A DNA stretch of 64,000 nucleotides from Pisaster brevispinus (Eukaryota; Echinodermata; Asteroidea; Forcipulatida; Asteriidae), in the NCBI GenBank assembly GCA_023634235.1, contig JAMKCF010000008.1:3725001-3789000 (forward strand), written 5' to 3'. The notes under the pieces are model-generated. The model searched no databases. It had not been told where the DNA came from and worked only from the letters and a program-made list of their open reading frames with translations. Below, in pieces: positions 1 to 64,000 of the stretch (the first letter of the stretch is position 1; each line of letters starts with the position of its first letter). The translations under genes and the position numbers were made by a program.

Positions 1-1571
1 TTAATATCTTCAGCTATGAATGCAACAACCATCCTGTGAATATCAAAAAGGGGCACTCAGCATAAATATTAAAAATGTTGAAATCGTCGCTCACCCAGTA
101 GGCCTAATCGTGTGGTTTTATCAGTTTTTGTTTTGTCTTTTTCTTTGCATAAAGTTACCAAAGTAGCACAACAGCATGGAGCTGCCAAATTTGCATCCTG
201 CAATCAGGGAGATTTTGTAGAACAATCAGGAGGAAAGATAATATCTAGAATTACATTCAACATGAAGGGAAAAAGTTTCCATAATCAGAGAAATTTTCAA
301 ATTAGTTCATCAGAACATGGAGCATTCTGCAAAATGAGGGAGAGTTGGCAGTAGTAGCAATTAAGCAATGCAGTAAAACAAACCGTGACGTCACCAGTAC
401 AGGGGTCTGTTCAGCCCACGTCATGGTCTATACCTTTCAACGATCGGTGGTCTTGATTCTAAAATGAACTTAAACTATAGTTTAGGATTTTAAATAAGAT
501 AGTATCACTGCGTTACTTACCAACCAAGAAATAAATTAATAATTTTGAAAATTGCCATGGCCAGCTTGCTGAACTCGAAGTCTGCCCTGTAGCTGAGAGA
601 GTGGTGCCAAACATCGGTCTTACCTATAAATTGTAAACGTCAATAAATGGCAAGTCCATACGTGTTGGAATTCGTATCCTAAGCTAGTAGACTTTTTTTT
701 AATTGAACCCCTTTGCCAGTTTCTTTACTTCGTGAATAAAAACCAAATGTTAAGCTCTAACAAAATAGTAATAAACAAACAAAAAACGGAAAGAAAAACG
801 ACATGTTCCTGGAAGTGTCAAAACGTGTATTATTTTTAGTTTAACAGTGCTTAACTACGGTACTGGTATGCGGCCTTGGTGGCCTAGCTCTATGGTGTGT
901 GGTACTTAGTATATAAACTTCTATTTCGGGACCGGCAGCCAGACCGAAGGGGTTATTTTTTACAAGCCAGAGGGTTAAGTATGGCGCTCGTGCGAGTTTG
1001 TTTATTGATCGTAAACATCTCAAGTGTGATGTTGCTTACGAAAGTGACAAATTCGATGACGTTATTTGCGGGGATATCGCAGAAGTTGCAGGATTTCTGA
1101 AAGCTCTCTGTCTTTAATTATTTGGTTTACTGTGGATTCCATGGTCCTGCCAAAACACGGGATATTTCAGTAGTATATTGTGGTTCACTGATCAGACATG
1201 AAGCTAATATTTTAGCAGTGGTTTTTCTTTTCCTTTTTTATTACAGAGCGGGTATTTCGGGTTTCTTTTCTTCGGCGGTTTCGAATTGAAGTTTTCGGGG
1301 TTTCAGTTTACTTTTTCGAAAACTTCAAATCGAAACTCGAAAACTCCATCTCGTAAACTTGAAGAAGTCAACTCGAAACTCGAAAATTTTAACTCGAAAC
1401 TTGAAATTTCAACTCGAAACACGAAACTTGACAAAACCTAACACTCGTTAATTTCGATGCAAAGCTTGATATATGTGCCTAGTTTACTTGTTTTCCCTCT
1501 ATCTTGAGAGTGGGATGGTAGCTCAACAGTCCGTATGTTGGAGTTAGCGGAAGTGGTTCAGTAAACTTTAC
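1..1571. other. Non-coding stretch, probably intron 3 of the SLC7-like gene
   Basis: No exon was recognised here. The next SLC7 exon would be expected on the minus strand to the left of 1572, and I did not find its usual GGWN-type segment, so the gene probably continues past the window edge. The stretch contains the AACTCGAAA-rich low-complexity block at 1255-1440 and otherwise unremarkable AT-rich sequence. Short open frames at 112-354 and 841-1100 show no domain. Confidence 0.5.
1255..1440. repeat. Degenerate AACTCGAAA-type simple repeat with an inverted start
   Basis: Between about 1310 and 1440 the motif ACTCGAAA recurs many times with small variations. The preceding 55 bases carry the complementary pattern (TTTCGAATTGAAG, TTTTTCGAAAAC), so the block is roughly self-complementary and could fold. 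It lies in the presumed third intron of the SLC7-like gene. Confidence 0.6.
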
Positions 1572-1697
1572 CTTGGGATATGGTAAGGATTGCCCCAGCT
1601 ATAATGAACAGCAAACCAGCAACCTTGACTGCAGTGAAGACCACCTGCAGTCGCAGAGTCCATCGAACACTCATGCAGTTTATGTAGAACAGTCCCA
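1572..1697 (-). CDS. SLC7-like amino acid transporter, exon 3
   Basis: Third coding exon of the minus-strand transporter. The acceptor is TTGTGTCCTTCAG and the donor is CAAG|GTAAAG. The exon starts and ends in phase 1 and is 126 bases long (41 whole codons). The translation contains GLFYINCMSVRWTLRLQ, then a hydrophobic helix VFTAVKVAGLLFIIAGAIL. This matches the family segment of an INC..V.W loop followed by an AGK-type helix, around transmembrane helices 4-5. The A ending exon 2 plus TG opening this exon restores a Met codon without a frame break. The following exon is not in the window. Confidence 0.75.
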
Positions 1698-1840
1698 CTG
1701 AAGGACACAAACATGATAATGATTGAGGGTAGCAAGGTGGTGGAGTTGGGCGGGGTTGTGGTAGGGGGGATTTAATTGCATCAAACCATGGAGGTCTCAC
1801 CTCCATGATTAAACTATAAGTGTATTAAACAGGATTGATA

Positions 1841-2130
1841 GAGCTGACAAAATAATCGCAGACAGTGTTCATGTTTAGTGTGATCAACCATGAAGTAGCA
1901 TACCATGTGAAAAAATGGACTTAATCCGTTGTGTGAGTCAGGAGACAGACTTTATGCATAGTATATTATTTGATTCATAACAATAATGTGCGTCCTGTAT
2001 AAGGTCTCCTTCTTTCCGTCTACCTCTTTAAACCATGTACAATTTTCTGCATGGAAACACAGTGTCCTTAATTTTGGTTGTAACAACCGAAATCGGCTGT
2101 TGCAGATTTTTAAAAATAAAGTTTTTAGAT
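1841..2130. repeat. Interspersed repeat, copy 1 of 3
   Basis: The stretch around GACAGTGTTCATGTTTAGTG, followed by an AATCCGTTGTGTGAGTCAG-like block and a TCCTTAATTTTGGTTG block, recurs in the same orientation at about 47435-47540 and 51604-51770. The order of blocks is kept among copies, so this is a dispersed repeat family. No coding capacity or terminal repeats were recognised. It sits in intron 2 of the SLC7-like gene. Confidence 0.6.
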
Positions 2131-2267
2131 GCAAGTTAAACAGAGATGTTTTTTTATCTTTAATTATAATACCTTTTTAAAAGAGGATAAACAAGCATGA
2201 CTGATTATTATATGACTGTGATCGCTCCTCGTTTGGTCAACGTGGTCCTGTGACACAAAATACTCAC

Positions 2268-2477
2268 TCAGTGTAATTGTAGCGACGATGCGGATGAGAG
2301 CTTTCGGGGTGCCGAGTGAGCTGGTGGGATAAAAGGGCGAGACCAGCAACGAAGCGAAGACGACACCGGCCACGGCCGCTGCACCGGTCCGCCCGACAAC
2401 CAAAGCCATCCACACCTGGATGTAGGCCGCTCGGTCCCCGAGGGGTCGGTAGAAGAAAATCAGTTCACCTCCGGACT
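2268..2477 (-). CDS. SLC7-like amino acid transporter, exon 2
   Basis: Second coding exon, minus strand. The acceptor is TTTCCTCCAAG and the donor is CTGA|GTGAGT. Both junctions are in phase 1 and the length is 210 bases (69 whole codons). With exon 1 it rebuilds FKESGGELIFF, equivalent to the family's PKSGGEY motif at the start of helix 3. It continues through a hydrophobic stretch (VWMALVVGRTGAAAVAGVVF) and LLVSPFYPT, corresponding to the usual YxxxPLFP region. The SGGE motif plus phase agreement with both neighbours makes this a secure exon. Confidence 0.8.
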
Positions 2478-2643
2478 CTTGGAGGAAAGATCATGTTTAA
2501 TACGAAATTATCTCCTCTGATTGGATGAGAAGACAAGCAAATGCAGTTTCGGAATTTCTTGAACTTTTGTAATGATTCAATTTTAGGCATTACTGATAGA
2601 GATAGACGTGTTATTAGTCTGATAGATGAAAGGAAGGTAGTGG

Positions 2644-2849
2644 CAGCGGCGTAACTAAAGGTAATTTTTTTAGGGGGGCACAAGGGGGGGGGGCACCATT
2701 TTTTCTAGGGAGTCCATTTGCACTTTTGTAAAAACTGGATCTTGATCTACGTAATGGCGGGTTCCAAATGGGGGGGGGGATCAGGAAACACTGACATCAA
2801 TTGGGGGGGCACGTGCCCCCGTGCCCCCCCCTCCTTAGTTACACCACTG
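2644..2849. mobile_element. hAT-type MITE with 8-bp target site duplication
   Basis: A 206-bp non-coding element. It opens with CAGCGGCGTAACTAAAGG and closes with CCTTAGTTACACCACTG, imperfect terminal inverted repeats of the CAGNGGCG class. It is flanked on both sides by the identical octamer GGTAGTGG (2636-2643 and 2850-2857). An 8-bp duplication with CAG..CTG termini is the hallmark of hAT superfamily insertions. The interior is rich in G and C runs and pairs imperfectly with itself. It sits in intron 1 of the SLC7-like gene; a sister copy lies at 18727-18964. Confidence 0.88.
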
Positions 2850-3152
2850 GGTAGTGGTAAAGCACTTAAATAGTAAATAATTACATGAAACAACCTCACA
2901 CCCGCCTTCCTTGTTGTAATTTGTGAGTGTCACAAAACCATTTACAATGTATGTCGTTTTGTGCATTTACTGTTATTACTTATTAGGCCTAAATATTATA
3001 ACTTTTATTATTGTCTTTTAGATTTCTGGTGATGGAATTTGAATTTTCAAAGGACAATTCATTGTACATCCCATATTAAATATAAAAGGGAGGACTGTGA
3101 AAAAAACTACTTTTATCAACTTCGTTAGTTCATTGATTTATCAATCTTGTAC

Positions 3153-3561
3153 CTTTGAATGCCGTGATCAAATCAGCATAGCAGAGAGCTGCAATAGTAC
3201 ACAAAGCACCGCATAGGATGATCAGCACCGACGAGGACCACACGGAGGTCGAGTTGGCAATGAAGACAGACGGGGACAGGAAGACGTTCGGGCCGATGGT
3301 CGCCCCGACGATCAGACACACACAGTGGAGGAGTCCCGCGTGTCGCCGCATGTACACCGCATCCTTCGGCAGTGGTTCAGCGAGGTCGCCTTGCTTGGCC
3401 AACACCGGGCAAGGGGAGCCTTTCTCCCCGTCGTGAAGCCGGCCGGCATCCGCCACCAGACAGTTGAGGTCGTTGGTGCTGGTCCCAATGTTATTTCGTT
3501 TAGACCGTCGGAGGCTTGAGCCCCGTGGCTGAAACGAAGTCATCCTTATTTTATCCGGCAT
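3153..3561 (-). CDS. SLC7-like amino acid transporter, first coding exon
   Basis: First coding exon of a heteromeric (LAT / b0,+ type) SLC7 family transporter, which would exchange amino acids across the plasma membrane with an SLC3 partner. The 136 codons hold a hydrophilic N-tail of about 75 residues. Helix 1 then contains LIVGATIGPNVF (residues 83-94), and helix 2 contains LIILCGALCTIAALCYADL, matching the family's LCG..S..GALCYAEL. The donor is AAAG|GTACAAG, leaving phase 1. The start is the first ATG of the open frame; in-frame Met7 is an alternative. The substrate-contact motif, normally GSGIF, reads GPNVF here. The N-tail is long for the family. Exons 2 and 3 follow at lower coordinates; the rest is off the window. 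Confidence 0.78.
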
Positions 3562-4584
3562 TCTTCCTGGAGAGACAATGTCTTCTCGTCACTTTACACA
3601 CAGAAATAACAATTCTCTGACTATTTTAGTCAATGTCTTCTCAGAAGAGGCCAACAGTCGTCATTTCGATAAAATAAAACCTTTTTAATTCGATTCTACC
3701 CAAGTGATGTTTCGTTCGCCCCGACGGCTACGCAACTTATCCTTGCCGCACTTCTTGCTAAATGAAAGTTTGCAAAAACTTGGTTTCAATTTTGAGTCTG
3801 GAATTCCAGAGACTCGACCGAGAACCCGTGACGGAGATAGCAACGCTGCCATGGCAACATCGCAGGTGGTTTTTAACTAATTGTCCCCGGTTCAACAACC
3901 TGCCAGGGGTCGCTCCGCTGGTAAAATCTCCAGTGGCCTATATTTAGTGACCATGGTTGTAGAAATAGGTATTCCGTGATCTGAACATGATGAGGTCAGA
4001 CACCTCTTTTTAAAGACGGTGAGGTCGCGCATATTGCTCCGAAATGCCCAAACGAGCGATATTTTGGCTGTACGGACATCGCAGATTTGTGGGCAGAATA
4101 ACAAGGAATGGCAGCCATTTTGAACATTTTTAAAATTGCTTCTCACCTACAATGTTTTAAAGGACAAATCTGCTATGGCACAATAGCCAAATATCTTTCT
4201 TATAACGAACTCTGACTAGATGCCAAATTCCATGATTGTGTATCATCAAACGCACAGTTACTCAAATATTTCCCCTATCTGCCCAACATACAAGCATTTG
4301 TAACAAACCGAGTTATATCAAACCAATGCAACTGTTCGAGAAAATCATTCACACAAATGCTGCATTTTTGTGTATTTATTTATTTTATGAGTAGTGTTTA
4401 AGAAAAATTCCCCCATCTCCACGGTAATGCGGTTCCTATTGTGTTTATTCAAATATTTGCAAGCGAACTTTAACTTTGACATGTTCCACCATGGTTTACC
4501 CAGTTGTCGTGCCAACCATACGAAGATCGTTCCGTCCCGGACGTCCACCATCCGGTTAGGCAGTTTCGTTTCAGGACCGTAAGT

Positions 4585-4820
4585 CCACTAGAAACATTGG
4601 ACTTGTAACTAGTGTGGGGGTTGCCCTTGAGGAAAGGAAGGTGGGGATTGCTTTGGGGTAAAAAGGTCAAAGGTCAAGATCGCGGTGTTGGGTCAAAGCT
4701 AAATGGTTTCCGGACCGTTCCTATTTAGCAGTGACATTTGGGCTTGTAACTTGGGTGAGGGAGGGGGTCGCCCTTGAGGAAAGGAAAGTTGGCATTTCTT
4801 TTGAGTTCAAAGGTCGTTTT
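4585..4820. repeat. Diverged direct duplication
   Basis: The stretch from about 4590 (GGACTTGTAACTAGTG, then CCCTTGAGGAAAGGAA) recurs from about 4738 (GGGCTTGTAACTTGGG, then CCCTTGAGGAAAGGAA). Unit spacing is about 150 bp. The associated AAAGGTCAAAGGTCA pattern is partly echoed at 60831-60843, suggesting a dispersed family. Confidence 0.55.
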
Positions 4821-5484
4821 TACATGTTTTCTGCATCATAACCATAGCTATAAGGCAGCTTGAGATTGTTTCAGCTAGCTAGGTTTTCCAAGGGGCCGAG
4901 GGGTTTCAAAAGTACTACTGTTATTTGTGAAACTACAAAAGCTGATAGGTAAATCTGTACACATGTACAAATGTCCCCCAAATACTTCGGCTTTTGAAAG
5001 TTTGCAATTCATGCACTACATTCTGCAGCGGAGTAGCACTAGCTTGTAGTTTGGTTCTGTTGTTTTGTGCTTCACGGTGAGTCGAGAATCACTGTTTACA
5101 CAGTTATGACAAAAAAAATCACTGCGCGCCAGTTCTGTATTGAGCGCAAACTCCGAGTACAGAATCTACTATTTGACAATTGGAGTTGGTGTGACGAAGT
5201 TGGCTGGCGAGTGTTTTCGACCCCCCTGATTGGAAATTGTAAAACAAATCTCCACAACGTATTGCTTTCTCCGCTCAGGGTTTACAGGATCTCACCAACC
5301 AGTTTGATCCATTATGGCGGCTAGTTTCCAATTGACGGTGACGAGCGTCGTGGGGTCGATCATATTAGTGTTAACAGAACAGACCTTGGCTTGTCGGCGA
5401 GGGGAACCACGGAGCGATCTGAGCGGAAGACTCGCACTGGTTGAAGGTAGGCTACTATCCAATCAATGTTTTTAATAAATGTTA

Positions 5485-5605
5485 AATTTGCGAGTCGGTG
5501 ATAACTAATATTACAGAAGGCAAAGATCGTGGGTTCGAATCCCACCCGAGTAATATTTTGCACAGGAGTCGGGGAAGTACCGAGTATACAGTGCTTCACA
5601 CACAT
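5485..5605 (+). mobile_element. tRNA-derived SINE fragment
   Basis: The core GTGGGTTCGAATCCCACCCG (5529-5548) is a pol III B-box with T-arm symmetry. It is preceded by a degenerate A-box-like region and followed by a non-tRNA tail (CACAGGAGTCGGGGAAGTAC and onward). No full cloverleaf can be drawn, so a tRNA gene is unlikely and a truncated tRNA-derived SINE is the better reading. Confidence 0.55.
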
Positions 5606-6119
5606 CGTTATCAATCAAATAATACCAACTATTATTGTTCATAAATATGCACATAACGATTCACGTTGGGACCTGCCATTTTTCTTCTTCGATCTGTGCT
5701 TTTTTCTCGAGCATAATTTTATACACAGTAGGCCTACTTCCTTTTTTTAAAAACAATTATTCAACATTTATTCCCTGGGCTTTTGGTTTGTTGAAGTACT
5801 TCAACAAAACCACAATGAGTTAAAGTTTCATGGCCCGATTTTCGCCGTTTTTGTGTGTGTGATTTTTTAGATTTTTTATCTGAAAGAATTATGACAGATG
5901 ATGCTATCTGTCTCTATTTTAATGTTCTCTTTATGCGCTTAGAGGCTTTTGCATTAGGCGCTTTACAAATGTCTTTATTATTATTATTATTATTATTAAA
6001 AAAACCTAAAAAAACCAAAAAAAAACCCAAAAACCTATACGTCACGACCCTGTTAATTCAATCTCTCTTCCAAACTAGAACAGCGAAGCTGCCATGGCGA
6101 GCTGCCGGTCGCCAGATAG

Positions 6120-6355
6120 AAGATCAATGACTAATTGCAATAAGGAGTTATGACCATTTAAGGTTTTCATTGTTTTAGCTCATTCAACTGGAACCAGTGA
6201 TAAACTCTTTGAGCTGTATCTTTTCATATGAATCTACATGTAAGAAGCAATGTTTGATTCAAGTTTCAAGTCAGTACATCATTGCAATAAGGAGTTATGA
6301 CCGTTTAAGTTTTTAATTGTTTTAGCTCATTTAACCGGAACCGATTTTATGCTCA
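6120..6355. repeat. Two-copy repeat, about 165-bp spacing
   Basis: TTGCAATAAGGAGTTATGAC followed by an ATTGTTTTAGCTCATT block appears at about 6135 and again at about 6283. Between them is unique sequence. A shorter tandem (AACTTTAACATTTTTTTTAT, nearly three copies) follows at 6470-6545. Confidence 0.6.
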
Positions 6356-6678
6356 GCCTGTCTGTTGTCAATTGTAAGTCAAAGTTACAACTTAACTTAG
6401 TTCAAAACTTTAAAATTTTAGTTTGAGTTTGGTTCCTTAAAATCCAGAGGTCAATAATTAAACCTGAAAAAAAAAACTTTAACATTTTTTTTATTCCCAA
6501 AACTTTAACATTTTTTTTATTCCCAAAACTTCAACATTATTGGAAAACATAGTTGAAAAAAAAAAAAAAAAGACTGACAATTATATATAACAATCTCACT
6601 TGGGCTTGTACATACCATAAAACAACTCAACTCAAAGACTGATACTTAAACAAAAACTCTAACATTTCCACTGAACGC

Positions 6679-6741
6679 GGACGGCCGGACATACGGCCGG
6701 ACGGACGGACGGACGGACGGACGGACGGACAGACGGGACGG
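6679..6741. repeat. GGAC tetranucleotide microsatellite
   Basis: A run of GGAC units, slightly interrupted at both ends (GGCCGGACATACGGCC at the left, GGACAGACGGGACGG at the right). Confidence 0.9.
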
Positions 6742-6859
6742 AAATTGTCATTACATAGGCTCACTCTGCTTCGCAGCTCGCCAAAAAACATTTATGTAAC
6801 CGAGCGGACAGGAGACAATAAAACATTCTGGAGTCTTGTTTTATGTCTGGTTAACAGTA

Positions 6860-6865
6860 TTTATT
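6860..6865 (-). promoter_or_regulatory. Poly(A) signal AATAAA
   Basis: AATAAA on the minus strand, 80 bases downstream of the stop codon of the putative small gene. The distance suits a short 3' UTR. Confidence 0.5.
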
Positions 6866-6944
6866 AGAACTCAAAAATAATATACATTCAAGTTACTACC
6901 TCCAGTTTTCAATTCCAATTCAATTGTAAGTAAATTCGTTTGTT

Positions 6945-6991
6945 TTAAGGTGACTTGAGAAGGATATCAAACAAGGCTACCAAAAAGTGGG
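6945..6991 (-). CDS. Putative micropeptide gene, last coding exon
   Basis: The acceptor is TTTATTTTTGTACGCAG on the minus strand. The exon supplies the last 14 codons (HFLVALFDILLKSP) plus TAA. Its first two bases complete the codon left open by the exon at 7349-7427 (G|CC, Ala). The segment is hydrophobic, and an AATAAA follows 80 bases beyond the stop. No family is recognised. Confidence 0.35.
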
Positions 6992-7348
6992 CTGCGTACA
7001 AAAATAAACAAATTTTAGATTAGCTATAACATTTAATAAATACATCTTAACCACACTAATCTTGGCCAAGTTGCAAGACTGACATAATAAGAGTTATAAT
7101 CAACCAATTTAATCCGTTCATAATTCAAGACGTGATTGTTTAAAAGTTCATCATTAGAATGTTCTGCTCAAATTTGACGAGCGACATGGATAAATCACAG
7201 AAATACACTCTGAAGAAAACAGGCTGTTCTACTTCAATGTGAAGTACACTGACTTTAAGAATGATGCCCAATAATTATTATCGACTGTAGTGGGGAAATC
7301 CACATAAAAGAATTGCTTACGAATTCAATAACTTGAACTTTATCGTAC

Positions 7349-7427
7349 CTGAGAAATGATAGAGTTCCGTGGGAATAAGTCCAGCAACAGTTACTGTTGC
7401 GACCATGGCCGGCCCAAGTTTGGACAA
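7349..7427 (-). CDS. Putative micropeptide gene, exon with start codon
   Basis: A 79-bp exon candidate on the minus strand, with acceptor TTTATTCCAG and donor TCAG|GTACGA. The first in-frame ATG is at 7406 in a strong Kozak setting (GGCCGGCCATGG). It opens MVATVTVAGLIPTELYHFS and splices in phase 1 to 6945-6991, giving a 34-residue product with two hydrophobic stretches. Reading upstream in frame through the likely non-coding first exon meets a stop with no earlier ATG. Such a product would fit a membrane micropeptide, but I know no matching family. Only splice signals, Kozak context and a poly(A) site support it. Confidence 0.35.
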
Positions 7428-7795
7428 CTGGAATAAATTATGAAAGATGCCAATAAATACACGAATACTTAAAAACATGGACATGATCGAAAGTGCTAAT
7501 TTCTGTTCGACCGCGTCGAACCTCTAATTATAAATTCTTCCTTAGAGTCGTTATTATAATACATTTCAAAAAGGTTTCCTAAATTTTATACGCTGAGAAT
7601 TGAATGTGTTTAGCGACAGAGAACATCCAGAATCGAACTATCCTAACATACATTTAGCAAATTTTTACCGCGATAATGCAATAGGTCCAACTCAATTAAA
7701 CATGTACTAGGTATCGAAATTCGGGTTTAACATATCGAAATTACATGCGAATATCACAATGTACAGCAACAAGTAACGTTCTACGGAACTCACCG

Positions 7796-7950
7796 AGATA
7801 TTCTTCTGTTTATCAGGTGGATGGTAAGTGTATATCGCCAACAATCATAAATAATAGAAGGAAATTTAATGCGGCTGAACTTAGGAAACGGAGGGAAAAC
7901 CAAGAATGAACAGCGCTCTACAGTGAGACCCTTCTCCCCGGTGGCAAGTG
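7796..7950 (-). other. Possible 5' non-coding exon of the micropeptide gene
   Basis: The minus strand has a good donor (ATCTCG|GTGAGT), with the last exon base near 7796. The right-hand (5') limit is not defined by sequence. The segment holds a short upstream frame starting MIVGDIHL that ends after 11 residues. This is inferred only because it would supply a leader to the exon at 7349-7427. Confidence 0.25.
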
Positions 7951-8223
7951 CAGGAAATGACTTCTTTGCAAAACTCGCTGTAACGCTTGCATGAGTAATG
8001 GAATTTTACTTATTTGCCAAGTCTCTCTAATTCACAAATAAAGGAATGCCCGGGGTGGGGCACTGGACATTTTGCATTCCAATTGGAATTGTCTCTATTA
8101 AGTAAGTTATCAAATGAATTTGCAGAATGTGAAGTCGGTTGGTTACACATATAAAAAAAAAAATAGTTTGCAAGATCATCATTCTTTGAATACAATATTC
8201 ATTTGTATGCAATATCCTCACAG

Positions 8224-8425
8224 AAATGTTGATTTCGCCATCCGACGGTTCGTGCCTAACTGCGGAAAGCGGCACGGACCAATACGGTAAGATCCTCGCG
8301 TCGCATGATGACAGCAAGTCACGCGACATCTTCAACGTCACTATTTCCTGTGTACACGTCATCAGCGCGAAACCCCCATTCCAAAGGGTGATGCTCGATT
8401 TCAGATGGTTCGACGTGTCTCGGAG
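8224..8425 (+). CDS. CUB-LDLa transmembrane receptor, first half of CUB domain
   Basis: The acceptor is ATCCTCACAG and the donor is CGGAG|GTAAGA. Entry is in phase 1 and exit in phase 2. The exon encodes about 67 residues with the first two CUB cysteines (SCLTAES... and ISCVHV) and ends in LDFRWFDVSRR, resembling the hydrophobic beta-strand pattern of CUB domains. Because entry is in phase 1, an upstream exon carrying the signal peptide must exist. I could not identify it. The ATG at 8226 lies inside the exon and need not be the start. Confidence 0.65.
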
Positions 8426-8793
8426 GTAAGACTACGATCTTTATAATTATCGTCTGCTCGTGTCCGGTCTCACAGTTACATTAATGAGTATCGGTGAACA
8501 ATAGTTAGAAAAGGAGAGTTTTACCAGTGTTGAGGAGCTGGATTGGGATGTTGGCATTTGACACTGCCGAAAACCCCGCTGTTCTGTGTGAGTGTTTAAT
8601 TAACATATTTTACTTGACACCCCCCCCCCCCCCGCAGTTCTTTTGGGACTTAGTTTTGGATTATGGTGACTTAGACTCGAAGTGTGAAATATTTGTTTCT
8701 GATGCACCCATAAGTGTGGACGACTTGGTCCATTTTAAATTGAGAAAACGCAAAATTGTCAAGCTATTCTCCCGAGATTCAGCCAAAACCATG

Positions 8794-8992
8794 GAAAGGC
8801 CCAATTTCATAGAGCTGCTAAAGCACAGAAAATTAGCTAAGCAAAATTAGGATTCACATAATATAAGTTTACCAGCCAAAGAACTACCATGTCACTTGTA
8901 CAATTTGTGGCTGGTTACCTGCTTATTTCTACTCAGCAGAAAATTGTTATGCAATAGTTTCTGCTTTTAAGCAACTCTGTGAAATTTGGCAC
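8794..8992. repeat. Palindromic GGCCCAATTTCATAGAGC repeat
   Basis: It begins GGCCCAATTTCATAGAGCTG and ends with a complementary TGTGAAATTTGGC. The middle carries the family's GCTGGTTACCTGCTT and CTCAGCAGAAA words. It belongs to the dispersed imperfect-palindrome family listed elsewhere and sits in an intron of the CUB gene, where it makes a spurious open frame (8527-8850). Confidence 0.65.
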
Positions 8993-9007
8993 TCGTCCTT
9001 ACGACAG

Positions 9008-9219
9008 GTACATTGCGGATCCATTGTGTGAGCACGCTGGCGTGACAGTCTACGACGGTCCGGACCTGATGACGTCACCAATACTACTGAACGCAACGTG
9101 CGGCAGCCAGCGGCCGGAGTTGTTAACTACCAGCCAATCATCGCTCAGTATGGAGATTTATGCAAGCGGTAATCTGAGTGTGGTGGACTTCATGGCAGTG
9201 TACAGTTCGTTTAGTGACG
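9008..9219 (+). CDS. CUB-LDLa transmembrane receptor, second half of CUB domain
   Basis: The acceptor is CTTACGACAG and the donor is GACG|GTAAGG. Phase 2 in and phase 1 out, 212 bases, restoring Arg at the junction with the previous exon. It holds the third and fourth CUB cysteines (PLCEHAG and NATCGSQ). VTVYDGPD between them matches the conserved CUB pattern of L.VYDG, and FMAVYSSF closes the domain, equivalent to the usual GF.A.Y. The CUB domain is extracellular and binds proteins or carbohydrate; the ligand cannot be deduced. Confidence 0.75.
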
Positions 9220-9550
9220 GTAAGGATGTCATGTCTCCAAATGACGTCATCATTGGGTCTTAGGACTAGATATTTTTGTTTAAAGCAAAATTCTTGCAAG
9301 AGGAGCGAGAAAACAGGGAAAAAAGAACAACATGCAAATAAGTAAGTTTTAACCCCCGTATCAACACACCCCAGTTTTTGTATTAAACAAGCCATCTGGT
9401 GTTTAGGGGCCGGTAAAAGGTTTTTAAAATGGACAGAACCTGTTTAGGGTTCGATGAGAGTTGATGTGCAAGACGACTCTCTTAGACATCTATAGCTGTA
9501 TTTAAAAGGATTTACTTGCGTTTTTCTTCTTCTCCCTTTTCTCACGCTAG

Positions 9551-9715
9551 AACAATTCTGCAATAGTACGGACGAGTCGGAGCCACGCCTCGTTTGTTTA
9601 TCGACCAATCGGTGTATCCCCAAGGCGTTGTCATGTGACCGACAGGGCGTGTCTAACTGCGGGGACGAAGACTACAGTGACCAACTCAATGAGCTGTCGC
9701 CCTCGTTCTGCTCAG
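9551..9715 (+). CDS. CUB-LDLa transmembrane receptor, LDL-receptor class A domain
   Basis: The acceptor is CTCACGCTAG and the donor is CTCAG|GTTAGA. Phase 1 at both ends, 165 bases. The translation has the six cysteines of an LDLa module: QFC, LVC, NRC, LSC, SNC and SFC. It also has the calcium-binding acidic cluster CGDEDYSD, so the module should be fold-competent. The order CUB, LDLa, membrane helix recalls the end of the ectodomain of NETO-type proteins and other CUB/LDLa receptors, but only one CUB is visible here. Confidence 0.8.
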
Positions 9716-10040
9716 GTTAGATTCAAATGGGTCCCTTCTCAAAAATATTCCTTCTCACCTATAAATAGCTTATTGTAACTATGTTTTGTTTTAAAAGGGG
9801 GAACAAAGCCTTCTCTAGTCAGACTCATGCGACTGAGCATAGTCACGAGTAGTTTAGGGTTATTCTTTTCACATGTAAAAATGTTATTTAGATATTAACA
9901 AAATTGAAAAAGTTTTTGAGCTAAAATATCCGATCAGGGAATTTTCATCCTGTATCACTTTGCACACTACCTGAGAAAGAGGTTGTTCAGACTTGAATTT
10001 TAATCAATGGCTCGTTTCTGTGTTTTGTTTTTACTTCCAG

Positions 10041-10906
10041 TGGTTTATGACATCGACTGGACACCCTTCGTTGTCATTTTAGCCTGCGTTGCTGGTTTGA
10101 TGGTCATTTTTCTTATCCACTGGTGCTGTTGGCGTCCAGGTTACATACCCTGGTATTTGGGTAGGTTTCGCCGTACACGGTGCTGTGAGTTGGACGGGTG
10201 CTGCACAACGCCCAGTCGCCATTTTTGTTTGGGCGTGTGCCCCTGTGTAACAGCTTCAGGGGAAGGACCGGTTCCGGGTGGTGAGAGTAAGTCTCCTCGG
10301 AATGCCAACAGCAGACAGGGAAAGGTGGGTCTGGCTCAACTGAGCCCACGGTCTGAAGGTGGGCGTCATGACGTCAATACCCCGAACAATGTCTTTCTTG
10401 TTGTGGATGACGGTCGTGGGCCAATCGGAGCTAAAGGCGGGAAAACTAAAACAGTCAGCAGACAACAACCGTTTCTACCAGCAGCACACACCAACCAAGA
10501 TAGTCGCAACACTTTCCAAACGAAAACATTTCCTTCGGAGGGTCATCACCCATCATCGAAGGTAGGTGAAGACCTTAATGTAAGCCCGGTGATGTCCACA
10601 GTTAGGCCTATTACTACAAATAGTCCATCTGGACCTTTGCAAAGAAAGAGCGCAGAATCCAGCCCACGTGGAATTAAGTCGCCCCATTTTTTGATGAAGA
10701 AGAGAGTGAACCCAACTTTTGAACCGATGAGATCAGCACCATTGAACCCGACTAGGTCTGGACTTCAACCGCATCCGTTGGGCGCCGGGCCGAGAGGGGA
10801 ATTCTCGCCTCGGGGTAGCAGAAGGCTAACCGCCGACGACGAAACACCGACAGACAATTCTGTCCCGGTGTATTGTGATGGAGCTCATGTCAGGGAAGGC
10901 AGATAA
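10041..10906 (+). CDS. CUB-LDLa transmembrane receptor, terminal exon with membrane helix and cytoplasmic tail
   Basis: The acceptor is TTTTACTTCCAG; phase 1 in, stop TAA at the end, 287 codons. It starts VVYDIDWTPF, then a single membrane helix (FVVILACVAGLMVIFLIHW) followed by a Cys-rich juxtamembrane stretch (CCWRPG...RTRCCELDGCC) that could be palmitoylated. The remaining 230 or so residues are a low-complexity Ser/Pro/Arg-rich tail with no recognised domain. All four exons agree in phase and give about 480 residues without the missing signal-peptide exon. This is a type I membrane protein; orthology is unresolved. Confidence 0.8.
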
Positions 10907-11149
10907 TTAACTGCAATTTCTCAACAACATAAAAGAGTCAGACCTTTTTTTCTAACGCGCATCATTAGTTTGCATTGTTTGTTTTAGTGCTTGACCTATA
11001 GTGTGTTTACTATAGGGTGTGACCGTAAAAGCGACGTTGCTATGGCGTTTTGGTTCGCATGAGGAACTATGTAATAGTGAGGCTTACGTCAGTTATTTGA
11101 GTTACGGTAGTTCTTCGTGTGGTGGGGGGGGGGGGGCAGACGCCCACAG

Positions 11150-11275
11150 AATCCTGGGTTCGTTTTTACTAGGCATTCTTCGCATACACAGCTAGCGCGG
11201 AAATTCGGCGCTTGCACAGTAAGCGGAGAATGGTGATCGTAAGCGCAGAATTCGGCGGTAAGCAGTAAGAAGTAA
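11150..11275. repeat. Palindromic repeat family, 'TTCGGCGCTTGCACAG' subtype
   Basis: Carries CTAGGCATTCTTCGCATACA, then GCTAGCGCGGAAATTCGGCG and repeated GTAAGCGGAGAA words. The same blocks recur at 23970-24070 and 24600-24660. This looks like the right half of the longer palindromic family members. Confidence 0.6.
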
Positions 11276-11422
11276 CTCCTTTCAGGGTTTTAAGGGGACT
11301 CTAAACTTTTCCACTGGAACCACATAATAATTTGTTACAACGAAATATAGGGTCGTGGGGGAAATTCCTTAAAACAATGGGCTTACATTATAATTGTTAT
11401 AAATATAGCTTCGGTCATCAGG

Positions 11423-11790
11423 GCCCAATTTCATAAAGTTGTTAATCAGAGTATTCTGCTTAGCAAATTTCTTTGCCTAGCAATAAATGAGCGGGGTACC
11501 AGTGGCAACAATGTAGACTTTATGGAATGTTGGTTGGTAACCTGTTTCTGCTAAGCAAGATTTTCCTGTGCTTAGCAAGCTTTTGTGCTTATACAGGCTT
11601 TATGAAATCGGGCCCAGATGGTGACACTTGATATTTAGAATTTCTTTACTAGCAATAAATAAGCGGGGTACCAGTGGCAACAATGTAAACTTTATGGAAT
11701 GTTGGTTGGTAACCTGTTTCTGCTAAGCAAGATTTTCCTGTGCTTAGCAAGCTTTTGTGCTTACAGGCTTTATGAAATTGGGCTCAGATG
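11423..11790. repeat. Two adjacent copies of the palindromic GGGCCCAATTTCATAAAG repeat
   Basis: Copy 1 (11423-11620) begins GGGCCCAATTTCATAAAG and ends with the complement TTTATGAAATCGGGCCC. Copy 2 (11640-11790) repeats its right portion almost identically, including GTTGGTTGGTAACCTGTTTC and AGCAAGATTTTCCTGTGC. The near identity suggests a recent local duplication. Confidence 0.8.
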
Positions 11791-13337
11791 GTGACACTTG
11801 ATTTCTATAATACCACTGTAATATTTTAGGTACCCTTGTGAGGAACATATTGACTTATTCATTAACTTTGGTCAGCAGTTTTGTGAGCTCCATGGTGGCA
11901 ACTTTTTGAAAGAAAAGTTATAATTGAAGAAAAAAAAATAAGTGTAAAGAAAAGATACATTACCGTTATTGTTAATTATAACACAGTTACAAATATTTAA
12001 AATAACTCCAACTTATTTTGTTGGAACATTTATTCTAGTCAAAAATATTTGCACTATAGGCTATACAAAACAGAACACTTAAAATTGTTCTCTAACTACC
12101 GGTACTAACTATACTTTATAAAGCAAATTATACGCATACCCAGAATATTAGCATGTAAATGTTTGTTTGTTTTACCCTTTCAGCCCCAAATGGCGACTTT
12201 AGTCGACCAAGATAACACATAAAAAGCACTCAAACCGTGTTCACCCTCCATACCCAAACTGACTATGGTTGGAAAGAGAAAGATCGGATCTTCCTAATGA
12301 AAAATACAATAGTATTGCTACAGACTGTGAAAGTCTTGCGCTTATTCGAACAATGGGACCCGTTAAAGTATGGGGCGAGTTTGTTTCCTTCACGCTTTAA
12401 TAAGCGGGACCAAAGTGGGCCCAAACATTTTCGAATATGCGCAAGACTTGCGCAGTCTATTTTGCAATTCCTTCGAATTGGAGTGGAAAGATCCGAAATG
12501 CCAAACACAGGCGGAATATTTATGGTGTACAACTAGTATTTGGGTGTACAAAAAAACCCAAAGAGAAAACAAAGACCAGAAACTGTAAGTATCTGAAGAA
12601 ATGTGTGGAAATAAAAGTAAAAATATCGTGTTATGCCCGAAATATCGTGTTATGCCCGGAATTATTTTAAATAAAAGAAATGCATGAGAAGCCAAACTAT
12701 GCATCACCATTTCTATGATAGCAACTACATTCAAGCGGTTTATTATTTTTATGAGAGTTGTATAATTTTGTTCACCTTGTATTGCCTCAAAACCCAACGA
12801 TTTTCACTAACAATATTTTATAAAGTAAACTATACGACCGTATAACAAGAATCTGGCTTCTTAAATTTCAGTTTAGATCAACCGAGATGTTCACTGCATA
12901 ATATTTAAAACCTATGAGTATTTTCCTCTAAATTTTTAAAGCAAATTACTTAAGAGTAATACTGCCGCCTTTCCAGTTTAATTCAAGCGGAACAAGTTGA
13001 ATTTGTGCTGCTTTCGAAAGAGATGTTGTATCTTAAGAAACTTGTAAAAAGTAAATTGTAATTAGTATTTGAAACAGTTTTTGTTTTGAGTTGATAGAAA
13101 CTCACGAGAAGCCAATTCTTCATTACATATTGATATGAGTAAACTACATTCTAGCGGTTTCTTGTTATTATTTCGTTGCTATTGATAAGCTTCAAACATT
13201 ATTCATGAGGTGGAATTATTTGCAGATGCTTGTATTGGAAAAGGACATAAAATAGCCCTTTTTATTTGTATTCAGTCTTCTTTTCTTAAACCAACACGTA
13301 AAACCAACATTATGGTCTAAGTTTTAACAGTGTATGG

Positions 13338-13588
13338 CTAAGACTGCTGCATGGCCATTGGCGGCTGGTTATAGGCCGGCGGTGGCCCACCAGGTTGATG
13401 AACGTAGGCCGCTGGCTGTTGTTGGTTCCCCGGGGGCACTACAATCGTCGTAGTTGTCGTTGCTGGCGTCTTGCAACAGATATGGTAGCACAGGCAAATG
13501 CAGCAAACACAAACAAGGATTACCCCGACGATGCAGGCAATAACGACCGCCACAATCACCCCGATGCTCCATCCAACAACCGTGTTAA
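13338..13588 (-). CDS. Shisa/CYYR1-like small membrane protein, last exon
   Basis: The acceptor is TTCTTTTATTCAG; phase 1 in, stop at 13338, 82 codons. It encodes a membrane helix (GWSIGVIVAVVIACIVGVIL), a cysteine cluster at its cytoplasmic edge (VCVCCICLCYHICC), a Thr run, and a Pro/Gln-rich tail with a PPAY motif of the PPxY class that binds WW domains. Helix plus juxtamembrane cysteines plus PPxY tail is the layout of Shisa and CYYR1 family proteins, which act in the secretory pathway and membrane traffic. The Cys-rich ectodomain that would make the assignment firm was not located. Confidence 0.65.
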
Positions 13589-14059
13589 CTGAATAAAAGA
13601 ACATCAGTTACAAGACAATGGTTAGTATGGATGCAAACGAACGTTCTCAATAAAAGAAGGGCATCCAAGGTCAAATTCAGATTTGTGATCCACTTATCTC
13701 CAAAAGATAGAGCCCGTATGAAAGCTATAAAAGCTCTCTAAACTTCACGCTAAAATGGTATAAATTGCCACTGTGTTTGATACCATTTAAGTGCAATTTT
13801 TGTCGAAATATATAAAAAAACGTTCACATTTCCAAGATTTATGGTCCATAAATGTCACTTTCCAGACAATGTGAACCAGAATGTCACTTTGACTCATTTC
13901 GATGTAGCTGTTAAAATGTTAAGGTCGGGCCATCCCTTGTTTTGTTTTTATCAAAACACTTCTGATTTATAGCAAAATTATTAGTTAAAAGGATACAATA
14001 CAAGTCGCCTGTGAAAGTTTCAGCTGAATTAAGTGTCTACTTTGAAAAAAACACACAAA

Positions 14060-14790
14060 ACACACACACACACACACCCAACCTTACATATCGCAGTTAC
14101 AGGGTACTTCCATTGTTGTTCTATTATTCCCTTTTCTAAAGAAATCCTCTGTGGGGTACCACTTGAACAAAGAAAACCTCGTGGGGTAGCATTGTTCTAT
14201 TGTTAATTAAAAATACCCCGTAAGTTGGCATGTGTAAGGGCACGCATGTGTAAATGGTATAATACCGTGGACATCCCATGCTGTGGACTTAGTTTTTTTA
14301 ACGACGTTCCCATTGGTTTTGTACACGAAACAAACCGAGGACTGTCCCCGATATGTGTTTTTTTTCCGGATCCCTATTGCTAAAGTCCTCGGTTTGAATG
14401 CGTAGACATGTTCACACACACACACACACAACCTTACGGATCCGGTTTGTGGGGTACTGCTATTGTTGTTCTTTTGTTCCCTTTTCTAAAGAATTCCCTT
14501 GTGGGGCCCTATTGTTCCTATTGAAATTGCCTTGTGGGGTCCATTGTTCCATTGTTAAAAGTACCCCGTAAGTTGGCATGTGTAAGGGCACACAAGTGTG
14601 TAAACACCTCCAATCGGGGACCTCCTATTGTCCCTCTTTTGTTTGGACTTTAACTTTTTGGCAACAGCTCCCATTGGTTTTGTACACAATTTCCAACTGG
14701 GGACCTTTACCCAACCGGGGACCCTATTGTCCTCTTTTGTTATAGGTCCCCGGTTTGAATGTGAAAACAAACTCACACACACAAAACAAA
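14060..14790. repeat. Two-copy diverged tandem duplication with CA microsatellites
   Basis: The words CCGTAAGTTGGCATGTGTAAGGGCAC, CCATTGGTTTTGTACAC and TTCCCTTTTCTAAAGAA occur once in about 14095-14430 and again in about 14435-14790, in the same order. CA dinucleotide runs lie at 14053-14079 and 14411-14430. Related words (TTCCTTGTGGAG, GGAGACCC) appear at 50495-50560. No coding capacity was seen. Confidence 0.65.
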
Positions 14791-16039
14791 AACTGTCACA
14801 GTTTTTTCACAAGAATGTCAAACCCAGCAGCTGCGTTTATAGCGAGGTGACAGCAGTTATACCAACTGCATCATCCCATCGTAAAGTCCGCCCATCATTT
14901 TACACAGAGTTAAGCTTCGACGAATGATTGGGCGGCCATGACAGAAAAAGCATTGAGCTTCATCCTGGCCTTGTACGTGACATCATAGACCCCGATTGTT
15001 TATGAAAATGACAACTTTTGTCATAACAATTCATATTTGAATGCTGAGGCAAGGGTGCGCAACTATAATGAAAGATCTGGAGCTGGTGTGGTAGGAGATT
15101 CGCCCTCATTTGAATCAACTTCCCTCGTCAGCCCATGTTTAAAATTTCCTGCCGATAGATTTTACTATGACATCAGCATCACAGAGGAGTTTGTCTCCTC
15201 CGGTGTGTGTGTCCCACATACGGTAATTTCTACACAATTCGCCGTATGGGGGGGGGCAGAATCACAAGGGACAAAATTCCCTGTGACACCGAGAAAAATC
15301 GGTGTCAAAGTTTGACAACAACACATCTATCGATTGAATTCTGCCAGGCTTTTAGCTCTCAGCAGACCCATCTTACTTTGTTACAGTAAAGGAAAATACT
15401 AACTGTACGTATTTTGTTTCATTTCAAACCTTATCCATTAGTTGATGTGCAACGTCTGTTTTTGTTAATACTGTATTTCAGTTCACGAAAAATGTGCAGA
15501 GATTTTGCTCTGTAAGTGAAAGCGTAAATTATTCTCTCAACGTTCCTTCATAATACGTCACGGACCCAGTGATTTCACAGAAAAAAAAGAACAAAAAATT
15601 CCCCCAAAATGCCACGCAATAGGTCTTTTCAAAGTAGTTCATGGTCTCTATACTCATTTTCTTAATCAATAAAGTTTCGTGTTCATACAATAAGCGGGCT
15701 TGTAACACATCCTCCACTTTTTGACAATAACAACGCGGTAGAGAAGTCTAGCTAATGGATATGTGCATGCCGGGGGAAAGGAGAGAACAACAGAAAACCT
15801 CAAGCTTGATTTTGGTTTCATGACAGGTTTGAGATCAAGATGAGGTCAACATCATTGTGGTACAAAAAATAACATTGGCGTCACGGTTAGGCAAGTTTGC
15901 CCGACACGCGGTATACAGAGCACAACTCCAAAAAACAGGGGTGGGGCTTGAATCGCAGAACAAAATGAGTTCATAGCATACAACAAAAAGCCATGTAGAT
16001 ATTCCGTCCCAACTTGACAATCGTCCAAACTATCTTCTT

Positions 16040-17056
16040 TTCACCATCTATACTAGTGAGCTTTTACAAGTTATTGGGCCATATTTACCCAATGTCCATA
16101 CATTTGCGGATGTCAAACAATTATATCTGTCATTAAAAGCCGACAAGAATATTGACCAAGTATTTACTGCTACCACTGCACTTCAGGACTGCGTAACGGC
16201 AGTAAGACATTGGATGCTTCACAAATAAACTTATGATCAATGATGCTAAGACCGAGTTCCTCATGAGTGGTACCAAACAACAACTTGCAAAGGTTAATAC
16301 CAATCGCATCCTTGTTGGAGACAGTGATATTCTCCCAGTTAACAAAGCTATACATTTTGGTGTTTTGGTATTACAAAAACATGTTGTGCGTGCTTCTATC
16401 AGTGTCTCGGGAAAGCATTTGTCAGCTAAAGGTACCCAAACACTTGTCCATGCTCTTGTTACTATAGCAGGTAAGACTACTGCAAAAGTTTGTTGTATGG
16501 TATTGCACAATCTCAACTCGATAAAAATCAACGTGTCCAAAACACCGCTGCGAGACTAATTTGTAACAAATCTCAATTTTGCCACCAACCACTCAATATT
16601 GTTATTTCATTTGCATTGGTTGCCAGTCCCTTATATTATTATCGTGTCAAATTTAAAATGTTGTTACTCGTTTTTAAATCATTGGACAAACTTTTCCCCG
16701 TTTATCTTTGTAATCGTATTCATCTGCATAAACACTTAATGTATTCACTTGGATGTTCTGACCAAGAATTCTTACAGGTTCCTAAGACAAAGAATGGATA
16801 TTAGGTGATAGAGCTTTTGAGGTAGCTGGTTCTAGACTCTGGAATGAACTTCCACTCTTGATCAGACAGAAATACATTTCTTGGGAGTGCATTTTTAAGA
16901 ATTCGTTTGTAACTTTTGTATACGCTTGTTTGCTATCGTTTTTGTTCTTTTCTTATCCGTACTATGTAGTTTCTCGGAATTTTAATGCCTCTTATTGTAA
17001 GGCACATGATCATTTTAATATGGAAAATGCGCTGTATAAGTAACATTATTATTGCG
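16040..17056 (+). mobile_element. Dead non-LTR retrotransposon (CR1/jockey-like), C-terminal reverse transcriptase and 3' end
   Basis: Translated pieces in shifting frames spell the C-terminal half of a LINE reverse transcriptase: VHTFADVKQLYLSLKAD, then INDAKTEFLMSGTKQQLAKV, HFGVL and RVQNTAARLICNKSQF. A later AFEVAGSRLWNELPLL-type segment corresponds to the conserved finger and thumb ending of CR1-like elements. The catalytic FADD box reads FADV (16103-16114), so an essential aspartate is lost. Several frameshifts and an internal deletion are present. The 3' end runs into ATTATTATTGCG, a short trinucleotide tail as in CR1/L2 clades. It lies between the two Shisa-like exons. Confidence 0.78.
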
Positions 17057-17344
17057 TTACTATGAATGGCGATAAAATATCTATACTGGGTTGACCACTT
17101 TCAGCGTTTGCCCTTAACTTTTTCAGTGACTTGGCCAGCAGGACAAATTGCTTGTCATTTCACTATAGTCCGTCAGCTGTTTCAGTAAAGTCCATAACTT
17201 CAAAAGGGGGAAGGGATGCTCTTCGTTACCGAATTAGCCAGCCAAACCACTTGCAGTGGATTTTGACTGGTCCTTCGGCAATTAAACCGACACTGTCCGG
17301 ACCACTATTAAGGGACGTTACTGACGTTAAACGTACGGTTTACC

Positions 17345-17445
17345 TAAACAAAAAACAAAACAAACCCTCCCCCCCCCCCCAAAAAAAAAAAAAAAAAAAA
17401 AAAGAAAAAAGAAGAAGAAGCAAAAAGCAAAAAACAAACAAACAA
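17345..17445. repeat. Low-complexity C/A run
   Basis: A polycytosine run followed by polyadenine and GAA/AAAC-rich sequence, possibly the worn tail of a retroposed sequence. Confidence 0.7.
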
Positions 17446-17586
17446 ATAATTTATGTTTTTTAAAAGTCTACCAATGGTGTCAAGTTATAATGACCGAATT
17501 CCATCACTTGACAACCACTACATTAGTAATTTCCGCACGTCCCCCAGAAACGAAATATTGCCCATTATTGAGGCCGAAAGACTTAC

Positions 17587-17671
17587 CGTCGGCGGCCATG
17601 CCATACTCCAGCTGGACCCCCATCAGAATCCCGATGCATAACAGACCACGCATTACTTTCGACTCCACCAT
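17587..17671 (-). CDS. Shisa/CYYR1-like small membrane protein, first exon (signal peptide)
   Basis: The ATG at 17671 opens 28 codons: a charged MVESKVMRG start, then a hydrophobic signal-peptide core (LLCIGILMGVQL) and an EYGMAAD end. The donor is GACG|GTAAGT, leaving phase 1. That phase matches the acceptor of the exon at 13338-13588, so direct splicing would give an in-frame 111-residue protein. Shisa relatives normally have a Cys-rich exon in between, also phase 1-1. I looked for one in 13.6-17.5 kb on the minus strand and could not recognise it. The pairing of these exons is an inference from phase and protein layout. Confidence 0.55.
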
Positions 17672-17699
17672 GTTAAATATTTCTTCCTCGACGGAACGC

Positions 17700-17713
17700 T
17701 ATATAGTATATAT
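17700..17713 (-). promoter_or_regulatory. TATA-like box of the Shisa-like gene
   Basis: The minus strand reads TTATATATACTATATAG, about 35-45 bases upstream of the start codon at 17671. If used, the 5' UTR would be only a few bases long, so transcription may start further upstream. Confidence 0.3.
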
Positions 17714-18136
17714 AACTTATGAGCAGACGTGTAATTATTATTAAACGACAGGTTCGCACAGGCAGGTTGTTGCTTGCTTCACTCTGGCCGTTATACGAAG
17801 AACTTTATTATGAGAAGAACTTTATTATGAGAAGAACTTTATCTGTTTGGTGCAACTGCGATCCCCGGAGTCGTGTTTGTTCATTTTTTCAACTACTTCC
17901 TTGTAATGAGCAATAACGGGCTCCGAATGGTATTGGTAAGCGTTGATATCCCTCACGTATGAGCAGAGCTGAATGGTGCCTGCACCACACGAAATGAAAG
18001 CCCATTATCCCCACATTGTACAATTCTACAACTGCAGAAAAAAAATAAGAAAAAAACCCATAAAACGCGTTTTTAAGGAGGCGCTCAATTGTGACGAGAC
18101 CAAACTAATGGTGTAGTTTGGTTCTCAACTTTTGTT

Positions 18137-18718
18137 GTCACTCACTGTGATGAGATCCTGAGAATTGCTCACGAGAATTCGGTTGCGGTTCACCTTGGTA
18201 TTGTAAAGACTCAAGCTAGAGTCATGGCTCATTTTTGTTGGCCTAAATTACATCAAGATGTGGTGGAGTTCTGCAAGGCATCAATCAAGCCTGCAACGAT
18301 GATACCGATTCCTGCATTTGATGGGCCCTTTACGAGAGTCCTGGTGGATTGTGTGGGTCCTCTACCGCGGACGAAGTCCAGGCATCAGTACTTGTTGATC
18401 ACCATGGGTTTGTCAACCAGATTTCCAGGGGCCACACTGAGGAAGATAACAGCCAATGTTGTTGTTGTTGTTGAGGCTCTTATTTGCAGCTACTTTTCAC
18501 AAGATATGGTTTACCGAAAGAATCACAGTTCGATCAGGGGTGTAAGTTCATGTCGGGTGTGTTTCAGGAAGTTCTGTGTGAGCTGGGAATCAAGCAGTTA
18601 AAACTGCATCACCCGCAGTCTCAAGGAGCTCTGGAGAGATACCACCAAACCCTCAAGAATAAGGGATTACTGGGAGGATTTCCCTTAAGATTGGGACAAA
18701 GGAATTATCTTTCTGTTG
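18137..18718 (+). mobile_element. Ty3/gypsy retrotransposon integrase remnant, left part
   Basis: The frame at 18143-18470 reads ILRIAHENSVAVHLGIVKTQ, then FCWPKLHQDVVEFCK (zinc-binding H2C2 region) and PFTRVLVDCVGPLPRTKS, which carries the first catalytic Asp (codon 18347-18349). The second Cys pair of the zinc finger is missing through a small deletion. A frameshift near the expanded GTT run (18457-18474) moves the reading to another frame, with FDQGCKFMSGVFQEVLCELG (second Asp; the usual S before D is F) and SQGALERYHQTLK (catalytic Glu). The copy is non-functional. No LTR was found. Confidence 0.85.
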
Positions 18719-18726
18719 TTTGCAAC
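18719..18726. other. Target site duplication TTTGCAAC (left)
   Basis: Identical octamer to 18965-18972, bracketing the hAT-type MITE inserted into the gypsy integrase. Confidence 0.85.
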
Positions 18727-18964
18727 CAGTGGCGTAACTAAGGGGGGGGGGGGCACGAGGACACGTGCCCCCCAATTGATGTCAGTGCCCCCCCCCGGCT
18801 GCCCCATCCCCATGTGGAACCTCTGCCATTAAGTAGATCAAGATCCAGTTTTTTTTTAGCGCAAATGGAATCTATAATTGATTTGCCAGCAGTGCCCCCC
18901 TAGAAAAAATGGTGCCCCCGCCCCACTTGTGCCCCTAAAAAAAATTACCTTAGTTATGCCGCTG
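18727..18964. mobile_element. hAT-type MITE nested in the gypsy integrase
   Basis: A 238-bp element starting CAGTGGCGTAACTAAGG and ending CCTTAGTTATGCCGCTG. The ends are 17-bp inverted repeats with two mismatches, flanked by the 8-bp duplication TTTGCAAC. The interior shares the runs GTGCCCCC, AATTGATGTCAGTG and AGATCAAGATCCAGTTTTT with the copy at 2644-2849 in opposite orientation. It interrupts the integrase reading after GNYLSVVCNQ, so it landed after the retrotransposon. Confidence 0.92.
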
Positions 18965-18972
18965 TTTGCAAC

Positions 18973-19390
18973 CAGGGACTAGTTTAAACGAGTCAACCGG
19001 TTTTACTCTGTTTGAGTTGGTCTACATGGACGCGATGGGCCTTTCAAACTCATTAAGGAGAGGTTATTGTCAGACGGGAGGACGAGATGTGTTGCACTTT
19101 AAGGAGAGGTTGTCTAAGGCATGATATTATGTGGCACAAGACCACCCGAATGTGTATCAACGGGTCATGAAGGCAAGAGCAGGCCCAAGCAATGTGAAGT
19201 CCGCATCTTTAAGCCCGGTGTAAACGTGCTAGTGCTGTTGCCTCTGCCTGGCGATCCCTTTATTAAAACGAAGCCCTACTGTGTCAAAAAGAAACTCAAT
19301 AATGTTAATTACGTATCAGTACCCCAGACCGAAGAGAGAACCAAAGAGTTTGTCATGTTAACATGCTCAAGAAGTGTTATATATTAATAT
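18973..19390 (+). mobile_element. Ty3/gypsy integrase remnant, right part
   Basis: Continues the integrase beyond the MITE in broken frames: NESTGF-type words, FELVYMDAMG, then VMKARAGP and VLVLLPLPGDP, and a KKLNNVNYV segment. This corresponds to the end of the catalytic core and the C-terminal region. At least two further frameshifts are visible. The similarity ends near 19390, in AT-rich sequence. Confidence 0.75.
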
Positions 19391-20159
19391 TAATATTTCT
19401 TATTATATGGAGGAGATGTTATGAGACCCTAATACATGTATACTTCTACGTGCGATTACAGCGCAACGCCGACAACCATTCTCTGTGTGTAAGTCCTTTG
19501 AACCCAGTGGGCGGCGCTAATCCGTTATGAATGGATTAAAGATTAATCTATAGGAATTGTGTATGAGAAGGCTCTGGACATTTAAAGTGAGTTTTAGTAC
19601 TTTCCAGAAAACATTACAAATCCTATAAAATACGGGCTGGGAGAGTTTTTCGACAGGACACAAATGTTTTTGTTTTCTTTTGTACAACTCGTTGGAGGAG
19701 AGATCATTTTGACCGACGTGCAGTGAAGGGTTGAATCTAATTCCGGAAGGGACATTCCAACTAAATCTACAGTTTGGTATTTCAGGGGTCCCCCCCCCCA
19801 TATTTTGTGGTGGGTTTCAAATTGTGTACCCGTTGTTGCAGTATAAATTGACATTGTATTCAACGGTGCAAATTGCCGTTGTATTCAACAGCCTTCCGGG
19901 CGAAATCTATCAACGTCAACATCCACATGGGTGAGAAACATGGGTGTGTACATTTTTGTACGAAGATAGTATTTTTGGTTCATTCATGGACTTCCATGAA
20001 ACAGACGTCACTGGACTTCCACAACTATTGTGGTTTTGACGTTCCAAGGAGGAATTTTCGTCATTCAAATTGTCAAATTCAAGGCCGTCTTCATTAATTA
20101 TCATTGAAAGTCAGGAATGAACCAAAACATCACCGTAGAAAGACAAATTTGTCTATGAA
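19391..20159. other. Intergenic stretch, nothing recognised
   Basis: No gene or named element was recognised. Several overlapping short open frames on both strands lack domains. A short CAAATTG..GTATTCAAC repeat occurs around 19840-19890. Confidence 0.4.
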
Positions 20160-20755
20160 AACTGTTTGGGGGCTGTGAAGAATATTTAAAACCACACCAG
20201 GCCTGTCCTGAATTCAGCAATTCTATCTACAACTTCGACCTCAGGAAACTAAGTGCAAGAAAGTGAGACGCGAGGGGGGGGGGGGGGGCTGTTAAGGAGG
20301 AAGACAGATTATAGGATCCAGCGGGGCAAGAGGGCATGTCAAGATGGCAGATTAATGAGATACAGTTTGAATAACTGGGGGAGATGTATATTGGTGTGAA
20401 GGGATTGACAATGTAGCGTGTACATGACACTATAAAAGGGGTAACATGTTGGGGGAGGAACCTGAGTGACAGCAAAGTGGGATGCATGTTTGGGATTTAT
20501 AGTTTGTTTAATACAGTATGGCACAAAAAGGGGTAACATGTTTGGGGAGGAACCAAGTGTCAGCAAAAGGGGATCCATGTTTGGGTTTGATACTGCACTA
20601 GCTTAGTCGTTGGCGCATGAGGTTTTAAAGAATCACGTGAGGACTGGTGTGAGGACGATGATGTCCTGTATACAATGTTGTGTAAACAAGCCCTTTTACA
20701 ATGTGTATTGTTAACGTAATAAGCCTACCTCACTATATCCCAGATATTTGCTGTA
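20160..20755 (+). mobile_element. Deleted solo copy of an internal module of the giant inverted repeat
   Basis: Block B (CCTGTCCTGAATTCAGCAAT, then CAGGAAACTAAGTGCAAG) is followed by about two to three units of the 80-bp minisatellite (GTAACATGTTGGGGGAGGAA) and then block A (GAGGTTTTAAAGAATCACG, GATGATGTCCTGTATA, GCCCTTTTACAATGTG). This is the same order and orientation as left-arm positions 30550-31410, with most of the minisatellite missing. Being 4.3 kb outside the arm, it shows that this module occurs independently. Confidence 0.75.
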
Positions 20756-21339
20756 CACACCCATTTTTCTCAGAATGTGGATGTTGACGTTCTTTAATTT
20801 TGCCCGGAAGGTTGTGGATCATACAATGTCAATTTACACCGTATGAGGAAGTTCTAGGGGCTTTTATTTTTTTCTCCACTCACACGAAGACGCTATCTAT
20901 TGAACAATTAGTACATTACCAAATTAAAAATATCCTTTTCTCTTGAAGCCGCTGTGATTCAACAAGCATACACGAGGCTTCATATTATGTATGTCAGGTT
21001 AAGTCGTATATGATTCCACAAATTAAAGGTGCAACTTCGTAACAAAACGAGGTTTTATATAATATGTCTTCTTTTATGTCCTCTTCGTGAATATTATGTG
21101 GCAACTAAATCGTTTGATGTTTTAGTTTGAATAATTATTATTAATAATTATAATGTTTATGTTTATTTTCTCATTCAAAAAGTAACTGGCATATAGCCCA
21201 CTGATCTCAGTATAATAGAGGTCAGTGGCATAGCCCCGTCAATTGTCTTGGTTTGTTTATGAAGTGCGCCCTCTCTAGATCACATTGATACAGTTTTACA
21301 TGGAGGGAGTTTCGATTTCATTTTCGTTTCCCAAATTTC

Positions 21340-21432
21340 TACCTAGAAATGTCGCTTTTGATGCAAACTATGACGCTGTACGGATTATCTGGCTGTTCAC
21401 CAAAGGCAGGAGAATCACTGGATGTCATAAAG
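21340..21432 (+). CDS. Candidate isolated exon
   Basis: AAATTTCTACCTAG acts as an acceptor or 5' UTR, followed by an ATG frame (MSLLMQTMTLYGLSGCSP...) up to a strong donor, ATAAAG|GTACGT. A second frame is also open through the exon (NVAFDANYDAVRIIWLF), and I cannot choose between them. No family match and no partner exon were found. It could be chance. Confidence 0.2.
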
Positions 21433-21979
21433 GTACGTTTTAGATTGGTATATAGGCAGATTTGTCGGGTTTTTCTATCTGTGTGTGTGTTAGGTTGGCA
21501 TGTTGACGTTAGTTCAGATTCATGTCAATGTAAACATACCGCACCGTTGATCTATCCGTTCCGTTAGGGGCCTATTATGTCATGATGTGTTTGGTCTGCA
21601 TGCGTCCCCACCCCCTGCCCCAACTGACAATTCCTGCAGCATGTTTCTTTCATCCATGATCAGCACCTATCTCAGCTATACAGAATAACATAGTTATAAT
21701 TGCCACCGGTGTGAAACATGATAACTCTTGTTACCGTTCGACATTCGAATGTCAAACGCGTATCACTTCCTGGTTTGGATTCAATGTTGGGCACAAAACC
21801 GTATTGGGACTGTGTTGGGTAAAATGAAGCACGTCCTGGGGTCGATTTCACAAAGCACTAAGACTCATCTGAGATGAGTTTTCAGTATCACCATAGTGAT
21901 TTGTATTGTGACATCACACTTTGCTTAGTAATTAGGAGTGATTTGGAGTTAAGATCAATCTTAACTCTTTGTGAAATCG

Positions 21980-22745
21980 AGCCCAGACCCCATAGGCCTG
22001 GCACCACTACATACAGAATTATAGAAGTAAGAATGTCCCAGGAACACACCCATGGTGATCGTGACCCGGCCGGCCCAAGGGGTTTTAGTAATTTGTTATA
22101 GATCTTTGACGGCCGAACATCCTACCGTACGTTGTTGTGCACTTAATCAATGCATTTATTCCAAATTGTTAACGGTCAGTTTCACATGTCCAGACCCAAT
22201 GGGCAGGGCATCTCTACTTACAGAATCAAAAAGGATTGTCTAAGGAACACACCCCAGGTCATCTTGACCCAGCCCATGTTTTTTTTTTTTTTTTTTTTTT
22301 GGGGGGGGGTATTTCTAATAGACTTAGAAAAATTAAATATTGACGTACACAAAACACGAAATATCCTACCGTACTTTGTTTGTTGTAAACACAATGCACT
22401 TACTCCATTTACTGAATACTGAACGGTCAGTTGCACATGTCTAGACGCATACCCAAAAGGCCGGGCACCGCTACATAAACAATTGAAGAGGATGGTTCAA
22501 GAAACACACCCGTAGTCATCTTGACCCGGCCCATGGGATTTTAGTATTTGTTATAGATTTTTGCAAAAAAATATTATTTTGACGTTCGAACATCCTATTG
22601 GTTTTGTATGCAGTTAAACAATGCACACACCAAAAGTTGAACGGTCAGTTTCATATGTCCAGACCCCATGGACCGGGCACCGCTACACATAAGAGGACGG
22701 TCAGAGGAACACACCCACGATCATCTTGACCCACCTTGACCCACA
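21980..22745. repeat. About four diverged tandem units of roughly 235 bp
   Basis: Each unit carries CAGTTTCACATGTCCAGACC, a GGGCACCGCTACA block, GGAACACACCC and then ATCTTGACCC. These occur near 21985-22080, 22175-22280, 22430-22535 and 22645-22740. An inverted partial copy lies at 24815-24930 (CCGGGTCAAGATGACCATGG, then TCTTGGTCTGGGCATGTG). Confidence 0.75.
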
Positions 22746-23449
22746 TTTGATAGACCTTTGCCCCCCAAAATAGCTTGGTTGCGAAGGCAACAGGCGAATT
22801 ATCATTTCAGGGTGGTTTCCCAATTTGTTCGGTTTCTGAAGAGTGAAATAACCCTGTTTTCATGGCCGCAATACCATTAAACAGAATATATACGTTATAA
22901 ATTCTGTAAAAAATAATAATATAAACTCTTTAAACGTTATGGATAGGTGGGTGAGAGGCTGCATTAAATGCATAAAACTAGTCAACAGGTATGGGTGGGT
23001 TAAACCATTCGTTTCAAATAGGGGTGTTTTTAAAAACTTTTTGTACCATCTTTTGACAGCTCATAACCCATATGATAGTACTCCGATTTCAACATCGACC
23101 ACACATAGTTGAGATGAGACATTGATCTTGTGGTTACCACATTTGCTTGGAAAGTACTTTATACTTTGCAGTGCTACACCGGGCATTTTTCCATTCTTCG
23201 AAATTAACTTGGGCAGCTACATAATATTATAACAAGTGCTCTCCCGCCGCATTTTCAAAAGTTCTCTGGCGATTTTTATGAAACTTGCCGCAAATGTTCA
23301 TTTTACCAAGTTTACCAAAATTTCCGTTAATGACAATTGAAAAAAAAATAATCAGGGGAAATTGTTTGTATTTTTTTGCCCATTTTTTTTCAAAAACATT
23401 TTTTCCCCCATAATTTCAGTTTGATCGCACTGAGCCATGAAAAGACCAG
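22746..23449. other. Intergenic stretch, nothing recognised
   Basis: AT-rich sequence between the 235-bp tandem units and the palindromic repeat cluster. No open frame or repeat of note was identified. Confidence 0.4.
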
Positions 23450-24665
23450 GGCCCAGTTTCATAAAGCATGTAAGCACAAAAACTTGCTAAGCACAGGAAA
23501 ATCTTGTAAGCAAAAACAGGTTACCAACCAACTTTCCATAAAGTTTACATTGTTGCCACTGGTACACCGCTCATTTCTTGCTAAGTAAAGAAAATTGCTT
23601 AGCAGAATTTTCTTCTTAACAGCTTTATTGGGCCCTGGGCCCAATTTCATAAAGCTTCTAATTCTCAGCACAAATTTTTGTTAAGGACAGAAAAATATTG
23701 CCTAGCAGAAACTGGTTACGAGACAAAATTTCATAAAGTTTACATTGTTTTGACTGGTGCCCACTCGATTTTTTGCTTAGCATAGAAATTTGCTAAGCGG
23801 TGTTTTCTGCTTTACAGCTACAAAAACTGGGCCCTGAGCCCAATTTCACGGCTCTGCTTACCGTTAGCAAAGAATTGGCGCTTACGGAAGCAGGAAATTC
23901 CGCGCTTACGTCAAGCGCATTTCACGGGTTAGCAGAGAATTTTTACTTGTGTGCGTGCGTACTCTACGTTACTAGGCATTATTTGCTGACACAGCTAGCA
24001 CAGAAATTCGGCACTTTTACGGTAAGCGGAGAACAGTGATCGTAAGCGCAGAATTTAGGCGTTAAGCAGAGCCATGAAATTGGGCCTGGGTTCAATTTCA
24101 TAAAGCTTTTAAGCAGAGAAACCTGCTTAGAAATTTCTTTGCTAAGCAAACAAATACTTGGGCACCAGTCACAACAATGTAAACTTCAAGGAATTGTGGC
24201 TGGTTACCTGTTTCTGCTAAGCAATATTTTGTGTGCTTAGCAAGTTTGTGTGCTTACGGGCTTTATGAAACTTGGCCCTGGTCAATTGGGGTGTGATGTA
24301 AAGATTAACATTGTTTTGACTGGTGCCCACTCGATTTTTTGCTTAGCATAGAAATTTGCTAGGCGGTGTTTTCTGCTTTACAGCTACAAAAACTGGGCCC
24401 TGAGCCCAATTTCATGGCTCTGCTTACCGTTAGAAAAGAATTGGCGCTTACGGAAGCAGGAAATTCCGCGCTTACGTCAAGCGTATTTCACGGGTTAGCA
24501 GTAAGCTGAGATTGATTGATAACATTGCCCTCGTTGGCCGGTCTATGTTGTGCTCATTAGTTTAAATTGTGTGCGTGCGTACTGCGTACTCTACATTACT
24601 AGGCATTCTTCGCTTACACAGCTAGCACAGAAATTCGGCACTTGCAGAGTAAGCGGAGCCCGGCT
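23450..24665. repeat. Cluster of five palindromic GGGCCCAATTTCATAAAG repeats
   Basis: Copies lie end to end at about 23450-23636, 23636-23835, 23835-24085, 24085-24285 and 24300-24660. Each opens or closes with GGGCCCAATTTCAT or its complement, with AAGCAGAAAC and GCTTAGCA words inside. The segment 23742-23940 is repeated almost identically at 24308-24502, spanning the junction of two copies. The cluster therefore grew partly by local duplication. Confidence 0.8.
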
Positions 24666-25389
24666 CTGTGAACTAGCGAATAATGGCCCCTAAACAAGCA
24701 TAATGTTATGCATAATGTGCTTGTTGTGCGGAGAACTTACTCTCAAATCAACTGTTTTCATTTTGTATCAAGTAAAAGTATTTTCAAAAAACTGCAAGAA
24801 TACTAAAACCCGATAATGGACCGGGTCAAGATGACCATGGGTGTTCCTTGGTTCTCTTGGTCTGGGCATGTGGAAAATTGTTTAAATACAGTTCTATTGG
24901 TTTTGTGCGCAAATGAATGTTAAAAGTAAAAAACAGTAACTGGACATTCGATTGTCGAATATCGAACGTCAAACGAGTATCTGTAGTATCGACTGAAACA
25001 AATCTGAATGAGAGAGAGACGAAATCATTCAATTTTAACAGTTGTAATTCAACCTAAGAGTAGTCAATCTGTAGTATCGACTGAAACGAATCTGAATGAG
25101 AAAAACAAAATCAAGTGTGCACGAAAATAAATGCATTAATTGCAATAAAGAAACCCTAGTTTGAGTGGATTAGCGGGAAATGCGTGAATTAATTTTTTTG
25201 TGAATGTGTACTAATACAATTGAATGAAGTTTTGCTGAAATTGACAGGAAAAGACGCATATTTCAAATAACTCATTGAGTGAAAAGCATTTGTATTTGAA
25301 TCCCTATACTTAATCTCGGCTTGTACTTTTATATTTTTTGTTGATGACTTTTCGATCTCTTTTTAACATTTCCAGGCAGTTGTATTTGT

Positions 25390-25643
25390 GTGATTGAATT
25401 CCGAGCAAGTCCTCTAGTTTGTGCAAACATCTGAAAGATCTTACTCTACTTTCGAGGGTCTCAGAGTGAAGTTGATGGAAAAACAGTCATACTACTTTGA
25501 GGAGCTCACCTGTTAGTGATGAAGCTGTGAGATGAGGCAGAAGTTGATCAAGAGTGGAGACACCTCAGAATAGAACCAGTTGATGGAGAGACATCCCCAG
25601 CGGTGGATGACGGCAAGGTGTGCACCATGTTTTACAGGTAAAA
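25390..25643 (+). pseudogene. Decayed exon-like segment at the outer end of the left arm
   Basis: Counterpart of the better preserved right-arm segment at 45075-45343. It starts after an acceptor-like TTTAACATTTCCAGGCAG and ends at a donor-like TTTTACAG|GTAAAA. In-frame stops and substitutions break the reading. The product family is not recognised. Confidence 0.35.
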
Positions 25644-25861
25644 ATCGTTACCTTCTTTTTTTTTTCTCTTCCGAGAAACATAGATTTTCTCTCTTTAATA
25701 ATTTTTGATCTAAATGTGTATTTGCTATAATATATATTTTTGTTAAGCTTTTTTTTTTTATACTAAATCTTTAACCGTTTTCCAATTAAACTCAGTATTT
25801 CACGTTTAATATAGTTTTTAAGGGCCACCAACAACAGAAATCCATCAATTTTAACACCCGG

Positions 25862-27004
25862 CTGTGCGGCCCCTAAATGTAGCCCGAGCCCTTAATGTCG
25901 CCCGACCTAAATGTAGCCCCAAAGTTGTACCTAAATGTCGCCCGACCTAAATGTAGCCCCAAAATTGTACCTAAATGTCGCCCGACCTAAATGTAGCCCA
26001 AAAGTTGTACCTAAATGTCGCCCGACCTAAATTTAGCCCCAAAATTGTACCTAAATGTCGCCCGACCTAAATGTAGCCCCAAAGGTGTACCTTAATGTCG
26101 CCCGACCTAAATGTAGCCCCAAAGTTGTACCTAAATGTCGCCCGACCTAAATGTAGCCCAAAAGTTGTACCTTAATGTCGCCCGACCTAAATGTAGCCCC
26201 AAAGTTGTACCTAATGTTGCCCCGACCTAAATGTAGCCCCAAAGTTGTACCTTAATGTCGCCCGACCTAAATGTAGCCCCAAAGTTGTACCTAATGTTGC
26301 CCCGACCTTCATCTTACCATGATCTTACAGATACAGGGAAGAGTATTTCAAAGCTTCCGGTCTTGAAACCGCAGAATCGGGAGTGTTCGAGGTGCTGGTG
26401 GGGTGGGTGGGGGGGGGGGGGGTAAACTATGGGGCAAAACACGCGATTGGCTTGTCCTCAGCGGCGTAGCCACGGGGGGGGGGTCTGGGGCCATACCACA
26501 CGCTAACTAAGGAGCACAATAGAGCGTTCTGATTGGTCCGTTTCAGCAAAGGTCGTGCGTTTTAAAGAAGGTAAACCAATTAAAGCGTTATTACTAATAC
26601 ACGCACTGGTGGTACAGGGCGCTAGCCTTGGAGCACAGCCTGGTTTATCGCATGCGGTGCGTGGGATGTTAATACAGCGGCACTCGGTACACTATGTGCG
26701 TAATCGGTGTCGCTAGCGTTAATTGGTGATAATAACAATAGAGGCAAGAGGTATTAGAAAACTAAACAAACTTAAATGTTTTCTCCTGCCCATTTTTCTT
26801 ACTCCACTGATCTGTTTTTGTGTGTGTATCAACTTTATTTTAATGTATCATAAAATAGCCTTTCTTACCCCTTCGCATGGAAACAGCAGTCGTCATGACT
26901 GATAGGTACAACTTTGGGGCTACATTTAGGTCGGGTGACATTTAGGTACAACTTTGGGGCTACATTTAGGTCGGGCGACATTTAGGTACAACTTTGGGGC
27001 TACA
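25862..27004. mobile_element. Foldback-like insertion with inverted 40-bp minisatellite ends (left arm only)
   Basis: The left end (about 25866-26310) is about 11 units of a 40-bp repeat built from two related halves, CCTAAATGTAGCCCCAAAG and CCTAAATGTCGCCCGA. The right end (26908-27004) is just over two units of the same repeat in reverse complement (GTACAACTTTGGGGCTAC, CATTTAGGTCGGG). About 0.6 kb of unique DNA lies between. The right arm lacks it at the equivalent place, so it is an insertion or replacement after arm duplication. No coding capacity was seen. Confidence 0.75.
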
Positions 27005-27104
27005 AGAATCAGTTGTCTGTTCCCTTTTCACAATCTTTACTCGAAAAAAGAATGAATGTATGTTTTAATCAATATTATTTATTCTTGTGTGTACAGGAAT
27101 AGTC

Positions 27105-27182
27105 CTTATTGGTCTCACGGGGAGCTTTGGAATCTTCATCAGGAAAGGAATGCAGCCAGCTGTAGAATGCAACAACAGATGA
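27105..27182 (+). pseudogene. Exon-like open segment conserved in both arms
   Basis: After an acceptor-like ATTCTTGTGTGTACAG, the sequence reads IVLIGLTGSFGIFIRKGMQP and AVECNNR before a stop. The right arm (minus strand, about 43920-44010) keeps the same frame with few changes. No family is recognised. It may be a relic of a captured or element-encoded gene. Confidence 0.3.
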
Positions 27183-27389
27183 GACCCTGACATTCTGCAC
27201 CGGACTGTTCCAAGGATACATACCTGTGCTCTGAAGAATTTTGGGTGCTTTGGATTACAACTCTAGGGCTTAACATTGTGAAGATTTTTTTGTATCGAGA
27301 CACTAGATCTGGATTGCAGTTAATAATTGGATGTTGTTGTGGATACAGAGGATCCAAGTTCTGTGTATTATTATAAGTTTGTATTCTTT

Positions 27390-27423
27390 TATTTATTTAT
27401 ACCTTATTTATTTATTTATGTAT

Positions 27424-27458
<35 letters not shown>

Positions 27459-27465
27459 TTGTAAA
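27390..27465. repeat. TATT microsatellite (left arm)
   Basis: A run of TATT tetranucleotides with a few interruptions. The inverted equivalent in the right arm is the AAAT run at 43500-43600. Confidence 0.9.
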
Positions 27466-27764
27466 TATATAGTAATTGATATGAAATATGCAATAATTTT
27501 TTTATAACAAGACATTGAGTCTGGATTCCATTTGATATTGGATATGTGGTTCTGGCTGTAAAGGATCCAAGTGCTGTGGATTATGTATTAAGTTCTTATT
27601 TATTTATTAGTTGCAAATAATACAGTAATTGATCATGACAAATTTAAGCAAAAATTAAAAAAATAGCGAGTTTTTTTTTTTAAATACGCATGTATGTTCA
27701 CGACAAGTCATATTTTGTTGATTTTTTTTTTATTTAAAGGTTTTGATATTTAAATCAAAGAAAA

Positions 27765-28260
27765 ATAACAATGTAAACGCTTTGAAGTTAAATATAAAAA
27801 TGAAGTTTATTTTCCACAGATATTTCCTCATAAACTTTCGATTTATGTGGAAAAATCTGGTGGAAAAAATTAAATTTTTATTTAAAAGTTTATATAACTT
27901 AATTAAAGGAAACAAAACAGTGTAAACGCTTTAAAATTAAATTAAAAAAATGTATTGCATTTTTCATTACTTTTAGATTTTTGTGGGAAAATCTGGTGAA
28001 AAATGCTAAATTGTTATTTTTGTATTTAAAAGTTTTGATATTTTAATTAAAGAAACAAAATAATGTAAACGCTTTGAAATTAAATATAAAAATGTTTTTT
28101 TATTTACGACTAGATGTTTTCTCATAAACTTTTGATTTCTGTGGAAACATGGAAAATGTTTTTAAATTGTTTTCATTTGAAGCTTTTGTTATTTTAATTA
28201 AAGCAGATAACAAAGCAAACGCTTTGATATTAATTTTTAAAATGTTTTATTAATACTTTT
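27765..28260. repeat. AT-rich tandem repeat, about 145-bp unit (left arm)
   Basis: The words AAACGCTTTGAAATTAAATA, then TTGATTTTTGTGGAAAAATC and TTTTAATTAAAG recur about four times (near 27777, 27925, 28068 and 28217). The same array is inverted in the right arm at 42665-43165. Confidence 0.8.
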
Positions 28261-28636
28261 GTATGAAAATTTTTTAATTAAAGGGGTACACTCACAGCAT
28301 CTTAACTTTCCTAATTGATTTTTGTTAATTTATTCTGTGTCTTACTTGCCACTGTTTATTTAATTAAGAGGACAAAATCATTTAATAAAAACTTTAATTA
28401 CTTCGGGGAAACTTGATCTCCGCTACAAAGGGGAGACGAGTTTTTTTTCAGTGGTGGCAGTTTTAAATAACTAATTTTTGAAAAAGAGGGCGCCCTTCAT
28501 AAACAACAGAGGGCGCCCTTTATGGTCAACAGAGGGCGCTCTTTACACCATATATTTTAAGTATTAACGTGTGTTTATATATACAACACGTGGTTCTAAT
28601 ATTCATCACGGTTGAAAAACAAAGATTTGTTGTGGA

Positions 28637-28720
28637 GCGCCGATGGCCTAGCGGACAGGCTCGCGCACGGAGAGAGCAAGATGGAAGACCTGCATGGGTT
28701 CGAATCCCGGCAAGTCACAA
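28637..28720 (+). mobile_element. tRNA-derived SINE head (left arm)
   Basis: The A-box-like TGGCCTAGCGGACAGGCTCG is followed about 40 bases later by the perfect B-box GGGTTCGAATCCCGG. The acceptor arms do not pair well and the anticodon region is purine-rich, so this is a SINE or tRNA pseudogene rather than a tRNA gene. The mirror copy is at 42190-42275. The tail continues into a TAACATGCAC repeat and purine-rich sequence. Confidence 0.7.
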
Positions 28721-28899
28721 GGTAAGAGGATCTGTATATGGTATATATAATAACATGCACTAACATGCACTAACACGCACTAACAACCACCACGCACGAT
28801 GCACGAGGAGGGACAGGCAAGGACGCAGGAAGGAGAGGGGGATGGACAGAGAGAGAAAGAGAGTAGAGGGGTGGACAAATTTTTTTCAATATCCAATTT

Positions 28900-29105
28900 T
28901 TTTTTACAAAATCAAAAAAATATATGAAAAATCAAACAATTTACGGTCTTTCAGTTTTTTAAAATCGGCTGAAACGCACGCTCGTTAATTATTTTTCATT
29001 TTCAATTTTATTTTTGAAAAAATTGGAAAATTAAAAAATTTACGGTCTTTCATTATTTTAAAATCGGCTGAAACGCACGCTCGTTAATTATTTTTCATTT
29101 TCAAA
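28900..29105. repeat. Duplicated 'AAATCGGCTGAAACGCACGC' block (left arm)
   Basis: AAATCGGCTGAAACGCACGC and the following CTCGTTAATTATTTTTCATT occur twice, about 95 bp apart. The mirror pair lies at 41810-41950. Confidence 0.8.
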
Positions 29106-30179
29106 AAAAAAATATTTAAAAAAGGTCATTTTTGGTGCAAAAAGCTCTTTACATGCTCATAATTACGTTTTAACTGTAGTAGACTACATGTAACACCCAT
29201 TTTGGTCAAAAATACAGTTTTATTTCAATAACAATGTGCAGTTTAATGTATTTAACCTTTTTAAACACAATTTGTAGTCGCTTAACTTCATTTCCATACA
29301 TTTCTACCGTTTTATTACAAACAGAGCTCAAATCCTTCTGATCGAAGGGCCTAAACGTTCTACATTACATTTTATAATAGTAACATATAAGTTTCAACTA
29401 AACAAGTTAAATTAATGATAGCTAAAAGTAAAACACACATTTAAACTTGCAAGTTACAAAATAATGGATTCTTATGATTAACATAAAAATTACAACTTAG
29501 TTCTGGCAAAGAAAAACGTCAACGCAGATTTTCATCAAGTGACAGCTTTATCTATAAGTTAACACAAACACTTGGCAAGATCTCATGTTTAACTCCATGG
29601 TTTTAAGCAAAATGAAGGGGGCGCTCTATTACTCCTATTTCTCCCAAAAATTCAGATAATACATAATACATAATACAGTCTGGTACATAATGTTCTTGCA
29701 TGACTGTGAGTCTGTGTTGTTCATTTGGAGACAGGGCACCAGACAAAAATGGCTACTGACTGAATAATTCTTTAAGGTAAAAGAGCATGAGGAAAACGTC
29801 CTTTTTGATTAATTGTAAAATTTGCACAACAGTGGAGATCAAATTTGTTCCTGACTTTATATCCTACCCTTTATAGCACTCTGAAACCTCAGCAAACTTG
29901 TGTCTACAAGTAACAACATCTTTAAAGCTACGTCAATGCTAAATACATACATTAATCTTACGAACTAGGACATCATAGCTGATCTAATTCAGTTTGTTCT
30001 GAAAAGATGAGATGCTGTAGCAGCTTCTTGTTTCTTTAAAGTAGGACCGTGATCAGTTTTAAAAAAAAGTTTTATGATTACTGATTGGTCTACAGTAAAG
30101 GCCTGTTTACATTATACAAGACATTGTCTGGATACGTTTTTCACTTTTGTTCTTGTCAAAAAACTTCTTGGCATACATA

Positions 30180-33100
30180 CACTGTAAAGCGTAAACACAG
30201 TGGATTATGCATGATGTTTACAAAAGTAACGTGAGGACTAGTAGTGAAGACAATGATGTCTTGTATACGTTGTGTAAACAGGCCCTTTTACAATGTGTAT
30301 TGTTAACGTAACAAGCCTACCTCAATATCCCAAAAGTCCATATGTTATGCAGTTGAGTTTGCTTGATGCAGAGAGCAGATGATGTAGTTGAAATCATGGT
30401 TAAGTCAGAATCCAAGACGCTTTGGTTGAGCTTGTGCATCTCTCATTAGAACTGAGGCGTTTAATTGTCAGATCATCTTGAATGTACTGCAATATAAACC
30501 CAAAGAAGATTATACATAAAATAACCCTAGAAAATGACCAACAAATTGTTATAACTGTCTTTGAGTTGTATGATTATTTAACTAAGCCACATCAGACCTG
30601 TCCTGAATTCAGCAATTCTTACTACAACTTCAACCTCAGGAAACTAAGTGCAAGAATGTAACACGCGAGATGAGGAGGGGGGGGGGCTGATAAGGAGGAA
30701 GACAGATAAATACTGATAGGATCCAAAAGGGCAAGAGGGCATGTAAAGATGGCAGATTCGTAAGATACAGTTTGGATAAATAGGGGAGATGTATATTGGT
30801 GTGAAGGAATTCACAATGTACATGGCACTCTAACAGGGGTAACATGTTGGGGGTAGGAACCTGAGTGACAGCAAACTGAGGTGCATGTTTGAGATTGATA
30901 CAGTACGCACTAGAAGGGGTAACATGCTGGGGGTGGATCCAGAGTGACAGCAAAGAAGGACTTGTGTTTGGATTGATACGGTATTGCACTAAAAGAGGTA
31001 ACATGTTAGGGCATGATCCAGAGTGGTAAGTGGGGTCCAGAGTAGCAAAGTGGGGTGCATGTTTGGAATTCATACAGTGTGGCAGTAGAAGGGGTTTTGT
31101 TGGGGGAGGGCTCGAGTGACAGCAAAATGTTGGTGCTTGCTTAGGATTTAAAAATGGCAACCTTGGTAACATGTTGGGGGAGGATACAGTATGGCACAAA
31201 AAGGGATAACATCTTTGGGGAGAAGCCAAAGTGACAGCAAAGTGGGATGCAAGTTTGGGATTGATATGGCACTAGCTTGAATACAGTTGATGGTGCATGA
31301 GGTTTTAAAGAATCACGGTGGGACTAGTATAGTGAGGGCGATGATGTCCTGTATGTGTTGTGTAAACAGGCCCTTTTACAATGAGTATTGTGTACATAGC
31401 CTACCTCAATATCCCAGAATTCTTTAAGTTATGTAGTTGAGGTTGCTTGATGCAGAGAGCAGATGATGTGGTTGAAATCATGGTTAAGATTGAAGCCAAG
31501 TGTTCTCTTCAGTCGAGCTTGTGCATCTCTCATTCGAAATGAAGCATTTAATTGTCAGGTCATCTTGAATGTACTGCAATATAAACCCAAAGAAGATAAT
31601 ACATCAAATGTCTCCAGCCAAGGAACAACAATTGTTTATAACTGTCTTCTGTGTAATGAATATTTAAAACCACATCGGGTACATCCTGAATTCAGCAATT
31701 CTATCTAAAACTTCAACCTCAGGAAACTAAGTGCAAGAGTGTGAGATGCGAGATGGGGGGGGGGGGCTGATAAGGAGGAAAACAGATAAGGATCCAGCGG
31801 GGTAAGAGGGCAAGTCAAGATGGCAGATTTATAAGATACAGTTTGAATAAATGGGGGAGATGTTTATTGGTGTGAAGGGATAGACAATGTATATGGCACA
31901 ATAAAAGGGGTAACATGTTGGGGAGGATCAGAGTGACGGCAAAGTGGGATGCATGTTTGGGATTGATACAGTATGGCACAGAAAGAGGTAACATGTTGGG
32001 GGAGGAGCCAAAGTGATAGCAAATGGGGATGCATAAATGGGGTTGATACATTATTGTACTACAACGGGTAACATGTTGGGGGAGGAGCCAAAGTGATAGC
32101 AAAGTGGGATGCAAGTTTGGAGTTGATACAGTATGGCACAGAAAGAGGTAACATGTTGGGGGAGGAGCTAAAGTGACAGCAAAAGGGGATGCATAATTGA
32201 GATTGATACATTATGGTACTACAAGGGGTAACGTGTTGGGGGAGGATCCAGTGACAGCAAAAGTGGGATGCAAGTTTGGAATTTATACAGTATGGCACAG
32301 AAAGAGGTAACATGTTGGGGGAGGAGCCAAAGTGACAGCAAAAGGGGATGCATGTTTGGGATTGATACAGTATGGCACAAAAAGGGGTAAATGTTCGGGG
32401 AGGAGCCAGAGTGACAGCAAAGGGGGTGCGTGTTTGGGATTGATATGGTATGGCACTAGAAGGAGTAAGATGTTGATGGAGGATACAGAGTGGCAGCAAA
32501 GTTGGACGGGACTTTGGGATTGACACACTACAGCACTATAAAAGGGGTAATATGTTGGGGGAGGATCCAGAGTTACAGCAAAGTGGGATGCATGTTTGGG
32601 ATTTATACAGTATAGCATAAAAAGAAGGGGTTACATGCTGGGGGAGGAGCTGGAGTGACAGCAAAGTAGGATGCATGTTTGGGATTTTTTACGGTATTAC
32701 ACAAAAAGGGGTTACAAGCTGGGGGAAGTGCTGGAGTGACAGCATTGTACTACAAGGGGTAACATGTTGGGGGAGGACAGCAGTGACAGCAAAGTGGGAT
32801 GCAAGTTTGGAATTTATACAGTATGGCACAGAAAGAGGTAACATGTTGGGGGAGGAGCCAGTGACAGCAAAGTGGGATGCAAGTTTGGAGTTGATACAGT
32901 ATGGCACAGAAAGAGGTAACATGTTGGGGGAGGAGCTAAAGTGACAGCAAAAGGGGATACTTAATTGAGATTGATACATTATGGTACTACAAGGGGTAAC
33001 ATGTTGGGGAGGATCCTGTGACAGCAAAGTGGGATGCAAGTTTGGAATTTATACAGTATGGCACAGAAAGAGGTAGCATGTTGGGGGAGGAGCCTAAGTG

Positions 33101-33530
33101 ACAGCAAAAGGGGTTTCGTGTTTGGAATTGATACAGTATGGCACTAATAAAAGGGGGGCTGATAAAGAGGAAGACAGATATACTTAAAGGATTCAGTGGA
33201 GGAAGAGGGCATGTCAAGATGGCAGATTAATGAGATACTGTTGGGATAAATGGGGGAGATGTATACTGTAGTGAAGGGATTGACAATGTATGTCACTTTA
33301 ATAGGGGTAATATGTTGGGGGAGGAGCCTGAGTGACAGCAAAGTGGGGTGCATCCAATGGAATTGATACAGTTATGGTGCTAGAGCTTAGATGGGGTAAC
33401 ATGTTGGGGAGGATCAGAGTGACAGCAAAGTGGGTTCGTCTTTGGAATTGACACAGTATGGCACTAATAAAAGGGGTAACTTGTTGGGGGAGGATCCAGT
33501 GTGACAGCAAAGTGGGGACGGGAGTTTGGG
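30180..33530 (+). repeat. Twice-repeated A-B-minisatellite module (left arm)
   Basis: Order: block A (30187-30345), block B (30345-30655), minisatellite array 1 (30660-31260, about five to seven units), block A' (31270-31440), block B' (31440-31740), and array 2 (31745-33520, about 20 units). The unit is about 80 bp, centred on GTAACATGTTGGGGGAGGAG and GACAGCAAAGTGGGATGCA. Units near a multiple of three in length keep accidental open frames. The right arm holds the same plan inverted at 37090-40260. Confidence 0.85.
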
Positions 33531-33876
33531 GTCAAGGATGGTAGAAATGGGGTACATTTAGTGGGTAGATCCAGGGTGGTAGATATAAGGGGTAATGGTG
33601 TGGACTGCCAGTTTTGATCAAAGAAGGTGGTTTTAAAAAGTGTAGCATGTTACAGATAATATAATGCCTAGATATATTATTTAACTCACCAGAACTTCAA
33701 AAAAATGAGTAAAGTTTAAGCTGATGGTCTTCATTCGCTGAATCACTCTGTAGAAACCTTCTACACAAGGACCGTGAACAGTCTGTAAAAAAAGATGTAA
33801 AAAAAGGAAGGATTTAACAAAATGGATATCTCAATGCAGGCTGTTGAGGTAATTATTAAGCATTGAATGCACCTGT

Positions 33877-34117
33877 GGGCCCAATTTCATAGAGCTGCTT
33901 AAAGGATGACTCTGCGCGATTTCCATTTCATAGCACTGTTAACCGTAAGCACACGAAAAGGCATGGTAGCCTTTCGGTGCTATACTGTATGAAAACGAAC
34001 GGCGTAACAATGCAAATCTATGGTGAACGCGCAAGATGGCTGCCTACTAGCAAATTTTTCTGCTATAGTTAGCACGAAAATTTGCTTATTGTTAAGCAGC
34101 GCTATGAAATTGGGCCA
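33877..34117. repeat. Palindromic GGGCCCAATTTCATAGAGC repeat, left-arm specific
   Basis: Starts GGGCCCAATTTCATAGAGCT and ends CTATGAAATTGGGCC. The middle contains TAGCACGAAAATTTGC. The right arm has unrelated sequence (about 36370-36815) at the matching point, so the insertion postdates arm duplication. Confidence 0.8.
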
Positions 34118-35299
34118 CGCCAACAAGAAATAGCTAAAGCATGAAAGCACATAACTGAGTGATAAAATGTTCATCCTCTATTGACCCCTTTCCCATATCC
34201 CTGCCCACCCCCATCACCAATTTTCATCGGTCCATCTGGGCCCTGCCATGCCAGGTTTCCCCACTTTCAAAACCGCGACGATCGGCCTGCCCACCCACCT
34301 GGCCCAGGGCCTACTGGCCTAGCTGCCAGTACCGTCTACTCGCTCATGCTAACTAACTGTAAGTGTCTATGAACTGTGCCCCGGCCATGCGTATAAGGCC
34401 TGTGTGTGTGTGTGTGTGTGTGCCTGACCGAGGTCCATCTAATGCATTGCTTTTGAAAGTCGCCGAACCGCTACACAAGTTAGTTTATAGTGTCTTCCTG
34501 TGATGTGGTTGTTGGTTATTGTGAAACTGGTCAAAAACACTGACTGAGTTTGCACAGGATAGAGACTAAACTAGTCATGACTACAATACGGTCATTGTAA
34601 TTGTATACACTAGACAATCATCACTGTCACTGCCAGCAATGTCACCTCGCTTGATCTCTGGACTGTCTACCACCCAAGCGACTGTGAATTGGTTTAATTT
34701 GTGGCACAACAAACATAAACATTTGAACTAACTATTTCAAGAAACTAGTGAAACTAGTGTGCAGGGCTGCAGTAAACACCACAAACATCCACGAATACAT
34801 ACTACTACCGTGCTACTAGTAGTGCAATTTATTTGACATGTCTTCCTCCCTCAGATTCTGTCATTGTCAGATGCTCTGTCTGTCTCTCTCCGCTGTGTGT
34901 GGAGACAGAAGGGATGACATATGGTAAACCCTTGCTCTATGGGTAAACAAACATACAGTTGTACTGATTACCGGACTAGAGTACAGTCGTAACAAAACTT
35001 GCTGCCAAAAGCTATCATTTTAAGGCAATTTTACACATAGATACACGCCAAATGACCTATAAACCACTTCCATAAATTAAAACGTAAAAACTGAACACAA
35101 AAATATGTACCTCCTAAAGTTTTGTGACGAGAAAACTTCATTTTGAAGAACCTCACAACACGTCGTGTAAGCAGACGACAGCTCAATCAATGTTATTGTA
35201 CATTGCGTTCCGGGTACTCACAACGCATGTGCAGCAAATGATGCCAAAGTGAGGGCACCCTCTTTTGGAACAAATTTAACAGTCATGAACTGTCTTTTA

Positions 35300-35826
35300 A
35301 TTTATTTTTATAAAGTGTGCGGAAGTTTTGTGTGAAGGAAATTCGAACGTTCCGCTCGGCGAAACTTTTTTGAATTTACTTGCACAAAAGCTGCAGTTTT
35401 GTTTGTAAAAAATACAAAACTGCATTTTTTGTGTATTAGAAGGTAGCCTCTCTTGAGATAAAAAATAGTTGCTGCAACTGAACCCGACATTCTGGCGGAA
35501 ATAAGTATGAAATCCTGACAGTCGAGCAGGTACATTCTGTTGAATTTTGTTTTATTGCGTAAATTTAATCCAATCTGTGGGACATCTACAATACAATTGT
35601 ATAGGGTATATAATTATTTAATTAAATAATTATAAATCATCCCATCAGGGTACAGTTTTTTGGTAATTTGTCAAAGACCAGTATCCTTACTAAAAGAAAT
35701 TACGAAAGAAAAAAAACCCTTGATGCCTGAAACCACTTTCAGGCTCAAATTTTGGGAGAACAAAATTACCTCTTTCTGGCCTATGGTGAAAAAGAGAGAT
35801 AATTATTAAAACTATTGCAGCAAGAT
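35300..35826. other. Spacer between the inverted arms, with a 26-bp perfect palindrome
   Basis: About 0.5 kb not repeated in inverse orientation. Near its centre, positions 35609-35634 form a perfect 26-bp palindrome of A and T (core TTTAATTAAA). No gene was recognised. Short open frames end early. Confidence 0.7.
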
Positions 35827-37089
35827 AATAAGACAGTTAATGTTTAATTTGTTTCAAGAGAGGGTGCCCTCACTTTCGCGTCATTTGCTGCACATGCGTA
35901 GTGAGTACCCGGAACGCACTGAACAATAACATTGAGCTGTCGTCTGCTGCTTACGACGTGTTGTGGTGAATTGTGGTTCTTCAAAATGAAATGTTTTCAT
36001 CACAAAACTTTGGGAGGTACATATTTTTATGTTCAGTTTTTACATTTAGTTTATGGAAATGGTTTATATGTCATTTGGCGTGTATCTATGTCTGTAGTCT
36101 GTACTCACTGTCAGACTGTAGTGAGTGTTGTTTGTTGTGTCAGTGTTAGTCCGGTAAATCGGTAATCAGTAGTGTTTACATCCGTCTCTGTTTGTTGTGC
36201 CACTAGTTAAACCAATTCACAGTCGCTTGGGTGGTAGACAGTCCAGAGATCGAGCCAGCGGGTGACACTGCTGACAGTGACAGTGATGATTGTCTGTAGA
36301 GGATGAACATTTTATCAGTTATGTACTTTCATGTTTTTTATAGCTATTCCTTATTGGCATATATCTTTCCTTGGCAATGGAGTCAAAGTGTTTAAAATGC
36401 AAGCAGAATGTTTTACAATCTCTTGGCTATAATATCCATCCCCATATCAAGGAAGAGGTCTCACAATTTAGTTCTCAAAGTGAATACGCTGTGAACTGTT
36501 AATTTACAATTTCACATTATTTACATGCAAGGAATATTTTAAAATCTCTACATACCCTTTCCCATATCAAAGAACAGGTCTCACAAGTTAGTAATTGAGG
36601 CCAACTAACCTCTGTGACCTGGTAATTTATAATTTAGTTAGCTTAATTTGCTCACTTAACTTGTGGGCTGTTCCTTGAGATGAGGCATAGTTTGCTTTAT
36701 TACTAGCTTGTGAGACCTGTTCTTTGATAAGGGGGAAAAGTTCAATTTTGTCACAAAGTTTTATTGAATAAGATGGTTGTATTAAGTTTGGTTAAGAACC
36801 CAGTGAAACCACAGGTACATTCAATGCTTAATAATTACTGCAACAGCCTGCACTGAGATCCATTTGGTTAAAAAACTTCCTTTCTACACATCTTTTTTTA
36901 CAGACTGTTCTCGGTCCTTGCGTAGAAAGTTTCTACAGAGTGATTCAACGAATGAAGACCATCAAATTAAAATTTACTCATTCTTTTGAAGTTGTGGTGA
37001 GTTAAATAAAATATCTAGGCATATATTATTTGTTACATGCTACACTTTTTAAAACCACTTTCTTTGATCAAAACTGGCAGTCGACACCA

Positions 37090-40000
37090 TTACCCCTTAT
37101 GTCTACCACCCTGGATCTACCCACTAAATGTACCCCATTTCTACCATCCTTGACCCCAAACACCCGTCCCCACTTTGCTGCCACACTGGATCCTCCCCCA
37201 ACAAGTTACCCCTTTTATTAGTGCCATACTGTATCAATTCCAAACACGAACCCCATTTTGCTGTCACTCTGGCTCCTTCCCCAACATGTTACCCCTTTTT
37301 GTGCCATACTGTATCAATCCCAAACATGCATCCCACTTTGCTGTCACTCTGATCCTCCCCAACATGTTACCCCATCTAAGTTCTAGTACCATACTGTATC
37401 AATCCCATTGGATGCACCCCACTTTGCTGTCACTCAGGCTCCTCCCCCAACATATTACCCCTATTAAAGTGACATGTTCATTGTCAATCCCTTCACACCA
37501 TTAAACATCTCCCCCATTTATACCAACAGTATCTCATTAATCTGCCATCTTGACATGCCCTCTTCCCCCGCTGAATCCTTTAAGTATATCTGTCTTCCTC
37601 TTTATCAGCCCCCTTTTATTAGTGCCATACTGTATCAATTCCAAACACGAACCCCCTTTTGCTGTCACTTAGGCTCCTCCCCAACATGTTACCTCTTTCT
37701 GTGCCATACTGTATAAATTCCAAACTTGCATCCCACTTTGCTGTCATTGGCTCCTCCCCAAACATGTTACCTCTTTCTGTGCCATACTGTATAAATTCCA
37801 AACTTGCATCCCACTTTGCTGTCACTGGATCCTCCCCAACATGTTACCCCTTGTAGTACCATAATGTATCAATCTCAATTAAGCATCCCCTTTTGCTGTC
37901 ACTTTAGCTCCTCCCCCAACATGTTACCTCTTTCTGTGCCATACTGTATCAATTCCAAACTTGCATCCCACTTTGCTGTCATTGGCTCCTCCCCAAACAT
38001 GTTACCTCTTTCTGTGGCATACTGTATCAACTCCAAACTTGCATCCCACTTTGCTGTCACTGGATCCTCCCCCAACATGTTACCCCTTTCTGTGCCATAC
38101 TGTATAAATTCCAAACTTGCATCCCACTTTGCTGTCATTGGCTCCTCCCCAAACATGTTACCTCTTTCTGTGCCATACTGTATAAATTCCAAACTTGCAT
38201 CCCACTTTGCTGTCACTGGATCCTCCCCCAACATGTTACCCCTTGTAGTACAATGCTGTCACTTCAGCTCTTCCCCCAGCTTGTAACCCCTTTTTGTGCC
38301 ATACCATAAAAAATCCCAAACATGCATCCTACTTTGCTGTCACTCCAGCTCCTCCCCCAGCATGTAACCCCTTCTTTTTATGCTATACTGTATAAATCCC
38401 AAACATGCATCCCACTTTGCTGTAACTCTGGCTCCTTCCCCAACATGTTACCCCTTTTTGTGCCATACTGTATCAATCCCAAACATGCATCCCACTTTGC
38501 TGTCACTCTGATCCTCCCCAACATGTTACCCCATCTAAGCTCTAGCACCATAACTGTATCAATCCCATTGGATGCACCCCACTTTACTGTCACTCAGGCT
38601 CCTCCCCCAACATATTACCCCTATTAAAGTGGTCAATCCCTTCACACCATTAAACATCTCCCCCATTTATACCAACAGTATCTCATTAATCTGCCATCTT
38701 GACATGCCCTCTACCCCCGCTGAATCCTTTAAGTATATCTGTCTTCCTCTTTATCAGCCCCCCCCCCCCCTGTCTCTCATTCTTGCACTTAGTTTCCTGA
38801 GGTTGAAGTTGTAATGCAATTGCTTAATGCAGGAGGTGCCTGTTGTGGTTTGAAATATTCATCACAACCCAAAGACGGTTATAAAAAGCTGTTGGTCCTT
38901 GGCTGGAATAATTTTATGTATACATCTTTTTCGGGTTTAAATTGCAGTACATTCAAGATGGTCTGACAACAGTTCTTAAGAGAGATGCACAAGCTCGGCT
39001 GAAGAGAACACTTGGCTTCTGTCTTGTGCACGATTTCAACTATGCCATCTTCTCTCTGTATCAAGCAAACTCAACTGAGTAACTTAAAGACTTCTGGAAT
39101 GTATTGAGGTAGGCTTGTCACATTAACAATACACATTGTAAAAGGACCTGTTTACACCATATATACAGGACATCATCGTCCTCACTACCAGTCCTCACGT
39201 GATTCTTTAAAACCTCATGCATCAACTGCTGTATTTAAGCAAGTGCTGTATCAATCCCAAACTTGCATCCCACTTTGCTGTCACTAGTGCATATTCTATC
39301 GATCCCAATCCTGCAGCCCACCTTGCTATCTTTCTGGATCCTCCTCCAACATATTACCCAGGTTACCATACCCAGTTTGCTTTCACTCGAACCCTACCCC
39401 ATCATGTTACCCCTTCTACTGCCCCACTGTATGAATCCCAAATAAACACCCCACTTTGCTACCACTCTGGATCATCCCCTAACATGTTACCTCTTTTTGT
39501 GCATTACTGTATCAATCCAAAACATGCGTTCTTCTTTGCTGTCAGTCTGGATCCACCTCCAGCATGTTACCCCTTCTAGTGTGTACTGTATCAATCTCAA
39601 ACATGCACCCCAGTTTGCTGTCACTCAAGTTCCTACCCCAACATGTTACCCCAGTTATAGTGCCATGTACATTGTGAATTCCTTCACACCAATATACATC
39701 TGCCCCATTTATCCAAACTGTATCTTACGAATCTGCCATCTTTACATGCCCTCTTTCCCTTCTGGATCCGATCAGTATTTATCTGTCTTCCTCCTTATCA
39801 GCCCCAGCCCTGTCTCGTCTTAGTTTCCTGAGGTTGAAGTTGTAGTAAGAATTGCTGAATTCAAGTTAAATAATCATACAACTCAATGACAGTTATGAAA
39901 ATGTGTTGGTCATTTGCTGGAGTTATTTTATGTAATATCTTCTTTGGGTTTATACTGCAGTACGTTCAAGATGATCTGACAACTAAACGCCTCAGTTCCA

Positions 40001-40260
40001 ATGAGAGATGCACAAGCTCGACTGAAGAGAACACTTGGCTTCTGTCTTAACCATGATTTCAACTACGTCATCTGCTCTCTGCATCAAGCAAACTCAACTG
40101 CATAACATGTAGACTTTTGGGATATATTGAGGTAGGCTTGTTACGTTAACAATACACATTGTAAAAGGGCCTGTTTACACAACGTATACAGGACATCATT
40201 GTCTTCACTACTAGTCCTCACGTTACTTTTGTAAACCTCATGCATCATCCACTGTGTTTA
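37090..40260 (-). repeat. Twice-repeated A-B-minisatellite module (right arm)
   Basis: Inverted counterpart of 30180-33530: array 2 (37190-38620, about 17 units), B' (38790-39090), A' (39095-39235), array 1 (39240-39800), B (39820-40110), A (40115-40260). Array lengths differ from the left arm, as expected for independently drifting minisatellites. Confidence 0.85.
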
Positions 40261-40361
40261 CGCTTACAGTATATGTATGCCAAGAAGTTTTTTTACAAGA
40301 ATAAAAGTGAAAAACGTATCCAGACAATGTCTAGTATAATGTAAACAGACCTTTACTGATA

Positions 40362-40528
40362 GACCCCTTGCACTACACGCAGCGCACTCACACGTGCCTA
40401 TCCGGTCCTGTCCGCCATTTTGGGAGTCAAAATCGTGCACAAATATGCACAAAATGTTTGACTCCCAAAATGATGGACATGGTAGGCGCGCATTGTTAGT
40501 AGGTGCGTTCCGCGTTGTGCAAGGGGTC
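40362..40528. mobile_element. TA-flanked MITE (copy 1, right arm only)
   Basis: Terminal inverted repeats GACCCCTTGCA and TGCAAGGGGTC, bounded by TA on both sides (40360-40361, 40529-40530), as for Tc1/mariner-type targets. The interior has a further inverted pair around TTTTGGGAGTCAAA and TTTGACTCCCAAAA. Absent from the left arm. Confidence 0.75.
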
Positions 40529-40542
40529 TATAGAAATCAATA

Positions 40543-40691
40543 GACTCCCTTGCATAGCGTGAAACACTACAGGTGCGTTGAGGTCACGCGCAAGCTTTTA
40601 CGCACAAAGAACATCTATTGACCAATGATCTGCCTTCTTTTGGCCTCAGAGATAGTGCTTTTTGAGAGTGTGACGTCATATGCAAGGGGTC
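40543..40691. mobile_element. TA-flanked MITE (copy 2, right arm only)
   Basis: Ends GACTCCCTTGCAT and ATGCAAGGGGTC, with flanking TA on both sides, 14 bp beyond copy 1. The interior differs from copy 1 but resembles the copies at 46151 and 51008 (GCACAAAG, CCAATGATCTGCCTTCTTTT). Confidence 0.7.
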
Positions 40692-42189
40692 TATATGTTG
40701 TTATTACTACTGCTGTTTAATTGCATTTAGGTACTTTCAACTCGATTCAAACAAAATGCAAACAAAGCCAACCTTAATAGTGTATCATATCTAAAGGGAC
40801 TGTGTATCATGTGTAATCATAAAACTTTTTTTAAAACTGACCACAGTCCTACTTCATAAAACAAGAAGCTACTACAGCACCTTTTATTTTCAGAACAAAC
40901 TGAATTAGATCAGCTATGATGTCCTAGTTTGTAAGATTAATGTATGTATTTAGAGTTGACATAGCTTTAAAGTTGTTGATACTTGTAGACACAAGTTTGC
41001 TGAGGTTTAAGAGTGCTGTAAAGGGTAGGATATAAAGTCAGAAACAAATTTGATCTCCACTGTTGTGCAAATTTTACAATTATTCAAAAAGAAAAAGGAC
41101 GTTTTCCTCATGCTCTTTTAACTTAATGAATTAATCAGTCAGTAGCCATTTTTGTCTGGTGCCCTGTCTCCAAATGAACAACACTGACTCACAGTCATGC
41201 AAGAACATTATGTACCAGACTGTATTATGCCTTGTGTTCTAAAGGTAAAAAATCTGAAATTTTCGGAGAAATAGGAGTAATAGAGCGCCCCCCTTCATTT
41301 TGCTTAAAAACCATGAAGTTAAACATGAGATCTTGCTAAGCGATTGTGTTACCTTACAGATAAAGCTATCACTGGATGAAAATTTACGTTGACGTTTTTC
41401 TTTGCCAGAACTAAGTTGTAATTTTTGTGTTAATCATAAGAACATATTGTTTTTTAACTTGCAAGTTTAAATGTGTCTTTTTGCTATATAAATTTAACTT
41501 GTTTAGTTAAAACTTACATGTTACGATTGTAAAATGTAATGTAGAACGTTTAAGGCCCTTCAATCAGAAGGATTTGAGCTCTGTTTGTAATAAAACGGTA
41601 GAAATGTAAGGAAATAAAGTTAAGCGACTGAAAAATGTGTTTAAAAAGGTTCAATACATTAAACTGCACATTGTTATTGAAATTAAAGTGTATTTTTGAC
41701 CAAAATGGGTATTACATGTAGTGTACTACAGTTAAAACGTAATTATGAGCATGTAAAGAGCTTTTTGCATCAAAAATGCCCTTTTTTAAAGATTTTTTTT
41801 TTGAAAATGAAAAATAATTAACGAGCGTGCGTTTCAGCCGATTTTAAAATAATGAAAGACCGTAAATTTTTGAATTTTCCAATTTTTTCAAAAAAAAAAT
41901 GTGAAAATGAAAAATAATTAACGAGCGTGCGTTTCAGCCGATTTTAAAAAACTGAAAAACCGTAAATTTTTTGATTTTTCATATATATTTTTGATTTTGT
42001 AAAAAAAATTGGATATTGAAAAAAATGTGTCCAACCCTGCGCTCCGCTCTCTCTGTCTCTGTCCACCTCCCCTCTCCTTCCTCCGTCCTTGCCTGTCCCT
42101 ACTCGTGCATCGTGCGTGGTGCGTGGTGATTGTTAGTGCGTGTTAGTGCATGTTAGTTTACCATATACATATACTCTTACCTTGTGACT

Positions 42190-42275
42190 TGCCGGGAATC
42201 GAACCCATGCAAGTCTTCCATCTTGCTCTCTCCGTGCGCGAGCCTGTCCACTAGGCCATCGGCGCTCCACAACAA
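42190..42275 (-). mobile_element. tRNA-derived SINE head (right arm)
   Basis: Mirror of 28637-28720. On the minus strand the A-box-like segment reads TGGCCTAGTGGACAGGCTCG, and the B-box GGGTTCGATTCCCGG has one change from the left copy. Confidence 0.7.
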
Positions 42276-42664
42276 ATCTTCGTTTTTCAACCGTGATGAA
42301 TATTAGAACCACGTGTTGTATACATAAACACACGTTAATACTTGTATAATATATGGTGTAAAGAGCGCCCCCTGGTGACCATAAAGGGCGCCCTCTGTTG
42401 TTTATGAAGGGCGCCCTCTTTTTTCAAAAATTAGTTACTTAAAGCTGCCACCACTAAAAAAACTCGTCTCCCCTTTGTAGCGGAGATCAAGTTTCTCCGA
42501 AGTATATTTTAAGTTTTTATCAAATGATCTCGTCCTCTTAAATAAATACAGTGGCAAGTTAGACACAGAATAAATTTTAAAAAATCAATTAGGAAAGTTT
42601 AGATGCTGTGAGTGTACCTCTTTAATAAAAAAAATGTTCATACAAAAGTAAAACTAAAACACAT

Positions 42665-43165
42665 TTTTTATAATTAATATCAAAGCGTTTGCTTTGTTTT
42701 CTGCTTTAATTAAAATAACAAAAGCTTCAAATGATAACAATTTAAAAATATTTTCCGTATGTTTCCACACAAACTAAAAGTTTATGAGGAAACATCTAGT
42801 CGTGAATAAAAAAATATATATATATTTAATTTCAAAGCGTTTACATTGTTTTTTCTCTTTAATTAAAATGTCAAATCCTTTAAATACAAAAATACAAATT
42901 CAACAATTTCCACCAGATTTTCCACAAAAATCTAACAGTAATGAAAAAATGAAATACATTTTAAAATTTAATTTCAAAGCGTACACATTGTTTTGTTTCC
43001 TTAAATTATATATATTGTAAATAAAAATATAATTTTTTCCACCAAATCTGGTGGAAAAAAATATATTTTTATAAATCTGTCCACATAAATCGAAAATTAT
43101 GAGGAAATATCTGTTGAAAATAAAATGCATTTTTATATTTAACTTCAAAGCGTTTACATTGTTGA
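42665..43165. repeat. AT-rich tandem repeat, about 145-bp unit (right arm)
   Basis: Inverted counterpart of 27765-28260, with TTCAAAGCGTTTAC recurring about four times. Confidence 0.75.
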
Positions 43166-43499
43166 TTTTCTTTGATTATAATATCAAAACCTTTAAATAA
43201 AAAATAAATCAACAAAATATGAATTGTCGAAAAAAATTCCTGAACGTACAATACATACTTATTTAAAACAGAAATTACGTGAAGGTTGATCACTCTTTAT
43301 AACTCGTTTTTTTTTTGCTTAAATTTGTTATGATCAATTACTGTATTGTTTAATTAATAAATAAATAAGAACTTAATACATAATCCACAGCACTTGGATC
43401 CTTTACAGCCAGAACCACATATCCAATATCAAACGGAATCAAGACTTAATGTCTAGTTATAAAAAAAATCTTGCATATTTCATTATCAATTACTATATT

Positions 43500-43543
43500 A
43501 TAATAAATAAATAAATAAATAAATGAATGAATAAATAAATGAA

Positions 43544-43582
<39 letters not shown>

Positions 43583-43610
43583 ATACATGAATAAATAAAT
43601 AATTAGGTAA
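43500..43610. repeat. AAAT microsatellite (right arm)
   Basis: A run of AAAT units with GAATG interruptions, equivalent to the TATT run at 27390-27465. It is responsible for the repetitive open frame at 43446-43670. Confidence 0.9.
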
Positions 43611-44299
43611 ATACATGTACAAACTTATAATAATACACCGAACTTGGATCCTCTGTATCCAGAACAACATCCAATTATTAACTGCAATCCAGACCTAGTG
43701 TCTCGATACAAAAAACTCTTCACAATGTTAAGCCCTAGAGTTGTAATCCAAAGCACCCCAAATTCTCCAGAGCACAAGTATGCATCATTGGAACAGTCCG
43801 GTGCAGAATGTCAGGGTTCCATTTGTGTTTTCATTAATTTGACTTCTATATTGTTCATGGTATTTACTCTGCAGAGGATCTGCTTTCGTCAATTCACACA
43901 GAATTTCAGTTTAAGCAAAGCTTGTTGTTGCATTCTACAGCTGGCTGCATTCCTTTCCTGATGAAGATTCCAAAGCTACCCGTGAGACCAATACGGACTA
44001 TTCCTGTACACACAAGAATAAATAATATTGATTAAAACATACATTCATTCAGTTTTAAGTAAGGGTTTTGAAAACGGAACAGCAAACTTATTATTGTTTT
44101 TACAATCATCATTATAATGGGTTATCGCTCTGTAACCTCAGTCAGCGCACCCCCCCAAAAAAAAAAACCCCCACAACAACAAACAAACAATACATATATA
44201 AGCGACATCAAAAGAAAGTAGCAATAAACCAGGAACGTGTTTGCTTCTTATTGATTGTCAAGGTAGAAGTACTGTCTCCACAATCTGGAATAGATAAGT

Positions 44300-46085
44300 T
44301 TTCCCGGCCACTTTCAGTAATAATTAATTCACTTTCATTAACACACCCTCAAATTCATGCATTTCCCACCTTTTGTATCCACTCAAACCAGGGTTTTTTT
44401 TTTTCGTTTTCGTGCACACATGATTTTGTCTCTCTCATTCAGATTCGTTTAACTCGATACTACAAATTGACTACTCTAAAGTTAAATTTCTACTACCAAT
44501 TTACACTTGATGAAAGTGAATGGTTAACCAGCTCTTGCTGCCGGCTTTTATGAAATTGAATGAGTCTTACGGCCTAATGAAATTAAAAGAGTTTATTTGA
44601 CCAGGGATCGCTAAACTGGTGAAATTGAATTGCTGCTTTTGACTGTTGAATGCTGATTCAACGGAGCATTCAACTTCAAACGAAATAGAATGAGCCAGGT
44701 GTTTAAATGAATGGATTTGTGTTGAAGTTGGCCAGGAAAACCTATATAAAAGGAAATTATGCAAAGTCTGCCCCCACTCATGTTTCAGTCATTGTGACTA
44801 AAAATACAATCTTGTTTAGTTATCTTTTTGGTTATCTTTTTGACTTTATTCAGTCTGAATTTTGTACCGATCCCATTTTTTCAAAAGAGTTTCTTTTGAC
44901 AGAAATTGAATAAGCCGGGTGTTAAAATGAATGGATTTTTTAAAATATTTTGTATTGCCCTGAAAAAACTATATTAAACATGAAATACTGAGTTTAATTG
45001 GAAAACGGTTGACGATTTGTAACCCCCCCCCAAAAAAAAAAAAAAAAAAAATTAAATAAATAAATAAAATAAAAAATATGGTGCACACCTTGTTGTCATC
45101 CACCGCTGGGGATGTCTCTCCATCAACTGGTTCTATTCTGAGGTGTCTCCACTCTTGATCAACTTCTGCTGCCTCATCTCACAGCTTCATCACTAACAGG
45201 TGAGCTCCTCAAAGTAATGAGAAAGGACTCTGTTTTTCCACCAACTTCACTCTGAGACCCTCAATAAAAGAGTTAGCTTTCTCAGATGTTGGCACAAACT
45301 TGAACTTGCTTGTTAGTGAGTCAATCACACAAATACAACTGTCAAGAAATGTTTAAAAGAAATAGTCATTAAAAGTCATTAACAAAATATATAAAAGCAC
45401 AAGCCGATATCAAGTATAGGGATTCAAAAACAAATGCTTTTAAAAACGATCAAATAAGTTTTAACTCAATGATTACTCCAAATTCAAAGAAAGTTATTTG
45501 AGAATTTCAGCAAAAATTCATCCAAAAGTATTAATACGCGTTCAAATTCACACATTTCCCGCTAATCTACTCAAACTGGGGTTTCTTTATAGCAAATAAT
45601 GCATTTATTTTCGTTTTCGTGCACACTTGATCTCTTTTGTCTCATTCAGATTCGTTTCGGTCGATACTACACATTGACACCTCTTAAGTTGAATTTCTAC
45701 TACCAATTTACACTTGTTAAAATTGCATGATTTCGTCTCTATGGCCTAATGAAATGAAAAGACCTTATCTGGCAAGTCAATGCTAAATTGGTGAAACTGA
45801 ATTACTCCTTTTGACTGTTGAATTCTGATTCAAAGGAGCATTCATTTTCAAACGAAATTGAATGAGCAGGTGTTAAAATGAATGGATTTTTTGTTAAAGT
45901 TGGCCGGGAAAACTATAAAGGAAATCATAATAAATCTGCCCCCCCCCCATTTTTTAAGTCATTATGACTAAAAAATACAAAATCTTGTTTACAAAAATAT
46001 GGTAATCTTTTTGGCTTTAGTGAAAATGTAGAAGTCGGATTTTTGTACCTATCCCATTTTGCTCAAATGACTTTCTTTGGACAGA
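44300..46085. repeat. Direct duplication at the outer end of the right arm
   Basis: The stretch 44335-44900 recurs at about 45540-46085: a TTTCGTTTTCGTGCACAC start, the TACTACCAATTTACACTTG block, CTGTTGAATGCTGATTCAA, AATGAATGGATTT, and an end near TGTACCGATCCCATTTT. Offset is about 1.2 kb. Only the outer copy's first part is matched by the left arm. Confidence 0.75.
45075..45343 (-). pseudogene. Decayed exon-like coding segment at the outer end of the right arm
   Basis: On the minus strand, after an acceptor-like CATTTCTTGACAG, one frame reads CICVIDSLTSKFKFVPTSEK followed by ANSFIEGLRVKLVEKQ before a stop at 45209. Downstream (45178-45075), another frame reads DEAAEVDQEWRHLRIEPVDG followed by ETSPAVDD. 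Both look like real protein by composition. The left-arm copy is more damaged. I do not recognise the family; a transposase or captured host gene are both possible. Confidence 0.4.
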
Positions 46086-46150
46086 TCACTGAGAAAAAGA
46101 TGTAGTCTGACCATTGATTCAAACTGCCAATGAGTCTTCATAATAAATAA

Positions 46151-46311
46151 GACCTTATGCATTGCGTCACCATCTTAGAGGTAAAACTATGATGAAACAA
46201 AAGAAAACGCGCATCTTTGTACGCACGGCGCACAAGATCAGCCAATGAACTACCTTCTTTTTACCTCTAGCTGAGGGCGCCCTACTCAAAACACGTCATA
46301 TGCATAAGGTC
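46151..46311. mobile_element. MITE of the GACC..GGTC family
   Basis: Ends GACCTTATGCA and TGCATAAGGTC with TA on the right and AA on the left. The interior has CGCACGGCGCACAAGATC and CCAATGAACTACCTTCTTTT, shared with the copies in the 40-kb region. Confidence 0.65.
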
Positions 46312-47434
46312 TATACAACAATTTACGAGAAGAGTTGTTTCGCCAAAAAAAAAAAATAATTATAATAAATCTTTTGGATTTGATGATAATAAAACAAAGC
46401 TACGGTACACATACTTTACGAGTTCAAGGTTGACCTCACTGATCTCTATTATATAATTACAAATAGAGATCCATGTTTGACCATAATTTGCTGCCCCAGG
46501 GAAATTTATAACATTGCCTGTAAGATTCGTCTAATTACATGAAAATGTAAACTGCACATCACGCGTACGATCTTACACTATACTGGTTGGCAAAATAAGG
46601 AAACATCGCGCCTTTTTGTATGGAGCTGATGGTGGCGTGACGCATATGCGTTTGTGCGTCTGCCTAGTGCACAAGTCTATTGCGGTTGCCAACCAATAGA
46701 GTATGTACGCATGAGTGAATGTAACTAGCATAATATCATAGAAAAGGCTAATCACATCAGCAACTATAATCTGCTGGTATGACGCTAGCCAATTTTGTGT
46801 CTTGCGCTTGGTTCACAAAAGTGGTCTTGTTGGACCAGTGGAGTCTTTATCATGTGTTTGTATCTTATAATTTTGGCTGGACGTCAGACCACTAACAATT
46901 TTAATAAAAGATTTTATATACATATATAATTTGCTCCTCTTTTTGCTATTAATGGATATGTTTGTGTTTTTGTGTTTGTTCTTGTTTATGCCTCTGACGA
47001 AGGTCCAGTTTGGATTGAAAGCTAAGGCCATCTCCCCTACTAATTTTGTATACATAAATAATGTTATATATAATACTCTAAGTAATATAGAGATACTTAC
47101 GTATATGAATTAATGAGGCAAGATTATGAATTATTAAATGAGAAATTGGTAACCTGAAAATACAAGAAGACGGGCGAAATATAAAACTTGTGTTTCTCCC
47201 TCTTCGTTCAGAATACGATTGACTCCGGTAGAGCCCGCCACCAATGGTGACGCAATGAAATAAATAGAATAGAGACTTAGAGGGGGAGCATTTTCCCACC
47301 AGTCATATTTATATAAAACAAGAATAGGGTCGAGGTGCATGTCATAAACATTCAGATATTTCCGCCAGAATGTTGACTCAGTTCAGAGCTGTAGACTGCT
47401 CTCCTGAGATGTAAAGAGGATTTGTGGAACTGAT

Positions 47435-47540
47435 AAATAGTCGACAATGTTCATGTTTTGTGTGATCAACAATATAAATATACATGAAATAACAAACCTG
47501 TAAAAAATTGAGCTTAATCCGTTGTGTGAGTCAGAGTTTG
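47435..47540. repeat. Interspersed repeat, copy 2 of 3
   Basis: CGACAATGTTCATGTTTTGT followed by GTGTGATCAACAATATAAAT and TTAATCCGTTGTGTGAGTCA, the same order as at 1841-1945. Confidence 0.6.
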
Positions 47541-49479
47541 GTTCCACTGTCCGACTGACCTTGTTCCTCATTCCTGCATTGTAAACTTGTCTCTGCCTCC
47601 CTGAAATCTGTTTTAAACAAGAATCGAAAGATTTATATAGAAGTTTAAATCTTCAAAGTTATTTGTTCAAGCTGTTTTGCGGTGTTCAAGGTGTTTTGTC
47701 GAACACCTTCTGGGTTTCTTTTCACCTTCTTTTTGCTGAAACTTATCCAAAGGGATGTCATATTAGCCAAGATCAGAATGACTATAGGTATTCACATGTA
47801 AGCATGTATGTTATCCGGAGTCATATCACTTACAAAATTTTTTCACATTTAAAAATGTATGGCCGGATTTTGCCGAAAGACTTGAGGTTTGTTTACCTTT
47901 GTTTGGAACAAAAATTAAACTTTCAACTCATCAGTAATAATAATGAACCACAACGACAACAATGACGCCATGATGAGGCCAACAGGTATCGACTCGAATT
48001 AATTTGAAGTTTACCATTTTCGGAAAGTCATGCTTTTACAATATTCATTACTGGAAAGGTCGTTAAAAAAAAAAAGTTGTATGGGATTTGCAGAGTTCCC
48101 AATTGACCTTATCTTCAGGATCAAACCGGAAGTTGGAGTGAACATAATATTTTAACTTCGACCTGTTTAAATTAAGCTAAAGGTGAGGTAACCATATTTA
48201 ACAGCGCCCTTTAGTGATAGGATAAAAACACGTTACTCCAAACAGGATGCAAAAACTAAATAAACACTTGAATCTTAATACTTATGAATGAGAAATTGGC
48301 AATGGTGTAACGATGACGTCATCGGGTGTCAAATTATGCTAATTCAAAGTTTGATTCTAATAGAAAAACACAGCTCATGTAACTGGAATATTTTTTTCAA
48401 GTTTGATGAAATACATTTGTTTTTCTACAGTGGTAACCTGATTTGACATTCTGTGCAAACCGGAGAAATGTTTTTTTTTAAGTGTCTTCGATCAAAATGA
48501 CAGTTGATTTTACGAAACTTTGTCATGTTAATAAAATTCTGACATTCATCTGGCCTAACTCTGCAAAATGTGTTCCCGAACACCTGCATTTTGTACACAT
48601 TGCCAAACACTGCTAGTTTGTAGTCTTTACCCTATAGGTAGTAGTCATGTCCAGACACGGTGTGCTGCGTGACACTGATCTTTATTACACAATATAGGAT
48701 CCGGATCGTTCGACGAACAGAGTTCGATTCTTTGAACAAAACCAAAAGGGACGTCGCTTAAAAAAAAAATCAAACAGTTTAGAGAACAAAGAGATGCCCT
48801 TGGACCTTGATTTACCAGCTCGACAATCTGGCGTGTTTTGCAAACATCTACCACCAGGAGAAATAATCAGAGCTATTTCACCGAACCATTAAAAAGTACT
48901 GGCTCATTAAATGTTATTGCGGTGTGAGTTTTCGAACTGCTTTACCCTGGAGACATACCAGGACGCGGGATCACGCGTTGTTGGTTTGCTTCGCAAGGAT
49001 GCGTGATCACCAGGGAGTCTCAAAAATCACCTGATTGCATTTAATGGACCTCTTTATAATATTGGCTTCATTTGGGGTTTTTTGTTTCTCAAACTATAAA
49101 ACCTACAAGCTGGTGCTGTTTACAATGGTATGATTGGACTGGGTTTGGTATTTAAAGATTAAATTTGTCAACTGAGACTCTTTGTTTGCTCATAAAAATC
49201 CATCTGCTGGCTGGCCTGGAAGTTCATTGCTGAAGATATAGGTCAATAATACCATGATGATCTTTCGAAATTTGAAAAAATTTAGGTAAAAATTGATAAA
49301 GGCAAAGACCGGGGACCAACTTCAGAAAAGTACTGAAGCAAAATAATGCTTAAAAACTTTCTGCTCCAGTCACAGAATGTTACATGTGACATGGTATTCT
49401 AGCCGGTAACCTTACTTTAATAAGCATTTTTTTTTGGGGGGGTGGGGGCATAATTATATATATTTTTGCTTAGCTACCT

Positions 49480-50085
49480 TTTTTTGCTTAAGCAGCTCTA
49501 TTAAATTTGGCTCTGCATAAAACATGCTTCAATTTCATGAAGCTGCTTTCGCACAAAAAGTAGCTAAGCAAAAGAATTGTATAATTGTGCTTACCAGAAT
49601 AAGGTTACCAACCAAACTACCATTTCACATGTAGGCATACAATTTGTGACTGGTACCCTGCTCCTTGTTTGCTCAGCAGAAAACTATTAAATGAAATTTC
49701 CTGCTTAAGCAGCTTAATGAAATTGGGCCAAGGGACCAATTCATGGAGCCGCTTGAGCAGACCATTCTAAGCAGGACACCAGTCTAATGGTAGGCCCATA
49801 TGCGTTAAGGTAGTTTGGTTGGTAACCTTGTTATGGTAAGCATAGTTATAGTTATTTTTTGCTTAGCTACTTTTTGTGGGTAAGCAGCTCTATGAAATTG
49901 AAGCAGCTACACAAAGTAGCTAAAAATGCCATGTCGCATGTAACATCTGTGACTCACTGGAATTCTGATCATTTTTTGCTGAGCAGAAAGTTTTGGCTGG
50001 TAATCTTTTTTTCTGGTAAACACAATTGTTTTATGCTTAGCTACTTTTTGCGCTTAAGCAGCTCTATGAAATTGGGCCCTGGGCA
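49480..50085. repeat. Palindromic AATTTCATGAAGC-type repeats, two to three copies
   Basis: Copies at about 49490-49735 and 49735-50080 contain GCTTAGCTAC, TTTTTGCTTAAGCAGCTCTA and GAAATTGGGCC words arranged as imperfect palindromes. They belong to the same family as 23450-24665. Confidence 0.7.
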
Positions 50086-50790
50086 TGGAGACAAATTTCT
50101 TGGGAAGGGTCTATGGCACTGGGGATCAAGAATAATATACAGGTATGTTTTACTTTGTTATTTTTTAATATCAACATTCAACATAATCCAGTCAGGAAAA
50201 TAATTTACATCAGAAATCTGATAATGTGTGGTCACTCTTGCGTGACTAAGCATTGAATTTCCTTGAGCACATTACTGTAAAAACACCATCATAGTACAGT
50301 ATGAAGATCCACAGTTTGTACCCCTAGGCTACTCCTCTTAGTGGCACATCAAACCACACACGCTGGCATGAATTGAACTCAATAGTTGACATGAAATTGA
50401 ACACACATTCTATTTTTTAAATCCCTGTGCAGACATCTTTTGTTCTTCCCTTTGTCCCTGTAGTTAAGAGCCCCCCCCCATAGACTTTGTTGACACAAAA
50501 TTCCTTGTGGAGCAACCCAGTCTTTTGAATTACCCCTATGGAGACCCTTTGTTTTCCCTTTTCTGTTTTGTTCTCAGTCTCCATAAGGTAGTGAATATGA
50601 AATCACCCTTTTCATGCAGCGGTTATACAAGCAATTTGAAATTTGAAACTGCACAAACGCACCATGACATGACCCAGGCTATTTGGTAGTAGTGCGCCCT
50701 CACCTACATGTCAACAGGAGGTTTGTTTATTGGCCAGTCATGTGGGCCGCGCGCACAAATCTGAGCGTTACGCATTGTATCATCCAAGAG

Positions 50791-50947
50791 CAAGTTCGGG
50801 TGGGCGACTAGAGTGACTAGACTTACCAGAAACCATAGAACACAGAGAGATTGATTAGACGACCATGCACTGGAGCATGGTCGATCTAGTCAATTTGAGA
50901 GCTACGTCACACAGTCTATAGTCGCTCTAGTCGCCCACCCGAACTTG
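50791..50947. mobile_element. Hairpin element with 30-bp terminal inverted repeats
   Basis: CAAGTTCGGGTGGGCGACTA at the left is matched by the reverse complement at the right end (50918-50947), one mismatch in about 30 bases. The centre holds a second inverted pair (GACCATGC and GCATGGTC), so the whole 157 bp could fold. No clear target duplication was found. It lies within a larger degenerate repeat region. Confidence 0.75.
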
Positions 50948-51007
50948 CCCCTTGGTTTACCTCCAGCATGGCGGCTTGATGACGTCCATGCAAAAGGTCT
51001 TTTAATA

Positions 51008-51161
51008 GACCCCTTGCATTGGCCGCCATCTTAAATGTCAAGCAATGTAAACGTGCACGCGTGTATACGCGCTGCGCACGACTCTCAGCCAATTGTAGTC
51101 ACTGTCCTCAGGTGAGGAGACTGTTTTTGGCTTGTGACGTCACAAATTGGCTTGTGACGTC
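51008..51161. mobile_element. MITE of the GACCCC family with a worn right end
   Basis: The left end GACCCCTTGCAT follows TA. The right end retains only GTC before TA. The interior has CGCGCTGCGCACGACTCTCAGC, shared with sister copies, and a local direct repeat of TTGGCTTGTGACGTC. Confidence 0.55.
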
Positions 51162-51171
51162 TATAAATACA

Positions 51172-52794
51172 TGTGTCATGTGGTAGCATTCACAATAAAA
51201 CGTTCTCCTACACACAATGCACCGAGATACAAGTTTCGCAAAGAGTAAATTACATGTAACAAGCATGCTGTCACCTCATGCACGAGACGTGTCTACCTTG
51301 ATTCCTTGATATACCCGTTTCATTTGTATGTTAATCTAAACTCCGTGAGCTGTTATTCATTCTAAAAGGCACAGACCTTTCATGGTGTCAATGTCGGGTC
51401 TAGTGGCTTAGCTTGGGTGGCGATCGGGGGCAAAGTTGGCTGGGGCATGTGCCCCGAGTGCCAAATTTTAAACAGGGGGTGCCAAATCAACTAAAGTGGT
51501 TTTTATTTTGTATTACCTGCTTTCTTTTACGAAGATGATCCACCATGATGTAAGTGCCCCTCAGAATTGTGACTAATACTTTAAATGTATTATATTATAC
51601 ATAATTGGTAGAGCTGGCAAAATAGTTGCAGACAGTGTTCATGTTTTGTGCGATTAACTACACATGAAATAACCAACCTGTGAACATTTTGGGTCTAATT
51701 CGTTGCATGTAAAATTGTCCTTAATTTTGGTGCTCACAACCGAAATATGACTTCATTTCTGTGGGAAACATTTCCCAGAAGAAAAATGGTTCTAGTATGA
51801 ACCTCATAATCAGTAAGCTTTCAGAGTATAACAATTAAACAATGATATTTTTCATCATCCTTACCAATCCCGTACAATACTTTTATCCTATGGTTGTTAC
51901 TAAATCTCACAAATAGTGAAAAATACAAACAAACAAAAATCTCATATATTATCTGCTACACATTCTAAGCCAAGTTAAGTAAAGGAGGCACCATCCTCTA
52001 GCCTTGCTACCAGACTTCACGAATCCAAGCTACACCACTGAGTCTAAAAGTACTTCAGTCTTTACTTAAAACAGACTTTGTCACTCGTGAGAAGGTGATG
52101 ATATTACCAGTATATGTTAGAACATCCAACTATTTGTACATCAAGTGTACATAAACACAAGTTACATTAACTGGTATAAAACTATGTTACGAATACAGCT
52201 CCTGACCCCTGGAGTTCAATGTTTACAGAGAAAGCTCGCACTGCGCACATTGCTGGTCGTTGGTTGGCCAATCAAGAAATGTGATTTTTGTTTTTATAAA
52301 AGAGATGTACAAAACACATTATAATTTTTCTCATTAAAATATTCCCTCTGTAACTATACATTCTTGTTTTGAAGCGCTTACGCGGCAAAAACTGGGTGTT
52401 TATGCACAAGCGCCATCTTTAAAAAATATACCGCAATGCGTCTTGGGAAACCGACTACAATTAAAGAACAAATAAAGCTCCTAAGATGGACGCCATGCTG
52501 TAGTTTACATGTAACTGTGCCATGTTTTATAGTTGTGTATGTACTGTTTTACTTCAAAACCAGCGCGCAATGACGGTTGCCTGTTTTTGCTTGGACTCGG
52601 ATTTTACCCAGAATCCTTTGCGCGCCAATCATGCGCATTAGGACATGCATAACAGAGCTATTTGTCTCTAAAAATTGCACCCGGCCACGGGCGAACAGTA
52701 GCCGCATGTGACGTCAGTGCACGGGGTCTTTCGATTTCTAAATAAAAACACATGTTCTATAGCAGTCACCTGGACATTATTCAAGCTGTACTCC
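51172..52794. other. Intergenic downstream of POMGNT2
   Basis: Holds the third copy of the dispersed repeat (51604-51770) and a worn hAT-like pair of ends (AGTGGCTTAGCTTGG near 51399, CCAAGCTACACCACTG near 52026). A further GC-rich stretch (52375-52735) ends GTGCACGGGGTCTTT and resembles the GACCCC MITE family. No gene was recognised. Confidence 0.45.
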
Positions 52795-54513
52795 TCAACA
52801 AATAACGTCAGTAAAAGGCCCCTGGATGTCCCCCACTAAGCATCTTACCCAGATTCTATAACTTTCAGTTTCTTCAATGCCATCGGTGAAAACATAGTCA
52901 GTAAACTGCATTATGTAAGCTTTATAATCATCCCTATGTAACTGCTGTATCCACGCCTCATATTTGACATCATGAATATTCATATATTCAATATTCCAAG
53001 GTTGGTGCCACGAGATGTGCAAACCGTTCTTTCTTTCGCACATTAAGTTCTGAATTCCACTGGGAAATAAATTTAAGGTAGTCGTAACTTTTCTGATCTG
53101 TTCACTTTCGCCAAGGCCATTTGTGAGTGCATCTAGCAGGGACGGTATATCAACAGTTGTGTCTTGGTATATACGAAAGAGCCACTCTGAGTTGGAGCAA
53201 CACAGGTGCTGTGGTACTTCTGTTGATTCCATAATCTGTCTCTGCTCCTCGCGACTCAAATGGTTTATGCCACCATAGGCAGGTAGTGCATCTGGATGCG
53301 CAACAGCGTGGTCAGGTTTCACATTCCGCCAGGACCTGTAGACGATGCCCATGTCTTGGAATTCAACCAGCGTCTTGTAAGGGGTGTAGTGGGCGGGGTT
53401 GATGGCGTACGGGAATAATTCCAGAAGAACGGACCCTGGGGGTAGAAACATGGCTAGGATCAAGAGAGAACCGTGCATTCCGATCAAGGCTTTAGCGCAC
53501 GATATTGTCTTAATAAGATGAGCTACTGGGGAGTCTTCAAGACCAGCAGTGAAGACTCGCATTCCTATTCTTTGAGCTATTTCAGACACGAGCTCAATCT
53601 CATTCAGAATCAGTCTAGTTGATCTCCTTGTAATTAGGACAGCGTAACTGCCAGCAGCTTCACAGCCCGTGAATCCTATCCGACCATGCACGAAGTGTAT
53701 GAACAAGTTAACTTTAGTTGCTGAGAGGAGGGAGTCGAGGATTGGCCCCTGGGGGACTTGGAATCCATACTGGTACCAAATTGTGGCGTTTGATAAACCA
53801 ACATGTGCTTCCTCGAAGCACACCAAACTTTGGTCTGAACCCTCCACAAGATCACCTTTCAGTAACGGTCGCTGGTGAAACAGAACTTTTACGAAATCTA
53901 TGAAGTCTCCTTCAGGGAATCCATCCAGGAAAACTAGTTGAGCACCTGGTGTGAAGTCTGTCTTGTCCATCAATCCAGCCTGCAACATGGTGTCAAACAG
54001 CGGTAGGAGGTCATCGTGAAGCACATGCATGATGTTGTTTGGGTTGAAGCGATTCATGAGGACGTGCTTCCCGGAAAACAGTTTGATTTTCCGAAATCTC
54101 TCCAGAGCTGACACGGGGAGACTACTGTAGTGGAAGTACTGAGTGTTGTGGTTCGGGACGGAAGACAAATCGACCAGAGCTGGGTCGAAGAGGCTCCGAG
54201 GAAGTCCAGATGAGACGGATCGAGGGCCTTCCAGAAAGACAAACTCCTTATGTTCCTGGGAGAAGCAAAGGTTGTGAAACCTACACATTCTGTTGGTGTT
54301 GCTGGATCCAACGCACCAAACAGAGGTTCCACCCTCCAAGAATGTCCTGTCAACTGTCTCTGGCTCCGCTTTTCCCCCCAATCGTGACCTTTGAGATTCT
54401 GAAGCTGAGCTGATTGAGCAGTTCGAGAGCTTCTCCTCTAAAATGAGGCATCTGTAAACACCCCATGCTGCTACAAACACAGCCAAGACCGTCAGAGTGT
54501 CAGAGAAAGTCAT
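52795..54513 (-). CDS. POMGNT2: Protein O-linked mannose beta-1,4-N-acetylglucosaminyltransferase 2
   Basis: An intact 572-residue, intronless frame, close to the usual length of about 580 with a single coding exon. The family's enzyme adds GlcNAc in beta-1,4 linkage to O-mannose on alpha-dystroglycan in the endoplasmic reticulum, an early step of matriglycan synthesis. Visible here are an N-terminal signal anchor (residues 4-23), DLSSVPNHNTQYF (115-127), NRFNPNNIMHVLHDDLLPLF (154-173), MHGSLL (346-351) and LELFPYAINPAHYTPYKTL (364-382). HLCCSNSEWLFRIYQDT (436-452) follows, then a C-terminal fibronectin type III domain (about 487-572). N-glycosylation sequons occur at 31 and 242. No disabling changes were seen. 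The ATG at 54513 directly precedes the signal anchor, which supports it. Confidence 0.93.
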   Translation of the reverse strand: MTFSDTLTVLAVFVAAWGVYRCLILEEKLSNCSISSASESQRSRLGGKAEPETVDRTFLEGGTSVWCVGSSNTNRMCRFHNLCFSQEHKEFVFLEGPRSVSSGLPRSLFDPALVDLSSVPNHNTQYFHYSSLPVSALERFRKIKLFSGKHVLMNRFNPNNIMHVLHDDLLPLFDTMLQAGLMDKTDFTPGAQLVFLDGFPEGDFIDFVKVLFHQRPLLKGDLVEGSDQSLVCFEEAHVGLSNATIWYQYGFQVPQGPILDSLLSATKVNLFIHFVHGRIGFTGCEAAGSYAVLITRRSTRLILNEIELVSEIAQRIGMRVFTAGLEDSPVAHLIKTISCAKALIGMHGSLLILAMFLPPGSVLLELFPYAINPAHYTPYKTLVEFQDMGIVYRSWRNVKPDHAVAHPDALPAYGGINHLSREEQRQIMESTEVPQHLCCSNSEWLFRIYQDTTVDIPSLLDALTNGLGESEQIRKVTTTLNLFPSGIQNLMCERKNGLHISWHQPWNIEYMNIHDVKYEAWIQQLHRDDYKAYIMQFTDYVFTDGIEETESYRIWVRCLVGDIQGPFTDVIC

Positions 54514-54734
54514 TGTTGTCTTGTCACTACGCCACGCCTTCTAGACGTTTGACGACCGTCTGGTGGTGACACATTGCTGGAAGTTTTTGCACAGTGCAGT
54601 ATCACTTCCCGGCATGTTCTTCCTTAGGAAAAGTACATTGAGTAGTCCTGTAATTAATCAAGAAAAGTTATAAACCACAAGGGAAAAAAACTGGGTAAAT
54701 TTTAAATCAGTTGGGGTTGGACAAAGAAAATTTG

Positions 54735-54810
54735 ACTAGAGCGGGATTTGAATAAACGTCCTCCGGATTAACGTGCCGGCGCTCTACCAAGCTATCTATT
54801 TTGGCAATAT
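54735..54810 (-). mobile_element. tRNA-derived SINE
   Basis: On the minus strand, an A-box-like TAGCTTGGTAGAGCGCCGGC is followed by a B-box-like ATTCAAATCCCGC and a non-tRNA tail (CTAGTCAAATTTTCTTTGTC). The T-arm is imperfect. This reads as a SINE head rather than a working tRNA gene. Confidence 0.6.
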
Positions 54811-56470
54811 CTTTGTTTGAAGTGCCAGTCAGAAGCACTGAATACAACCTTTAACTGCCATGTAGCCAGGGATCACACCCAAGTTTACGATACAACCTGG
54901 GAAGCGGCAGCCAAGGGATCACCTTTAAAGGGGATGCGACTTTTTTTATTCTGAAATAGTCGCACCCTTTAGGCTGGCGCTTCCCAAATTAATCAAGAAA
55001 GGAAGAGGCAAATAATGCTTTTCCTCAATCCTTTCACTCATTATATCTCGTAATGGAACTAAAGATGAGCATCAACAGAGAGAAATGTCAAAACACAACT
55101 TGTATTTACTGATTAAAAGATATAGAAACAGTCTTTGGGAGCGCATACCGGTATATTGGGAACTAGTGATTACTTTTTTTTCAAATAGTCCTTCTGCAGT
55201 CGTCGGATACAGAAATGTAAAAAGAACAAACTTGTTGGGATTTTCTCCCACATAAACATTATAATGGGTAATGTAAAATAATCTACCTGAAGCGCATTGG
55301 GCGTCTTTTTAGGCGGACTTTGGCGCTGTATTAGTTTACTATTATTATTAAAAGAAAACTTACTTTATTGTTATGAAAAACAAGAAAGGTGCACTGTTCG
55401 ATAAATTGATTTGTATTGAATAATAATATGCTGATGTTGAAGATGTCTAGCAAACTACGACAAGATTAATGTACTGTAAATAGCTTCTTTTTTTAACTAC
55501 AAGACTGTGGCATCACTTTAACCTTACGCTTTTGTCAACACACAAAACCCAAGAGTGATTTATTTGTGTATGGTTCGCAGCAAACTAATTCTGAACATCT
55601 CCAATCTGGTCCACGGAGCGAGGTAAAGCTCTCCCAGCTCTCCGTTCGCCTACTGTACCATACGGTCCACAACTATCCCGCCCGCCCACGCGCGCCAAAC
55701 GGCCAGGCATAATTCCCGCGTATTCTGTAAGGCTGTTATAAACATCATTATAGATTCACAAGATTGACAATTGCCTAGACTATAGTGCCGCTTATAAGTA
55801 GCTCTGATCAGAGCAGACAGTGGGTGGATATAATCTATGTTGGATATTAATCAATCTTGCGTTGAATAATTAATGAGAATAATTTAAATTATACAAAAGT
55901 ATTCCTTTCAAAATGTGTAAAATGAATTCCATGGCTGGTTTAAGTTTACATAATGTGCAAACTCTACTTTGCATTATAAATATAGTCATATTATACTATT
56001 GTCTATAGTAAAAACTGATGGTAAAAATTATTGTGGATGGTAGGTCAAATTCGGCAGTTCTGCGTGGATACATGAGTTCGTGCTTCACTAGTAATAATAG
56101 GGCGTAGGCCAAGGATGCCAACCACGGTATGCCTCCCGCGATCCCCAAATCAATGAGGACAAACTGACACTGTATCTTGGAGAGCAAGTCCTACGCACTC
56201 CCGTGAAGATGAATTTAATTAACCCTTTCGCCTCTCTCGTCTGCGCTGGCGAAACGGGTATTCCTCCGCGATCGTAAAAAAAATAATAATAATACTAGAC
56301 TAAAGGGTCAGTTCTTCATACGGGCACATAGGCACAGCGCTGAGCGAACCACCAGTGCAGTTTGTGCGTGTGAATTGCTAATCATCGCAGCACAATATTT
56401 ATTTACCGAACAAAATTACGCAGGTGAATTTGATTGGAACTACCTTTGCTATCAGCAGCAGATAGCCGTG
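54811..56470. other. Intergenic region between divergent POMGNT2 and VAT1
   Basis: No supported gene. It contains a small inverted pair (GGGATGCGACT, AGTCGCACCC at 54935-54965) and a GC-rich, CpG-bearing patch at 55590-55730 that could be regulatory. The 63-residue minus frame at 55996-56187 is hydrophobic but has no family match. Confidence 0.4.
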
Positions 56471-56471
56471 G

Positions 56472-56480
56472 TATATATAA
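56472..56480 (+). promoter_or_regulatory. TATA-like box of VAT1
   Basis: TATATATAA about 36 bases before the VAT1 start codon. If used, the leader is very short; an upstream start is also possible. Confidence 0.4.
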
Positions 56481-56515
56481 CTTCACAACAAGACACTTGC
56501 GTGTGGTGAGAAAAA

Positions 56516-56727
56516 ATGGCGGAAAAAGGAGCTGAGCAGACGGCAACTGGGGGTGGTCAGGACGAGCCAGATAAGGCGTCTACAGCAGCGGATTCCACCA
56601 AGGGAGCTGAGCCCGAGATGAGAGCCGTGGTCCTGCAGTCCTTCGGGGGCGTCAACCGGCTCAAGGTGATGAAGAAGACGGTCCCGATTCCGAAAGATGG
56701 CGAGGTACTAGTTCGCGTCAAGGCTTG
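56516..56727 (+). CDS. VAT1: VAT1 homolog (synaptic vesicle membrane protein), first coding exon
   Basis: Seventy codons plus two bases, ending at donor GGCTTG|GTAAGT. A Glu/Ala/Thr-rich N-tail of about 34 residues is followed by EMRAVVLQSFGGVNRLKV and PKDGEVLVRVKA. This is the start of the GroES-like fold of the zinc-lacking quinone-oxidoreductase (MDR) family, most like VAT1 and VAT1L. The phase 2 end would give Cys with the next exon, matching the family's conserved ACGLNF. VAT1 is a membrane-associated NADPH-binding protein tied to vesicles and mitochondria. The start is the only ATG ahead of the conserved segment, with context AAAAAATGG. The other exons are not in the window. Confidence 0.85.
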
Positions 56728-57360
56728 GTAAGTGTCCGCGAGTAAAGAGAGGATGTTAATTTGAAATAAATTATGCATGCAACAGGCCCCCGGGTGAGCG
56801 ATAATGTACCGGCAGGAATGAAATCATTGTAAACAAAGTCAAATCGTAATCCAATGGGTTCCTCTCTGATCTGCAATAATGGAGCCCTCTGAGGGGGCCT
56901 TCTGGGCATAATTATTAAAAAATGCGACGCACCATATTGTAAAAATCATCGACCGATTACACTTGATTTGGACCAATTGACGCTAATTGTATATATCGAT
57001 GGTGTGTGTGGGAAGCACACACTGTACATGTATGCTTTTTTCATTTATTCATCTAATTGTGTGAGCTTTGCTCCGTCATACCAGCAGAGTGTAAACAGAT
57101 GTATGACTGATATTACTTTAAACGCAAAGTAATCATGATATTGGCAAAACATTTGTTTAAAAGACTATTGATATAGGGCTAAAAGAGGGGTCTTGTTTGT
57201 GATATGCTCTATGTTAATGGGTTAGTCCACTATTTAGAGAAGGGTGGCGGGGTGCATCATTCAAAGAACAAGGATATCTGAATTATCCATTGTAAATGCT
57301 ATAGAAATTACATGATAACCACTTCAATTCAAGCAAGACCAGTGTGTACGAGCTTGTTCG

Positions 57361-57455
57361 TTTTTGTTTTTGTTTGTTTGTTGGGGTGTTGGGGGTGTTT
57401 GTTGGGGGTGTTGGGGTGTTTGTTTGTTTGTTTGTTTGTTTGTTTGTTTGTTTGG
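57361..57455. repeat. TTTG microsatellite with embedded G-quadruplex motif
   Basis: TTTG units flank a segment (57383-57416) with four runs of four or five G separated by TGTT, TGTTTGTT and TGTT. It lies 0.65 kb inside the presumed first intron of VAT1, on the coding strand. Confidence 0.85.
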
Positions 57456-57564
57456 ATGGGGCTGTTTAGTGCTCGTTTTGGTCTTGTTTTTCTTCTTCTT
57501 CTCTCTTATTCTGCAATCCATAATGCAATCCATGTATTATTTCGGGCATGTCGGTATTGTTTGG

Positions 57565-57705
57565 GCCCAATGTCATGGGGCTGCATCAGCACAAATCAAA
57601 TGTGCTTCCCAGAATAAGGATACCAGTCAAAATGCGATGTCACGCACACCGTCTTTGACTGGTTGCCTGCTTAATTTTGCTAAGCAGTTCAATGACACTT
57701 GGCTC
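57565..57705. repeat. Palindromic GGGCCCAATGTCATGGGGC repeat
   Basis: Starts TGGGCCCAATGTCATGGGGC and ends CAGTTCAATGACACTTGGC. The middle has ACTGGTTGCCTGCTTAATTT. A worn member of the dispersed family. Confidence 0.65.
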
Positions 57706-60700
57706 TGATCACGGGAAGAGCAGGAATGTTACGAGGCTGTGGGGTGACTCTGGGCACCGGAGCCGGTTGACTGAATATAGACCTTTATCATGGTGTGGTC
57801 ATTTTGATTTTCTCAAATCTGAATCAAAGTAACCAAACTGAGGCTGGAAGAAAAAAATAGTCTGGTTCCTTTTTCAGCACAATGGAGTAGCATTTATTAC
57901 TGTTGTTGGGTACAGGGATCATGACCAATATGGTGGCGGCATGATAAAGGACTATAGCCTCGGTAGTGAGACAAGTGTCAACGACATTTTGTACAGTTCT
58001 AAATCGTCCAGCATCCCTCTGTATCAAATGCATTCATCCTCAAAAAATCCCGCCGGGGTAAACAAAACAATCGGAACAAGTCAGCATGGATACAAAATTA
58101 TTTGTCAAAACTTGCCAGCTACTAAATTTTTGCGAGTGGGCTATACCACGAAAAGGGACAGTTATGTCTAATTAAAATACCTAAATATTTGAACTCAATA
58201 TTATACAATTTACTAGCCACTTGTCTTGATTTTCTTGTCTCATAATATTCATAATTTATCCAAGTCCAACACAGTGTGTATAAATACCATGCAGGAAGAG
58301 CCCATTATCATAGTCTTCTATTAATTTTGAAGTAGCTAGGTGACATTCAGCAGTCTCCAATGCAGTCCCACGAAGCCCTTTGTACACAGGAGATAATACG
58401 ATGTCTCCGAGGATGCTTGTAAAAACCCGTACGTGGCCTAGCTACCGTAATCGATCCCCACCATCGCCGAGCCACTCACTGATTCCCTGCCCGTGAAATA
58501 CGCCCCCGCTTCCAACCCCGTCAACCGCCGCTCGCCAGAGCCGCGGACCTTACCCCCGTGTGCCGATGATGTAGACAGGCTCGGCAGCATGCAGCACCGT
58601 GAATAACGCACTCCATCATAATATACACTCCAGTTGGTAATAAACAGAATTTGCAAGCTGCCCCAATCAAATTAAATGCCCAGGGTCCCAATAAATGATT
58701 AGGGTTGCGTTTGCTAATTTCAAAATGTTGGCCGCAGACAATAAATTCGAAATCAGCGAGGTTTAATTCATGACAAATCTCTGTAACTCATTTTCCACGC
58801 CGTTGCAGCAAATCGATGAGTCATTAATAATGAGGCTTACTTGTTTCAGTATAGTCATTTGAAACACTGTAATCTTAAAGCAATCCGACATTATCCGGAA
58901 ACTGACGACCGATTCCCGATGATGTATTAATTAACAAACGTGTATTGTCTTCACATTGAGGTCAAACTATAAAATGGAGGACGAATAACGTTTATTATAA
59001 TATAATTCAAGGTTGGTTTTTGGAAGAGAATGTTCACACAGTATTCAATAAATACAGTATTCAATAAACCAATGGTTTTACCTAAAATAAAATTAGGCAT
59101 TCACAGAGAGCAAACCGAACGATGATACGTTTTTTAATAGGGATGTTGCGCATCTTCAATTTGGCAAATGATTACACTAGAAAACCGAGTGTGAAAGACA
59201 ATTTTCCCTTTACATTGGTTCTGGTATCCTTTCTAGAAACAAACGAAAACAATTAATAACCTTCAATTGAGCCCACATTTTTACAGGTTTGTTATGTTAT
59301 GCAATTGTTGGGATACACCACGTGAGGATACTGGTGGTCTTTGACAATTACCAAAAGATACCCTGCCTTTAATTTTTTTTTAATTTTTTTTTTTACATGA
59401 TTATTATTTTGTGTTTCGTGAATAGACAAATCCATAGAAAATATCTTGTACCAGTGTTTTTCGCCATTAGTGTGGATGCAAATATGCCTATCGTTGATTA
59501 GTTAACACACCACGGGTAGCCGCGCTCCCGTGGGCAGCGCGTCGTATTGACATGAGTCAGCAGCCCGTGCTGGGGATAAAAATGTGAGTTTTTATTTGTT
59601 TCACATCGTTCTACCTCTAAAGATGGCGGCATGATGACGTCAATGGAAATATAGGCCCATTGAACAACCTTGTCATGATCTACCTTTATGAGTACACTAT
59701 TGTAAGGATACACTAGTATTGAAACTACGAGTAGGGGCCTACCAGGAAGTAGCGGCGAAGCCAACCGGGGGGGGGGCTGCCCCCCCCAAACGAATTTCCA
59801 GTGCCCTTCCCCCCACGAAAAATAATCGCGCTAGTGCTCACAAAAATATAAAGAAAATCAGGTGAGACGAATGAGGAAAATGCGTGTTTGTATAATTAAA
59901 ATGTAGGGTGAACGATCGCAATCAGGATCGCTGTTGCAGCCACAAGATACCATACGAGGAAGGTGGACCCCTGCAGCGTCCCCCTTCAAACAAGCATGAC
60001 CCACTGTAGCCTAAAGACTCTACACTGATGAGAAAGAAAAACACAAAAGCAGTTGCACAAAAAAAATGATAACCAATTATTCCCATCGATTGCATCCTCT
60101 TTCTTAAATCTCAAGCATGTTGTTCCACTTTTCTGATGGAACAACAATTTTATACCGTTCACTGTGGGCATATTCACCAAGATTTAATTCTTTTCATTTT
60201 TTAATTTAATTTAATTTGAAATTAACTCATGATTGAAGGTATTGACGTTACCAAGAACACGGAAACCGCGATTAGTAGATAAATATTGCCAGTGAAAATA
60301 ATCTGCTAAAAATGACATGGTAATAACATACTAAAATAATACTATCCTTTTTTTTCTTGTGAGTTGGCTTATTATCTTGTTTTTCTTGTCTTCTTGTTCA
60401 GTGAGAGGAAATACTAACAATAATTAAAATTTCCAAAGCAATACTCATCCAACAGCGTACAAATATTCGGATGATTAAATTCACACGCAATTCATGTAAA
60501 TAAACACAGTGGGTGGGTAGCCTTTATGCTAAAAAACCGGGCACCAGACATGCTCATAAAAATATATATACTTAGCGCTTTAGGGCCCTGGGGAAGCAAA
60601 CTGCACACCCAGCAAAAAGTGAGTGACCGTTGATATCATTAAATGCAGACAAAGAACAATCCAAATGAGAGGAAAACATCGGGGAAATTGTACCAGCAAC

Positions 60701-62109
60701 ATTGCACTTTCTCAGTGTTCGGAGTCTGACAATGTCTGAAGGTTTAGGTTCAAAGTGCACCCAACCTCCACATTATAGTGTTGGTCTTGGGTGTAATCAG
60801 AACCTCAGCTTATACTTGTATGGGGATTAGGTCAAAGGTCAGCACTTACTATTGGGAGGGGGGAGGGAGGAAGTCTGGAAGGGATTGTAAAATCATTAAA
60901 AAAAATGGGTAGGTGATCATAGCTGTATGGAGATGAAGCCAGTGACGTAACCAGGGGGGAGGGGCATGTCAATCCCTTCAAGGGCATAACCAGACATTTT
61001 CATTTGGGGGGGGGCAAGTGGTGGCGAAGATAAAAATAAATGAGAACGAAAACCCTGACAAAACATCAACCATTTGATTGTTTCCTCTAAAACAGGACCA
61101 CCTAGCTTGATGAAGCTTTCAAGTTGGTTGTATTGTGTGTTTGTTGAAAACTGGAGGAGGGCAACTATTCTACTTGCCCCGCCCCCTCCCCTGACTATCG
61201 TATTTCACTCCACCCCTTTAGCCCCACTTTCAGTACACTGCTTTGACTTGAACAAAAACACAAAGGTCCTTAATTTGTCTTCACATTTCTATCCATTATT
61301 TTTAAACAGGTGAAATATGCCCCCCCCCCCAAATCGGCCTTTAGCATGAATGTAGAGTCTCCCCCATCACTTCAAGATAAATGGATTCCAACCTCATGCT
61401 CCTTTGAGTGCAGTGCTTTTTTGTACCAATATTAAAAGGTTAAAGTAATGCAAATACTTTGAATAGTCTACTGGAAGGCAACATTTGCAGTTCCTTCCCT
61501 GTCAAGATTGATGGGTGGGTCAGGGAGAGGGGGGGGGGCTGTTCTAACAATCTATACACAAACAACTCATGCAGGTGAGATTTGTCTAAAATGCCAAACT
61601 GCTTGCATATGGTGATGCAGGGAACTCATTTCCATGGTAACCCTTGTTGCAGCGACGACATATTTGTATTAACGAGGGGGGGGGGGGTTAAGGGCTGGTG
61701 TACATGGCCAGAGTGTATGTCCGAGTACGTACATGTAGTGATGTCATAGGCGGGAAAGCAAAATTAATTATACAACCAGACTGTGTACCCGCTGTTCTTA
61801 CTGGGATTACGTGATTATCTTTTCCTGGTTGTGTTGACCAATGGTCAGGGCTTAAACAAGTGATTCAATTCAGTCAAGTCCTACAATGCGGCCATCACAT
61901 GACCAGCAAGAACAAATTAATACATTTTTTATGTTTTGCGTTTAAAATGTTACAGAGAAGTTACACTTTTTCACGAGGCTCGTTATACACTTAACTCTAA
62001 CTAAGAATAGACACAGTTTATAAGAGTGACAATTGCTGAATGAAACAACTCCCAAGGATTACAAGACCCTTCATCACACACCCAACAGCTCAAAGCCAAT
62101 AACAGGATC
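57706..62109. other. Presumed VAT1 intron 1, no exon recognised
   Basis: Mostly unique sequence. A stretch at 58680-58960 is unusually free of repeats and rich in homeodomain-like words (TTAATAATGAG, ATTAATTAAC, AATGATTAGG). Poly-C/G tracts occur at 59766-59790, 61320, 61530 and 61676. None of the short open frames (for example 57941-58171, 58438-58656) shows a domain. Confidence 0.4.
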
Positions 62110-62290
62110 GATGAATAGGAAACAAGAAGAAATGTTCAGTTTTAGATGTGGGAGGAAAACCACAAATGAAGGAAAACCCACACAATCAGGCAGGGACTGA
62201 AAACCCAATCCAAAGCTAGAATTGGGATTCGAACCGGGGTCCACGGAGGTGAAAGGCAGGGACAAAACCACTGAGCCAACCTGATGCCCA
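62110..62290 (-). mobile_element. tRNA-derived SINE
   Basis: On the minus strand, TTGGCTCAGTGGTTTTGTCC (A-box region) is followed by CCCGGTTCGAATCCC (B-box), then a tail with GGATTGGGTTTTCAGTCCCT and GTGGTTTTCCTCCCACATC. Head plus a tail unrelated to tRNA defines a SINE. Its frames produce the spurious 135-residue minus frame in this area. Confidence 0.75.
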
Positions 62291-62399
62291 ATAATAGAAC
62301 AATATAAACAAAAACAAACAATGTTGGATTGGGGGAAAAAGGCACTGCTTGAGATGATGGGTTTGCTATTCCACAATCAAGTTGTGAGGAGGGGGAGCA

Positions 62400-63440
62400 G
62401 GGCGAGGAAGTGGGGAGGGAGGGGGAGGGGGGTGAGTGGCAGAGGAAATATCTCAGTAACCAGTCTATTGTTGACTTGTAGACACATTTCTTTGTTGTGA
62501 GAGAGAGCATGGGAAGTATATGAGGAGACAATTTCCAAAAGCCACACAAATTGTGCTAAGCACAGAAGCCTCTTGCTCAGCAGAAAACAGCTCTCCACAG
62601 CCAAAGAAAAACATCAAATGCACTGTGTATATCAATTGCGACTGTTTTAACACTCTAATATTTCATTGAGTAAACTTCCCAAATACGACTATCCAGCAAG
62701 CCAGCTTTACATGTGAAATCCAGCCATCAAAGTGGGGATAACGATTGAGGGTAGACAATCAAATGCAATTCACAAAACAAAACAAAATATGCCAAAGGTA
62801 CACACCAAATTTAACCCAAGGAATCCGATGCAGGCTGTTGAGCCATCCGTTGACGTCATTTACAAAAAAACACGGCATAGACTAGAGACACTGCAAACAA
62901 TCAGCGGGGCTAAACTCTCCCCAGTCCGGTGTTACGTGCTGTTTAGAGAAGAAATCACTCCCAGGATTTATGCAGAGTGATTTGCATCGGATGGCCAACA
63001 TCTACTTCTGTTTGTTTAGTAATGTGAGCTGGACACAGATCTGTGAGCTTACTTAGTAGACGTGCACAAGATATATTACATCAAAGCGAACTTTTTCTTT
63101 CTGCAAATCGGATTCACGAAAACTAATCAGTCAAATTTTAGAAGTTTCTACTTTGAGAATTATTTGTTTTTTCTGGAGCAATTGTCATTTAGAATTTACA
63201 ATTTAACTTTATTTGGGCTAGAAATTACAAAATCCTACGGCGCAATGAAACAAGTCAATACGATGTAAATATCACAACAAGTTTGGACCATACTTTAATA
63301 GCACAATAACAACTAGGGAAAAATAGTAGCTTTACCACAACACCATGCCAGGTACATCGGTTGTGATTGGGTCGTCCTTATTCAATCCCGAGTAGAATTT
63401 TTCAATGAGTACTTTCTGCTGTAAAGCACCTCTATAAAGT
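62400..63440. other. Presumed VAT1 intron, nothing recognised
   Basis: Contains a purine-rich GAGG tract (62387-62440) and a TGCTAAGCACAGAAGC fragment of the palindromic family near 62553. Short frames lack domains. Confidence 0.4.
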
Positions 63441-63449
63441 TACACCATA

Positions 63450-63720
63450 TGGCCAATTTCACAGAGAGATTTTTTCTGCTTACTTTAGCAGAAAAATTTG
63501 CTTTTAAAGCGCAAAACTATTTCACGGGTTAGCAAAAGAAATGTGGTGACCAGCTTGCACGATTTGCATTATTAAGCCATTGACTTGCTTAAAAGTAAGC
63601 GGTGGAAGGTTAGCATGCCTTTTCCTATGTTTAGTTAGCAGCACTAGGAAATGGAAGGTGCACAGTAAGCAGTAAGCGGACAATTGGCCGTTAAGCAGCT
63701 CACTGAAGTTAGGCCCAGGG
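63450..63720. repeat. Palindromic GGCCAATTTCACAGAG repeat
   Basis: Starts TGGCCAATTTCACAGAGAG and ends GTTAAGCAGCTCACTGAAGT followed by TAGGCCCA. The interior carries TTTCACGGGTTAGCA and GTAAGCAGTAAGCGGA, shared with the 23-24 kb cluster. Confidence 0.7.
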
Positions 63721-64000
63721 GTAGGCCCTATACAGCATGCATCACACCCTAAGCATGGTTTGTTTCGCTCTGCAAAACTGAATCAAAAGCACTTAATAAA
63801 GGGAAGAACAGAACTTCAAGGTTTTGTGAAAGTTCTGGTTGTTTTTTATACAGTATCTAAACTCATGGCGGACCCCCCCCCCCCTATTTATACTCTATAT
63901 TGTTGAATGTTAATGAAGTCACACCCTACACTTGCTAGGGCCAACCTCGTTTCTGTCTGTGTGCTACCTACACACACCCAGCTCTATGTTGCAGCCACTC

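Follow-up and report, generated by a model that had tools for sequence, protein, structure and literature searches.

The giant inverted repeat in the analysed stretch of the Pisaster brevispinus genome (64,000 nucleotides of contig JAMKCF010000008.1, hereafter the window) is probably one of the older copies in a family of giant mirror repeats that is scattered over the genome and has no recognisable genes. In the full explanation, which we favour as a whole with modest confidence, a single ancestral mirror would have arisen and its copies would have been laid down at different places, after which the two arms of each copy may have overwritten each other by gene conversion that spared the region close to the hinge, with recent spread proceeding largely by duplication of larger blocks. 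Arm homology and an identical hinge position would place the window copy in this family; that it descends from the same ancestral mirror is graded as likely only, because its spacer differs from that of the other four mirrored loci.

Self-BLAST and an arm-to-arm MAFFT alignment resolved a single colinear mirror in the window, with the left arm at 25015..35296 (+ strand), the right arm at 35830..45740 (- strand), and a spacer of 533 bp at 35297..35829. The original prediction, made from the letters alone, had described a mirror of about 20.7 kb with ordered landmarks and arms of about 10 kb around a 0.5-kb spacer, all of which is borne out. By block, arm identity was 86.0% at 25015-25640, 92.2% at 27063-30081, 93.6% at 30093-31026, and 83.3% at 31027-33130, the lowest block, which holds 80-bp arrays; nearer the hinge it was 94.6% at 33131-33878, 94.2% at 34612-34715, and 90.9% at 35035-35296. 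The predicted block identity of 90-95% thus holds for several blocks and is too high overall, with an average of 89.9% (6633 of 7378 aligned columns). In three 20-mer-shuffled windows, no inverted match exceeded 53, 44, and 45 bases, respectively, which excludes a chance origin of the mirror.

Both arms carry the 80-bp tandem array (left, 30188..33529, + strand, with a higher-order repeat of about 1.1 kb; right, 37155..40264, - strand), and each has sequence of its own: a small foldback element with ends built of 40-bp units (about 25864..27004) and an insert with GGGCCCAATTTCAT ends (33879..34117) on the left, and an insert at about 40359..40812 and much of 44110-44912 on the right. Since right-arm homology to a young family copy extends to about 46132, position 45740 marks the point where the left arm gives out and not necessarily the end of the element. 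The spacer has no match to the 1.3-kb spacer of the four other mirrored loci, and part of it (35460-35687) matches the outer arm of one of them, C19, at 70%. The POMGNT2 of the window is 83% identical to that of A. rubens, which marks the stretch as starfish DNA close to Asterias.

Searches of the window's own 550-Mb assembly revealed that the structure recurs. For the arm piece 28000-29500, 38 of the 40 places scored (out of 181 candidates) lay outside the window's two arms, and these 40 included three +/- pairs in the same order besides the window's own, each of which was a mirror on inspection; the C19 copy, located via an outer-end search, is also a mirror. The four fetched loci (C19, C23a, C23b, and C8b, the last in pieces) have a common hinge and a 1.3-kb spacer. 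Homology running through the hinge reached 85.6% over 2052 columns between C19 and C23b, 84.3% over 2150 between C23a and C23b, and 82.4% over 1855 between C19 and C23a, and was in pieces for C8b. As hinge and spacer are homologous, these four mirrors share one origin. A hinge signature was matched at 119 places (56 + 63 matches; 0 + 0 in the control), and the 100 of these that were listed include at least 16 close mirror pairs, the window's among them, all pointing outward. Mirror repeats of the family measure about 20 to 39 kb, with arms of about 10-19.5 kb. Flanks fetched for the diverged loci were unrelated, except for C23b-left with C8b-right and for small dispersed repeats. A search that turned up this locus alone had been set beforehand as a possible refutation of the original prediction; instead, recurrence was found for the arms and for the whole mirror alike. 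The prediction had offered two readings, a very large non-autonomous foldback element and an inverted segmental duplication. A lone duplication is ruled out by these related mirrors, and a foldback transposon is not established, as neither a target duplication at six boundary pairs nor an outer end common to all copies was found. The shared hinge and the conversion pattern were beyond what the prediction could see.

The relationships among arms change with distance from the hinge. Within the first 400 bp, the two arms of one locus were 75.7-80.1% identical in C19, C23a, C23b, and C8b, against 81.0-95.9% for same-side arms compared with C23a. A tree of 800 bp at the hinge separated an alpha clade (support 95/92) from a beta clade (100/99), each with four loci; up to about 1 kb from the hinge, arms of these loci group by side, and no sign of conversion was found in that first 1 kb. 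In a 1.6-kb mid-arm tree, 5-7 kb from the hinge, arms of the same locus were sisters in four of the five mirrored loci, namely the window and three of the four that share the hinge; in the exception, C23b, the right arm was sister to the C23a arms and the left arm was not. Same-locus identity was 90.8-97.6% in this mid-arm block; taken block by block along the entire arms, it ranged over 68-95%. From 4.0 kb outward, within-locus identity was 92.6-99.2% in C19 and 94.2-99.2% in C23a, exceeding all four cross values between these loci in 14 of 16 intervals of 400 bp. C8b fits this pattern less well: from 4.0 kb on, its two arms resembled one another more than C23a in only 6 of 13 intervals, none of them beyond 6.8 kb. 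From these patterns we infer that the arms were homogenised by conversion outside the hinge after a single ancestral mirror had formed. In the window, the two arms pair as sisters even at the hinge (support 100/99), and 222 aligned columns within their first 400 bp show 90.1% identity. As the window also has a spacer of its own, an independent inverted duplication of this copy is possible.

A second reading is an inverted duplication in situ of a single arm at each locus, the arm rather than the mirror being the dispersed unit. Unpaired arm copies are indeed common: in C30, the listed places lie on one strand in 5 of 5 and 9 of 9 cases, as do all seven hinge signatures among the places listed, and C30a is a single arm that ends at the hinge position without a spacer or mirror within 4.2 kb. 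The mid-arm sisters by locus and the window's own spacer and hinge sisters point the same way, but the hinge, spacer, and side-specific differences shared by four loci are not expected from independent events, and we hold this reading improbable, marginally more so than a transposon. The latter would be a very large non-autonomous foldback (terminal-inverted-repeat) element moving as a unit via an unnamed transposase. Long inverted arms, tandem sub-repeats, and the lack of any gene found are in keeping with it, as are whole mirrors with a common hinge at sites whose fetched flanks are unrelated and an inner arm end that is defined even in the single-arm copy. Against this, no target-site duplication was present at six boundary pairs, including 25014/45741, a weak test given the uncertain ends: the longest shared string was 6-8 bases, a length reached by 23-97% of random pairs. 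Copies also differ in their outer ends, and none common to all was found among those compared; nine R-type ends have an edge in common, beyond which six carry one type of flank and three another, each type being shared within its group for a further stretch, and other loci end elsewhere. Two near-identical young copies are also 99% alike for about 1.4-1.5 kb into the flank on either side. As no target duplication was found and young copies share flanks, transposition of the mirror as a foldback element is unproven, and we consider it unlikely.

The C19 edge ACACCAAGAC was tried as a transposon terminus and is not supported as one, since a second copy has the same flanks on both sides. Beside the C23b end lies a broken coiled-coil reading frame, a possible transposase, for which no Pfam match and no relative were found; its start also adjoins two C25 ends. 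An assembly artefact, whether from palindromic reads or from two haplotypes joined head to head, is very improbable in view of arms that differ by about 10%, side-specific inserts, and the same hinge at many loci.

The prediction that the arms hold no intact gene agrees with the search for domains: six-frame scanning of most of the left arm (25000-34003 on the forward and 26498-35501 on the reverse strand) detected no Pfam domain at E <= 0.1, and a 116-aa open reading frame of the right arm had no relative. Candidate coding peptides (left arm, + strand, 25531-25637 and 27103-27188; right arm, 36212-36299) were also rejected, as frames open in both arms had no synonymous excess and the right-arm copy of 27103-27188 carries a stop. 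Frames at 28.6-28.7 kb fall in what we take to be sequence resembling a tRNA, with box A and box B motifs.

Other parts of the arms are conserved. The hinge-proximal block, which bears the hinge signature (left, 35035..35296, - strand; right, 35830..36091, + strand), is kept in 12 arms of 6 loci, and its left copy appears promoter-like and, read outward, exon-1-like. It is followed by a second conserved block (34612..34715, - strand; 36184..36298, + strand) and by a third, exon-like block (33690..33782, - strand; 36904..36996, + strand) with an acag acceptor and a GTGAGT donor, whose between-arm indels are not all multiples of three, a further point against coding arms. A GTAAGW donor is present in 10 of 12 arms, and GTRAGT in all seven arms with the exon-like block among the 10 given. 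On the other side, the GTAAG donor is missing from both window arms, and for conservation the donor stretch comes only 87th among 792. As part of the favoured explanation, the hinge may act as a two-way promoter, with each arm a long, spliced, noncoding transcription unit that reads outward and has the 80-bp array in an intron. In an extended reading, such loci would form a genome-wide family with a conserved promoter at the hinge; conversion of the arms that spared the hinge would let two different promoters persist, and the two mirrored transcripts could pair, which would make them possible small-RNA precursors. We offer this extended reading as speculative.

Among the matches listed, from literature searched largely without subscription journals, we found no report of such a mirror family in sea stars. 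Some pachytene piRNA clusters are divergent, and the likeness of the starfish mirrors to clusters with two-way promoters is formal only. PMC7782496 describes pachytene piRNA clusters as discrete loci whose long transcripts are in many cases intron-containing. Giant transposons such as Polintons, Terminons, and Teratorn are alike in size but carry genes, according to PMC6431247, whereas the longest open frame of the C19 copy outside the arrays is 126 aa.

The foldback elements FB, Galileo, and the sea urchin TU have long inverted repeats that contain tandem repeats, and their middle part is non-coding. The starfish family resembles these and Tetris in all three respects, with inverted repeats forming most of the element and tandem sub-repeats (the 80-bp array) in the arms, but it differs in its conserved block at the inner arm end and in arms of about 10-19.5 kb, compared with inverted repeats of up to 1,735 bp in Tetris as given in PMC4079207. 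The target duplication of 8-10 bp given there for Tetris was likewise not found for the starfish mirrors.

In mammalian Y/X palindromes, conversion keeps the arms alike and the spacer diverges by mutation, as PMC3723533 describes. The starfish mirrors are similar in that, mid-arm, the two arms of a copy resemble each other more closely than they do the arms of other copies in four of five loci, and in that the mirror's common origin preceded the proposed homogenisation in four loci. They differ in being dispersed over many contigs with no gene found (the left arm of the window has no Pfam domain), in showing, at four loci, no trace of conversion over the 1 kb next to the hinge, and in arm identities of 90.8-97.6% mid-arm and 68-95% by block, compared with the over 99.9% of Y/X palindromes; near-identical, gene-bearing arms above 99%, as on sex chromosomes, were not found. 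Arm-to-arm conversion is best known from a few gene-bearing palindromes of sex chromosomes. With numerous dispersed copies that differ in age within a single invertebrate genome, the reach of conversion towards the hinge would become measurable, and the family could show how large palindromes survive and spread.

The giant inverted repeat put forward in the original prediction was borne out as a real structure, with a left arm (window positions 25015–35296) and a right arm (35830–45740) on either side of a spacer of about 0.5 kb (533 bp). The arms are 89.9% identical over 7,378 aligned columns and share an array of 80-bp units and a tRNA-like stretch (28637–28720 and about 42182–42265), and each carries inserts absent from the other. 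In both tRNA-like stretches we recognized what we take to be box A and box B; ARAGORN listed no tRNA and Rfam gave no match for them, and the stretch is perhaps a SINE predating the duplication. The left arm also houses a small foldback element (25864–27004) with inverted ends built from a tandemly arrayed 40-bp unit, 10.5 copies at one end and 2.5 at the other. The right arm bears at its outer end a direct repeat of about 75% identity (44397–44903 and 45604–46085), the first copy of which contains a TATAAAAGG motif. Elsewhere in the window, an element at 19860–20846 has inverted ends of about 93 bp (about 82%) around 80-bp repeats of the arm-array family; related foldback-like repeats lie at 23400–24660, 11418–11811, and 49448–50081, some with GGGCCCAATTTCAT-like ends, as are also found on a left-arm insert (33879–34117). 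An ORF at 18095–18601, probably a retroelement remnant, encodes the Pfam domain PF17921 (integrase zinc-binding), and the POMGNT2 gene (52795–54540, minus strand) shares 83% identity with its Asterias rubens counterpart and 60% with the one in Patiria miniata.

As to whether the whole unit or only one arm recurs, a check proposed in the original prediction, both were found: in the window's own assembly (549.7 Mb, 512 contigs; the window is C8:3725001–3789000), whole mirrors and single arms occur at more than this one locus. For an arm piece (28000–29500), the best 40 places of 181 candidates scored comprised the window's two arms (91% identical to each other) and 38 others at 71%–78% identity, with three +/− pairs in the same order besides the window's own. 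The loci of these three pairs, C23a (C23:4178001–4218000), C23b (C23:3252001–3292000), and C8b (C8:4876001–4916000), are mirrors in their own right. Among the best 40 of 497 candidates, an outer-end query gave nine +/− pairs 23.4–29.9 kb apart on contigs C19, C36, C53, C57, and C58, and one further pair 12.3 kb apart on C8. The 39-kb C19 mirror (C19:488550–527595), found through this search, has arms 92%–98% identical in outer blocks, 83% in the array, and 69%–76% near the hinge (the inner arm ends and spacer). When 629 bp of its outer end served as query, the best 40 of 81 candidates were 93%–100% identical, three of them partial, and included at least eleven left/right pairs 38.6–44.7 kb apart. 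Its spacer has at least 22 copies at 99%–100% identity, query included (best 40 of 3,147 scored, a number this large because a 400-bp dispersed repeat lies within the spacer), and diverged copies were among the matches listed on C19, C36, C25, C23, C8, and C20.

The hinge and 1.3-kb spacer align unbroken among C19, C23a, and C23b, and C8b aligns in pieces. In these four loci, identity over the 400 bp nearest the hinge is 75.7%–80.1% between arms of the same locus and 81.0%–95.9% between same-side arms (each compared with C23a). In an 800-bp hinge tree, which leaves three of nine inner branches open, alpha-side arms from four loci form one clade (95/92) and beta-side arms, again from four loci, another (100/99), alpha and beta being the two sides of the hinge. 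At about 5–7 kb from the hinge, the tree of a 1.6-kb block (11 of 11 inner branches well supported) joins the two arms as sisters for four of the five mirrored loci, with within-locus identities of 93.7% in the window, 95.7% in C19, 97.6% in C23a, and 92.6% in C8b; the exception is C23b, with arms 90.8% identical and the right arm grouping with C23a. When the region from 4.0 kb outward is divided into 400-bp intervals, the within-locus identities of C19 and C23a are both higher than any of the four cross values in 14 of 16, C8b has a within-locus excess in 6 of 13 and in none beyond 6.8 kb, and C23b shows no such excess. Somewhere in the patchily aligned stretch about 1.2–4 kb from the hinge, grouping switches from side to locus. 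On these sequence comparisons, the simple reading would be that one ancestral mirror came first and that arm-to-arm gene conversion came later, sparing the hinge.

The window copy has a spacer of its own, unlike that of C19, C23a, C23b, and C8b, and its arms are sisters in the 800-bp hinge tree too; an independent inverted duplication is therefore possible for this copy, although its hinge position (35322/35853) agrees with that of the C19 mirror (508065/509319). Among single-arm copies, C30a, which starts near 272 kb on C30, ends at the hinge position (314275), with neither spacer nor mirror within the next 4.2 kb, and C8c has a spacer and one arm, the second arm being absent from the 3.8 kb examined beyond. 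C30a forms a separate clade in the mid-arm tree with C3:15791504 and C8:4802270, two more unpaired copies of each of which roughly 4 kb was covered.

Flanks of young, near-identical copies were compared on both sides for C19:1002505 and C19:488550 only, and match at 99% over about 1.5 and 1.4 kb. Among the matches listed, spacer copies share one orientation in four of five cases on C19, four of four on C36, and two of two on each of C57 and C59, and these same-orientation copies are spaced hundreds of kb apart. Given the shared flanks and largely uniform orientation, the recent spread of the mirror family is best explained by duplication of larger blocks. Arm or spacer copies on C30, C39, C19, and C36 also lie mostly on one strand, tens to hundreds of kb apart among the matches listed, suggesting very large duplicated blocks. 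Older copies lack such shared flanks: over the stretches fetched, those around the window, C23a, C23b, C8b, C8c, and C19 copies are unrelated, except for small dispersed repeats and for a match of 82%–85% between the outer left flank of C23b and the outer right flank of C8b. A comparison of six boundary pairs gave no target duplication, the longest common strings being 6–8 bases, as random pairs give. A broken coiled-coil reading frame, for which no Pfam hit or relative was found, adjoins the outer arm end of C23b (right flank, L016:8300–9500; also L036 and L039), and the start of this flank also adjoins two C25 ends.

Across 12 arms from six loci, the block adjoining the hinge is conserved, with mean column conservation of 0.84 (0–60 bp), 0.79 (60–130 bp), and 0.89 (130–220 bp) compared with 0.70 (220–800 bp). 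A 27-base hinge signature, allowing up to two mismatches, has 56 forward and 63 reverse matches in the genome and none in a backward control. Within the 100 of these 119 places that were listed, 32 form 16 pairs, the window's included, 0.66–3.3 kb apart and all with arms pointing outward. Read outward, typical arms have GCACATGCGTAGTGAG and ACCCGGAAC, presumably NRF1-like and ETS-like motifs, followed by a GTAAGW donor (10 of 12 arms; missing from both window arms). A further exon-like block is present in seven of the 10 arms given, with an acag acceptor in six of the seven, a GTRAGT donor in all seven, and indels whose lengths are not always divisible by three. From these signals we infer two putative divergent noncoding spliced units starting at the hinge.

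No report of giant mirrors in a sea star was found among the literature matches listed. Y palindromes are described with conversion in arms and not in spacers (PMC3723533), Tetris as a foldback element (PMC4079207), and giant transposons (PMC6431247) and pachytene piRNA clusters (PMC7782496) are also covered. Tribolium satellites with macro-dyad symmetries, the subject of a 2026 paper (PMC13081366), may be a useful comparison.
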